This document shows, piece by piece, positions 1 through 39,017 of a stretch of DNA of 39,017 bases (position 1 is the stretch's first letter; every line of letters starts with the position of its first letter). The translations under genes and the position numbers were made by a program. Source of the DNA: Oscillospiraceae bacterium (lineage in GTDB: Bacteria; Bacillota; Clostridia; Oscillospirales; Acutalibacteraceae). The stretch spans positions 1 through 39,017 of the forward strand of contig SVQE01000019.1 in NCBI GenBank assembly GCA_015065505.1. Direction: 5' to 3'. The notes below the pieces were generated by a model, which saw only the letters and a list, made by a program, of their open reading frames with translations, ran no database searches and was not told the DNA's origin.

Positions 1-147
1 GAACCGATGATTAATCTGGGAACCTATAAGGTTAAAACACTTTCGGACGGATGGACGGTTAAAACGCTTGACGGCAAGGCTTCCGCTCATTTTGAGCATA
101 CGGTTGCAATAACCAACAACGGTCCCGTTATCCTGACGAGAGCTTAG
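1..147 (+). CDS. map: Methionine aminopeptidase, C-terminal fragment
   Basis: The window opens inside this gene; frame 1 reads 48 codons to a TAG at 145-147. The residues start [10 protein letters not shown] and end GPVILTRA, matching the C-terminal end of type I methionine aminopeptidase: the invariant glutamate region followed by the strand carrying FEHTVAITN, where the His/Glu neighbourhood closes the metal site. The enzyme removes the initiator Met from nascent proteins in the cytoplasm. Its place directly before infA is the standard Firmicutes spc-operon order. The usual short KOW-domain gene between map and infA is absent. The start lies outside the window, so length and the main metal ligands cannot be judged. 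Confidence 0.93.
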
Positions 148-148
148 G

Positions 149-214
149 GGATTCAAGGAATCAAACTAAGCGGTTACAAATTTTATAATCAACTTAGCTC
201 GAATCCTTAAATCC
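149..214. repeat. Imperfect inverted repeat between map and infA
   Basis: Two 22-nt arms at 149-170 and 193-214 are complementary at 18 of 22 positions, with a 22-nt AT-rich loop. The left arm begins GGATTCAAGG and the right arm ends CCTTAAATCC. There is no T-run after it, so it is not an ordinary terminator. It starts two bases after the map stop codon. It could be an RNA structure that affects processing or expression of the infA half of the operon, or a repeat remnant. I see no ORF in 148-308. Confidence 0.6.
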
Positions 215-308
215 TATTAATTGCAATTGCAGAAATAATTAATGTGATTCCAGTTAATAGAGTGAAGTTCACTATTAAACATCAATAATTATACAAAAGA
301 GGTATAAG

Positions 309-527
309 ATGTCTAAGTCAGATATGATAGAAGTTGAAGGTACTGTGGTAGAAGCGCTTCCTAACACAACATTTAAGGTATCGCTTCAAAACGGTCACAT
401 TATTACAGCACACATCAGCGGAAAGCTTCGTATGAACAACATAAGAATTCTTCCCGGTGATAAGGTAACAATGGAAATGTCGCCCTACGACTTAACAAAG
501 GGTCGTATCATATGGCGTTCAAAGTAA
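309..527 (+). CDS. infA: Translation initiation factor IF-1
   Basis: This is a 72-residue protein of the normal IF-1 length, a single S1-type OB-fold. The opening residues [20 protein letters not shown] and the stretch [20 protein letters not shown] are diagnostic, as is the ending [10 protein letters not shown]-1 binds the ribosomal A site during initiation with IF-2 and IF-3. The ATG is preceded by AAAAGAGGTATAAG, an acceptable ribosome binding site. It lies between map and rpmJ in the conserved order. Nothing in the protein is unusual. Confidence 0.98.
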
Positions 528-548
528 ATTATTAGGAGGATTTTTCAA

Positions 549-662
549 ATGAAAGTCAGACCTTCTGTAAAGAAAATTTGCGAAAAGTGCAAAGTTATTA
601 AAAGAAATGGAAAAGTAATGGTTATCTGTGAAAATCCAAAGCACAAACAGCGTCAGGGTTAA
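549..662 (+). CDS. rpmJ: Ribosomal protein L36 (bL36)
   Basis: A 37-residue ORF with start [19 protein letters not shown] and end KHKQRQG, exactly the length and sequence type of bL36. It carries the zinc-ribbon ligands C11, C14, C27 and H32, so this is the zinc-binding (C+) form. The start is fixed by the strong site AGGAGGATTTTTCAA before the ATG. It sits 21 bp after infA and 32 bp before rpsM and is part of the large ribosomal subunit. It is easily missed because it is so short. Confidence 0.98.
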
Positions 663-694
663 ACCTGAACTATTAATCGGAGGTAAATTTTAAT

Positions 695-1063
695 ATGGCA
701 CGTATTTCTGGTGTTGACTTACCTAATGACAAAAGAGTTGAAATCGGTCTTACCTATATCTTTGGTATCGGCCGCACAACTGCTACAAAGATTATTGAAG
801 CAACAGGCGTTAATCCGGACACCCGCTGCAGAGATTTATCTGAAGAAGATGTTAAAAAGCTCAGCGACTACATCACCAATAACTTAAACGTTGAAGGTGA
901 CCTTCGCAGAGACATTCTTCTCGACATCAAGAGACTTCAGGAAATCAACTGCTACAGAGGCATCCGCCACAGAAAGGGTCTTCCCGTAAGAGGTCAGACC
1001 TCAAAGAATAACGCAAGAACCCGCAAAGGTCCGAAGAAGACCATTGCTAACAAGAAGAAATAA
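695..1063 (+). CDS. rpsM: Ribosomal protein S13 (uS13)
   Basis: The 122-residue product starts [20 protein letters not shown] and contains the helix-two-turn-helix region ([10 protein letters not shown]) and the basic tail [18 protein letters not shown] that contacts tRNA and 16S rRNA in the head of the small subunit. Length is normal for the family. The ribosome binding site CGGAGG lies 8 to 10 bases before the ATG. It is followed by rpsK at 18 bp, consistent with cotranscription in the alpha operon. Confidence 0.98.
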
Positions 1064-1081
1064 GATAGGAGGAAACAGTAT

Positions 1082-1477
1082 ATGGCACAGAAGAAGCAAG
1101 CTACTACTCGTAAAAGACGCGAGAAGAAGAATGTTGAGCGCGGTGTTGCGCACATTCAGTCAACCTTCAACAATACTATTGTTACAATCTCTGATACTCA
1201 GGGAAATGCTGTTTCATGGGCATCAGCCGGCGAAATGGGATTCCGCGGCTCCAAGAAGTCCACTCCTTATGCAGCTCAGACAGCTGCTGAAACAGCTGCA
1301 AAGATTGCAACCGACTACGGCATGAAAACTGTTGAAGTTTATGTTAAGGGTCCCGGCGCAGGCAGAGAAGCTGCAATAAGAGCACTTCAGACAGCAGGAC
1401 TTGATGTAACAATGATCAAGGATGTAACTCCTATCCCACACAACGGCTGTCGTCCGCCAAAAAGACGCCGTGTATAA
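1082..1477 (+). CDS. rpsK: Ribosomal protein S11 (uS11)
   Basis: The 131-residue product has the basic N-terminus [20 protein letters not shown], the core [20 protein letters not shown], and the ending [16 protein letters not shown] that is nearly invariant in uS11. It helps form the platform of the 30S subunit near the decoding site. The start is supported by AGGAGG at 1068-1073. An ORF in another frame overlaps the start region (from 1044) but has no family resemblance and is a shadow. Confidence 0.98.
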
Positions 1478-1501
1478 TTTATAAGTTGGAGGATAATTAA
1501 G

Positions 1502-2101
1502 ATGGCAATTAACAGACAGCCTGTTGCAAGAAGATGTAAGAAATATGATATTTCTCCTTCTGTTTTAGGTTATTCAAACAAAACCACTTATAGAAACTCA
1601 AACACAAACCGCAGAAGAAAGGCAAGCGAATACAGCCTTCAGTTAAACGAGAAGCAGAAGATGAAGTTCATCTACGGCATTCTTGAGAAGCAGTCACGCA
1701 AGGTTTACGAGGAAGCTGAAAGACTTCCGGGCGTAACAGGCGAAAATATGGTAATGCTTCTTGAAACTCGTCTTGACAACGTTGTTTATCGTCTCGGCCT
1801 TGTTAAAACAAGAAAGATGGCTCGTCAGTTCGTATCTCACGCTCATTTTCTTGTAAACGGCAAAAAGGTTAACATTCCTTCCTACAGAGTTAAGGTTGGC
1901 GATGTTATCTCCGTTCGCGAAAGAAGCAAGGATGTTGAAATCTTTAAGGCAGTTAAAGAAGACGGTCCTTCTCAGTTGGTTCCCAAGTGGTTGGAAATGA
2001 ATCAGGAAAACCTTTCAGGAAAGGTTCTTGCCCTTCCCACAAGTGAAGATCTTGATTTTGAATTACAGTATAATCTTATCGTTGAGTTCTATTCTAAGTA
2101 A
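1502..2101 (+). CDS. rpsD: Ribosomal protein S4 (uS4), zinc-ligand-free form
   Basis: The 199-residue product has the S4 N-terminal domain and a central S4 RNA-binding fold (about residues 85-150: MLLETRLDNVVYRLGL, VNGKKVNIPSYRVKVGDVIS) and ends LQYNLIVEFYSK. S4 is a primary 16S rRNA assembly protein and often the autoregulator of this operon. The N-terminus (MAINRQPVARRCKKYDISPS) has only one Cys, so the four-Cys zinc motif of many Firmicutes S4 proteins is missing; I recognise this as the Ruminococcaceae-type version. The ribosome binding site is TTGGAGGATAATTAAG. Lack of zinc ligands is a family variant, not damage. Confidence 0.97.
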   Translation: MAINRQPVARRCKKYDISPSVLGYSNKTTYRNSNTNRRRKASEYSLQLNEKQKMKFIYGILEKQSRKVYEEAERLPGVTGENMVMLLETRLDNVVYRLGLVKTRKMARQFVSHAHFLVNGKKVNIPSYRVKVGDVISVRERSKDVEIFKAVKEDGPSQLVPKWLEMNQENLSGKVLALPTSEDLDFELQYNLIVEFYSK

Positions 2102-2175
2102 TCCGTTTAAGTTGGCGAAAGCAAACCAGCTTAGTTATTTAGGAATTAACAAAACAATTATTAGGAGGCTATTAA

Positions 2176-3132
2176 ATGATCGAAATTGATAAGCCGAATA
2201 TCGAAATAGTAGAGTTATCTACTCAGGGAAGCAGAAGCGTCGGCAAGTTTGTTGTTGAACCTCTTGAAAGAGGCTTCGGCACAACTCTCGGAAATTCAAT
2301 GAGAAGAGTTCTTCTTTCATCACTTCCGGGATACGCTATTACTTCCGTAAAGATTGATGGTGTTTTACACGAATTTTCAACTATTCCTCATGTTAAAGAG
2401 GATGTTACTGAAATCGTTTTGAACCTTAAGAACGTTATTCTTAAGATTCACGATGAAGAACCGAAAACCCTTTACATTGATGCAAGCGGTGAAGGCGAAA
2501 TTACAGCAGGCGACATCAAGCATGATGCCGATGTTGAAATTCTTAACCCCGAGCTTCATATTGCATACCTTGATGAAGGTGCAAATGTAATTATGGAACT
2601 CACCGCAGACAATGGCAGAGGATATGTTCCCTGCGACAGAAACAAGCAGTTAATGGATCTTCCTATCGGAACGATAGCAATCGACTCCATTTATACTCCT
2701 GTTCTTAAGGTTAACTACACAGTTGAAAACACTCGTGTTGGCCAGCAAACCGATCTTGATAAATTGATTCTTGATGTTGAAACCGACGGAACAATTCCTG
2801 CGGATGAAGCAGCATCACTTGCTGCAAAGATTCTCAACGAACATCTCAATCTCTTCGTAGACCTTTCAGAAGAAATGGGCAACGCAGAGATTATGGTAGA
2901 AAAGGATGACGACGGAAAAGAAAAGGTTCTTGAAATGACTATTGAAGAGCTCGACCTTTCAGTTCGTTCATTCAACTGCCTCAAGAGAGCCGGAATCAAC
3001 ACAGTTGAAGATTTAATCGGAAAATCCGAAGAAGATATGATGAAAGTCAGAAATCTCGGACGCAAGTCGCTCGACGAAGTTGTTGGCAAGCTTGCATCCC
3101 TTGGTTTCAGACTTAGTAAAGAAGAGGACTAA
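2176..3132 (+). CDS. rpoA: RNA polymerase alpha subunit
   Basis: The 318-residue product is the usual length. The N-terminal assembly domain (about 1-230) includes [20 protein letters not shown] and [20 protein letters not shown]. An acidic linker follows, then the C-terminal domain (about 250-318) with [20 protein letters not shown] and the helix-hairpin-helix [13 protein letters not shown], which contacts UP elements and activators. It forms the dimeric platform for beta and beta-prime. TTAGGAGG lies before the ATG. rplQ follows after 12 bp. Confidence 0.98.
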
Positions 3133-3144
3133 GGAGGGATTTCT

Positions 3145-3486
3145 ATGCCAGGTAGCAGAAAACTGGGCAGACCTACAGATCAGAGAAAGGCAATGCTCAG
3201 AGGATTAGTTACTTATCTTTTAGAAAACGGCAAAATAGAAACAACCGTTACAAGAGCAAAAGAGGTTCGCGCTTTAACCGAGAGAATGATTACACTCGGC
3301 AAAAACGATACCCTTCATTCAAGAAGACAGGTTCTTGCTTATGTTACTAAGGAAGACGTTGTTAAGAAGCTTTTTGATGAAATTGCTCCGAAGTATGAAG
3401 ATAGAAACGGCGGATATACTCGTATAATCAAAACAGGCCCTCGCCGCGGCGATGCAGCTGAAATGTGCATTATCGAATTAGTATAA
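3145..3486 (+). CDS. rplQ: Ribosomal protein L17 (bL17)
   Basis: The 113-residue product starts [20 protein letters not shown] and contains [20 protein letters not shown] and the ending [11 protein letters not shown], typical of bL17 at its short bacterial length. It is a 50S protein near the exit tunnel. The ribosome binding site is AAGGAGGG. It is the last gene of the operon here: a terminator follows within 16 bp. The ecfA/cbiO genes that follow rplQ in many Firmicutes are not here. Confidence 0.98.
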
Positions 3487-3501
3487 CGCAATAACAAAAA
3501 C

Positions 3502-3532
3502 CACGGTATCACTTTGTGATGCCGTGTTTTTT
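3502..3532 (+). terminator. Rho-independent terminator after rplQ
   Basis: An 11-pair stem (CACGG, one T-G wobble, ATCAC against GTGAT, G, CCGTG) with a TTT loop is followed by six T. It ends the ribosomal operon. Confidence 0.92.
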
Positions 3533-3535
3533 GTT

Positions 3536-3587
3536 AGTGGTCAGTGGTCAGTGGTCAGTAGTCAGTAGGGGCGGATATATCCGCCCT
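3536..3587. repeat. Tandem heptamer repeat plus perfect 18-bp palindrome
   Basis: Three copies of AGTGGTC and one AGTAGTC run head to tail at 3536-3563, followed at 3569-3586 by the perfect palindrome GGGCGGATATATCCGCCC. A related array (AGTGGTC AGTGTTC AGTGTTC AGTGGTC) occurs at 11085-11112. Both sit in spacers next to a terminator. They look like members of a dispersed intergenic repeat family; no protein is encoded. Confidence 0.8.
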
Positions 3588-3622
3588 ATTTTAATCACAA
3601 ATCGCAATTTAAACTTTCCGTC

Positions 3623-3651
3623 TTGTTTAACTAATGCTGCTGTGCTATAAT
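3623..3651 (+). promoter_or_regulatory. SigA-type promoter for the leucine-rich-repeat protein gene
   Basis: TTGTTT at 3623-3628, a 17-bp spacer and a perfect TATAAT at 3646-3651 place the start of transcription near 3658, about 32 bases before the GTG start at 3690. Confidence 0.75.
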
Positions 3652-3689
3652 AATAATGAGATATTTCATCAAAACAAGGGGGTGGCAAA

Positions 3690-5585
3690 GTGAAAAGAAT
3701 TACAGCAATTATTCTGTCCGTTTTAACGGTTCTTTTGTCATTTTCATTTTGTCAAACAGCCTTTGCGCTTAAAACAACCGATGTTGCAAGAACGCAGATT
3801 GGAACTTCGGATACTTATTATGAATTTAACGCAGAAACAAAAACGCTCACAATCAGCGGCAGCGGAGCAATACCCAATATGCTAAATGACGATACCTCAC
3901 AGCCGTGGTCATCGTGGCGTTCGGACGGCTCAATAGATAATGTTGTTATTGAAGAGGGAATAACGGCAGTGGGCAATTATGTTTTATATCAGGTGAGCGC
4001 CGAAAGCGTTCAGCTTCCCTCAACCCTTAAAAAAATCGGAAATTATGCGTTTGCGTATAATTCAAAGGTTAAAAGCTATGATGTGCCGTTCGGCGTTGAA
4101 ATGATTGGTGTAAGTGCGTTTGAAAACTGCATTTCAATGACAGAGGTTACTTTGCCGGACACAGTGAGCACCATAAGCAAAAACGCCTTTAAACAGTGCT
4201 ATAAGCTTGAAAGCGTGCGTATTCCATACAGCGTTACCTCTATGGGAAACTATGCTTTTCACCGCTGCTCCGAGCTCTCATGCGTTGAGTTTGAATCCCT
4301 CAGCACTGCCGTAAAAATCGGCAGCTATGCCTTTATGGCTTGCCCGAAGCTCGAAGAGGTCAGCGTACCGCTTAATGCAACCTTGAATAGTTATACTTTC
4401 GGCTATGACGACAGCAAAAAGAAGTATGACGGCTTTGCGATGAATGTTTATTCAGGCTCGGATGCCTTATCATATGCTATGGCAAAAGGCTTTGAATATA
4501 ATATGCTTGATAAGTTTCCGCTTAATCTCGGCATAATGAATTATAATGAATTCATTGAAGAAACGATTAACTACGAATATATCTATTCCTTCATTCCTTC
4601 TGCTTCAATGAAATACAACATATATTCCGTTGGCGATGTTGACTTAACAGCAGTGCTTTATGAAAATGAAGCCGAGCTTATTACAAGCGATGACATATCA
4701 AAGGATAATCTTAACTTCTGCTTATCGTATGAGCTTGAAGCAGGCAGGGAATACACCGTAAGCGTTAAATCCGTAAGGTCGGAAGGTGAATACGGCGTTG
4801 TTGTTTATCCCGATGTGATTAATTCATTTGACATTAAAGGAAGCCTTTCGTTTAATGCAGCCGATGGCGTGCTGAACGACGGCGGTATAAGAGTTTTTGA
4901 AATAACCGATGAAATGCTTGAAGGCTTTATTCTGACTATTGATTTTGAAGGCGGCTATAAGGATAAAATCTACTATGAAAACAAGTTCTTTGATAACCGT
5001 CAGATAGAAATTGCAGATACTCAGAGTAAAAATCCTTTAACCTGCGGAAACAACAGCTGCTTCGTTTCAATAGGCGAGGTGCTGAGTGCCTTTGATGTTT
5101 TTATTGAACACAGCTATGAGGAAGAAGTTATTCCGTATACGGTTGATGACGACGGATACTCTGTTTTCACCTGCGTTCTCTGCAAGGATACATATAAGGG
5201 CAATTTCGTTCCGACGCCTGCGGTTACAGTCAGCGGCAAGGCAGTGCTTATGGAAAAGCCCGACGGCTCACACGAGCACAATATTCCGTATCCATATGCA
5301 ACCTTCTTCGCAAACGACAGAACCTATTATATAGATGCTGAGGGTAATTTCAGCGTTAACACCTTCGACGACCTTGATTTGGTTTTTGAAAACGAAAACG
5401 GCAGAGATGTCAGCGTTCACATTGATGTTGACAGCGAGGATGTTGATTTCGGCTTCATTGCATTTGAAGGCTATGATTTCAACAAGGATAACTATGTTAA
5501 CGCAAAGGATTTTGCAATTTTCTTAAAAGAAAAGCAGAATAAATACGGTGAAGATTACTGGAAATATGCAATAAACTTCGTATAG
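3690..5585 (+). CDS. Secreted BspA-like leucine-rich-repeat protein with C-terminal dockerin-like loop
   Basis: The 631-residue product begins with a clear signal peptide (MKRITAIILSVLTVLLSFSF, cleavage after TAFA). Residues about 90-270 are BspA/LRR_5 repeats with the recurring pattern ESVQLPSTLKKIGNYAFAYN and VTLPDTVSTISKNAFKQCYK. A middle part of about 200 residues is unassigned, and about 510-590 resembles beta-sandwich segments. Near 595-613 the sequence DFNKDNYVNAKDFAIFL is an EF-hand-like calcium loop of dockerin type I, but only one copy is evident where dockerins have two. The start is a GTG preceded by AAGGGGGTGG. It has its own promoter and terminator. Role: probably surface adhesion or carbohydrate binding; the function is not certain. 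Confidence 0.85.
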   Translation: MKRITAIILSVLTVLLSFSFCQTAFALKTTDVARTQIGTSDTYYEFNAETKTLTISGSGAIPNMLNDDTSQPWSSWRSDGSIDNVVIEEGITAVGNYVLYQVSAESVQLPSTLKKIGNYAFAYNSKVKSYDVPFGVEMIGVSAFENCISMTEVTLPDTVSTISKNAFKQCYKLESVRIPYSVTSMGNYAFHRCSELSCVEFESLSTAVKIGSYAFMACPKLEEVSVPLNATLNSYTFGYDDSKKKYDGFAMNVYSGSDALSYAMAKGFEYNMLDKFPLNLGIMNYNEFIEETINYEYIYSFIPSASMKYNIYSVGDVDLTAVLYENEAELITSDDISKDNLNFCLSYELEAGREYTVSVKSVRSEGEYGVVVYPDVINSFDIKGSLSFNAADGVLNDGGIRVFEITDEMLEGFILTIDFEGGYKDKIYYENKFFDNRQIEIADTQSKNPLTCGNNSCFVSIGEVLSAFDVFIEHSYEEEVIPYTVDDDGYSVFTCVLCKDTYKGNFVPTPAVTVSGKAVLMEKPDGSHEHNIPYPYATFFANDRTYYIDAEGNFSVNTFDDLDLVFENENGRDVSVHIDVDSEDVDFGFIAFEGYDFNKDNYVNAKDFAIFLKEKQNKYGEDYWKYAINFV

Positions 5586-5608
5586 GCTTACTGGGTTCGA
5601 ATCCTAGG
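5585..5608 (+). other. tRNA T-arm-like fragment
   Basis: Directly overlapping the stop of the preceding gene, CTGGG TTCGAAT CCTAG (5591-5607) forms a five-pair T-stem (one G-T) with a canonical seven-base T-loop. No acceptor, D- or anticodon arm surrounds it. The 16-mer GGCTTACTGGGTTCGA at 5585-5600 recurs on the minus strand at 38829-38844. It may be a relic of a tRNA 3' end, for example from an integration event, or chance. Confidence 0.4.
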
Positions 5609-5614
5609 AAAAAT

Positions 5615-5659
5615 AAAACGCTTCTTCGGCTGCACATTGCACCGCAGAAGCGTTTTTTT
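5615..5659. terminator. Bidirectional terminator between the LRR gene and the XRE regulator
   Basis: The stem AACGCTTCT / AGAAGCGTT encloses a second short pairing (TGCA/TGCA) and is followed by seven T on the plus strand; runs of A on the left give a T-run on the minus strand. It can serve both converging genes. Confidence 0.88.
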
Positions 5660-5669
5660 GTTATATTAA

Positions 5670-6095
5670 TTATTCCAATAATTCAAAGTTGAAATCGCAT
5701 AGGTATTCATTGCACTCTATCAGCGATATTCTGTTATTGAGGCAATACATAATCAGGCTGTCCCTCGGTGAGCGGATATATAAATCGCTTAACGAGGCAA
5801 TTTTTAACAGCTTTCTTGTTTCGGCAAGCGAAAGCCCCATACCGAATGCAAGCATAATAACCTTATTCCTTGACGGGTTGGTTTTGTTGCCGTTAAAAAT
5901 CTGATATGCATAGTTTTTATCAAGATTTGATTTGTTTATAATATCGCTTTTTTTGAGTTTCTTTTCATTAACAAGCATTTCAAGATACTCGCTTAAGGAT
6001 GAAAAGCACAGCTCGCCGATTTCTTCTTCCAGAAACTCATTATAGTTTTTCTTTGATTTAAGAATTTCGAGTAATTCGTTTGTTGATTTTTCCAT
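5670..6095 (-). CDS. XRE-type helix-turn-helix regulator
   Basis: A 141-residue cytoplasmic protein. Residues about 33-90 fit an XRE/lambda-repressor fold: LSEYLEMLVNEKKLKKSDII, then SNLDKNYAYQIFNGNKTNPS (the helix-turn-helix turn) and RNKVIMLAFGMGLSLAETRK. The C-terminal 45 residues are unassigned. No ligand domain or membrane segment is seen. The start is fixed by AAAAAGGAGGATAA before the ATG. It is transcribed divergently from the Ser/Thr kinase gene, and an 11-bp-arm inverted repeat lies 11 bp upstream of its start codon, so autoregulation and control of the kinase gene are likely. Whether the kinase phosphorylates it is inference. Confidence 0.8.
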   Translation of the reverse strand: MEKSTNELLEILKSKKNYNEFLEEEIGELCFSSLSEYLEMLVNEKKLKKSDIINKSNLDKNYAYQIFNGNKTNPSRNKVIMLAFGMGLSLAETRKLLKIASLSDLYIRSPRDSLIMYCLNNRISLIECNEYLCDFNFELLE

Positions 6096-6105
6096 TTATC
6101 CTCCT

Positions 6106-6138
6106 TTTTGTACAGTGCTGGGATATTACTGTACAAAA
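6106..6138. promoter_or_regulatory. Probable operator: perfect inverted repeat in the divergent promoter region
   Basis: TTTTGTACAGT at 6106-6116 and ACTGTACAAAA at 6128-6138 are exact reverse complements, separated by 11 bp, so the half-site centres are 22 bp apart (two helical turns, same face of the DNA). It overlaps the likely -35 of the kinase promoter and sits close to the regulator's ribosome binding site, which suits a dimeric or tetrameric XRE repressor. Confidence 0.8.
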
Positions 6139-6153
6139 CCATAGTGTTATGAT
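6126..6153 (+). promoter_or_regulatory. Possible promoter of the Ser/Thr kinase gene
   Basis: TTACTG at 6126-6131, 16 bp, then TATGAT at 6148-6153. The -35 is a weak match and overlaps the inverted repeat, which fits a repressible promoter. The start codon is 38 bases downstream of the -10. Confidence 0.5.
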
Positions 6154-6191
6154 ATATTAAATATATACTAAAATCAAGTGGGTGATGAAAT

Positions 6192-7190
6192 ATGTATCAG
6201 ATAATCAATCAGCTTAGTGATGAAACCTATCTTGCGCAAAATAACGGCGCTTTATATGTTTTAAAGAGAATAGATATAAGCGATACATATATCATCAGGT
6301 CACTGATGAGCATTAACAATCCTTTTGTTGTTCATTTTATAGAGTTTACCACGATTGAAGATAAATTCTACTGCGTTGAGGAATATATCGAGGGTATGAA
6401 TCTTGCGGAATACATAAGAAGATTCGGCGTTATGAGCGATGAAGCCGCAAAGCATACAGTTTATCAGATATGTTTCGGCTTAAGGGATATACATAATCTC
6501 GGGATTGTTCACAGGGATATTAACCCGAATAATATTATTATTGATAAATACGGCAACGCAAGAATAATTGACTTCGGAATAAGCAGAACAAATAAGAATA
6601 ATCAGAGGGTTGATACTCAGATTTTAGGCACTCAGGGCTATGCAGCGCCCGAGCAGTACGGCTTTGCTCAGACTAACACACAATCCGATATATATTCTCT
6701 CGGCGTTCTTATAAACTTCATAAAAACAGGCGCTCTGCCCAGTCAAATCAAAGCTGAAGGTCTGCTTGGCGAAATATCCGAAAAATGCACGCAGATGGAT
6801 GTCAGCAAGCGATATAAAAGCGTTGATGAAATAATAACTGCTATTCAGACGGGAAAAGCCTATAACGCAAAGAAAAAATATGCGCTTCCGGGCTTCAGAC
6901 AGGGAAAAGCAGCAAATATGATATTAGCCTCACTCTATTATCTTTTTGTGTTTTTTGTACTGACCGTGTATTGGTTTGACCCAAGAAATCTATATGAAAG
7001 CGTGTATTTCAGCTGTCTGGATATTATTATGTTTTTTGTTCCCGTATTCATTTTCTTCAATTATATGGGATGGGCGGATAACCTCAGTGCATCTAAAAAG
7101 CATTCAAGCAAATTTGTATGTGTGCTCTTTGGAATCCTGTATGAAATCATTGCCTTTTTGATACTTATTATAATATATCAGCCTCAATAA
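6192..7190 (+). CDS. Membrane-anchored Ser/Thr protein kinase
   Basis: The 332-residue product has a eukaryotic-type (Hanks) kinase domain at about 1-225: the ATP-site lysine K25 (LYVLKR), catalytic loop VHRDINPNN (H107, R108, D109, N114), DFG at 127-129, and GTQGYAAPEQ in the activation segment. The glycine-rich loop is poor or absent (QLSDETYLAQNNG), and no clear helix-C glutamate is visible. After it come three hydrophobic segments (about 240-260, 272-296, 308-330), so the kinase domain is cytoplasmic and tethered. There are no PASTA repeats or external sensor, so it is not the cell-wall PknB/PrkC type. The start is ATG after GTGGGTGATGAAAT, a weak site. It forms a divergent pair with the XRE regulator. 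Confidence 0.88.
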   Translation: MYQIINQLSDETYLAQNNGALYVLKRIDISDTYIIRSLMSINNPFVVHFIEFTTIEDKFYCVEEYIEGMNLAEYIRRFGVMSDEAAKHTVYQICFGLRDIHNLGIVHRDINPNNIIIDKYGNARIIDFGISRTNKNNQRVDTQILGTQGYAAPEQYGFAQTNTQSDIYSLGVLINFIKTGALPSQIKAEGLLGEISEKCTQMDVSKRYKSVDEIITAIQTGKAYNAKKKYALPGFRQGKAANMILASLYYLFVFFVLTVYWFDPRNLYESVYFSCLDIIMFFVPVFIFFNYMGWADNLSASKKHSSKFVCVLFGILYEIIAFLILIIIYQPQ

Positions 7191-7226
7191 TGTTGTGCTA
7201 ACAGCACACCATTATTGAGTTTTTTT
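7183..7226 (+). terminator. Terminator overlapping the kinase stop codon
   Basis: CTCAATAATG at 7183-7192 pairs with CATTATTGAG at 7210-7219, with an inner GTGCT/AGCA(C) pairing, followed by seven T. The kinase stop codon TAA (7188-7190) is inside the stem. Confidence 0.92.
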
Positions 7227-7268
7227 GTAATATAATGGTTTCATCAAAATAAATGAGGAGGCTGTTTT

Positions 7269-7901
7269 ATGGCAGAAGAATTCAACAATCAGAATCAACA
7301 GAATAATTTTAATCCACAGCCTGTTTACCAGGCTGCACCCGTTCAGAAAAAGAAAAGCAAGGCACCCATTATTATCGGAATTATTGCAGGAGTTATAGTT
7401 CTTATAATAATTATCGGGGCTCTCAGCGGCGGTAATGATGACAAAAAAACTGTGCAGAGCGCCGATTCAAGCACCTCGGCAAATGTTGAGGAAAACAGCG
7501 AAAATCAGGAGCCGAAGGAAGAAAAGGTTAAAGTAGGAAGCACCGTTACTCTTTCAGATTACAAGGTAACCTTTATTTCGTGCGACACCAACTACACCAA
7601 ATACGAAAGTTATTTTGCTCCTGAAAAGGGAAACAAGGTTGTAAGAGCTGAGTTTGAGTTTGAAAACACCTCGGACAGCGATGTTTCGTTATCAGGCTTT
7701 GAATGCTATGCCGATAACAAGAAGTGCGAAGGCTACTACGGCGCTGATGATGATATCAGCCCGACTCTTGAATCGGTTTCCCCGGGCAGAACCTTTAAAG
7801 CCATTGTTTATTACGAGGTTCCGAAGGATTCCAAATCTGTTGAACTCGAGATGGAGGACGATATCTGGGGCGACAGCAAAACAGTTTTTGTTATTGAATA
7901 A
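7269..7901 (+). CDS. Single-pass membrane protein with DUF4352-like extracellular domain
   Basis: The 210-residue product has a Gln/Asn/Pro-rich cytoplasmic N-terminus (about 1-27), a positively charged stop (QKKKSKA), one very hydrophobic segment at about 33-53 (IIIGIIAGVIVLIIIIGAL), an acidic low-complexity linker, and at about 85-210 a beta-rich domain (VKVGSTVTLSDYKVTFISC, NKVVRAEFEFENTSDSDVSL, RTFKAIVYYEVPKDSKSVEL) of the DUF4352 immunoglobulin-like type. That layout is common in Firmicutes surface or lipoprotein-like proteins of unknown function. There is no lipobox. The start is ATG after AATGAGGAGG. It stands alone between two terminators. Confidence 0.82.
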   Translation: MAEEFNNQNQQNNFNPQPVYQAAPVQKKKSKAPIIIGIIAGVIVLIIIIGALSGGNDDKKTVQSADSSTSANVEENSENQEPKEEKVKVGSTVTLSDYKVTFISCDTNYTKYESYFAPEKGNKVVRAEFEFENTSDSDVSLSGFECYADNKKCEGYYGADDDISPTLESVSPGRTFKAIVYYEVPKDSKSVELEMEDDIWGDSKTVFVIE

Positions 7902-7913
7902 TCAAAAATATAT

Positions 7914-7952
7914 TACGCAGAGTTTATTTTGCATAAACTCTGCGTATTTTTT
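7914..7952 (+). terminator. Terminator after the DUF4352-type gene
   Basis: TACGCAGAGTTTAT pairs with ATAAACTCTGCGTA around a five-base loop, followed by six T. Confidence 0.92.
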
Positions 7953-7964
7953 ATAAAATCCTTA

Positions 7965-7993
7965 TTGACAATATCTGCTTTTCGATTTATACT
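7965..7993 (+). promoter_or_regulatory. Strong SigA-type promoter for the efflux adaptor gene
   Basis: A consensus TTGACA at 7965-7970, exactly 17 bp, then TATACT at 7988-7993; the predicted start near 8000 leaves a leader of about 38 bases before the ATG. Confidence 0.85.
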
Positions 7994-8037
7994 TAATTTG
8001 TCTAATTATAATATTTATTTATTACGAGGTTAAATTT

Positions 8038-9723
8038 ATGGCAACCGTTAAGAAAAGCAACAAAAAGAAGATTATAATTCCGATTTGCATCGTTCTTGTG
8101 GCAGCTATCGCAACAGGTTCTGTTTTTGCTATTAGAGCAAAAACAAAGGTGCCCGTTGTTTCGCTTACAACCATCACTACTGATGATATTGTTGAAAGCG
8201 TAAGCGCAAGCGGAAAGATTTCAGCAACAACAAGAAAGGAATACAGTGCGGCAACAGTGGCAAACTGTGAGGAAGTTTTTGTTAAGGTTGGCGATAAGGT
8301 TAAGAAGGGCGACAAGCTTGCAACCTTCAACACCTCCGAACTTGATACTCAGATTGCCTCTCTTAAGGTAACCTATGCCGACTCCAAGACTGCATATAAC
8401 AATGCCGTTAAGTCGCAGAAGGAAGCTCAGAAAAAGCTCGACGCTGTTAATAAAAGAATACCCGTTCTCGAAAAGCAGAAGGCAGAGCTTGAAAAGAAGG
8501 TAACGCCTACAACAACCAAGAAATCAAATAAAAACAATGTAACAAAGAAAAACAGCACCCTTGCTGCGGACCCGATTATTCCGGGCGTAAGCGTTCCTTC
8601 ATACACAGAGGATATCGAAGATGCAGTTAAGGCGCTTGAAGAGCTTGTTACAACAATTAACTCACTTGCAGAGGATATCGAAACAACCAACGAAATAACA
8701 AGAGTTGTTATGCAAACCATATCCGATGAGCTTGCAACGGGCGCATATAAGCCCGAAGCACTTGCAAGTGTTGTCGGCGACGCAGTTGCCGATGCAATTC
8801 AGCAGGGTCTTATTGATGAAACAAAGCTCATCGTTGAAAGCGGCGTTGCAGTTGAAATGATTGAAGCTGCAGTTTCTGAAATCAACTGGAGCGAAATCGG
8901 CGAAGCTATTGCCACAGAGGATAATGTTCAGCTCACAAGCGTTGAGCTTCAGCTTGCTGCTTTATATGCAGAAAAAGAATTGTTCTCAGTCAGCGCAGAT
9001 ACAACGGTTGTAAATGCTCAGAAGCAGGTTATGAACACTTCCAAGAACGCGCTTGATACATTGACAAAAGCTCAGAGCGAGCTGAAAGCAGGCTGGATTG
9101 CAACAGTTGACGGCGTTGTTACAGAGTGCAATGTTGAAGCAGGAATGCAGACCTCAGCACTTCAGTCGGGAATCGTTATTGAAAACCTCAATGAGCTTTC
9201 GGTTATTATTTCACTCGGTGAATACGATGTTCATAAGGTTTCAGTAGGAATGCCTGCAACAATTAGATCTGCATACGGAACATATGCGGGCGAGGTTGTA
9301 AGCATTGCGCCGACGGCAACGGGCGGTTCTTCAAATTCAATCCTCGATTCAGTAGGCTCAATGGCAGGCATCAGCGGTCTTTCATCACTTACAGATTCAG
9401 GCGCAGGCGTTGAATGCGTTATCAGCGTCAACGAGCCCGACGATAACATTATTGCAGGCTTTGAAGCAAGCGTTGAAATCGGCACGGGTACCTACAGCGG
9501 TGTTCCCACTGTTCCGATTGAATCAATAATTCTTGAAAAAGACGGAACTTATGTTTATAAGTACGACGAAAAAGAAGAAACAGTAACCAAAACAAAGATT
9601 GAAACAGGCGCAACCTCGGATATGTCTTACGAGATTAAGAGCGGTCTTTCGGTTGGTGATAAAATCGTTTCAACCCCAGCTTCCGATTACGAAGAGGATT
9701 CATTTAAAGTAAGAATAAACTAA
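8038..9723 (+). CDS. HlyD/MacA-family membrane fusion (adaptor) protein
   Basis: The 561-residue product begins with a basic stretch and one membrane segment (KKIIIPICIVLVAAIATGSV, about 10-32). The barrel/lipoyl half-motif follows (VESVSASGKISATTRKEYSA, VFVKVGDKVKKGDKLATFNT). Residues about 105-345 hold a long alpha-helical hairpin with coiled-coil heptads, interrupted by an insertion rich in Thr/Lys/Asn. The second lipoyl half is ATVDGVVTECNVEAGMQTSA (about 355-375), then a beta-barrel (LSVIISLGEYDVHKVSVGMP) and a membrane-proximal domain at the end. In Gram-positives such proteins pair with MacB-like ABC permeases. It is cotranscribed with the permease 75 bp downstream. The helical part is longer than in typical MacA. 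Confidence 0.9.
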   Translation: MATVKKSNKKKIIIPICIVLVAAIATGSVFAIRAKTKVPVVSLTTITTDDIVESVSASGKISATTRKEYSAATVANCEEVFVKVGDKVKKGDKLATFNTSELDTQIASLKVTYADSKTAYNNAVKSQKEAQKKLDAVNKRIPVLEKQKAELEKKVTPTTTKKSNKNNVTKKNSTLAADPIIPGVSVPSYTEDIEDAVKALEELVTTINSLAEDIETTNEITRVVMQTISDELATGAYKPEALASVVGDAVADAIQQGLIDETKLIVESGVAVEMIEAAVSEINWSEIGEAIATEDNVQLTSVELQLAALYAEKELFSVSADTTVVNAQKQVMNTSKNALDTLTKAQSELKAGWIATVDGVVTECNVEAGMQTSALQSGIVIENLNELSVIISLGEYDVHKVSVGMPATIRSAYGTYAGEVVSIAPTATGGSSNSILDSVGSMAGISGLSSLTDSGAGVECVISVNEPDDNIIAGFEASVEIGTGTYSGVPTVPIESIILEKDGTYVYKYDEKEETVTKTKIETGATSDMSYEIKSGLSVGDKIVSTPASDYEEDSFKVRIN

Positions 9724-9798
9724 GCAGAGATAAGGCAAATCAGCCATTTAAACCGGTTTTGATTAGTTTTACTCTGCCCATACTTCAGAGGTAATTCA

Positions 9799-11049
9799 GT
9801 GAATATAACAGAAAGCTTAAAAATTGCCATCAAGTGTATTAAGGCAAACTGGATGCGTTCATTGCTGACAATGCTCGGAATAATAATCGGTATAACCTCG
9901 GTTATTATGATTGTTGGCGCAGGAACGGGCGTAAGGGACTATATCGTTGGCTTGATTCAGGATATGGGCTCAAACGCAGTTCTTGTCAGCGTTGATGAAA
10001 CGCAGGCAACCGATAACGATTATATAACACTTGAGGATGTTGCAAATATTAAGAATAAGGTTAACGGCGTTGAGCGCTGCTCGCCAATGCTTATGGGCTT
10101 CGGAAGAGCTGTTGTTAACAAAACGGCAACCGAGGCAACAGTTATGATGGTTGGCGTTAACAGCGATGTTCAGTTCGCTTTAACAAATACCTGTGAATAC
10201 GGGCGCTTCTTCACGGATGAGGAATATGAAGCAAATGCACCCGTTGCGGTTATGGGTGTTGAATCGGCTAAAACCGTTTTCGGCTATGCGGATGCAACGA
10301 ATGAAACAATAACTGTTTCATCAAGCGGAAAATCAATGAGCATTAAGGTTTGCGGCGTTGCAAATGTTGACTCAATGGTAAACTCTCTCGGCGGCAGCGG
10401 CAGCCTGGGCGAAATGTTTAAATCCAGCTCGGATAAACCCGTTATTGCTTTATTCCTTCCCTGCACAACGCTTACTCAGATTACGGGAAGCGGAACAAAC
10501 CTTTCAAGCGTTTTCGTTATTGCAAAGGAAGGCGCAGACTACGACGCAGTCGGTAACGCAACGGTTAACTATCTTAAAGCAGCTCACAGCAATTATTCAA
10601 AAGGACTCTATACCGCGCAGAATATGGCAACATATATTGAAATTGTTGATATAGTTATGCAGGTTTTAACAATCTTCATTGCAGGTGTCGGCGCAATTTC
10701 ACTATTGGTTGGCGGTATCGGCGTTATGAATATTATGCTCGTTTCGGTAACCGAACGAACGAGGGAAATCGGTATCAGAAAATCCCTCGGCGCAAAAACA
10801 AGGGTTATAACAATGCAGTTCTTAACGGAATCAATCATCCTCTGCTTAATCGGCGGTGCGATAGGCGTGTTCCTGGGAGTCGTCGGGGCGTTCGGCGCGT
10901 GCGCTATAATAGATATAACGCCCAAGATAAGCATCTGGCTGATTCTTCTTGCCCTGCTTTTCTCAAGCGGCACAGGCTTATTCTTCGGAATTTATCCTGC
11001 CCGTAAAGCAGCAAAGCTCAGCCCCATCGATGCACTCAGAAGTGAATAA
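9799..11049 (+). CDS. MacB/FtsX-type ABC transporter permease
   Basis: The 416-residue product has the MacB layout: first membrane helix at about 18-40 (MRSLLTMLGIIIGITSVIMI), a large extracellular MacB_PCD domain (about 45-275), and three C-terminal helices (about 285-315, 335-365, 375-400) with the FtsX-family signature EIGIRKSLGAKTRVI between them. It ends with the family tail YPARKAAKLSPIDALR. The start is GTG at 9799 after AGAGG. The family exports peptides or antimicrobials, or transmits ATPase force to the adaptor. The ATP-binding subunit normally encoded between adaptor and permease is missing, so it must be supplied from another locus or was lost. Confidence 0.92.
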   Translation: MNITESLKIAIKCIKANWMRSLLTMLGIIIGITSVIMIVGAGTGVRDYIVGLIQDMGSNAVLVSVDETQATDNDYITLEDVANIKNKVNGVERCSPMLMGFGRAVVNKTATEATVMMVGVNSDVQFALTNTCEYGRFFTDEEYEANAPVAVMGVESAKTVFGYADATNETITVSSSGKSMSIKVCGVANVDSMVNSLGGSGSLGEMFKSSSDKPVIALFLPCTTLTQITGSGTNLSSVFVIAKEGADYDAVGNATVNYLKAAHSNYSKGLYTAQNMATYIEIVDIVMQVLTIFIAGVGAISLLVGGIGVMNIMLVSVTERTREIGIRKSLGAKTRVITMQFLTESIILCLIGGAIGVFLGVVGAFGACAIIDITPKISIWLILLALLFSSGTGLFFGIYPARKAAKLSPIDALRSE

Positions 11050-11084
11050 GGCTGGTTAAAAAGCGCATAAACACGCCCTTAATT

Positions 11085-11112
11085 AGTGGTCAGTGTTCAG
11101 TGTTCAGTGGTC
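11085..11112. repeat. Tandem heptamer array
   Basis: Four consecutive heptamers AGTGGTC, AGTGTTC, AGTGTTC, AGTGGTC. It is the same family as 3536-3563 and again lies next to a terminator. Confidence 0.8.
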
Positions 11113-11118
11113 AGAATA

Positions 11119-11153
11119 AAACCTCCCGTCTCAAACGAGACGGGAGGTTTTTG
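11119..11153 (+). terminator. Terminator after the adaptor-permease operon
   Basis: AAACCTCCCGTCTC pairs perfectly with GAGACGGGAGGTTT around a four-base loop (AAAC) and runs into a T-tract. It is one of the strongest hairpins in the window. Confidence 0.95.
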
Positions 11154-11290
11154 TGTAAATAATTGGGTCTTAACTTTTCACTATATAATCGTAGCTTGCG
11201 ACCGTCAACTATGCATTATGCACTATAATTGCGGCGCAGCCCCGAAACTCTTCACTCTTAATTCTTAACTCTTAACTATCGAAGAAAAGT
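11154..11290. repeat. Intergenic repeat-like sequence with TTAAGAGT-type heptamers
   Basis: No gene is seen. The right end (about 11252-11277) contains short near-repeats of ACTCTTA / ATTCTTA / ACTCTTA / ACTA, a low-complexity tandem motif. Immediately after, 11278-11305 is a 12-bp-arm perfect inverted repeat (ATCGAAGAAAAG, TTTA loop) that contains the stop codon of the flavin reductase. No T-run follows on the minus strand, so it is not a convincing terminator. Confidence 0.6.
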
Positions 11291-11794
11291 TTACTTTTCT
11301 TCGATATATGTCGGTGCGGTTTTGGGTGCTTTGCCCTTGATAACCTTGTGATAGTATGCGTAGGTCATCGGGTTATCCTCGGAAAGAATATCGCAGTCGG
11401 TAACCTCTGCAAGAAATACAGTGTGGGTTTCAGATTCCATTGAATCAATAACCTTGCAGGTTACATATGCAACCGCGTCTTCGATAATAGGCAAGTCGTT
11501 TTTAATCGGCGGCTCTTTGCTGAATTTATCAAAATCCCTGCCGCTTCTGAAACCGAAGGTGCCGATGCTGATTGGTTTGCTGTTTTCACCGAGAATGCTG
11601 ATGGCAAAAGTGCCTGTTTTTTTAATGCATTCGTTAGTGAAATTATCGTGGTTGATTGAAACTGCTATTGTTGCCGGGGTAGCTGTTACCTGCATTGCCG
11701 AATTTGCGGTGCAGCCCGTTGGCTTTCCGCCGTCAGCCCATGTGGTAACAATGTAAACGCCGTAGGATAATTTGGTTAATGCCCATTCGTTCAT
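11291..11794 (-). CDS. Flavin reductase-like FMN-binding protein (Hrb-type, without rubredoxin domain)
   Basis: The product is 167 residues from the ATG at 11794; the reading frame extends 26 codons further upstream, but the extension runs into repeat DNA, while AAAAGGAGTGGAATTT sits just before 11794. The single domain is the flavin reductase split barrel: MNEWALTKLSYGVYIVTTWA, then PTGCTANSAMQVTATPATIA and FGFRSGRDFDKFS, which are typical. It matches the N-terminal half of high-molecular-weight rubredoxin (NAD(P)H:rubredoxin/flavodiiron reductase of anaerobes), but ends KGKAPKTAPTYIEEK where Hrb would continue into a rubredoxin domain. Its neighbour upstream on the same strand is the flavodiiron protein, so it probably feeds electrons to O2 or NO reduction, with the separate rubredoxin at 18837 as a possible carrier. 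Confidence 0.85.
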   Translation of the reverse strand: MNEWALTKLSYGVYIVTTWADGGKPTGCTANSAMQVTATPATIAVSINHDNFTNECIKKTGTFAISILGENSKPISIGTFGFRSGRDFDKFSKEPPIKNDLPIIEDAVAYVTCKVIDSMESETHTVFLAEVTDCDILSEDNPMTYAYYHKVIKGKAPKTAPTYIEEK

Positions 11795-11844
11795 AAATTC
11801 CACTCCTTTTAAAATTGATTGAGCGTAGCGAGAAACATATTTTT

Positions 11845-11984
11845 GGCTCCCTTTACGAAAGGGAGCTGTCACGCAGTGACTGAGGGGTGGGCGCCGCTAT
11901 TAAGAACGCGTTAAAGAAAGGCGTTCTAGAAGGTTAAGACCATCCCTCCACCGCAAGCGGTCCCCCTCCCTTTTCAAGGGAGGC
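11845..11984. repeat. MITE-like intergenic repeat made of five hairpins
   Basis: The ends are imperfect inverted repeats: GGCTCCCTTT at 11845 and AAGGGAGGC ending at 11984. Inside are separate perfect or near-perfect hairpins: GCTCCCTTT/AAAGGGAGC (11846-11866), GTCAC/GTGAC (11868-11880), AGAACGC/GCGTTCT (11903-11927), ACCGC/GCGGT (about 11950-11961), CTCCCTT/AAGGGAG (about 11966-11982). No transposase is present. It lies between the flavodiiron gene and the flavin reductase gene, so it is transcribed if these form an operon. I recognise the style as a dispersed gut-Clostridia intergenic repeat; the family name was not checked. Confidence 0.75.
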
Positions 11985-11991
11985 AAAGAGG

Positions 11992-13155
11992 TTATATTGA
12001 TTTTATTATCTCATCAGCAAGCTCTTCAAGCTCTTTGATGTTCTGCTCGGTTACTCTTGTTTTGATTGAAACTGTTTTATCAAGAACGGTTATATTGCTC
12101 ATCTTTTCAAATTCAGCCTTCATGGTTTTAATTGCGCTCGGAGCCCACGAGGTGTTCTCAACAAGTGCAACAGTTCTGTTCTGGAAGGTTTTAACCTGAA
12201 GGTGGTGAAGATAGTCTGCCATCGGTGCAAAAACGCCTGCATCGTAGCTTGAAGCCATACAGAGAAGCACGCTGTGGCGGAAGCCGTCCTCAACACATTC
12301 GGCAATATCGTCCCTTGAAAGGTCTGCCATTGCAACTCTGGGGCAGCCCTTTGCTTCAAGAATTTCCTTCATTTTCTCTGCTGCGCCGAGAGTGTTGCCG
12401 TGAATTGAAGCAACGGCGATGAAAACGCCCCTGTTTTCAGGCTCATACTTTGACCATGTGTCATAGAGCTTAACAACCTCGGGGATTGTATCTGTAAGAA
12501 TCGGTCCGTGAAGCGGGCAGATAACCTGAATATCAAGCTTTGCAGCTTTTGCAAGAAGCGCCTGAACCTGCTTGCCGTATTTACCAACGATGTTGAAATA
12601 ATATCTTCTTGCTTCGCAGCTCCAGCCCTCATCTGCATCAACAGTTCCGAACTTTCCGAATGCGTCTGCCGAGAAAAGAACCTTATCGGTGCTTTCGTAT
12701 GAAACCATAACCTCGGGCCAGTGAACCATCGGTGCCATATAGAAGGTGAGCTTGTGTGCGCCGAGGCAAAGCTCCTCGCCCTCTTTAACTGCAATAACTC
12801 TTTCAGGGTCTATTGTGCAGAACTGAGGAAACATTCTGAGCGCGCCTGTTGAAATAACAATTTTTGCGTTTTCGTATTTAGCGGCGAATGCTTCAATACC
12901 TGCCGAGTGGTCGGGCTCGAGATGGTGAACAATAAGATAATCGGGTGTTTTGCCGCCGAGAACCTCATCAAGATTTTTAAACCATCTGTCAACGGCGATT
13001 TTATCAACGGAATCGCAGATTGCAATTTTTTCATCAAGAATAGCATATGAGTTATATGCCATTCCGTTTTCAAGCATATACTGTGATTCAAAAAGGTCTA
13101 TATCATAGTCGTTAACGCCGATATATTTAATGCTGTTAGAAATTTTAATATCCAT
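11992..13155 (-). CDS. fprA: Flavodiiron protein (FprA family), O2/NO reductase
   Basis: The 387-residue product has the standard two-domain layout: a metallo-beta-lactamase-like diiron domain (about 1-240) and a flavodoxin domain (about 245-387, FMN loop ASIHGNTLGAA). All diiron ligands are visible: H78, E80, D82, H83 (HLEPDH), H144 (HWPE), D163 (SADAF), H215 (CPLHGP). There is no C-terminal rubredoxin domain. It reduces O2 to water and/or NO to N2O in the cytoplasm, with electrons from rubredoxin. The start is supported by AAGGAGTTTTTT before the ATG. It has its own promoter and shares the strand with the flavin reductase. Confidence 0.97.
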   Translation of the reverse strand: MDIKISNSIKYIGVNDYDIDLFESQYMLENGMAYNSYAILDEKIAICDSVDKIAVDRWFKNLDEVLGGKTPDYLIVHHLEPDHSAGIEAFAAKYENAKIVISTGALRMFPQFCTIDPERVIAVKEGEELCLGAHKLTFYMAPMVHWPEVMVSYESTDKVLFSADAFGKFGTVDADEGWSCEARRYYFNIVGKYGKQVQALLAKAAKLDIQVICPLHGPILTDTIPEVVKLYDTWSKYEPENRGVFIAVASIHGNTLGAAEKMKEILEAKGCPRVAMADLSRDDIAECVEDGFRHSVLLCMASSYDAGVFAPMADYLHHLQVKTFQNRTVALVENTSWAPSAIKTMKAEFEKMSNITVLDKTVSIKTRVTEQNIKELEELADEIIKSI

Positions 13156-13184
13156 AAAAAACTCCTTAATATTGTTTTTTCTTT

Positions 13185-13213
13185 ATTTTACACTAAAGGG
13201 CAAGTGTTTTCAA
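13185..13213 (-). promoter_or_regulatory. Promoter of the flavodiiron gene
   Basis: On the minus strand TTGAAA (13213-13208), 17 bp, TAAAAT (13190-13185). The start codon is 30 bases downstream of the -10. No clear regulator site was recognised. Confidence 0.7.
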
Positions 13214-13222
13214 CTTATATAT

Positions 13223-13251
13223 TTGATTATTTTAACAATATGTGTTATTAT
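13223..13251 (+). promoter_or_regulatory. Promoter of the sugar kinase / beta-galactosidase operon
   Basis: TTGATT at 13223-13228, 17 bp, TATTAT at 13246-13251. It is divergent from the flavodiiron promoter with only 9 bp between the two -35 boxes. No catabolite-response (cre) match was seen. Confidence 0.6.
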
Positions 13252-13282
13252 ATAAGCATAATAAGACGAAAGAGAAATTATT

Positions 13283-14377
13283 ATGGATGAATTGAGAGAG
13301 GCTTTGGGCAATTTCGCCTTTGACGGCGAGCTCATAAGCGTAAAAGAATTTGGTTCAGGGCATATTAATAAAACATATATTGCAAAGTATAAGGACGGCG
13401 AAAACGAGCAGAAATATGTTGTTCAGAAGGTCAACAACGGCGTGTTCAAAAATGTTGATGAGCTTATGAGCAATGTTTTCTCGGTAACCTCCTTCTTAAG
13501 AGAAAAAATCCGCGAGAACGGCGGCGACGAAAACAGAGAAACTCTGCACTTTATCAGAACCATCGACGGCAATAATTACTATCGCTGCTCTGACGGTTCA
13601 TTTTACCGCGCCTATGTTTTTGTTAAAGACAGTGTGAGCTTTGATTTTGCCGAAACACCCGATTTATTTAAATCAAGCGGAATTGCCTTCGGGCGTTTTC
13701 AGAAAATGCTCGGCGATTTTGATGCTGATTCGCTCTATGAAACAATCGAGAATTTCCACGATACAAGGTGGCGTTTTGAAAATGAATTTCTGCCTGCGTT
13801 AACCCTTGATGTTAAAGACAGAGCGGATTCCTGCAAGGATGTTATTGATTTCATCATTCAGCGCAAGGATAAAATGGGCATTCTTGTTGATTTGATTGAT
13901 GATAACAAGCTTCCGCTTCGCGTTACTCATAACGATACAAAGCTTAACAATGTTATGTTCGATGAAAAAACACTTGAATGTGTTTGCGTTATCGACCTTG
14001 ACACAGTTATGCCGGGGCTTGCGCTCTATGATTTCGGCGACGCAATCCGCTTCGGCGCTAACACAGCGGCGGATGACGAAAAGGATTTATCAAAGGTTGG
14101 CATCAACCTTGAATATTTCAAAGCGTTTGCCGAGGGCTTCCTCAGCGAATGCGGCGATACACTTAATCAGTGCGAAAAGGATTATCTTGCTTTTTCGGCA
14201 TGGCTGTTAACAACCGAGCTTGCTATGAGATTTTTAACAGACTATCTCAACGGCGATGTTTACTTCAAAACAAATTATTCCGAGCATAACCTCGACCGTG
14301 CAAGAAACCAGATGCAGCTGGCGCTGAGCATGGAAGAGCATATGCAGGAAATGAAAGAAATAATTAATTTAATATAA
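13283..14377 (+). CDS. APH-fold sugar kinase, N-acetylhexosamine 1-kinase (NahK)-like
   Basis: The 364-residue product has the aminoglycoside/choline-kinase fold: N-lobe with FGSGHINKTYIAKY and VVQKVN (ATP lysine), catalytic loop RVTHNDTKLNNVMFD (about 211-225) and metal aspartate in CVIDLDTVMPGLALYDFGDA (about 232-251). This block resembles NahK of Bifidobacterium, which phosphorylates the anomeric C1 of GlcNAc/GalNAc, and the length is close. It is followed by beta-galactosidase and a sugar transporter, so a role in sugar salvage is more plausible than drug resistance. The exact sugar is inference. The ribosome binding site is weak (AAAGAG). Confidence 0.8.
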   Translation: MDELREALGNFAFDGELISVKEFGSGHINKTYIAKYKDGENEQKYVVQKVNNGVFKNVDELMSNVFSVTSFLREKIRENGGDENRETLHFIRTIDGNNYYRCSDGSFYRAYVFVKDSVSFDFAETPDLFKSSGIAFGRFQKMLGDFDADSLYETIENFHDTRWRFENEFLPALTLDVKDRADSCKDVIDFIIQRKDKMGILVDLIDDNKLPLRVTHNDTKLNNVMFDEKTLECVCVIDLDTVMPGLALYDFGDAIRFGANTAADDEKDLSKVGINLEYFKAFAEGFLSECGDTLNQCEKDYLAFSAWLLTTELAMRFLTDYLNGDVYFKTNYSEHNLDRARNQMQLALSMEEHMQEMKEIINLI

Positions 14378-14387
14378 TATGGTCTTG

Positions 14388-14413
14388 GGGAGGGTCTCCG
14401 CACCCTCCCTTTA
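14388..14413 (+). terminator. Attenuator-like hairpin between sugar kinase and beta-galactosidase
   Basis: GGGAGGGT pairs with ACCCTCCC around CTCCGC, followed only by TTTATTATT. The stem is strong but the T-run is poor, so it may cause partial termination or protect mRNA ends rather than stop transcription. Confidence 0.6.
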
Positions 14414-14428
14414 TTATTGGAGGCTGCT

Positions 14429-17422
14429 ATGAAATATTATCTGAATAACGGAAACTTCTGCAATTTTGAAATATTCAAAGAAAATGTTTTAACTCCGCGC
14501 GCATATTTCATTCCCTTTGCAGGCGATGAAGCAAAGAAAAAAGCTGATATCAGACTCGAGCGCTATTCTTCATCAAGAGTTGATGTGCTAAGCGGTGAGT
14601 GGGATTTTAAGTATTATAAAAGCTGCAGGGATATTCCCGAAGAATGGGAAAGCGAAAACGAAAGCTTCGATAAAATTGCCGTTCCTTCAATGTGGCAGTT
14701 TACGGGGTATGAGAGCCCCTGCTATCTGAACACAAGATATATGTTTACGCCCAATCCTCCCGAAATCCCCGAGGACTGCGCAGCAGGCATCTACAGAAAA
14801 ATAATCACCATTGAAGATATATCTCTTAACTACACGCTGAGCTTTCTCGGCGTTGCAGGCGCGCTTGATGTTTTTGTTAATTCAAACTATGTCGGCTACA
14901 GCGAGGGCAGCCACAACACAAGCGAATTTGATATTAGCGATTATCTTATTGAGGGCGAAAACGAAATTATAGCCGTTGTTCATAAATATTCAAACGGAAC
15001 ATATCTTGAAGCGCAGGATATGTTCAGAAATAACGGCATTTTCCGCGATGTTCTGCTCTATAAAACCGAAAAGAACTCAATTTACGATTTTGAAGCAAAA
15101 ACCTCTTTTAATAACGATTTTACCTATGATTTAAGCCTTGATATCAGCCTTAAGTTATGCGATGAATGCGAGATTAAAGCAAGCGTTTTTGACGGCGATA
15201 ATGAGCTTGCTTCAAAAATAATCAGTGCTGAAAACGAAAAGGAAGTTATAGATTTTAATGCGCTCAAGGTTGAAGAGTGGAGCGCGGAAACGCCGAAGCT
15301 CTATAAGCTCATTTTAGTGCTTTTCAAAGACGGAAAAGCCGTTGAAAGCATTTCAAGGCCAATAGGCTTTAAGCGCATAAAGATTATCGGCAATATATTC
15401 ACCTTCAACGGAAAGGCAATTAAGCTTCTTGGCGTAAATCATCACGACACAGACCCCGAAAAGGGCTATGTTATGAGCGTTTCGGATATGGAAAGGGATA
15501 TTAAAATCTTCAAGGATTTCAATGTTAACTGCGTTCGCACCTCTCACTATCCTCCCGACCCGATTTTTCTTGATTTATGCGATGAATACGGAATTTATAC
15601 CGTTGATGAGGCGGATATAGAAACTCACGGCTGTTCCTCGGAGCTTCATAAGCCCAAAGCCTGCTCCCATAACCCTGAGTGGCAGGACAGATACTGGGAC
15701 AGGGTGCAAAGAATGTTTGAACGCGACAAGAACCACGCGTCAATAACAATGTGGTCGCTCGGAAACGAATCCTGGGGCTGGCTTAATCAGGACTATTGCT
15801 ATGAAGAGCTTAAAAAGCTCAGTAGTATTCCGATTCACTATGAGGGCGTTGTTCGCACAAAACGCTTTGCCTATGATGTTATTTCAATGATGTATCCCTG
15901 GCACAAGCTTTCATCAAGAGTTTCATCGGGCAGAGGGCTGCCGAAAAAATTCTATCAAAAGCCCTATTTTATGTGCGAATACTGCCACGCAATGGGACTC
16001 GGAGCAGGCGACCTTGAAGAATATATGCAGTTCTTCTACGGCGGTGATAATATGCTCGGCGGCTGCATTTGGGAATTTGCAGACCACGCTGTTTATCACG
16101 AAAACGGCAGATATAAATACACCTATGGCGGCGACCATAAGGAAGTAAAGCACGACGGCAATTTCTGCGTTGACGGCTTATTCTTCCCCGACAGAACGCC
16201 CCATTCGGGCGCATATCAGATGAAAAACTGCTACCGCCCCATAAGAGCTGAATATGACGGCGAAAAATTCACATTTAAAAACCTTTTCTTCTTTAAAAAT
16301 GCAGAGTTTACTGTTAAGTGGAACGCAATCGGAAGAAACGGCGAGGAGAAGGGAAAAGGCGAATTCAGTATTGATATTCAGCCACGCAAAGCCTTTGAAA
16401 CAAAAATTGAATGTTCTGAGTGCGAAGCCGTTATACTGAGATATTTTGATGATGATTTTGAAATCGCCTCAGAGCAGATTGATGTTCGTGATAATATTAT
16501 AGGCGGTGCATATAAAGAGATTTGCATTTATGATGAAGCGCCCAAGGCTATTAAAAGCCAGAAAAAGCTGATTGTTGAATTTGAAAGCGGCGAGCTTGTT
16601 TTCAATACGCAAACGGGTATGGTTGAAAGCTATTGCAAATACGGAAACGAGTTTATAAACTCAGCGCCCTTCGGCAGCGCAAACGGCTTTGGCATAAGCG
16701 TTTTCAGAGCGCCCATTGATAACGACAGAAACCTGCAGATGATATGGAACAGGTTTGCGCTTGATACCGAAAAGCTCTATCTCTGCGATGAAATAAAAAC
16801 CTCAACCGAGGGCGACTGCTTTGTTATCGACGGCACATATAAGCTTTCAACAACCAAAGCAAAGAAGCTTTTGAAGCTTAAAATCAGATATAATATCAAG
16901 CTTGATGGAAGCATTAAAATTGATGTTAAATGCCTTAAATCAAAGAAAATTCCGTTCATTCCGCGCTTCGGCTTAACACTTGAAATGCCGAAGGAATACG
17001 AAAATGTTAAATACTTCGGTCTGGGCGATATGCCGAATCTTCCCGATTATAAGGAACACGCAATGCTCGGCGTTTATGATTGCAGGGTTGATGAAATGCG
17101 TGAAAGGTATATCAGACCGCAGGAAAGCGGTATGCGAAGCGATGTCAGATGGGCTGAGGTGAAAAATAAAAACGGCGCAGGCTTGCGCTTCATCTTCAGT
17201 GAGGGACAGCGGATTTTCTCTGCGGATTGCTTTACCTCTCAGCAGTGCGCTAAAGCGGCGCATCAGGAGGACTTGAAGCTCTGCGACACAACCTTTATTC
17301 ACCTTGATTATTATCAGCTCGGCGCAGGCTCGGGCGCCTGCGGACCGTTCCCGACAAAGGAATACAGACTGAATACGCTTAAAGGAATTGAGTTTTCAAT
17401 TTATGCCGAACCTATTGAATAG
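14429..17422 (+). CDS. lacZ: GH2 beta-galactosidase (LacZ type)
   Basis: The product is 997 residues from the ATG at 14429. A TTG four codons upstream also opens the frame, but TTGGAGG at 14417-14423 is clearly the ribosome binding site for 14429. Domain order is the LacZ one: sugar-binding jelly roll (about 25-215, with VPSMWQFTGYESPCYLNTRY), immunoglobulin-like domain (215-315), TIM barrel (about 315-610) with acid/base E447 in GNESWGW and nucleophile E517 in MCEYCHAMG, then the Bgal_small_N domain to the end (GFGISVFRAPIDNDR near 755). There is no signal peptide, so it hydrolyses imported beta-galactosides in the cytoplasm. The MFS transporter is 39 bp downstream. Confidence 0.96.
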   Translation: MKYYLNNGNFCNFEIFKENVLTPRAYFIPFAGDEAKKKADIRLERYSSSRVDVLSGEWDFKYYKSCRDIPEEWESENESFDKIAVPSMWQFTGYESPCYLNTRYMFTPNPPEIPEDCAAGIYRKIITIEDISLNYTLSFLGVAGALDVFVNSNYVGYSEGSHNTSEFDISDYLIEGENEIIAVVHKYSNGTYLEAQDMFRNNGIFRDVLLYKTEKNSIYDFEAKTSFNNDFTYDLSLDISLKLCDECEIKASVFDGDNELASKIISAENEKEVIDFNALKVEEWSAETPKLYKLILVLFKDGKAVESISRPIGFKRIKIIGNIFTFNGKAIKLLGVNHHDTDPEKGYVMSVSDMERDIKIFKDFNVNCVRTSHYPPDPIFLDLCDEYGIYTVDEADIETHGCSSELHKPKACSHNPEWQDRYWDRVQRMFERDKNHASITMWSLGNESWGWLNQDYCYEELKKLSSIPIHYEGVVRTKRFAYDVISMMYPWHKLSSRVSSGRGLPKKFYQKPYFMCEYCHAMGLGAGDLEEYMQFFYGGDNMLGGCIWEFADHAVYHENGRYKYTYGGDHKEVKHDGNFCVDGLFFPDRTPHSGAYQMKNCYRPIRAEYDGEKFTFKNLFFFKNAEFTVKWNAIGRNGEEKGKGEFSIDIQPRKAFETKIECSECEAVILRYFDDDFEIASEQIDVRDNIIGGAYKEICIYDEAPKAIKSQKKLIVEFESGELVFNTQTGMVESYCKYGNEFINSAPFGSANGFGISVFRAPIDNDRNLQMIWNRFALDTEKLYLCDEIKTSTEGDCFVIDGTYKLSTTKAKKLLKLKIRYNIKLDGSIKIDVKCLKSKKIPFIPRFGLTLEMPKEYENVKYFGLGDMPNLPDYKEHAMLGVYDCRVDEMRERYIRPQESGMRSDVRWAEVKNKNGAGLRFIFSEGQRIFSADCFTSQQCAKAAHQEDLKLCDTTFIHLDYYQLGAGSGACGPFPTKEYRLNTLKGIEFSIYAEPIE

Positions 17423-17461
17423 TTTTTGATTAAGTGTTAAAATAGGCTCGGGTGATTATCT

Positions 17462-18802
17462 ATGAAAATAGCAAAAACGGGTGCGCTCGGCTTCAGAGTG
17501 TGGAGCTCGATAATTCTTTTCGGATTAATCGGGCAGATTGCATGGGTTGTTGAGAATATGTATTTCTCGCGCTTTATGCAAAACGAAATAACAAGAGCGC
17601 CGTGGGCAACAACATTGATGGTTGCATTTTCTGCAATATTTGCAACGCTTTCAACGCTTATCGGCGGTGCGCTGTGCGACAGAAGCGGTAAACGAAAAAT
17701 CTTTATTTCGGCAGGCTATATAGTCTGGGGCTTTACCATTGCAATGTTTGCGCTTGTTCCAATGCAGCCAAGCAAGGATAAGGTTGTTGCACTTGCCGTT
17801 TTGGTTGTTGCGATGGACTGCGTTATGAGCATTATCGGCTCAATTTCAAACGATGCAGCCTTCAACACATGGATAACTGATGTTTCAAATACTGCAAACA
17901 GAGCAAGGGTTGATACGGTGCTTGCAATTATGCCGTTGTTTGCGCTTGCAGTTGTTTTCGGCGGTTTCGACAGCCTGACTAACGAATCCGCAACGCAGAG
18001 CGACTGGAAAAAGTTCTTCATTATGCTCGGCTTGATAACAACAATCGGCGGTGTAATCGGGCTTGTTCTGATGAAGGATAAGCAGGGGATAAAGGGCAAC
18101 AAAAACAACTCGTTTATATCCGATTTTACATATTCGCTTCAGCCAAAGGTTATTAAAGAAAATAAAATGCTTTACTGGTGTTTAGCAGGAAATATGGTGT
18201 CGGCAGTTGCATATCAGGTTTATGTAAACTATCTCTTCAACCTTGTTGAAGGAACAATGAAGATTAAAAACTATATTATTCCAATCGGAATAATTATGCT
18301 TGTTTCGGCAGTTCTTTCTGTTATAATATCTGCGCTGATGGATAAATTCGGCAAAAAGCATTTCTATTTTCCAACAATTATTGCAGGTATTATCGGTTGC
18401 CTGATAATCTGGTTTTCAAAATTCTATATCGGCAAAAACGAAAGGCTTGTAACAATTATTCTCATTGTCGGCGGAATACTGACTATCGGCGTTTCGCTTG
18501 TTATGGCAGGGCTTTTTACCGCTTCATACAGGGATTATATTCCCGAAGGTAAGGAAGGGCTTTTCCAGGGCTGCAGAATGGTTATGTATGTTTTGGTTCC
18601 GATGATAATAGGTCCGCTTGTTGCTCAGTTCATCATCAATATGGCAAACAGGGGAGTAACTGACGAAAGCAAGATTGTTTATCCTATGGAGCTTTTCATC
18701 GGCTCGGCGGTTATTATGCTTTTCTGCTTTATTCCTGCTGTTATAGTGAGAAAAAATCAGCCGAAGCATCACGAAGAATTACTCGATAAGATTAATAATT
18801 GA
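17462..18802 (+). CDS. MFS sugar transporter (GPH/SLC45-like)
   Basis: The 446-residue product has about 12 hydrophobic helices and the MFS loop 2-3 motif as [14 protein letters not shown] (about 68-81), with a related [13 protein letters not shown] in the second half. The N-terminus [20 protein letters not shown] and the paired helices resemble the glycoside-pentoside-hexuronide / SLC45-like carriers. Given its place after beta-galactosidase it likely imports a galactoside such as lactose; substrate by context only. The ribosome binding site is weak (GGGTGA), which suggests coupling to the operon. A small rubredoxin gene follows after 34 bp. Confidence 0.87.
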
Positions 18803-18836
18803 TATTAATATAAAATTTATTTGTGGAGGTGAAATT

Positions 18837-18995
18837 ATGGCTAAATATGTTTGCAATATCTGCGGATATGAGTATGACCCCGAGGTGGGTGATCCCGATA
18901 ACGGCATTGCTCCCGGCACTGCTTTCGAGGACCTTCCCGAGGATTGGTGCTGCCCGCTTTGCGGAGTTAGCAAAGACAATTTTTCAGAGGCATAA
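18837..18995 (+). CDS. Rubredoxin
   Basis: A 52-residue [23 protein letters not shown], then [20 protein letters not shown]. It has the four iron ligands C6, C9, C39 and C42 in two CxxCG knuckles and the typical EDLPEDWxCP stretch. An additional Cys (C38) directly precedes the second knuckle. It is a cytoplasmic one-electron carrier, the usual donor to flavodiiron proteins and rubrerythrins. The start is fixed by GTGGAGGTGAAATT before the ATG. It sits at the end of the sugar operon with a terminator right after, separated from the flavodiiron gene by about 5.7 kb. Confidence 0.97.
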
Positions 18996-19023
18996 AAAAC
19001 AGACCCGTAAGGGTCTGTTTTTT
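18996..19023 (+). terminator. Terminator after rubredoxin
   Basis: ACAGACCC pairs with GGGTCTGT around GTAA, flanked by A-run and T-run. Confidence 0.93.
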
Positions 19024-19026
19024 ATA

Positions 19027-19055
19027 TTGAAACGCTTTTGGTATAATGATATAAT
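19027..19055 (+). promoter_or_regulatory. SigA-type promoter of the PfkB-family kinase gene
   Basis: TTGAAA at 19027-19032, 17 bp, perfect TATAAT at 19050-19055. A second TATAAT at 19042-19047 is too close to the -35 to be used with it. Confidence 0.8.
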
Positions 19056-19089
19056 TATCAGTAATAAAGCTCTGTAAAGAGGTGGTTGA

Positions 19090-19977
19090 ATGATTTACAC
19101 CGTTACATTAAATCCTGCGCTTGATTATGTTTTAAAGCTTGATAAGCTCGATTTTGAGGATATCAACCGTGCCGACGGGGCAAGGCTTTATTTCGGCGGA
19201 AAGGGCGTTAATGTTTCAAAGGTGCTCTGTGAGCTTGAAAGCGAAAATATTGCGCTCGGCTTTGCAGGCGGTTTCTCGGGAGAAAAGCTTGAAGGTCTGC
19301 TCAGCGCCGAAAGCATTAAAACTGATTTTGTTCACATAAACGGGGACACAAGAATTAATGTTAAAATAAGATACCAAAAAGAGCTTGACATCAATGCGAA
19401 CGGACCCGAAATCAGCGAAATTGAAATTGAAAAGCTGATTGAAAAGCTTGATAAGGCAAAGCAAGGGGACTATGTTGTTTTTGCAGGCTCTGTTTCAAAA
19501 AATCTGCCAGGTGATATCTATGAACGAATGATGAAAAGATGCGCCGATGGCGTTAACTTTGTTGTTGATGCCGAGGGCGATTTACTTCTTAATTCGCTTA
19601 AATATAAGCCGTTTTTAATTAAACCCAATCACCACGAGCTTGCAAAGCTTTTCGGCGCTGAAATAAAATGCGAAGAGGATGTTATAACCTATGCCCAAAA
19701 GCTTCGCGGTATGGGCGCAAAAAATGTTTTGGTGTCCCTTGCCGAAAACGGTGCGGTTCTGCTCGATGAGAATAACACTATTCACAGAATTAAAAACGCC
19801 GAAGGAACGCTTATTAACAGCGTTGGCTGCGGCGACAGTATGGTTGCAGGCTTTATATCGGGATATATTAAAACAGGCGATTATGCCTATGCATTAAAGC
19901 TTGCGGGCGCCTGCGGCAACGCAACGGCGTACTCCGAAGGCTTGGCAAAAAGAGAAGATATAGAGAGATATATGTAA
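19090..19977 (+). CDS. 1-phosphofructokinase / tagatose-6-phosphate kinase family (PfkB)
   Basis: The 295-residue product has the FruK/LacC opening MIYTVTLNPALDYVLKLDKL, the glycine motif GGKGVNVSKVL (about 37-47), KPNHHELAKLFG (about 179-190) and the catalytic region NSVGCGDSMVAGF (about 253-265), where the usual GAGDS is GCGDS. It phosphorylates a sugar phosphate with ATP. Fructose-1-phosphate is the commonest substrate; tagatose-6-phosphate is the alternative and would suit galactose catabolism from the neighbouring alpha- and beta-galactosidases. No PTS genes are here to decide. The ribosome binding site is AGAGGTGG, with its own promoter and terminator. Confidence 0.88.
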   Translation: MIYTVTLNPALDYVLKLDKLDFEDINRADGARLYFGGKGVNVSKVLCELESENIALGFAGGFSGEKLEGLLSAESIKTDFVHINGDTRINVKIRYQKELDINANGPEISEIEIEKLIEKLDKAKQGDYVVFAGSVSKNLPGDIYERMMKRCADGVNFVVDAEGDLLLNSLKYKPFLIKPNHHELAKLFGAEIKCEEDVITYAQKLRGMGAKNVLVSLAENGAVLLDENNTIHRIKNAEGTLINSVGCGDSMVAGFISGYIKTGDYAYALKLAGACGNATAYSEGLAKREDIERYM

Positions 19978-20010
19978 AAAAGCGGAAGCCCGTTCGGACT
20001 TCCGCTTTTG
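19977..20010. terminator. Bidirectional terminator
   Basis: AAGCGGAAG pairs with CTTCCGCTT, with inner CCG/CGG, flanked by A-run on the left and T-run on the right. It serves the PfkB gene on plus and the alpha-galactosidase unit on minus. Confidence 0.9.
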
Positions 20011-20166
20011 CTATTTTTTATTACAATTTGAGCTGTAAGGACAATCGGCGCAGATGTTACCGCACGAGCCTTTGCCCGATTTTTTATCTTTAACTATTTT
20101 TCTTATTGCAAGAACAACAAGTATCAGAATTATTATAACAATAATTATTGTTGCAAGGTGTTCCAT
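20011..20166 (-). CDS. FeoB-associated Cys-rich membrane protein
   Basis: A 51-residue ORF. Residues about 4-21 form one membrane segment (LATIIIVIIILILVVLAI), followed by a basic stretch and a Cys cluster C35, C39, C42, C48 (SCGNICADCPYSSNC). This is the pattern of the FeoB-associated Cys-rich membrane protein family, usually found after feoB and thought to help ferrous iron uptake. No feoA or feoB is in the window. Its ATG is 2 bases after the alpha-galactosidase stop codon, and the ribosome binding site (GGAG) lies in the last codons of that gene, so translation is probably coupled. Confidence 0.85.
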   Translation of the reverse strand: MEHLATIIIVIIILILVVLAIRKIVKDKKSGKGSCGNICADCPYSSNCNKK

Positions 20167-20168
20167 TT

Positions 20169-22016
20169 TTAATCTCCGTTTTTATTTAAAACAAACATCC
20201 GTCCTCTGAATTCGCCGTCAAGCTCGCTGCCGAAGGTTTCTTTAATATTCCATCCCTCAAGCAAATCGTCAATCGGCGGATTTGCTCCGTTTTTGAAGGT
20301 GTGAACAATAAGCAGTGCCTCGTTTTCATATTCTCTTAAAACTGCCTGATAACCCTCGGGATTCGAGTAGTCCTCGGCAGTTGCTCTTATAACTGAGGTG
20401 AAGCCGTTTTTAATAATATGCTTAATTCTGCCGTAAAGCGCGATTGCATCAAGTGCACATTGCCACTGCTCGTCGCTTAAATCAAAGATTTCACCCGAAA
20501 GGCAGAGCCTTCCGAGGAAGGAAGCGCAAAGCAGATAGTTTATTCTGTTTATATCCGCATCAGCTCTGAGAACAGCCCAAATCTGGCTTTGCTCGGGTCT
20601 TATAAGTCTGTGCATATTTGCGGCAATAAGCGGAATTGAATTGCATTCGTGCGCGTCTGAAAAGCTTGCCTGCGATGCAGTTTCCATAAACGAGGGCTCA
20701 AGTCTGTGGCCGCCGCTTGAGCAGTTTTCAACAACAAGCTCGGGAAGCTCATCGCCAATGTGTTCAAAATATTTTCTGCTTGCCTCAACTGTCTGGCGTA
20801 AGCCTTCGCCAAGACTCTCGGCGCCGTCAACGCCGATACCTATGTTTTCGTTATAATCAATTTTAAGATAGCCGAAGCCTGCGTCTCTTAAAAGCCCTAT
20901 AACCCTTTCATCAAGGAAGCTTTTAACCCAGCTCTGACGCATATCCCAAAAGCGTCTGCCGCCCGAGGTTATCGGATAACCGTTTTTGGTTAAGATGTGC
21001 TCGGTGTCGTTCCAGCCCTCGGCAAGATGCCCGAGTGTTTCAAATTCAAACCATAAGCCGGGAATCATTCCGTGCTGTCTGATTATGTCGGCAACCTCTT
21101 TAATTCCGTTGGGAAAAAGCTCCTTGCTCGGAATCCAGTCGCCCGTCAGCGAGAACCAATCACCGACCTCTTTTTTGTACCATCCGCTGTCTATAACAAG
21201 ATAGCGCACGCCTGTGTTTTCAAGCTTCTTTGCGGTTTTTTCAATGTTTTCAAGAGTAGGATTGCCCCAGGTTGTGCAGTATTCATTAAAGATAACGGGC
21301 ATATCCTTGTCAACCTCGGCAATTCTCGGATTCTGAGCTTTAACAAGCTTGTTGCAAACCTCAGGAAGCGAGCTTCCCGTTGCAACGGCAGCCTTCGGTG
21401 TTTCAAATTCCTCGCCCGGATTAACTGTTTTAAACCAGCAAGCGCAGTCGTTATCCGCGATTCCGCCGTGAATATATATTTCGCCCGTTTTGTTAAGAAC
21501 TTCAATCTGCCAGCTTGAGCCTATGTAGAGCTGAACGCCGATAAACTCGTTTGTTTCGCTGTTTTCAAGCACTAAAAACGGAAACCATTTGCGAACGGGC
21601 ATTGAGCCTGCCTGATAGAATTTTTCAATTCTTATTCCGTGCTTTGCCCAGGAGGTTTCCATGTTCAAATCTGTGAGCTTCTGGGATAAAAGCTTGCCCT
21701 CGGCAGCCCAGAAGGAGGTTGCTCTGTGGATTTTATCAGCCTTTATTCCCTTGATTGCAAAGCTTGAAAGCAGCTCAAGGCGAACAGGGGAGGCACTATT
21801 GTTTTTGAAAACCGATTTTGTGAAAGTTACGCCGTTTTTCTCTTCGTGAAAGCACTCAATAATACAGCCGTTTTTACCTTCAAAAACGGTTTTGTCGGCG
21901 CGTTTTTCAACTTCCTTCATATTCCTTACGGATTCGCTTCCCGAAAGGGATATTCCGTTTAAAAATCCGCCGCTGTATTCATCGCCCTCAAGGCGCCATT
22001 CGGTGTAAAACTCCAT
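20169..22016 (-). CDS. GH36 alpha-galactosidase
   Basis: The 615-residue product, without signal peptide, has an N-terminal beta-sandwich (about 1-230) and a TIM barrel with GH36 landmarks: RYLVIDSGWY (271-280), GLWFEFE (320-326), RFWDMRQSWV (355-364), the nucleophile D387 in YLKIDYNENIG, ENCSSGGHR (430-438) and acid/base D454 in SFSDAHE. It releases galactose from raffinose-type sugars or galactomannan fragments in the cytoplasm. It is shorter than the ~720-residue GH36 group I enzymes and probably belongs to a smaller-domain subgroup. The ribosome binding site is GGAGGTAAACT. It has its own promoter and is followed by the tiny FeoB-associated gene. Confidence 0.93.
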   Translation of the reverse strand: MEFYTEWRLEGDEYSGGFLNGISLSGSESVRNMKEVEKRADKTVFEGKNGCIIECFHEEKNGVTFTKSVFKNNSASPVRLELLSSFAIKGIKADKIHRATSFWAAEGKLLSQKLTDLNMETSWAKHGIRIEKFYQAGSMPVRKWFPFLVLENSETNEFIGVQLYIGSSWQIEVLNKTGEIYIHGGIADNDCACWFKTVNPGEEFETPKAAVATGSSLPEVCNKLVKAQNPRIAEVDKDMPVIFNEYCTTWGNPTLENIEKTAKKLENTGVRYLVIDSGWYKKEVGDWFSLTGDWIPSKELFPNGIKEVADIIRQHGMIPGLWFEFETLGHLAEGWNDTEHILTKNGYPITSGGRRFWDMRQSWVKSFLDERVIGLLRDAGFGYLKIDYNENIGIGVDGAESLGEGLRQTVEASRKYFEHIGDELPELVVENCSSGGHRLEPSFMETASQASFSDAHECNSIPLIAANMHRLIRPEQSQIWAVLRADADINRINYLLCASFLGRLCLSGEIFDLSDEQWQCALDAIALYGRIKHIIKNGFTSVIRATAEDYSNPEGYQAVLREYENEALLIVHTFKNGANPPIDDLLEGWNIKETFGSELDGEFRGRMFVLNKNGD

Positions 22017-22043
22017 AGTTTACCTCCACACGCATTTTTCTGT

Positions 22044-22071
22044 ATTATAACATATGTAAAAAACAATTCAA
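22044..22071 (-). promoter_or_regulatory. Promoter of the alpha-galactosidase gene
   Basis: On the minus strand TTGAAT, 16 bp, perfect TATAAT (22049-22044), about 25 bases before the start codon. It lies back to back with the alpha/beta hydrolase promoter. Confidence 0.75.
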
Positions 22072-22087
22072 GTTTTATTATTATATG

Positions 22088-22116
22088 TTTACAATACCTT
22101 AAAAACGCATTATAAT
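22088..22116 (+). promoter_or_regulatory. Promoter of the alpha/beta hydrolase gene
   Basis: TTTACA at 22088-22093, 17 bp, perfect TATAAT at 22111-22116, 30 bases before the ATG. Confidence 0.78.
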
Positions 22117-22146
22117 AACCGTATATAAACATAAGGAATTAAGGCT

Positions 22147-22953
22147 ATGAGCTATACTATTGAAACCTTTGAAAACGATAAATTGAAAATGCAGTACATC
22201 CGTTTCGGAACGGGTGAAAAAACGCTTGTTATTATTCCCGGAATCAGCCTCGGCGGTGTTATATCCTTTGCGGCAGCTATTGAAAAGCAGTATGAAATAT
22301 TCAGCAAGGATTTCACCGTTTATCTTTTTGAAAGACGCGAAAATATGCCCGAGGGCTATACTGTTTACGATATGGCAGAGGATACCGCAACGGTTATTAA
22401 ATCATTAGGGCTAAAGAATATCTGCCTTTTCGGCGTATCGCAGGGCGGAATGATTAGCATGCTGATTGCAGCGCGCTGCGGCGGTCTTGTTTCAAAGCTT
22501 GTGCTCGGCTCAACAGCGTACAAGGTTTACGGAAAGGGCAGCGAGGTTATTGATGAATGGGTATCGCTTTTTGAGCAGAATAAATTAAAGGAATTCTGCC
22601 TTTGCTTTGGAGAAAAGGTTTATTCCAAAGAGGTTTTTGAAAAGAATAAAAGCGCATTCAGGGTTGTTGCAAAAATGTTTAGCGAAAACGATTTTAAGCG
22701 CACATTAATTCTTGCAAAAGGCACCCTGGGCTTCAATGCAGAAAATGAGCTTAAAAATATTCAGTGCCCCGTTTTCGTTATAGGGGATACTGAAGATAAG
22801 GTTTTCGGAAAAGATTCTTCATATGAATTATATGAAAAGCTGAAAAAGGATAATCAAAACGCAAGTCTGTTTATGTATGAGGGCTACGGTCACGCGGTTT
22901 ATGATACCGCACCCGATTACACCGAAAAGCTGTATGAATTTTTTATAGGATGA
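22147..22953 (+). CDS. Alpha/beta hydrolase
   Basis: The 268-residue product shows an alpha/beta-hydrolase core: oxyanion-loop region IIPGISLGG (about 29-37), nucleophile elbow GVSQGGM with the serine at about residue 99, acid in VIGDTEDKVF (about 216-225), and histidine in GYGHAVYD (about 249-256). There is no signal peptide, so it is cytoplasmic. The substrate (ester, lipid or peptide) cannot be told from sequence alone. The ribosome binding site is AAGGAATTAAGG. It is a single-gene unit with its own promoter, divergent from alpha-galactosidase and convergent with the carboxypeptidase gene. Confidence 0.88.
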   Translation: MSYTIETFENDKLKMQYIRFGTGEKTLVIIPGISLGGVISFAAAIEKQYEIFSKDFTVYLFERRENMPEGYTVYDMAEDTATVIKSLGLKNICLFGVSQGGMISMLIAARCGGLVSKLVLGSTAYKVYGKGSEVIDEWVSLFEQNKLKEFCLCFGEKVYSKEVFEKNKSAFRVVAKMFSENDFKRTLILAKGTLGFNAENELKNIQCPVFVIGDTEDKVFGKDSSYELYEKLKKDNQNASLFMYEGYGHAVYDTAPDYTEKLYEFFIG

Positions 22954-22956
22954 TTA

Positions 22957-22989
22957 AAAATGGGATGTCGTTATGACATCCCGTTTTTT
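22957..22989. terminator. Terminator shared by the convergent hydrolase and carboxypeptidase genes
   Basis: GGGATGTC pairs with GACATCCC around five bases, with A-run before and T-run after; it works in both directions. The T-run ends at the carboxypeptidase stop codon. Confidence 0.88.
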
Positions 22990-24405
22990 CTATTCATCAT
23001 CATTTTTATCTTCGTTGCTTTCTCTGCTCTTTTTTCTGTTTGCCTTTCTCTTCTTTTTAACAACCTTGTTGAAAATTATGTATACTGCAATTAAAAGTAT
23101 TGCAACACCGAGCACGAACAGCAGGTTATACAGCCAGAACGGCTTTTTTGCAACATCGCTGTCGGCAACAATATTGGTTGTGTAGTTAAGTCCGTCAACC
23201 TTATATGTTATGGTTCCCAAAACCTGTCCTTTTTTAATCGGCGCTTTGATTTCGGGTGCCATTTTTATTTTTGTAACAACATTATACTGAGTTAAATCAT
23301 TTGGCGCCACTGCGTTTATATCGGTCTGAATAACGGCATTGAGAATAACAGATTCGTCCTTTGCGTTTTCAACCTCAAGTTTTTCAATAGTCTTGCTTTT
23401 ATCGGCAATTTGCTTGTATTCATAGTTATTATAAGCGTATTCAAAAAGCTTTTTTGAATCATAGAATCTTTCGTTAATTCCGTTAGGAGCTATTTTTCCG
23501 CCGAGCACAACGCATATAAGATTCAGATTGTTTTTATAGCTGCTTGAAACAAGGCATTCGCCTGCAGGCGAGGTGTGGCCTGTTTTAATTCCCGTGCAGG
23601 CATCGTAATAATGCTCTGAGGAGGGGAGCAGAAGCGCGTTGGTGTTTGAATATGTTCTGTCTTCTTTTTTGTATATATCCGTTGCAGGAACGGTGAAACT
23701 TTTTGTTTTAACTATTTCGTTGAAAACATCATATTTCTGACATTCCCTTGCGATTAAATATAAATCGTAGGCGCTGCAATAGTGGTTTTTATCGTGAACG
23801 CCGTTGGGATTAACAAAATGAAGTGTTTCGCAGCCGAGCTCCTTTGCTCTTTTGTTGCTTAAATCGGCAAACGCTTCAATGCTGCCGCTGACATGCCTTG
23901 CAAGAGAGTTTGCGGCTTCGTTTGCACTTGGTATAAGCAATGCCTGAAGCATTGTGTAAACGCTTAATTCTTCGCCTGCCTGAAGATTTGCAGTTGAATA
24001 TCCGCTCGGAACTGCGTCAATATCCTCTTGTGAAACCTTAACCATTTCATCGGTTTTGCAGTTTTCAAGAACAAGAAGCGCAGTGAGTATTTTTGTTGTG
24101 CTTGCAGGATACCTCTTTTCATAGGCATCCTTTTCATAGAATATCTTTGAGCTTACGGGGTCTGCGAGGAATGCCGCAGCACAGCCTATTCTCGGATAGA
24201 AGGAAGGCTTTTCCTGCTCGTTCTTATTATATTCAAAGGTAACCTTTGCTTCGCTTGCAATTTCGCCGTTTTCGTAAAGTGAATCCGAGTATGCTATTTC
24301 GGGCGCGTGAGCATTTGGGTTTGGCGTTTCGCCCTTTGCAAACGAGGTGAGGGGCGAAAGCATAAGGCAAAGAGCCATAATGCCTGCGATAAGTTTCTTT
24401 TTCAT
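22990..24405 (-). CDS. D-alanyl-D-alanine carboxypeptidase (penicillin-binding protein 5 family)
   Basis: The 471-residue product has a signal peptide (MKKKLIAGIMALCLMLSPLT, cleavage near SFA), then a peptidase S11 domain with all three motifs: S102-x-x-K105 (ASTTK), S160-x-N162 (SANEA), K274-T-G (KTGHTSPAGEC). A beta-rich domain follows (about 340-420). Near the end is a membrane helix (about 430-452) and a very basic cytoplasmic tail (KKKRKANRKK). It trims the terminal D-Ala of peptidoglycan stem peptides outside the cell. The membrane helix replaces the amphipathic anchor of classical DacA. The 95-odd residues before the active site are longer than usual. Confidence 0.94.
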   Translation of the reverse strand: MKKKLIAGIMALCLMLSPLTSFAKGETPNPNAHAPEIAYSDSLYENGEIASEAKVTFEYNKNEQEKPSFYPRIGCAAAFLADPVSSKIFYEKDAYEKRYPASTTKILTALLVLENCKTDEMVKVSQEDIDAVPSGYSTANLQAGEELSVYTMLQALLIPSANEAANSLARHVSGSIEAFADLSNKRAKELGCETLHFVNPNGVHDKNHYCSAYDLYLIARECQKYDVFNEIVKTKSFTVPATDIYKKEDRTYSNTNALLLPSSEHYYDACTGIKTGHTSPAGECLVSSSYKNNLNLICVVLGGKIAPNGINERFYDSKKLFEYAYNNYEYKQIADKSKTIEKLEVENAKDESVILNAVIQTDINAVAPNDLTQYNVVTKIKMAPEIKAPIKKGQVLGTITYKVDGLNYTTNIVADSDVAKKPFWLYNLLFVLGVAILLIAVYIIFNKVVKKKRKANRKKSRESNEDKNDDE

Positions 24406-24530
24406 TTTAAACCTCTCAAAGCTTTATATGTTATATATATCACAGTTTGCCCTGTTAGTCAATTATCGCAGCGCCTTTCCTTCGGCATTTGCAACTAAAA
24501 ATAACTGTACATTTTATTAAAATAGCACAA

Positions 24531-24559
24531 TTTACATTTAATATAAAATATTATATAAT
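24531..24559 (+). promoter_or_regulatory. Promoter upstream of the tiny secreted ORF and the GH43 gene
   Basis: TTTACA at 24531-24536, 17 bp, perfect TATAAT at 24554-24559. The predicted start near 24566 leaves a leader of about 300 bases before the GH43 start codon, occupied by the small ORF at 24671-24787. The spacer 24406-24530 holds nothing else recognised. Confidence 0.65.
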
Positions 24560-24670
24560 TATTTATTATGTATTATTGTTTTTTATGTATTTCATAAATA
24601 ACAGCTATTATAATTACACCCCGGCATTTGATATATCAACAATATATCGAAAATGAGAGGAGGGCTTTCA

Positions 24671-24787
24671 TTGGCAAAAACTCACAAAAGCCTGAAAACT
24701 TTTAAAGCGGCAATTTTGTTTTTAGTTATTGCTTCTCTTATAACTATTCCTTTTACGGCGCAGGCAAAAAAAGAGGAACAAAATTAA
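24671..24787 (+). CDS. Tiny signal-peptide ORF (38 residues), possibly frameshifted
   Basis: A TTG start has an excellent ribosome binding site (GAGAGGAGGG, six bases before). The product has a basic N-terminus (MAKTHKSLKTFK), a hydrophobic stretch (AAILFLVIASLITIPF) and a cleavage-like TAQA, then only KKEEQN before the stop. An in-frame ATG at 24653 has no ribosome binding site. The +1 frame just after continues in hydrophilic, secreted-protein-like sequence (SSQPNEEQQTDD) to a TAG at 24831-24833, so an intact version may run to 24833. It has no recognised family. It could be a leader peptide for the GH43 gene or a decayed secreted microprotein. Confidence 0.5.
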   Translation: MAKTHKSLKTFKAAILFLVIASLITIPFTAQAKKEEQN

Positions 24788-24869
24788 TCTTAAATCATCT
24801 CAACCAAATGAAGAACAGCAAACAGATGATTAGAAATAAAAAACACTGATTTTTTCAGGAGGAGCTTAT

Positions 24870-27800
24870 ATGAAAAAAATATTAAGCATTATTCTATCCC
24901 TAGCGCTTTTGCTGCAGATTCCCGTTTACAGCGCATTTGCAGTTGAAGGAAAAACACCTGTTTTAAGCTATAGCTTTGAAAACAGCGAAAACGCTCCGTC
25001 GCTTTTCGGAAACGCGGGCATTGTTTACAATGATGATAAAAGAGGCAATGTTTTATCCCTTGACGGAACAAGCGGAACATATGCCGAAATTCCGCGCGGA
25101 ACCTTCGATAATATGAATGTTATGACAATTCAGTTCGATGTTCTTCCGAACGACCAGTGGGGCAATTTCTTCACCTTCTGTTTTGGTGCGGATAATACTA
25201 AATATTCGTTCTTCAGAATGAGAAACAGCGGTGATAATAAAAACTTCTACAGCTGTTTATCAGTATCCTCCTGGCAGAATGAGCACGGTGTTGATTATAA
25301 CAGAGCAAACTATAACGGCTGGATGCATGTTGCTCTGGTTTATGATAACTACACGATGAAACTCTATGTTGACGGCGTGAAGGTTAAAGAAAACACGGAT
25401 ACAACCATCAGGGTTTCGGATTTGGGAAGCAATCTTTATTCCTATCTCGGCAAATCGCTCTATGACGGCGACGGCTTTTTCCACGGCTGTTTTGATAACT
25501 TTGAGGTTTACGACAGTGTTTTAACCGATGCAGAAATCGCGGCAACTGCCGAGGCAAATCTTCCCGAGGCTATGGCTTCGTTAAGATATACCTTTGAGGA
25601 CGGAACAACGCTTCCGACACTCAGCGGAAATGCAACAACCGTTTACGACAGCGAGCACGGCAGCAAGGTTTTATCGCTTGACGGAACAAACGGGGCATAT
25701 GCCGCAATTCCTCAGGGCTTTTTCGATAACAAGGATGAAATGACCATCCTTTTTGATATTAAAGCAGGCTCAAACAGCGGAAACTATTTCACCTTTGCTT
25801 TCGGTCAGGACAATGCGAAATACGACTTTTTCAGAGTTCGCGGTTCCGAGGTCAGAAACGCAATAACGCTTGACACCTATTACAGCGAGCGCGAGGTTAA
25901 AACCTCGGTTGAGTCGTCGGACAGCTGGATGAGCGTTGCGCTTGTTTTTGATAACGGAAAATGTCAGCTCTATGTTAACGGAACGCTTAAGGCAACCAAT
26001 AACGACGCTCATAAGGTATCCGACCTCGGAAGCAATCTGCTTGCGTATTTCGGTAAATCCTTCTACGACGGCGACGGATATTTCAACGGCTTATTTGATA
26101 ATTTTGAGGTATATGATAAAGTGCTTTCACCGCAGATGATACAGAATACTGCAAAGGCGCATCTTCCGCTTTTGCTCAGCGTTAATGTCGGCGAGGTTGT
26201 CAGCAATCTCGACGGCGTTTCGGGTACGGACAGCCACACAATGGTTAAAACCTCGATAAACAGAGCAAACGGCGAAATTACCTCTATTATTCAAAGAAGG
26301 CAGGATGCAACGGCAGTTCCCGTTAACTTCATATCCTTAAACAGCGACTGCGAAATCTATGTTGATTCACAGCCTTTCACAAATAACTCAACTCTTGATT
26401 TAACCTATAACAGAAGCGTTAGAATCGTTCACGGCGATACTGTTGAGGAATACACCTTAAAGGCTTCTGAAATTGCAAATAACCCCGTTTTACCGGGTAT
26501 GTATGCAGACCCCGATTTAGATGTTTTCGACGGCAAATTCTGGATTTATCCAACAACGGACGGCGTTGCAGGCTGGGGCGGAACTCAGTTCCACGCATTC
26601 TCATCCGAGGATATGGAAACCTGGACGGATGAAGGCGTTATTCTTGATAACAAGGATAAAAACCCCGGTCTTAACGAAAAGGGCATTCAGATTGCATCGT
26701 GCTCATGGTCAAACGGAAATGCCTGGGCGCCTTCAATCGAGAAGAAAAACGGCAAATACTATTTCTATTTCTGCGGAAGAATTCTTTCGGAATATGAATC
26801 AGCCTACGGTGAGGGAATGGCAATAGGCGTTGCGTGGGCTAATTCACCTGCAGGACCATATACCGCAAGCGATACCCCGATTCTCTATCCCAAAATGGTC
26901 AGCGACGCTAATATCGGCTATTCGGGTCAGGTTATAGACCCTGCGGTTTACACCGAGGGCGACACCTCATATCTTCTTTTCGGAAACGGCAATGCCGCAA
27001 TCGCAGAGCTTAATTCCGATATGCTGACTGTTAAAACCTCAACCCTTCGAAAGCTTGAGGGGCTCGACGGCTTCAGAGAAAGCGTTGCAGTTTTCAAGAG
27101 AAACGGCGTTTACTACTGGCACTGGTCGTGCGACGATACGGGCAGCGAAAACTACAGCGTTCACTACGGAACATCAACAAGCTTAACGGGCAATATAACC
27201 TATCGCGGTGCTCTTGTTGAAAAGGATACCTCGGCAGGCATTCTTGCAACAGGTCATCAGAGTGTTATTTATATTCCCGAAACTGATAAATGTTTTATTG
27301 CATACCACAGATTCTATACTCCGCTTTCAATCGGCGGTAATGTTGGCCACCACAGAGAAACCTGTATTGATGAAATAACCTTCAGCCGTAATGTCGGCGG
27401 TATTGATTTGCTTAATAAGGTTACGCCGTCAATGGCAGACGTCGGCAGGGTTAATATAAACGGAATGCCGATAAGCAGCTTTGATGCAACCTCGCTTGAA
27501 AACATAAAGCTTGAATGGGATTTCGGCTCAACGCCTTCAATAACATATCCTATGAATGCAACCTTCGGCGATTCTTCAATGACTCTTGTTTACTGGGGTG
27601 ATAATTCATATTATTATGACGGCTCAAACGGTCTTAGAACGGGCGACGGATACGCTTATATTGAAAATACTGCTTCAAAGCTTGAGGACGGAAAGGATAT
27701 CGACATTCAGCTCACAATGACAACGAATGAAAGATATAACGACCGTGAGGCAGGTACATTTGCAATAGGCTCTTCAAAGACATCGGGCGATGATTCAGCC

Positions 27801-29978
27801 TTTAATGATTTGCTCAGGCTTAAAAACGACGGCTCATTGCAGTATAGAGGAGCAGGCTCAACCGAGGATATCCGCGCAGGCGGGGCAAGCGGTGTTTCCC
27901 AGGGTGAGCACACCTACAGAATTTATTTCAGATACAGCACAAAAACTATTAGTGTTTATCAGGACGGCAAGCTCATAGGCTTCAAGCAGGATAACAATAT
28001 TTCAAAGAGCAGGTTCAATTTCCTTGCCTTCGGCGTATGGCGCGATACCTACTACGGCAAGAACACAATTAAAAAGCTGACTATTTCACAGCCCGATATC
28101 AAGGATTCGGGATATATCAATAAGGATACTCTTGTAAGCGGTATAACAAAGCAATCCGTTTCTCAAAGTATCGGCTATGCTTCGCTCGGAGCAGTTATTG
28201 ATGAAATAAACAGCAGTGAGTTCCAGAGTAGCTTTACTGAAATAAGAAACAATGAAAGCCTTTACACACCTTCATCAATAAAGAATTATTATGCAGCGCT
28301 GAACAGAGTTAAAAAATTCGACGCTTCGACGGCGGTTTACGATTATTCGAGCGGAACTACCGTAAGCGGTGCAGCGGATGAGGTTGCAAGCATTGTAAGC
28401 GATTTCAATGCATATAAAACACCCGAGCTTCGCGCTGATTTTTCAAAGCTTAAAAAGGCAGTTGATAAGGCTGATGCCTTCCTTTTAAGCCTTAACGGCA
28501 AGGCAGCACAGTTCGACGCCGAGTCTGTTGAAGCCCTTATAAGTGCAGTAAGCGCAAGCGATATTTCAACCTATCTTAATGCTGATGAGGCAACAAGGGC
28601 GGAATACGGTCAGGCAGTTCAGGCAAATGCAGATGCACTTGAAGAAGCTATCAACAATGCTTATAACTCGCTTAAGCTTTCCGTAACAGATACGGAAATA
28701 GATACAAGCGCATACGAAGCAGCTGTTGCAATTATCAACAATCCCGACCCCGATGCATATAATTTAACTTCATCAATCACAAGCGCACGCAATTCGGCAA
28801 ACACCCTTGTCGGAACATCAAGCGAAACATATAAAAATGTTACTATTAATGTTTTCGATGAAAACGCAAGTGAGGAAAATGTTAACGATGCAACGACAGC
28901 AATTCTCTCTGCGCTTTCAAACAGCGTTAGAACATATACTGTAACAACGCAGGGCGTTAGTGAAACAAGCTTTAAAAAAGGAACTGCAGAGGGCAGTGAA
29001 ACACCTTATACTGCAACCTACGGAACAACCGTTATCTGCAAATCTGATAATGATGAAACCGCCTGGTATATGGAAATCACTTCTGGCACAAGCCACAGAA
29101 AAGAGCAGTTCCAGGGCTACGGCAGGGGACTTGAAATGAAGGTTATGGGCAATATGACCATTAAGGCTGTTAAGCCCTCTGCAACAACATTTCAGGTTAA
29201 AATAGTTAGGGAATACAGCGACGCAAAAAACAAATATCCCGTTCAGCTTGTTGATTATATTACGGCAGGCTCAAGCTTCACTCTTCCTTCAGCGCCTGCG
29301 CTTGCATACTATTCCTTCGGCGGATATTATATCAGCGACGTTTTATGCACCGACGATGAAATAACCGTCAATGAGGATGTTGAAATTGTTGCTAAATACA
29401 ATGTTAACAGCGATGCTTCATGTGCAATCAACGCAACGGATATAAATAACGAGGCGCATAATTCCTCGGTGAACTATAACACAAAGGTATCGCTTCAGGG
29501 CGGTGCAGGAACATATGGCTGGGTTGAAGAAATAAGCGCAAACAGATTCAGACCTTTCTTCATCGGCGAGGATGTTGAGTTCTTCGCAAGCGAATCAACA
29601 ACGCTTAAAGCTGTTGATAAGGAAACCTTTGAAAGCTATAATTTCAATACTCCGTGTATCAACCTCAGAAAGAGCGGCGTAATTATTTCGGATGCGAAAA
29701 CCATATTCAACGCTCAGCTCTTTGATGCAAAGAAAGAGATTAAGGAATACGGAATTCTTATCGGAACGGGCGACATAACAGCAAATGAGCTTGTTATTGA
29801 AAACGCAGGAACTTATGAAGATTTCAGAGTTATCCGCGCTAAGTCAACAAGACTTGTCGGCGCAAATCAGTTTGCAATTTCCGTAAGAAATCTTAATGAT
29901 AGCTATATCTACAGAGGATATGTTATTTACGAAAACTCTAACAATGAATTTGTAACGGCATATACGGATATTATTTAG
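24870..29978 (+). CDS. Giant secreted GH43-family glycosidase with twin LamG domains
   Basis: The 1702-residue product has a signal peptide (MKKILSIILSLALLLQIPVY, cleavage after SAFA). Two homologous LamG/concanavalin-like domains follow (about 27-230 and 235-430; shared DLGSNL, GKS(L/F)YDGDG, F(E)VYD). A spacer precedes the five-bladed GH43 domain (about 541-858) with base D547 (YADPD), D690 (VIDPAVY) and acid E737 (FRESVAVF). Next come a third lectin-like domain (about 870-1085), a helical FIVAR-like part (about 1110-1320), InlB-like beta repeats (about 1340-1540) and an unassigned C-terminus. There is no dockerin, LPXTG or SLH anchor. GH43 members act on arabinan, xylan or galactan; the substrate is not decided. 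AGGAGGAGC precedes the ATG. Confidence 0.9.
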   Translation: MKKILSIILSLALLLQIPVYSAFAVEGKTPVLSYSFENSENAPSLFGNAGIVYNDDKRGNVLSLDGTSGTYAEIPRGTFDNMNVMTIQFDVLPNDQWGNFFTFCFGADNTKYSFFRMRNSGDNKNFYSCLSVSSWQNEHGVDYNRANYNGWMHVALVYDNYTMKLYVDGVKVKENTDTTIRVSDLGSNLYSYLGKSLYDGDGFFHGCFDNFEVYDSVLTDAEIAATAEANLPEAMASLRYTFEDGTTLPTLSGNATTVYDSEHGSKVLSLDGTNGAYAAIPQGFFDNKDEMTILFDIKAGSNSGNYFTFAFGQDNAKYDFFRVRGSEVRNAITLDTYYSEREVKTSVESSDSWMSVALVFDNGKCQLYVNGTLKATNNDAHKVSDLGSNLLAYFGKSFYDGDGYFNGLFDNFEVYDKVLSPQMIQNTAKAHLPLLLSVNVGEVVSNLDGVSGTDSHTMVKTSINRANGEITSIIQRRQDATAVPVNFISLNSDCEIYVDSQPFTNNSTLDLTYNRSVRIVHGDTVEEYTLKASEIANNPVLPGMYADPDLDVFDGKFWIYPTTDGVAGWGGTQFHAFSSEDMETWTDEGVILDNKDKNPGLNEKGIQIASCSWSNGNAWAPSIEKKNGKYYFYFCGRILSEYESAYGEGMAIGVAWANSPAGPYTASDTPILYPKMVSDANIGYSGQVIDPAVYTEGDTSYLLFGNGNAAIAELNSDMLTVKTSTLRKLEGLDGFRESVAVFKRNGVYYWHWSCDDTGSENYSVHYGTSTSLTGNITYRGALVEKDTSAGILATGHQSVIYIPETDKCFIAYHRFYTPLSIGGNVGHHRETCIDEITFSRNVGGIDLLNKVTPSMADVGRVNINGMPISSFDATSLENIKLEWDFGSTPSITYPMNATFGDSSMTLVYWGDNSYYYDGSNGLRTGDGYAYIENTASKLEDGKDIDIQLTMTTNERYNDREAGTFAIGSSKTSGDDSAFNDLLRLKNDGSLQYRGAGSTEDIRAGGASGVSQGEHTYRIYFRYSTKTISVYQDGKLIGFKQDNNISKSRFNFLAFGVWRDTYYGKNTIKKLTISQPDIKDSGYINKDTLVSGITKQSVSQSIGYASLGAVIDEINSSEFQSSFTEIRNNESLYTPSSIKNYYAALNRVKKFDASTAVYDYSSGTTVSGAADEVASIVSDFNAYKTPELRADFSKLKKAVDKADAFLLSLNGKAAQFDAESVEALISAVSASDISTYLNADEATRAEYGQAVQANADALEEAINNAYNSLKLSVTDTEIDTSAYEAAVAIINNPDPDAYNLTSSITSARNSANTLVGTSSETYKNVTINVFDENASEENVNDATTAILSALSNSVRTYTVTTQGVSETSFKKGTAEGSETPYTATYGTTVICKSDNDETAWYMEITSGTSHRKEQFQGYGRGLEMKVMGNMTIKAVKPSATTFQVKIVREYSDAKNKYPVQLVDYITAGSSFTLPSAPALAYYSFGGYYISDVLCTDDEITVNEDVEIVAKYNVNSDASCAINATDINNEAHNSSVNYNTKVSLQGGAGTYGWVEEISANRFRPFFIGEDVEFFASESTTLKAVDKETFESYNFNTPCINLRKSGVIISDAKTIFNAQLFDAKKEIKEYGILIGTGDITANELVIENAGTYEDFRVIRAKSTRLVGANQFAISVRNLNDSYIYRGYVIYENSNNEFVTAYTDII

Positions 29979-29990
29979 AAGATGTAAAAT

Positions 29991-30030
29991 AAAAAAACGA
30001 TTGGTGAGCAATTCACCAATCGTTTTTTTG
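29991..30030. terminator. Bidirectional terminator between GH43 and the c-di-GMP operon
   Basis: AACGATTGGTGA pairs with TCACCAATCGTT around five bases, with seven A before and seven T after. It ends both converging units. Confidence 0.95.
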
Positions 30031-30034
30031 TTGT

Positions 30035-31936
30035 TTATTTTTTAATAAGCTCTGCCAGTGTTTCAAATATTCTATCCGGCTCAATCGGCTTTGAAAGATG
30101 GGCGTTCATTCCTGCTTTGAAGGAGCGTTCAACATCCTCATCAAAAACATTTGCAGTCATTGCAATAATCGGAATTTCCCTTGCGTCCTCTCTTTCAAGA
30201 GCGCGGATTGTTTCGGTTGCCGTCAGTCCGTCCATAACGGGCATACGCACATCCATAAGAATTGCATCGTAGTAGCCCTTTTCATGCTCAGAGAACATAT
30301 CAACCGCAATCTGACCGTTTTCTGCTCTTTCGCTTTCCATTTCCTCAAGCTCAAGAATATCTGCAAGGATTTCCGCATTCGCTTCAACATCCTCAACAAT
30401 CAAAACGCGCTTGCCCGAAAGTATGCTTTGCTCAAGGGCTTCCTTTTCCTCCTGCTCGTGGCTAACTATAACATCCTTTTTCTTTTCAAGTAAAGAGGAT
30501 ATATGATGAAGCAGAACCTCGGAAAAGAGAGGCCTTGTTAAGATAATATCAATGCCGTCGTTCTTTGCCTCGTCCTCAATGGAATCCCAGTTATAGCCCG
30601 TGAGCAATATTATAATTGTTTTATCTCCGCTGATTTTGCGAAGCTGTTTTGTAAGCTCAAGACCGTCTATTTTCGGCATTTTATAGTCCGTTATAACAAT
30701 GTCGTAGGGAACGCCGTTACTGATTGCGGAATTAAACATATCAACTGCCGCGCTTGCAGACATAACCCAGTCTGTCTGAATATCCATCGAGCTTAAAACA
30801 AGCATTGCGTGCTCGCAGGCGATTTCATCATCGTCAACAATAAGTGCGCGAAGGTCTTTGGGAAGAACAAAACCATGCTTTGAAAAATAACTCTGCTCGG
30901 ATTTGCCAAGCTCAACCGTAACGGTGAAAACAGAGCCAACGCCCTTTTTACTTTCAACCTCAACGGTTCCGTTCAACATTTCAATGAAGTTTTTGCTTAT
31001 TGCCATTCCAAGACCGCTGCCGCCGTATTTATTGGTTGTTGTTGTATCTTCCTGCGAAAATGCATCAAAAAGCTTTGGTATGAAATCATCGTCCATTCCG
31101 ATTCCCGTATCCTTCATTATGAACTGAAGAATGCACTTTTCATCGTTTTGCTCAAGCTGTTTAACCGTGAGCGAAACCGTACCCGGTGAATCGGTGAACT
31201 TAACCGAGTTGCCGAGAATGTTGATAAGAACCTGCTTTAACTTCATTTCGTCGCCGAAATAGTAATCATTCGGATGCCCCTCAATATGGCATTCATAGTT
31301 TAAGCCCTTATCCATACATTGACCGTGGATGATAATGCTTACCTGGTCAATGAATTCTCTGAAAGAAAACTCCTCATTTTTAAGCACCATTCGTCCCGAT
31401 TCAATTCGGCTCATATCGAGTATATCATTGATAAGTGCAAGCAGATGATTGGCGCTTGCGCCAATTTTTTCAAGCTGTTCGCGTGTTTTGGGCTTTAAAT
31501 CATCGTCGCGCAGTGCCAGATTGTCAAGCCCGATAATTGCATTCATCGGGGTTCTGATTTCGTGGCTCATATTTGAAAGAAAACGGGTTTTCGCTTCGCT
31601 TTCGAGCTTAGCCGCTTCAATTTCTGCCTGCATTTGCCCGTTAATCTGAATTCTGCGTTCAATACGCCTCATAAGAAGAACCATTATAAACACAAATATG
31701 CTTCCGCCAAAGAGTATGCCTGCAACAACCAGATCAGGATGGCCAAACAGCGCAACCGCTATGTAGCCGACCAGAAACAGAAACAGCAGAATAACAGGCA
31801 GCCGCAATATGTTTGCTTCGCTCTTCCAGTCTCCGCGTGCTCTTATTTCACGGGAAAAACGAACATATTTATAAATATTTAACGCCATAAGGGCAATGCC
31901 CAAATATATCATAACCTGAATAAGAATAATTTTCAT
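30035..31936 (-). CDS. Membrane hybrid histidine kinase with two receiver domains
   Basis: The 633-residue product has three hydrophobic segments at the N-terminus (about 1-20, 46-64, 68-90) with almost no external loop, a coiled coil, HisKA with phospho-acceptor in MSHEIRTPMNAIIG (about 124-137), HATPase_c (NILGNSVKFTD, DTGIGM, GGSGLGMAIS), receiver 1 (about 366-485: IVDDDE, ITDYKMPKIDG) and receiver 2 (about 512-630: IVEDVEAN, LMDVRMPVMDG, SKPIE). Receiver 1 has LTRPLF where the conserved Lys-Pro is expected, so its switching may be altered. It is the last gene of the operon. The likely path is His to Asp in receiver 2, to the Hpt protein next door, to the REC-EAL protein (inference). Confidence 0.93.
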   Translation of the reverse strand: MKIILIQVMIYLGIALMALNIYKYVRFSREIRARGDWKSEANILRLPVILLFLFLVGYIAVALFGHPDLVVAGILFGGSIFVFIMVLLMRRIERRIQINGQMQAEIEAAKLESEAKTRFLSNMSHEIRTPMNAIIGLDNLALRDDDLKPKTREQLEKIGASANHLLALINDILDMSRIESGRMVLKNEEFSFREFIDQVSIIIHGQCMDKGLNYECHIEGHPNDYYFGDEMKLKQVLINILGNSVKFTDSPGTVSLTVKQLEQNDEKCILQFIMKDTGIGMDDDFIPKLFDAFSQEDTTTTNKYGGSGLGMAISKNFIEMLNGTVEVESKKGVGSVFTVTVELGKSEQSYFSKHGFVLPKDLRALIVDDDEIACEHAMLVLSSMDIQTDWVMSASAAVDMFNSAISNGVPYDIVITDYKMPKIDGLELTKQLRKISGDKTIIILLTGYNWDSIEDEAKNDGIDIILTRPLFSEVLLHHISSLLEKKKDVIVSHEQEEKEALEQSILSGKRVLIVEDVEANAEILADILELEEMESERAENGQIAVDMFSEHEKGYYDAILMDVRMPVMDGLTATETIRALEREDAREIPIIAMTANVFDEDVERSFKAGMNAHLSKPIEPDRIFETLAELIKK

Positions 31937-31968
31937 AGAATAAACCTTTGCTTCTCAGAGTGAAGAAA

Positions 31969-32340
31969 TTATGCCTGCGAGGCATATTCGTTAATGCCGC
32001 TGACGGTTTTATTGTAAAGCGCTTTTATATCGTCAATCTTTTTCAAAACCTCTTCATCGGTCATTTTTCTTTCATTTCCGGGGCGGAATTCCTCTGTTAT
32101 TTCGCTTGCCATAGCTGAAAGCTTAAACAAGCCCAGATTAGCGCAAACGCCCTTGATTGCGTGCGCGCTTTCAAATAAAGCATTTGCATCCATACTGTTT
32201 GCGGCATCAAAAAGCTGCTCAAAAAGAGGATTTGAGGGAAATTTTTTAATATGCTTATCCATAAGCTTTTCAATGCTTAAAATCTGCATTGCCTTATCGT
32301 AATCGCCATCAATTTTTGCGTAGAGTTCTTTAAGATTCAT
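31969..32340 (-). CDS. Free-standing Hpt phosphotransfer protein
   Basis: The 123-residue all-helical protein has the Hpt motif ESAHAIKGVCANLGL with the phospho-accepting histidine at about residue 60 and the lysine and glycine that define the family; the second helix LSAMASEITEEF completes the bundle. It has no other domain. It sits between the hybrid kinase gene (32 bp) and the REC-EAL gene (3 bp), which is the right place for the relay step between them. The ribosome binding site (GAAAGGAATTG) overlaps the end of the previous gene, so translation is probably coupled. Confidence 0.9.
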   Translation of the reverse strand: MNLKELYAKIDGDYDKAMQILSIEKLMDKHIKKFPSNPLFEQLFDAANSMDANALFESAHAIKGVCANLGLFKLSAMASEITEEFRPGNERKMTDEEVLKKIDDIKALYNKTVSGINEYASQA

Positions 32341-32343
32341 AAC

Positions 32344-34038
32344 TCAATTCCTTTCGGTGTTGATTTCGTTAATGATTATTTCTTCAAATTCCTCGGCAGG
32401 AACGGGGCGTGAGAAATAGTAGCCCTGAACAATTCGGCAGCCTGCCTTTTTAAGAATATCAAGCTGTTCGCGGTATTCAATACCCTCTGCAATAACAGTT
32501 AAATTAAGGTGCTTTGCGATATCGAGAATCAGCGTAACAAGTCGGCGGTCGGTTTCGTTTACGGCAATATTCCTGATGAATTTCATATCCATTTTCAAAA
32601 CATCAACGGGCATTGCCGAAAGCATATTAAGCGAGGAATAGCCGCTGCCGAAATCATCCATTTCAATAACAAAGCCTGCTTCCTTTAGCTTTTTAATCAA
32701 AGCAACAATATCTTCGGCATCCTGAGTATATGCCGATTCGGTTATTTCAAGCTTTAAGTCATTATGGTTTAAACCGTTTTTCTCAATAAGCTCGTTGAGC
32801 TTTTCAATAAGCGCTCCGTCAAAAATATCCGAGCGCGAAACATTAACCGAAACGGGAAGCTCAAAATCAAATTTTTTCTTCCACTTTGCAATCTGCTCGG
32901 TTGTGTTCTGCCACACGAAGTTGTCAACAACGCTGATAAGTCCGTTTCCTTCAAAAAGAGGAATGAATGCACCCGGCGTGATAAAGCCAAGCTCGGGGTG
33001 CACCCAGCGAATAAGCGCTTCGGCGCTTACAAGCTTCGGGGGATTGCACTGAATATCATATTTCGGCTGATAGAAAACCTTAAGCTGATTTTGCTCAACC
33101 GCGTTTTTTAAATCATTAAGAAGCCTTCTGTCAAGAATTTCCTTCTGACGCATTTCCTCGTTGAAAATCATAAGAGGATTGCTGTAGTTTCCGCGAACCT
33201 TGCTGCAGGCTGTGCTTGCGTGGTCGAACATTGTTATGGGGTTTAAGTCCTCCTGCCACAGCATAACGCCCATTCTGAGATGAACATTAACATTAGGGAA
33301 TGCCGCGTCAATTTCATTTTGAAAATGAGTTAAAACCAATTTGTAATTATCGCGCTGAGCGCAGTAAATGCAGAAGCTGTCCGCTTCAAATCTGCCTGCA
33401 ATACCCGTTGTTTCGCTTAAGAATGTGCGAATAATTCCGCCGAGAGAGCTTAAAATATTGTCGCCGAATTCTCTGCCGTTAACTGCGTTTATTGAATGGA
33501 ACTGCTCAATGTTTAAAACGATTGCATCATAGTGCGTTTCGGGATGATATGTGAAAAGGCGTGTTGCATATTCATAGAAGAAATTGCGCGTGTAGAGCAT
33601 AGTGAGCTTGTCGCGTTCTGCCTTTGAAATCAGCTGGCGCCCGTCGCTGAGCTCAATAATTCTTGCAACTCGTGCAAGAATAACCCTGTGAATATCAAAG
33701 GGCTTTGTTATGAAATCAACTGCGCCGAGCTCGAGAGCTTTTAATTCTGCTTCCTTCTCTGATGTTAAAACTATAACGGGAAGCTTTCTTAAATCCTCGT
33801 CCTTGTGCATTTCCTCAAGAACCTCAAAGCCGTTCATAACGGGCATAATGAGGTCGAGCATAACAAGCGAAAGATTGTCAACATCCTGCTGCATACATTC
33901 AAGAGCTTCCTTGCCGTTTTCGGCAAAGCAAAGCTCATATTCATCCTCAAGAATTGTTTCAAGAATGTCGCGGTTCAGTTCCTGGTCGTCAACAATCAGA
34001 ATCCTGTGCCTTTTTTTAATCTCGTTGGTTTTAATCAT
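32344..34038 (-). CDS. Response regulator with degenerate GGDEF and EAL (c-di-GMP phosphodiesterase)
   Basis: The 564-residue protein has receiver (about 12-130; IVDDQE, phospho-Asp in VMLDLIMPVMNG, Lys in FITKPFD), a GGDEF-fold domain (about 135-300) whose signature is RFEADSF instead of GGDEF and so cannot be a normal cyclase, and EAL (about 312-558). The EAL domain keeps the catalytic set: SAEALIRW, VNVSRSD, LEITES, EMDDFGSG, LKMDMKF, IAEGIE, VQGYYF. It should hydrolyse c-di-GMP to pGpG under phosphorylation control. Its start overlaps the end of the upstream SBP-EAL gene by 8 bp, and Hpt follows 3 bp after. It has no membrane segment. Confidence 0.93.
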   Translation of the reverse strand: MIKTNEIKKRHRILIVDDQELNRDILETILEDEYELCFAENGKEALECMQQDVDNLSLVMLDLIMPVMNGFEVLEEMHKDEDLRKLPVIVLTSEKEAELKALELGAVDFITKPFDIHRVILARVARIIELSDGRQLISKAERDKLTMLYTRNFFYEYATRLFTYHPETHYDAIVLNIEQFHSINAVNGREFGDNILSSLGGIIRTFLSETTGIAGRFEADSFCIYCAQRDNYKLVLTHFQNEIDAAFPNVNVHLRMGVMLWQEDLNPITMFDHASTACSKVRGNYSNPLMIFNEEMRQKEILDRRLLNDLKNAVEQNQLKVFYQPKYDIQCNPPKLVSAEALIRWVHPELGFITPGAFIPLFEGNGLISVVDNFVWQNTTEQIAKWKKKFDFELPVSVNVSRSDIFDGALIEKLNELIEKNGLNHNDLKLEITESAYTQDAEDIVALIKKLKEAGFVIEMDDFGSGYSSLNMLSAMPVDVLKMDMKFIRNIAVNETDRRLVTLILDIAKHLNLTVIAEGIEYREQLDILKKAGCRIVQGYYFSRPVPAEEFEEIIINEINTERN

Positions 34039-36256
34039 TATCAGGAGTTCCTTCCTTTAACTTTTCAAAATCTTCAATCGGCATCGGCTTATAGAAATAA
34101 TAGCCCTGCATAGCGTTTGCGCCCTTGCTTTGAAGGAAATCAGCCTGCTCGGCGGTTTCAACGCCCTCGGTTATAAGCTCAATTTCAAGCTCACGAATCA
34201 TCTGAATCACACAGCTTAAAATTGTTTCGCTCTTCTTTTCATTGCCCGATGAGGTTAAGAAATTAAGGTCGAGCTTAATTCTGTCAACGCTAACCTCTTT
34301 AAGCATATTAAGCGAGGAATAACCGCTGCCGAAATCATCCATTTCAACCTTAAAGCCGTATTCTCTGAGCTTATTTGTTGTATTTATAAGCTCCTCGGTG
34401 TCCTCAACATAGGCGCTTTCCGTTATTTCAATATGAAGCTGGTCAGGGGATATATTATATTTCTTAATCAGATTGCTGAATAGCTCGGGAATATTTCTGT
34501 CCTCTCTGATATCAAGGCGCGAAACATTGATTGAAAAAGCAATATGTATGCCTTTTTCATTAAGCGCGCTCAAATCGCGGCAAACCGTTTCCCAAACATA
34601 TTTATCCAAATCAAAGACAAGCCCCGTATCCTCTAAAATCGGTATGAATTCCGAAGGGGATATAACGCCGAGCTTTTTGTGATTCCATCTGCTCAGTGCT
34701 TCAGCGCCGATAATTTCTTTGGTTTCATAGTTAATCTGAGGCTGATAATAAACCTGAATGTCGCCCGATTCAATGGCTGAGGGCAGGGAATAGATAATAT
34801 CCGCCATTCGCTTGCCTTTTTCCCACTGCTCGGGGTTATAAAACGCGAAGTTGTTATCGTGGTTCTTGCGAACTCTTTTCTCTGCAATAAGCGCCATATC
34901 AAGCATATGGTCAACATCAATGTTTTTATGGTCGTTCGGGGTAAGAACATATATTCCGCTGCAGAGATTAACCGGATTTTCCTTGCCTCTGTCTATGAAA
35001 TAATTTCTTACAGGGTTGATAACATTAATTTCATCCGAGCGCATATCCTCATCGGAAATAATATTGCGAAGCACTGCAAAACGGTCGGCAGTAATTCTTC
35101 CTATTGCCTCGTTTTCTTTCAGAGATTCCTTGGAAATCTGTGCCCAGAATTTAAGCAGCTCGTCGCCTTCGCTTCTGCCGAACCTGTCGTTAATAAACTT
35201 GAAATCCCTGATGTTGTTGTATGAAAGGAAATACGGAATTTTGGGATTTTCACGAAGCAGCTCTTCAACGCGTTTTCTGAAGCCATCCATACTTAAAATG
35301 CCTGTAAGAGGGTCGTGAGTTATTAGATTCTGAATATCCTCGTTATGCCTTTTTTTCATAACTTTTATTTTCTCGACTGCAATTATAATAATTGCAAGGA
35401 AGAGAAGGAAAGCAAGAAGAATTATAAGCCAGTAGGAATATATAAAATCGTAAAAATCGTATTTATAAAGCCTTCTTGAAGTGTAATCAAGTGTTACTGC
35501 CTGACGGCGTGTGTCGCTTATCTGTGCAATTCCCGTGTTAAGACGGCTGATGATTGCAGCACCCTCGGGGGTGTTGGTTGTTCCAACTCGGAAATCCATT
35601 GTAAACATAGTTGAGGGCTGAACTATCAAATCCGAATATGCAGGCTTTTGCAGAACATAGCTCCAAACAAACGAATTGTGAAGCAGTGCGTCAACCTCGT
35701 TTGCGCGGAGTGCCTTAACGCAGTCGTCCATTGTTTCAAAGGTTACAATAACCATTCCGGGATAGATATTGTTAATGCTTTCTGCAATGCCTCTTTGTGA
35801 TTGAAGCATTCCAACCTTAAGACTGCCGAACGGGGGGAGCTCGCGCTTTCCTTCGGTTACAAGGGTGAAAGGTGTTTGAATAAGATTTTCCGAAACGATT
35901 GTAGCTTTGCCCGAGGCGCTGTCAATCGCGCTTCCGAAAGGCATAAGAACATCGTATTTATCGCTGTCGAGCGCTTCTTTAAGCGAGGGCTCGCTTATCT
36001 GCTGAAAAACAACCTTGTAGCCTGCTTCCTGAGCAGCAGTGAACATAAGGTCAGCGCCGATTCCCGTTATTTCATTCGTTTCATTGTCGATATAGAATAT
36101 CGGGCATCTGTCTGTTGGAACGCCGACAATAAGTGTATCTTCATTATTATCTGCTGTTTCGGCATAAGCAGGCACAGTGAGGGATAACAAAACTGATAAA
36201 CAAATAATAATTGCAAAAAGCCTTTTTGCTATTCCTTTGCTTTTCAAAGCTTTCAC
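34031..36256 (-). CDS. Transmembrane SBP_bac_3 sensor with degenerate GGDEF and EAL (c-di-GMP phosphodiesterase)
   Basis: The 741-residue product has a signal sequence (KRLFAIIICLSVLLSLTVPA), an external SBP_bac_3 domain (about 38-265; LIVGVPTDRCPIFYIDNETN, GADLMFTAAQEAGYKVVFQQ), one membrane helix (about 275-297), a GGDEF-fold domain (about 312-470) with ITADRF in place of the signature, and EAL (about 490-735) with GAEALSRW, INVSRLD, IEITES, EMDDFGSG, IKLDLNF, TEGVE and MQGYYF all present. SBP_bac_3 domains commonly bind polar amino acids, so ligand outside would tune c-di-GMP breakdown inside. It follows the permease-GGDEF gene by 53 bp and overlaps the next gene by 8 bp. Confidence 0.93.
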   Translation of the reverse strand: MKALKSKGIAKRLFAIIICLSVLLSLTVPAYAETADNNEDTLIVGVPTDRCPIFYIDNETNEITGIGADLMFTAAQEAGYKVVFQQISEPSLKEALDSDKYDVLMPFGSAIDSASGKATIVSENLIQTPFTLVTEGKRELPPFGSLKVGMLQSQRGIAESINNIYPGMVIVTFETMDDCVKALRANEVDALLHNSFVWSYVLQKPAYSDLIVQPSTMFTMDFRVGTTNTPEGAAIISRLNTGIAQISDTRRQAVTLDYTSRRLYKYDFYDFIYSYWLIILLAFLLFLAIIIIAVEKIKVMKKRHNEDIQNLITHDPLTGILSMDGFRKRVEELLRENPKIPYFLSYNNIRDFKFINDRFGRSEGDELLKFWAQISKESLKENEAIGRITADRFAVLRNIISDEDMRSDEINVINPVRNYFIDRGKENPVNLCSGIYVLTPNDHKNIDVDHMLDMALIAEKRVRKNHDNNFAFYNPEQWEKGKRMADIIYSLPSAIESGDIQVYYQPQINYETKEIIGAEALSRWNHKKLGVISPSEFIPILEDTGLVFDLDKYVWETVCRDLSALNEKGIHIAFSINVSRLDIREDRNIPELFSNLIKKYNISPDQLHIEITESAYVEDTEELINTTNKLREYGFKVEMDDFGSGYSSLNMLKEVSVDRIKLDLNFLTSSGNEKKSETILSCVIQMIRELEIELITEGVETAEQADFLQSKGANAMQGYYFYKPMPIEDFEKLKEGTPDND

Positions 36257-36309
36257 CGCCCTTTCGTTGTAATGTTAAAATAGATTTTTAATAACTTTGA
36301 GCTGCGTTA

Positions 36310-38544
36310 TCATTCGCGGATAACGGCGCCCATACTCTTGAGCTGCTTTTTGCGCTCGTACATAAGCGCGTCAGCGCGCTTGAAAACATCGTGAATATTC
36401 TTATCGGTTTCGCTGTTATATTCAGCGAGTCCCAGTGAAATAACAACACTGTCGGTGCCGATGTTTTCTTCAATTACTCTGTTGATATCATCAATTATTT
36501 CATTTCGGGATTTATAGTCGCGTCCTTCAAGGAGAATAACAAATTCATCGCCGCCTATTCTGAATACGGGGCTGTGAGCAAAGTATTCACAAAGCATATT
36601 GCACGAGCAGCAGATATATTTATCGCCTGCCTTGTGACCAAGGGTATCGTTAATCCTTTTAAGTCCGTTAACATCGCAGACTATAAGTCCGAATTCTTCA
36701 AGGGTTCCTTCTTCTATCTGGTAATCAATAATTGCTTCCTGTTCTTCAAAAGCGTGCTTGCTTTTAACGCCCGTAAGCGTGTCTGTAAATGCAATAGTTC
36801 GCGCGTGGTCGCGTTCGGCGGAGGCTATGCTTTCCCATTTTCGCATTGAACGGTAGTTGGAATAAAGAACCGCAATCGAAGTTCCGAATATAAAAATTAT
36901 GATTAATGAAGAAACATTGCTGATGCTTGATAACGCCTGACGCTGGTCTTCAAAGAAATCATCAGTTTTTTTAGAGGATTCATTATCCTCATCATCGTAA
37001 TAATGGCTCTGAATAGTGTTTATAACATCATTCTGTCTGCTTTCGTTAATTCTTTGAACCAATGTCATAAGCATTATAACCATGAATATAAGAAGCGCAA
37101 TCCAGACGATAATTGCTTTACCGAAATTCCTTGCATGGTCCTTTTTAATAACGCGGTTGAAGAACAGCAAGCCAAGCAGCGACCAGGCAATCATCAATGC
37201 GTATGATTCCGTTTCAATCGTGTGGTCTGAGAAAAGACCGGGGAATAACAGATAGAATAAAAACAGTGCAAGAATAACAAGGCATATGCTGCTTAAGATA
37301 ATATCCTTGCGGCACTTCTCTTCTCTTGAAGCCTTGAAAACTGCAATGGAAGCAAAGCCGTAAATGATTGTTGAGCCGAAGGTTGTTGTGTCAACAATCC
37401 AGCCGATAGCCGTTCTGCCAAGGAAGGGAATAGGCAGTGAAACTATTAAAACAAGAAGTATTGTGTTATAGGGGATATTCTTCTTATTAAGCTTTGTAAA
37501 TGCTTTTGAAAGAATACCGTCCTGTGCAACGCCGTAGCAAAGTCGGCTGAGAGCTCTCATCATTCCTATAAGGCTTGAGAAAACAAGCGCAACCAGCGAA
37601 GCCATAAGGATATAAACGCCGCTTTGTCCTAAATAATGATGTGCAGCGTAGAATGCGGGTAAGCCTTCAATACCTTCATAATCATCAAGGTGGGTTATGT
37701 AATCAAGCCAGCTGCTGCATCCCTCGGGATATGCGCTGACGCTTAAAACAACAAGGAAGATATAAAGCGCTGTGATAACAATAAGTGATACAAGAAGTAT
37801 GTTGAATAATTTTTTGTGTGTAAATTTGTATTCCTCGGAGTAGTGCGAAACACTTTCAAATCCGATGAATGCCCACGGCGAAATAAATGCAATATGGGTT
37901 ATCTGCCTTAAATGGCTTGCATCGGGAATAAACGCAGGCTTCATTGTCATTCCCGAGCTCGGGTGTTTAATCATAGCAACCGCAAAGCAAACGGATATGC
38001 CGATTACAAAAATAAATGCAAGCGCTGTCATAATCCGTGCGGTAAGCTTGTTGCTGTACATACTGATTAGGGCAATAATAACAATAACTGCAAGGGTTAT
38101 AATAACTTCACCAAGATAAACATCATAACCGAAAACCGTGTAAAGATGCCCGAAGCTGAAAATGCCGTGTAGGAAATAACGCGCAAACAGCGGAACGCTT
38201 GTTGCATTTGCCCAGAAAACGGAAATATAAACCAAAAACAGATACCACGCAACAAGAAAGGCTCTGTCGTATCCGAAGATGTTTTTAATGTAGTTATAAA
38301 GTCCGCCTGCTTCTGGATAGCGTGCTGATAAGAAATGATAATGGCTTGCAACCATAAGCATCATTGCAATTCCTATCAGCAGTCCGATGATTGAACCAAG
38401 AGGACCTGCCTGCGAAATATAGTTGGTGTTGGTAACAATTAAAGAGCCCCATCCGATTGCCGAGCCGACTGAAAATGCCCAGACTGCAATCGGAGAGAGA
38501 TATGGCTGTAAGCCAACCGTATTCTTTGCTGATTTATTATCCAT
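36310..38544 (-). CDS. Amino-acid permease (APC family) fused to an active-type GGDEF diguanylate cyclase
   Basis: The product is 744 residues from the ATG at 38544. An upstream in-frame ATG at 38595 lies before the predicted transcription start, while GAGGAAGTATT precedes 38544. Residues about 1-490 are an APC-superfamily transporter with about 12 helices (YLSPIAVWAFSVGSAIGWGS, ISPWAFIGFESVSHYSEEY, RALSRLCYGVAQDGILS). Two further helices (about 480-500, 548-568) flank an acidic external loop (YYDDEDNESSKK). The C-terminal 172 residues are GGDEF: TDTLTGVKSKHAF, LIVCDVNGLKRINDTLGH, and an intact RIGGDEF at 664-668. The inhibitory RxxD site is absent. This predicts c-di-GMP synthesis controlled by amino-acid binding or transport. 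It is the first gene of the operon. Confidence 0.92.
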   Translation of the reverse strand: MDNKSAKNTVGLQPYLSPIAVWAFSVGSAIGWGSLIVTNTNYISQAGPLGSIIGLLIGIAMMLMVASHYHFLSARYPEAGGLYNYIKNIFGYDRAFLVAWYLFLVYISVFWANATSVPLFARYFLHGIFSFGHLYTVFGYDVYLGEVIITLAVIVIIALISMYSNKLTARIMTALAFIFVIGISVCFAVAMIKHPSSGMTMKPAFIPDASHLRQITHIAFISPWAFIGFESVSHYSEEYKFTHKKLFNILLVSLIVITALYIFLVVLSVSAYPEGCSSWLDYITHLDDYEGIEGLPAFYAAHHYLGQSGVYILMASLVALVFSSLIGMMRALSRLCYGVAQDGILSKAFTKLNKKNIPYNTILLVLIVSLPIPFLGRTAIGWIVDTTTFGSTIIYGFASIAVFKASREEKCRKDIILSSICLVILALFLFYLLFPGLFSDHTIETESYALMIAWSLLGLLFFNRVIKKDHARNFGKAIIVWIALLIFMVIMLMTLVQRINESRQNDVINTIQSHYYDDEDNESSKKTDDFFEDQRQALSSISNVSSLIIIFIFGTSIAVLYSNYRSMRKWESIASAERDHARTIAFTDTLTGVKSKHAFEEQEAIIDYQIEEGTLEEFGLIVCDVNGLKRINDTLGHKAGDKYICCSCNMLCEYFAHSPVFRIGGDEFVILLEGRDYKSRNEIIDDINRVIEENIGTDSVVISLGLAEYNSETDKNIHDVFKRADALMYERKKQLKSMGAVIRE

Positions 38545-38593
38545 AATACTTCCTCGTGAACAATTTACAGTGATGTTAGTTTTTACCATTTTC

Positions 38594-38623
38594 ATTATAT
38601 ATCAAATAGAGTGCAACCGTCAA
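38594..38623 (-). promoter_or_regulatory. Strong SigA-type promoter of the c-di-GMP operon
   Basis: On the minus strand TTGACG (38623-38618), 18 bp, perfect TATAAT (38599-38594). The predicted start near 38587 gives a leader of about 43 bases, too short for a riboswitch, and excludes the upstream ATG at 38595 as start of the first gene. Confidence 0.85.
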
Positions 38624-38736
38624 TAAAAATATAAATTAATAGTTTTAAAGAACAATATTTTAATAATCAATCTTTCGAGGTAATGATGAGAAGTAATATG
38701 GATACTTCGAAGCAGTTGTATTGTTGAAAAAGGTAA

Positions 38737-38765
38737 GGGCAGCGAACAATCGCTGCTCTGTTTTT
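38737..38765 (+). terminator. Terminator-like hairpin with no obvious gene upstream
   Basis: GCAGCGA pairs with TCGCTGC around ACAA, extended by a G-C and a G-T pair, then TCTG and five T. No plus-strand gene precedes it, so it may end an unrecognised short transcript. On the minus strand the following bases are less T-rich. Confidence 0.55.
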
Positions 38766-38918
38766 ATTCCCGTCAGATCGGAAGCACCGCAGTATATCCG
38801 GACTCATATAGGCGTAGGCATTAGAGAATCGAACCCAGTAAGCCTTAAATTGCATATTTCACGCCCCTTTTTCCGCTTTTTGTTTTACCATACGACAGTA
38901 TGCTTGCACCAAAAAACG

Positions 38919-38979
38919 AAAAAATGAACGCAAACTATGGAATTTAAGGTGCTTCGCAGTTTTGCCCTGTTCATTTTTT
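38919..38979. repeat. Long inverted repeat near the window end
   Basis: AAAAAATGAAC at 38919-38929 and GTTCATTTTTT at 38969-38979 are exact complements; inside, GCAAACT faces AGTTTTGC with one bulge. It has T-runs on both sides and could terminate in either direction or mark an element end. Confidence 0.6.
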
Positions 38980-39017
38980 ACAAAGACAAGGCAAAGCGGT
39001 GAAGCAAGGCTGGCGCC

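Follow-up and report, generated by a model that had tools for sequence, protein, structure and literature searches.

A putative permease-type cyclase and a putative phosphorelay-linked phosphodiesterase in one gene cluster: a candidate c-di-GMP set-point switch in an Oscillospiraceae bacterium

Layout of the locus

The window, meaning the whole stretch of 39,017 nt that was analysed, contains a run of five genes on the same strand (Table 1). The coordinates agree with the original prediction, with intergenic gaps of 53, −8, 3 and 32 bp. All five reading frames were open in the ORF list, and a purine-rich, ribosome-binding-like stretch was present 5′ of each of the five starts. The longest ORF of gene 1 begins at 38595; the start was taken as the ATG at 38544 because a ribosome-binding-like site is located there and because this start fits the homologues.

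Table 1. Genes and candidate regulatory sites of the cluster
Feature	Position	Strand	Product or remark	Basis
Gene 1	36310..38544	minus	744 aa	ORF list
Gene 2	34031..36256	minus	741 aa, GTG start	ORF list
Gene 3	32344..34038	minus	564 aa	ORF list
Gene 4	31969..32340	minus	123 aa	ORF list
Gene 5	30035..31936	minus	633 aa	ORF list
Promoter-like site 5′ of gene 1	38594..38623	minus	TTGACG-18-TATAAT	consensus match only
Intrinsic terminator-like hairpin 3′ of gene 5	29991..30029	minus		consensus match only

The genes had been described as lying behind one strong promoter and before one terminator, and candidate sites of both kinds were seen there. The promoter-like site matches the consensus at 11/12 and ends ~50 nt 5′ of the gene 1 ATG, while the terminator-like hairpin has 17 pairs and lies directly past gene 5, where it also faces a convergent plus-strand gene. 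However, the region showed no excess of either type of site over shuffled sequences (23 versus 22.0 for promoter-like sites and 10 versus 10.8 for terminator-like sites). An equally good 11/12 site is present on the same strand within gene 2 (35925–35898), so this gene may contain an internal promoter. The five genes are presumably co-transcribed. A foreign base composition was considered for the operon, but GC content was 0.42 both within and outside it, which gives no sign either way.

Domain composition and predicted activities

Gene 1 matched AA_permease_2 (114 bits) and GGDEF (80.6 bits) in Pfam. Its membrane domain, with an amino-acid-permease fold, spans residues 1 to about 470 and is followed in the AlphaFold2 model (pLDDT 85.1) by a hairpin of two helices (477–516 and 527–586). 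In Foldseek the model resembled the transporters SLC7, AdiC and GkApcT, and the top 17 rows were all amino-acid transporters with TM scores by target of 0.67–0.80, so that Pfam and Foldseek both assign it the amino-acid transporter fold of the APC superfamily. An SLC5/STAC transceptor was rejected, as Pfam gave AA_permease_2/AA_permease and no SSF, and the connector is a two-helix hairpin. The GGDEF motif at residue 664 conforms to the catalytic GGDEF/GGEEF pattern and marks a putative diguanylate cyclase with predicted activity. The RxxD product-inhibition site was not found at its usual place, so gene 1 is probably not product-inhibited there.

As originally predicted, an intact GGDEF motif was read in gene 1 only, while in genes 2 and 3 the GGDEF site is degenerate and the EAL motifs are retained. 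Gene 2 (SBP_bac_3, GGDEF and EAL in Pfam, with EAL over 220 bits) encodes, by Pfam and hydropathy, an N-terminal hydrophobic segment, a type-3 solute-binding domain, a transmembrane helix, a degenerate GGDEF domain reading TADRF and an EAL domain whose motifs, read by eye, are those of a predicted c-di-GMP phosphodiesterase. A role as a canonical amino-acid receptor was rejected for gene 2: weak alignments place other residues where the aligned amino-acid-binding proteins carry Arg and Asp, positions that we take to have a role in those proteins.

Gene 3 (REC, GGDEF and EAL in Pfam, with EAL again over 220 bits) has EADSF at the GGDEF site and the full EAL catalytic motif set of a predicted c-di-GMP phosphodiesterase, and is putatively controlled by phosphorylation. 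Genes 4 and 5 were confirmed by Pfam as the single-domain Hpt protein and the hybrid kinase with two receivers reported earlier. The Hpt protein has the phosphoacceptor-type motif AHAIKG. The kinase has the order HisKA, HATPase_c, REC and REC, preceded by a short N-terminal membrane part in which Pfam recognised no sensor domain. Its HisKA and second-receiver motifs are intact, and its first receiver has Arg where 17/19 aligned kinases have Lys (clear cases only). Across genes 5, 4 and 3 all the elements of a relay are present, from the HisKA and HATPase domains and the receiver Asp of the kinase to the Hpt His and the Asp of the target receiver.

Distribution of the permease unit

GTDB species genomes were scanned with a permease-hairpin query (E ≤ 1e-3), and at least 564 places were found to encode some relative of it. 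The best 80 loci were retained; these are the best-scoring and therefore biased to close relatives, and some are near-identical pairs, so that not all are independent. The titles of all 80 indicate metagenome-assembled or uncultured genomes, and the phylum labels (Bacillota, Actinomycetota, Chloroflexota and Pseudomonadota) come, unverified, from the submitters' titles. Domain models for annotation of the loci were built from the window's own domains, with Pfam checks of 10 proteins per batch in three batches.

An APC-hairpin-GGDEF arrangement was intact in 75 of these best 80 loci, the exceptions being L068, L101, L112, L115 and L117. In 54 of the 75 it continues in frame into a REC-degenerate GGDEF(-EAL) tail with the architecture of gene 3; 53 of the 54 extend to EAL, and 48 fused proteins are complete, with lengths of 1319–1495 aa. 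REC-GGDEF-EAL was located in the same gene run at 4 of the 21 split loci and was missing at 17, and five loci (L050, L051, L087, L105 and L134) contain separate genes within one run. A kinase or Hpt gene was present in the same run at only 11 of the 54 fused loci, with many contigs ending nearby. Kinases of the gene 5 type adjoin some of the permease-cyclase or gene 3-type genes. Signalling genes were enriched directly beside the permease gene, where they made up 30 of 124 genes; at a distance of at least three genes the figure was 20 of 308 (Fisher p 8e-7). These counts omit ORFs of <130 aa without a domain as well as L112 and L115, which have no plus-strand permease gene.

Relatives of the partner genes

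The class search for gene 3 hit 33 places and yielded 30 loci. In this search, as in those for relatives of gene 2 and for plain permeases, no more than three candidates were scored in each genome, and some copies may have escaped detection. An Hpt gene was adjacent to 16 of 18 stand-alone gene 3 relatives outside the window, and both Hpt genes found in the source genome adjoin REC-GGDEF-EAL, including the second gene 3-type copy of that genome. In a Pfam check of 10 Hpt proteins all matched, nine above the curated cut-off and one (L194) just below it. Among 65 gene 3-type rows, the second GGDEF was degenerate and the receiver Asp present in every one, while the EAL motif was found in 64, MDDFG in 62 and QGY in 61, the remainder being gaps. 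Phylogenetic reconstruction placed all 55 fused and all 13 stand-alone forms on opposite sides of one branch with 100/100 support. This indicates that genes 1 and 3 of the window are not simply a split fused gene, and that origin was rejected.

Among the best 80 loci, the best matches to gene 5 were kinases with a permease module. The kinase-receiver part was 63–64 % identical to that of three APC-kinases, and the kinase core grouped with four APC-kinases with support of 99/97; this clade also includes a kinase without a permease, from L071, that pairs with gene 5 at 80/80. No close relative of gene 2 was detected at the best 80 loci, where the top match had 36 % identity over the GGDEF-EAL part only, and two full-length relatives adjoin other GGDEF genes. 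On these sequence comparisons, gene 2 is a less conserved addition and a weak member of the operon.

Linkage of the genes

Conservation of the five-gene order, which had been proposed as a test, was checked and not borne out. The order was not seen at the best 80 loci, many of which are cut by contig ends, nor in further stretches or in 60 relatives, and a conserved five-gene operon was therefore rejected. A match spanning most of the permease part was found only in G006 and G039 among the 60 relatives, and only in G006, there as a PAS-containing variant, among 36 same-genus genomes.

Genes 1, 3, 4 and 5 nevertheless look like one functional set, because of the in-frame fusions, the pairing of gene 3-type genes with Hpt and the neighbouring gene 5-type kinases. 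The claim of a single c-di-GMP circuit is thus supported for these four genes, with the kinship of the kinase as further support, and less so for gene 2. Somewhat doubtfully, the cluster could instead consist of two loosely linked circuits, gene 1 alone and the relay of genes 3 to 5, joined with gene 2 by shuffling and having only a common c-di-GMP pool. Most gene 3-Hpt pairs in the class search lacked a permease gene in their 1.5 kb flanks, which accords with such an origin, as do the 17 split loci without REC-GGDEF-EAL and the branch that parts stand-alone from fused forms. Fusion at most of the intact loci, the five loci with separate genes in one run and the permease module borne by the closest matches of gene 5 argue instead for the four-gene set.

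Function of the permease unit

The first GGDEF motif was intact in 75/77 proteins and RxxD was present in 0/77, and motif counts placed the helix-1 and helix-6 motifs among the most conserved portions. Pfam and the APC tree showed that the module is also fused to kinases and to HD-GYP domains, and Pfam confirmed both fused proteins tested and the one APC-HisKA-HATPase-REC-REC protein tested. The tree was made by a quick method, carries a long-branch warning and excluded permease stretches of <330 aa (e.g. G006 and L094); the hairpin model missed three output-bearing permease proteins (L138, L083:13446 and L148:8944). Since it occurs on kinases and HD-GYP phosphodiesterases as well as on cyclases, the permease unit looks like an exchangeable input. 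The original prediction had overlooked this unit as a modular receptor with several outputs.

Gene 1 is unlikely to serve mainly for amino-acid transport, with uptake regulated by its cytoplasmic GGDEF domain, instead of acting as a receptor that controls synthesis. Conserved helix-1 and helix-6 motifs would be expected of a retained substrate site and the fold resembles that of working SLC7/AdiC transporters, but an intact GGDEF motif without RxxD is the reverse of what a c-di-GMP-binding regulator would have, the same module is found on other outputs, and the five plain permease relatives found stop at profile position 459–467, before the hairpin. The degenerate GGDEF sites of genes 2 and 3, the Arg in the first receiver of gene 5 and the substituted binding-domain residues of gene 2 might suggest that some part of the cluster has decayed or no longer signals in the source genome, a reading that is scarcely credible given five open frames, intact EAL, Hpt, HisKA and second-receiver motifs, and a second GGDEF that is degenerate as the norm.

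The receptor reading may extend to an undescribed mobile family in gut anaerobes, a proposal that we regard as evenly balanced. Its members would combine a permease fold with a two-helix membrane coupler, exchangeable on cyclases, HD-GYP phosphodiesterases and kinases, and the commonest form among the best 80 loci would be one protein of 1319–1495 residues in which a nutrient receptor, a c-di-GMP synthase and a phosphodiesterase gated by a phosphorelay are joined, with both opposing c-di-GMP enzymes under separate inputs. A literature search confined to open-licence papers found no description of an APC-GGDEF receptor.

Proposed mechanism

The operon is probably a c-di-GMP set-point switch, with synthesis under a transporter-like receptor and breakdown, through gene 3, under a relay of kinase and Hpt protein. 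When the gene 1 permease (a 'transceptor') binds or transports a small solute, the two-helix hairpin would shift, and the moved hairpin would shift the attached GGDEF domain and so set c-di-GMP synthesis. The gene 5 kinase would phosphorylate its own receivers, and the gene 4 Hpt protein would pass phosphate on to the gene 3 receiver, whose state would set c-di-GMP breakdown by EAL in opposition to gene 1. Gene 2 would act as a second phosphodiesterase, gated by its binding protein domain. We infer that the permease part senses a ligand, and likewise the directions of control, the phosphotransfer route and the catalytic activities. The split loci without REC-GGDEF-EAL, the few fused loci with a kinase or Hpt gene, the failure to see the five-gene order elsewhere, the branch between fused and stand-alone gene 3 forms, the near-identity of some loci, the L071 kinase without a permease and the lack of a PilZ, MshEN or c-di-GMP-I riboswitch match count against the set-point reading.

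c-di-GMP controls attachment and biofilm life. A c-di-GMP riboswitch or PilZ protein at hand was rejected as the effector: there was no Rfam match in the window, and PilZ, MshEN and the c-di-GMP-I riboswitch RF01051 were not found in the source genome (~89 % complete). RF01051 matched in 28 of 60 class genomes; in the first RF01051 search of the source genome no control matched. The lack of all three points to a different type of effector.

Relation to known systems

Systems of the VieSAB and PvrR type consist of a hybrid kinase and a receiver-EAL phosphodiesterase, and gene 3 matched the PvrR model below the cut-off. Compared with these, the window adds a stand-alone Hpt protein and a permease-cyclase, and many relatives join the cyclase to REC-EAL. 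Gene 2 resembles SBP-GGDEF receptors such as PDB 5gzs in having a solute-binding domain on a GGDEF protein (weak match of the binding part, E 0.21) but differs in its degenerate GGDEF and added EAL.

In the available parts of PMC13022988 and PMC9100948, the SLC5/STAC transceptor kinases CbrA, CrbS and RpuS likewise have a transporter domain and a signalling output in one chain, a fusion proposed to couple substrate to signalling; CbrA is still termed a rare transceptor (PMC13022988). The gene 1 type differs from these in its APC-type permease, in its connector, where a two-helix hairpin takes the place of STAC, and in its main output at the best 80 loci, a putative diguanylate cyclase. The ammonium sensor kinase Ks-Amt5, as covered in the available part of PMC5764959, is likewise a former transporter that became a sensor when a cytoplasmic output was fused to it, but has an Amt fold, a trimeric form and a kinase output. 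Receptors of the 5TMR/S-component fold also have a transporter-like membrane fold with modular GGDEF, EAL or kinase outputs; their membrane fold is a different one, with no amino-acid permease domain in the account available from PMC11109136.

Transporter-based receptors are thus a known kind, and the c-di-GMP outputs are what differs here. A permease-type receptor is tied to c-di-GMP at the 75 checked loci and possibly at many of the 564 or more places. This suggests that the supply of amino acids or peptides in the rumen and gut might feed into c-di-GMP, and offers a system in which to ask how a cyclase might be driven by a transporter fold. The fused form would amount to a naturally occurring set-point device for c-di-GMP in a single protein. 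The layout recurs in other gut bacteria, often as a single giant protein, and the window holds its parts as separate genes.

Gene layout and transcription signals

The original prediction read genes 1–5 as a single c-di-GMP operon with one cyclase, two phosphodiesterases, an Hpt protein and a hybrid kinase. ORFs read in the window confirmed this arrangement of five genes, with gaps of 53, −8, 3 and 32 bp. A promoter-like site (11/12 consensus match) lies about 50 nt upstream of the gene 1 start, a second of equal quality sits within gene 2, and a terminator-like hairpin is found immediately 3′ of gene 5; both kinds of site were equally frequent in shuffled sequence. GC content was 0.42 in the operon and in the rest of the window, which is an entire contig of the source genome (2.3 Mb, 95 contigs, completeness 88.95 %). 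The terminator-like hairpin is common to the operon and the convergent GH43/laminin-G-like gene, and GH2 and melibiase-type genes occur at other places in the window.

Coordinates and content of genes and loci (Pfam domains for genes 1–5)
Feature	Sequence	Coordinates	Strand	Content
Genes 1–5	window	30035–38544	minus	five-gene run
Gene 1	window		minus	AA_permease_2 + GGDEF
Gene 2	window		minus	SBP_bac_3 + GGDEF + EAL
Gene 3	window		minus	REC + GGDEF + EAL
Gene 4	window		minus	Hpt
Gene 5	window		minus	HisKA + HATPase_c + two REC
GH43/laminin-G-like gene	window	24870–29978	plus	1702 aa
BspA-type gene	window	3690–5585	plus	leucine-rich-repeat protein, 631 aa
L033	G006:C9	8084–11602		permease-PAS-GGDEF
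L035	G000:C81	5126–15173		GGDEF-GGDEF-EAL (1283 aa), two GGDEF proteins, SBP-GGDEF-EAL (973 aa)
L036	G000:C18	8772–14093		Hpt/REC-GGDEF-EAL pair, divergent HK-REC-REC kinase (1039 aa)
L045		13371–14182		fused permease-cyclase-phosphodiesterase, Hpt, stand-alone receiver gene
L081		13365–14131		as L045
L148	G795	6504–11406		tandem permease proteins, 810–838 aa, histidine-kinase-like ATPase ends
L149	G474	393–5382		as L148

The permease-hairpin module and its outputs

In the AlphaFold2 model of gene 1 (45 sequences; mean pLDDT 85.1, pTM 0.71), the membrane part resembled solved amino-acid transporters, including AdiC, LAT1, y+LAT1 and GkApcT (TM by target 0.67–0.80 in the top 17 rows of the structure search). 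Sequence comparison placed GkApcT and a cationic amino-acid transporter from a plant first among solved proteins, with E values of 3e-11 to 5e-11. Among the most conserved stretches in 77 proteins were GxxxGWG in helix 1 and SPWAFIGFE in helix 6, segments where the substrate site of the APC fold is located. Two long helices (477–516 and 527–586) follow the permease part, and hydropathy maxima at 478–496 and 544–562 suggest that both cross the membrane, the second continuing into the GGDEF domain. In the class and phylum searches, five plain permease relatives (G154, G112, G167, G603 and G536) stopped at profile position 459–467, indicating that the hairpin accompanies signalling versions; three output-bearing permease proteins gave no match to the hairpin model.

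When GTDB species genomes were scanned with the permease-hairpin alignment, at least 597 places matched the pattern; at least 564 of them encode some relative at E ≤ 1e-3, and the best 80 loci of these were kept. An intact APC-hairpin-GGDEF was present in 75 of these 80, comprising 54 fused loci running in frame into REC-GGDEF (53 reaching EAL) and 21 split loci (22 proteins) stopping after GGDEF. The module was also borne by histidine kinases, with or without receivers, in 13 of 99 APC tree rows (class and phylum search genomes added), and by HD-GYP domains with HD and HHE[RK][YW]DG[TS]GYP motifs in L137 and L138. Tandem permease proteins with kinase-like ends were seen in two genomes (L148 and L149).

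Split and fused forms were intermingled in the APC tree (quick method), where the fused label required 10 parsimony changes, at least five forced by starred branches, and two sufficed for the kinase label. All 55 fused REC-GGDEF-EAL tails fell on the same side of a 100/100 branch in the gene 3 tree, so a single fusion followed by repeated tail loss or exchange would be a simpler account than many separate fusions. Lateral transfer is suggested by rows titled Actinomycetota, Chloroflexota and Pseudomonadota that nest among those titled Bacillota, the phyla being those of the record titles only.

The module is uncommon in the class and phylum draws. The permease query (E 1e-60) matched 11 of 391 class genomes (seven with an output domain, including the source genome, three plain permeases and one broken frame); six of 398 phylum genomes matched, four with an output, again including the source genome. 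Of 36 same-genus genomes, only G006 matched most of the permease part's length; its gene (L033) is interrupted near the start of the permease region by a single in-frame TAG, which may reflect decay, assembly error or recoding.

The permease-hairpin unit appears to be an exchangeable receptor, coupled in gut bacteria to c-di-GMP and kinase outputs; this finding is stronger than the operon reading and lies beyond the operon coordinates. Its mode of action would resemble that of CbrA/CrbS/RpuS and Ks-Amt5, which are receptors built on transporters, and that of the modular 5TMR receptors with their GGDEF/EAL outputs. An SLC5/STAC kinase identity for gene 1 was rejected on domain content, Pfam giving AA_permease_2 and no SSF. 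No described APC-GGDEF receptor was found in the open-licence papers searched.

Opposed domains and the predicted phosphorelay

Of 77 proteins, 75 had an intact first GGDEF motif; the other two aligned as RGDEF and AGMNS. RxxD is the product-inhibition site of GGDEF domains; where it would lie, 76 of 77 had F/Y-x-H-S and one FKRS. The second GGDEF, after REC, was degenerate in 65/65 gene 3-type rows, which all kept the receiver Asp, and EAL motifs were kept in all rows covering them. This architecture would place synthesis beside the permease and breakdown beside the receiver; 54 loci encode both in one chain, and the window encodes them in separate genes.

A gene 3 query, made without the permease, matched 33 places in 391 class genomes, 30 of which were made into loci. 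Nineteen held a stand-alone REC-GGDEF-EAL gene (554–609 aa), adjoined on the same strand by an Hpt gene in 17 (16/18 without the window; exceptions L174 and L183). HxxKG was present in all paired Hpt proteins, the window Hpt as sole query recovered all of them (weakest E 0.01), and Pfam matched Hpt in 10/10 tested, nine over the cut-off. Nine of the 17 paired loci, window included, had a kinase gene inside their 1.5 kb flanks, in one case on the opposite strand. Both Hpt places above the cut-off in the source genome directly adjoin a REC-GGDEF-EAL gene, in the window and in the predicted paralogous relay at L036.

Three APC-kinases (L106, L108 and L110) shared 63–64 % identity with the kinase-receiver part of gene 5, whose kinase core fell with these and that of L135 in a 99/97 clade of six, completed by a kinase without permease (L071). 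L106 and L135 each encode a kinase, REC-GGDEF-EAL, Hpt and an APC-kinase in succession, which matches the order of genes 3-4-5 with the permease module borne by the kinase. In L041, a fused permease-GGDEF-REC-GGDEF-EAL protein precedes Hpt and HK-REC-REC, which is the window's order once gene 2 is removed and the architectures of genes 1 and 3 are combined; L050 has SBP-HK-REC-REC, REC-GGDEF-EAL, Hpt and APC-GGDEF. Signalling genes were enriched next to the permease gene (30/124, against 20/308 three or more genes away). However, among the best 80 of at least 564 loci, a kinase or Hpt occurred in the same run in only 11 of 54 fused loci, and REC-GGDEF-EAL in only four of 21 split loci. The 4-bp overlaps joining fused protein, Hpt and receiver genes in L045 and L081 suggest a longer relay.

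Gene 2 had no close relative at the best 80 of at least 564 loci (best 36 % identity, GGDEF-EAL only). Two full-length relatives (56–57 % identity; G161 and G279) were found in 291 class genomes, both adjoining other GGDEF genes, and gene 2 is most plausibly a local addition. Alignments of its binding domain to amino-acid-binding proteins were weak and showed different residues at their Arg and Asp positions. Fusion and gene pairing in relatives support genes 1, 3, 4 and 5 as one predicted c-di-GMP control unit; the case for gene 2 as a member is weak.

c-di-GMP inventory of the source genome

PilZ, MshEN and the c-di-GMP-I riboswitch were not found in the source genome (completeness 88.95 %); the same riboswitch search was positive in 28 of 60 class genomes. 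With about one-tenth of the genome missing, their lack is a lead short of proof. Five EAL places were present, and nine places, window included and some weak, matched the GGDEF part of gene 1. A second c-di-GMP cluster is located at L035.
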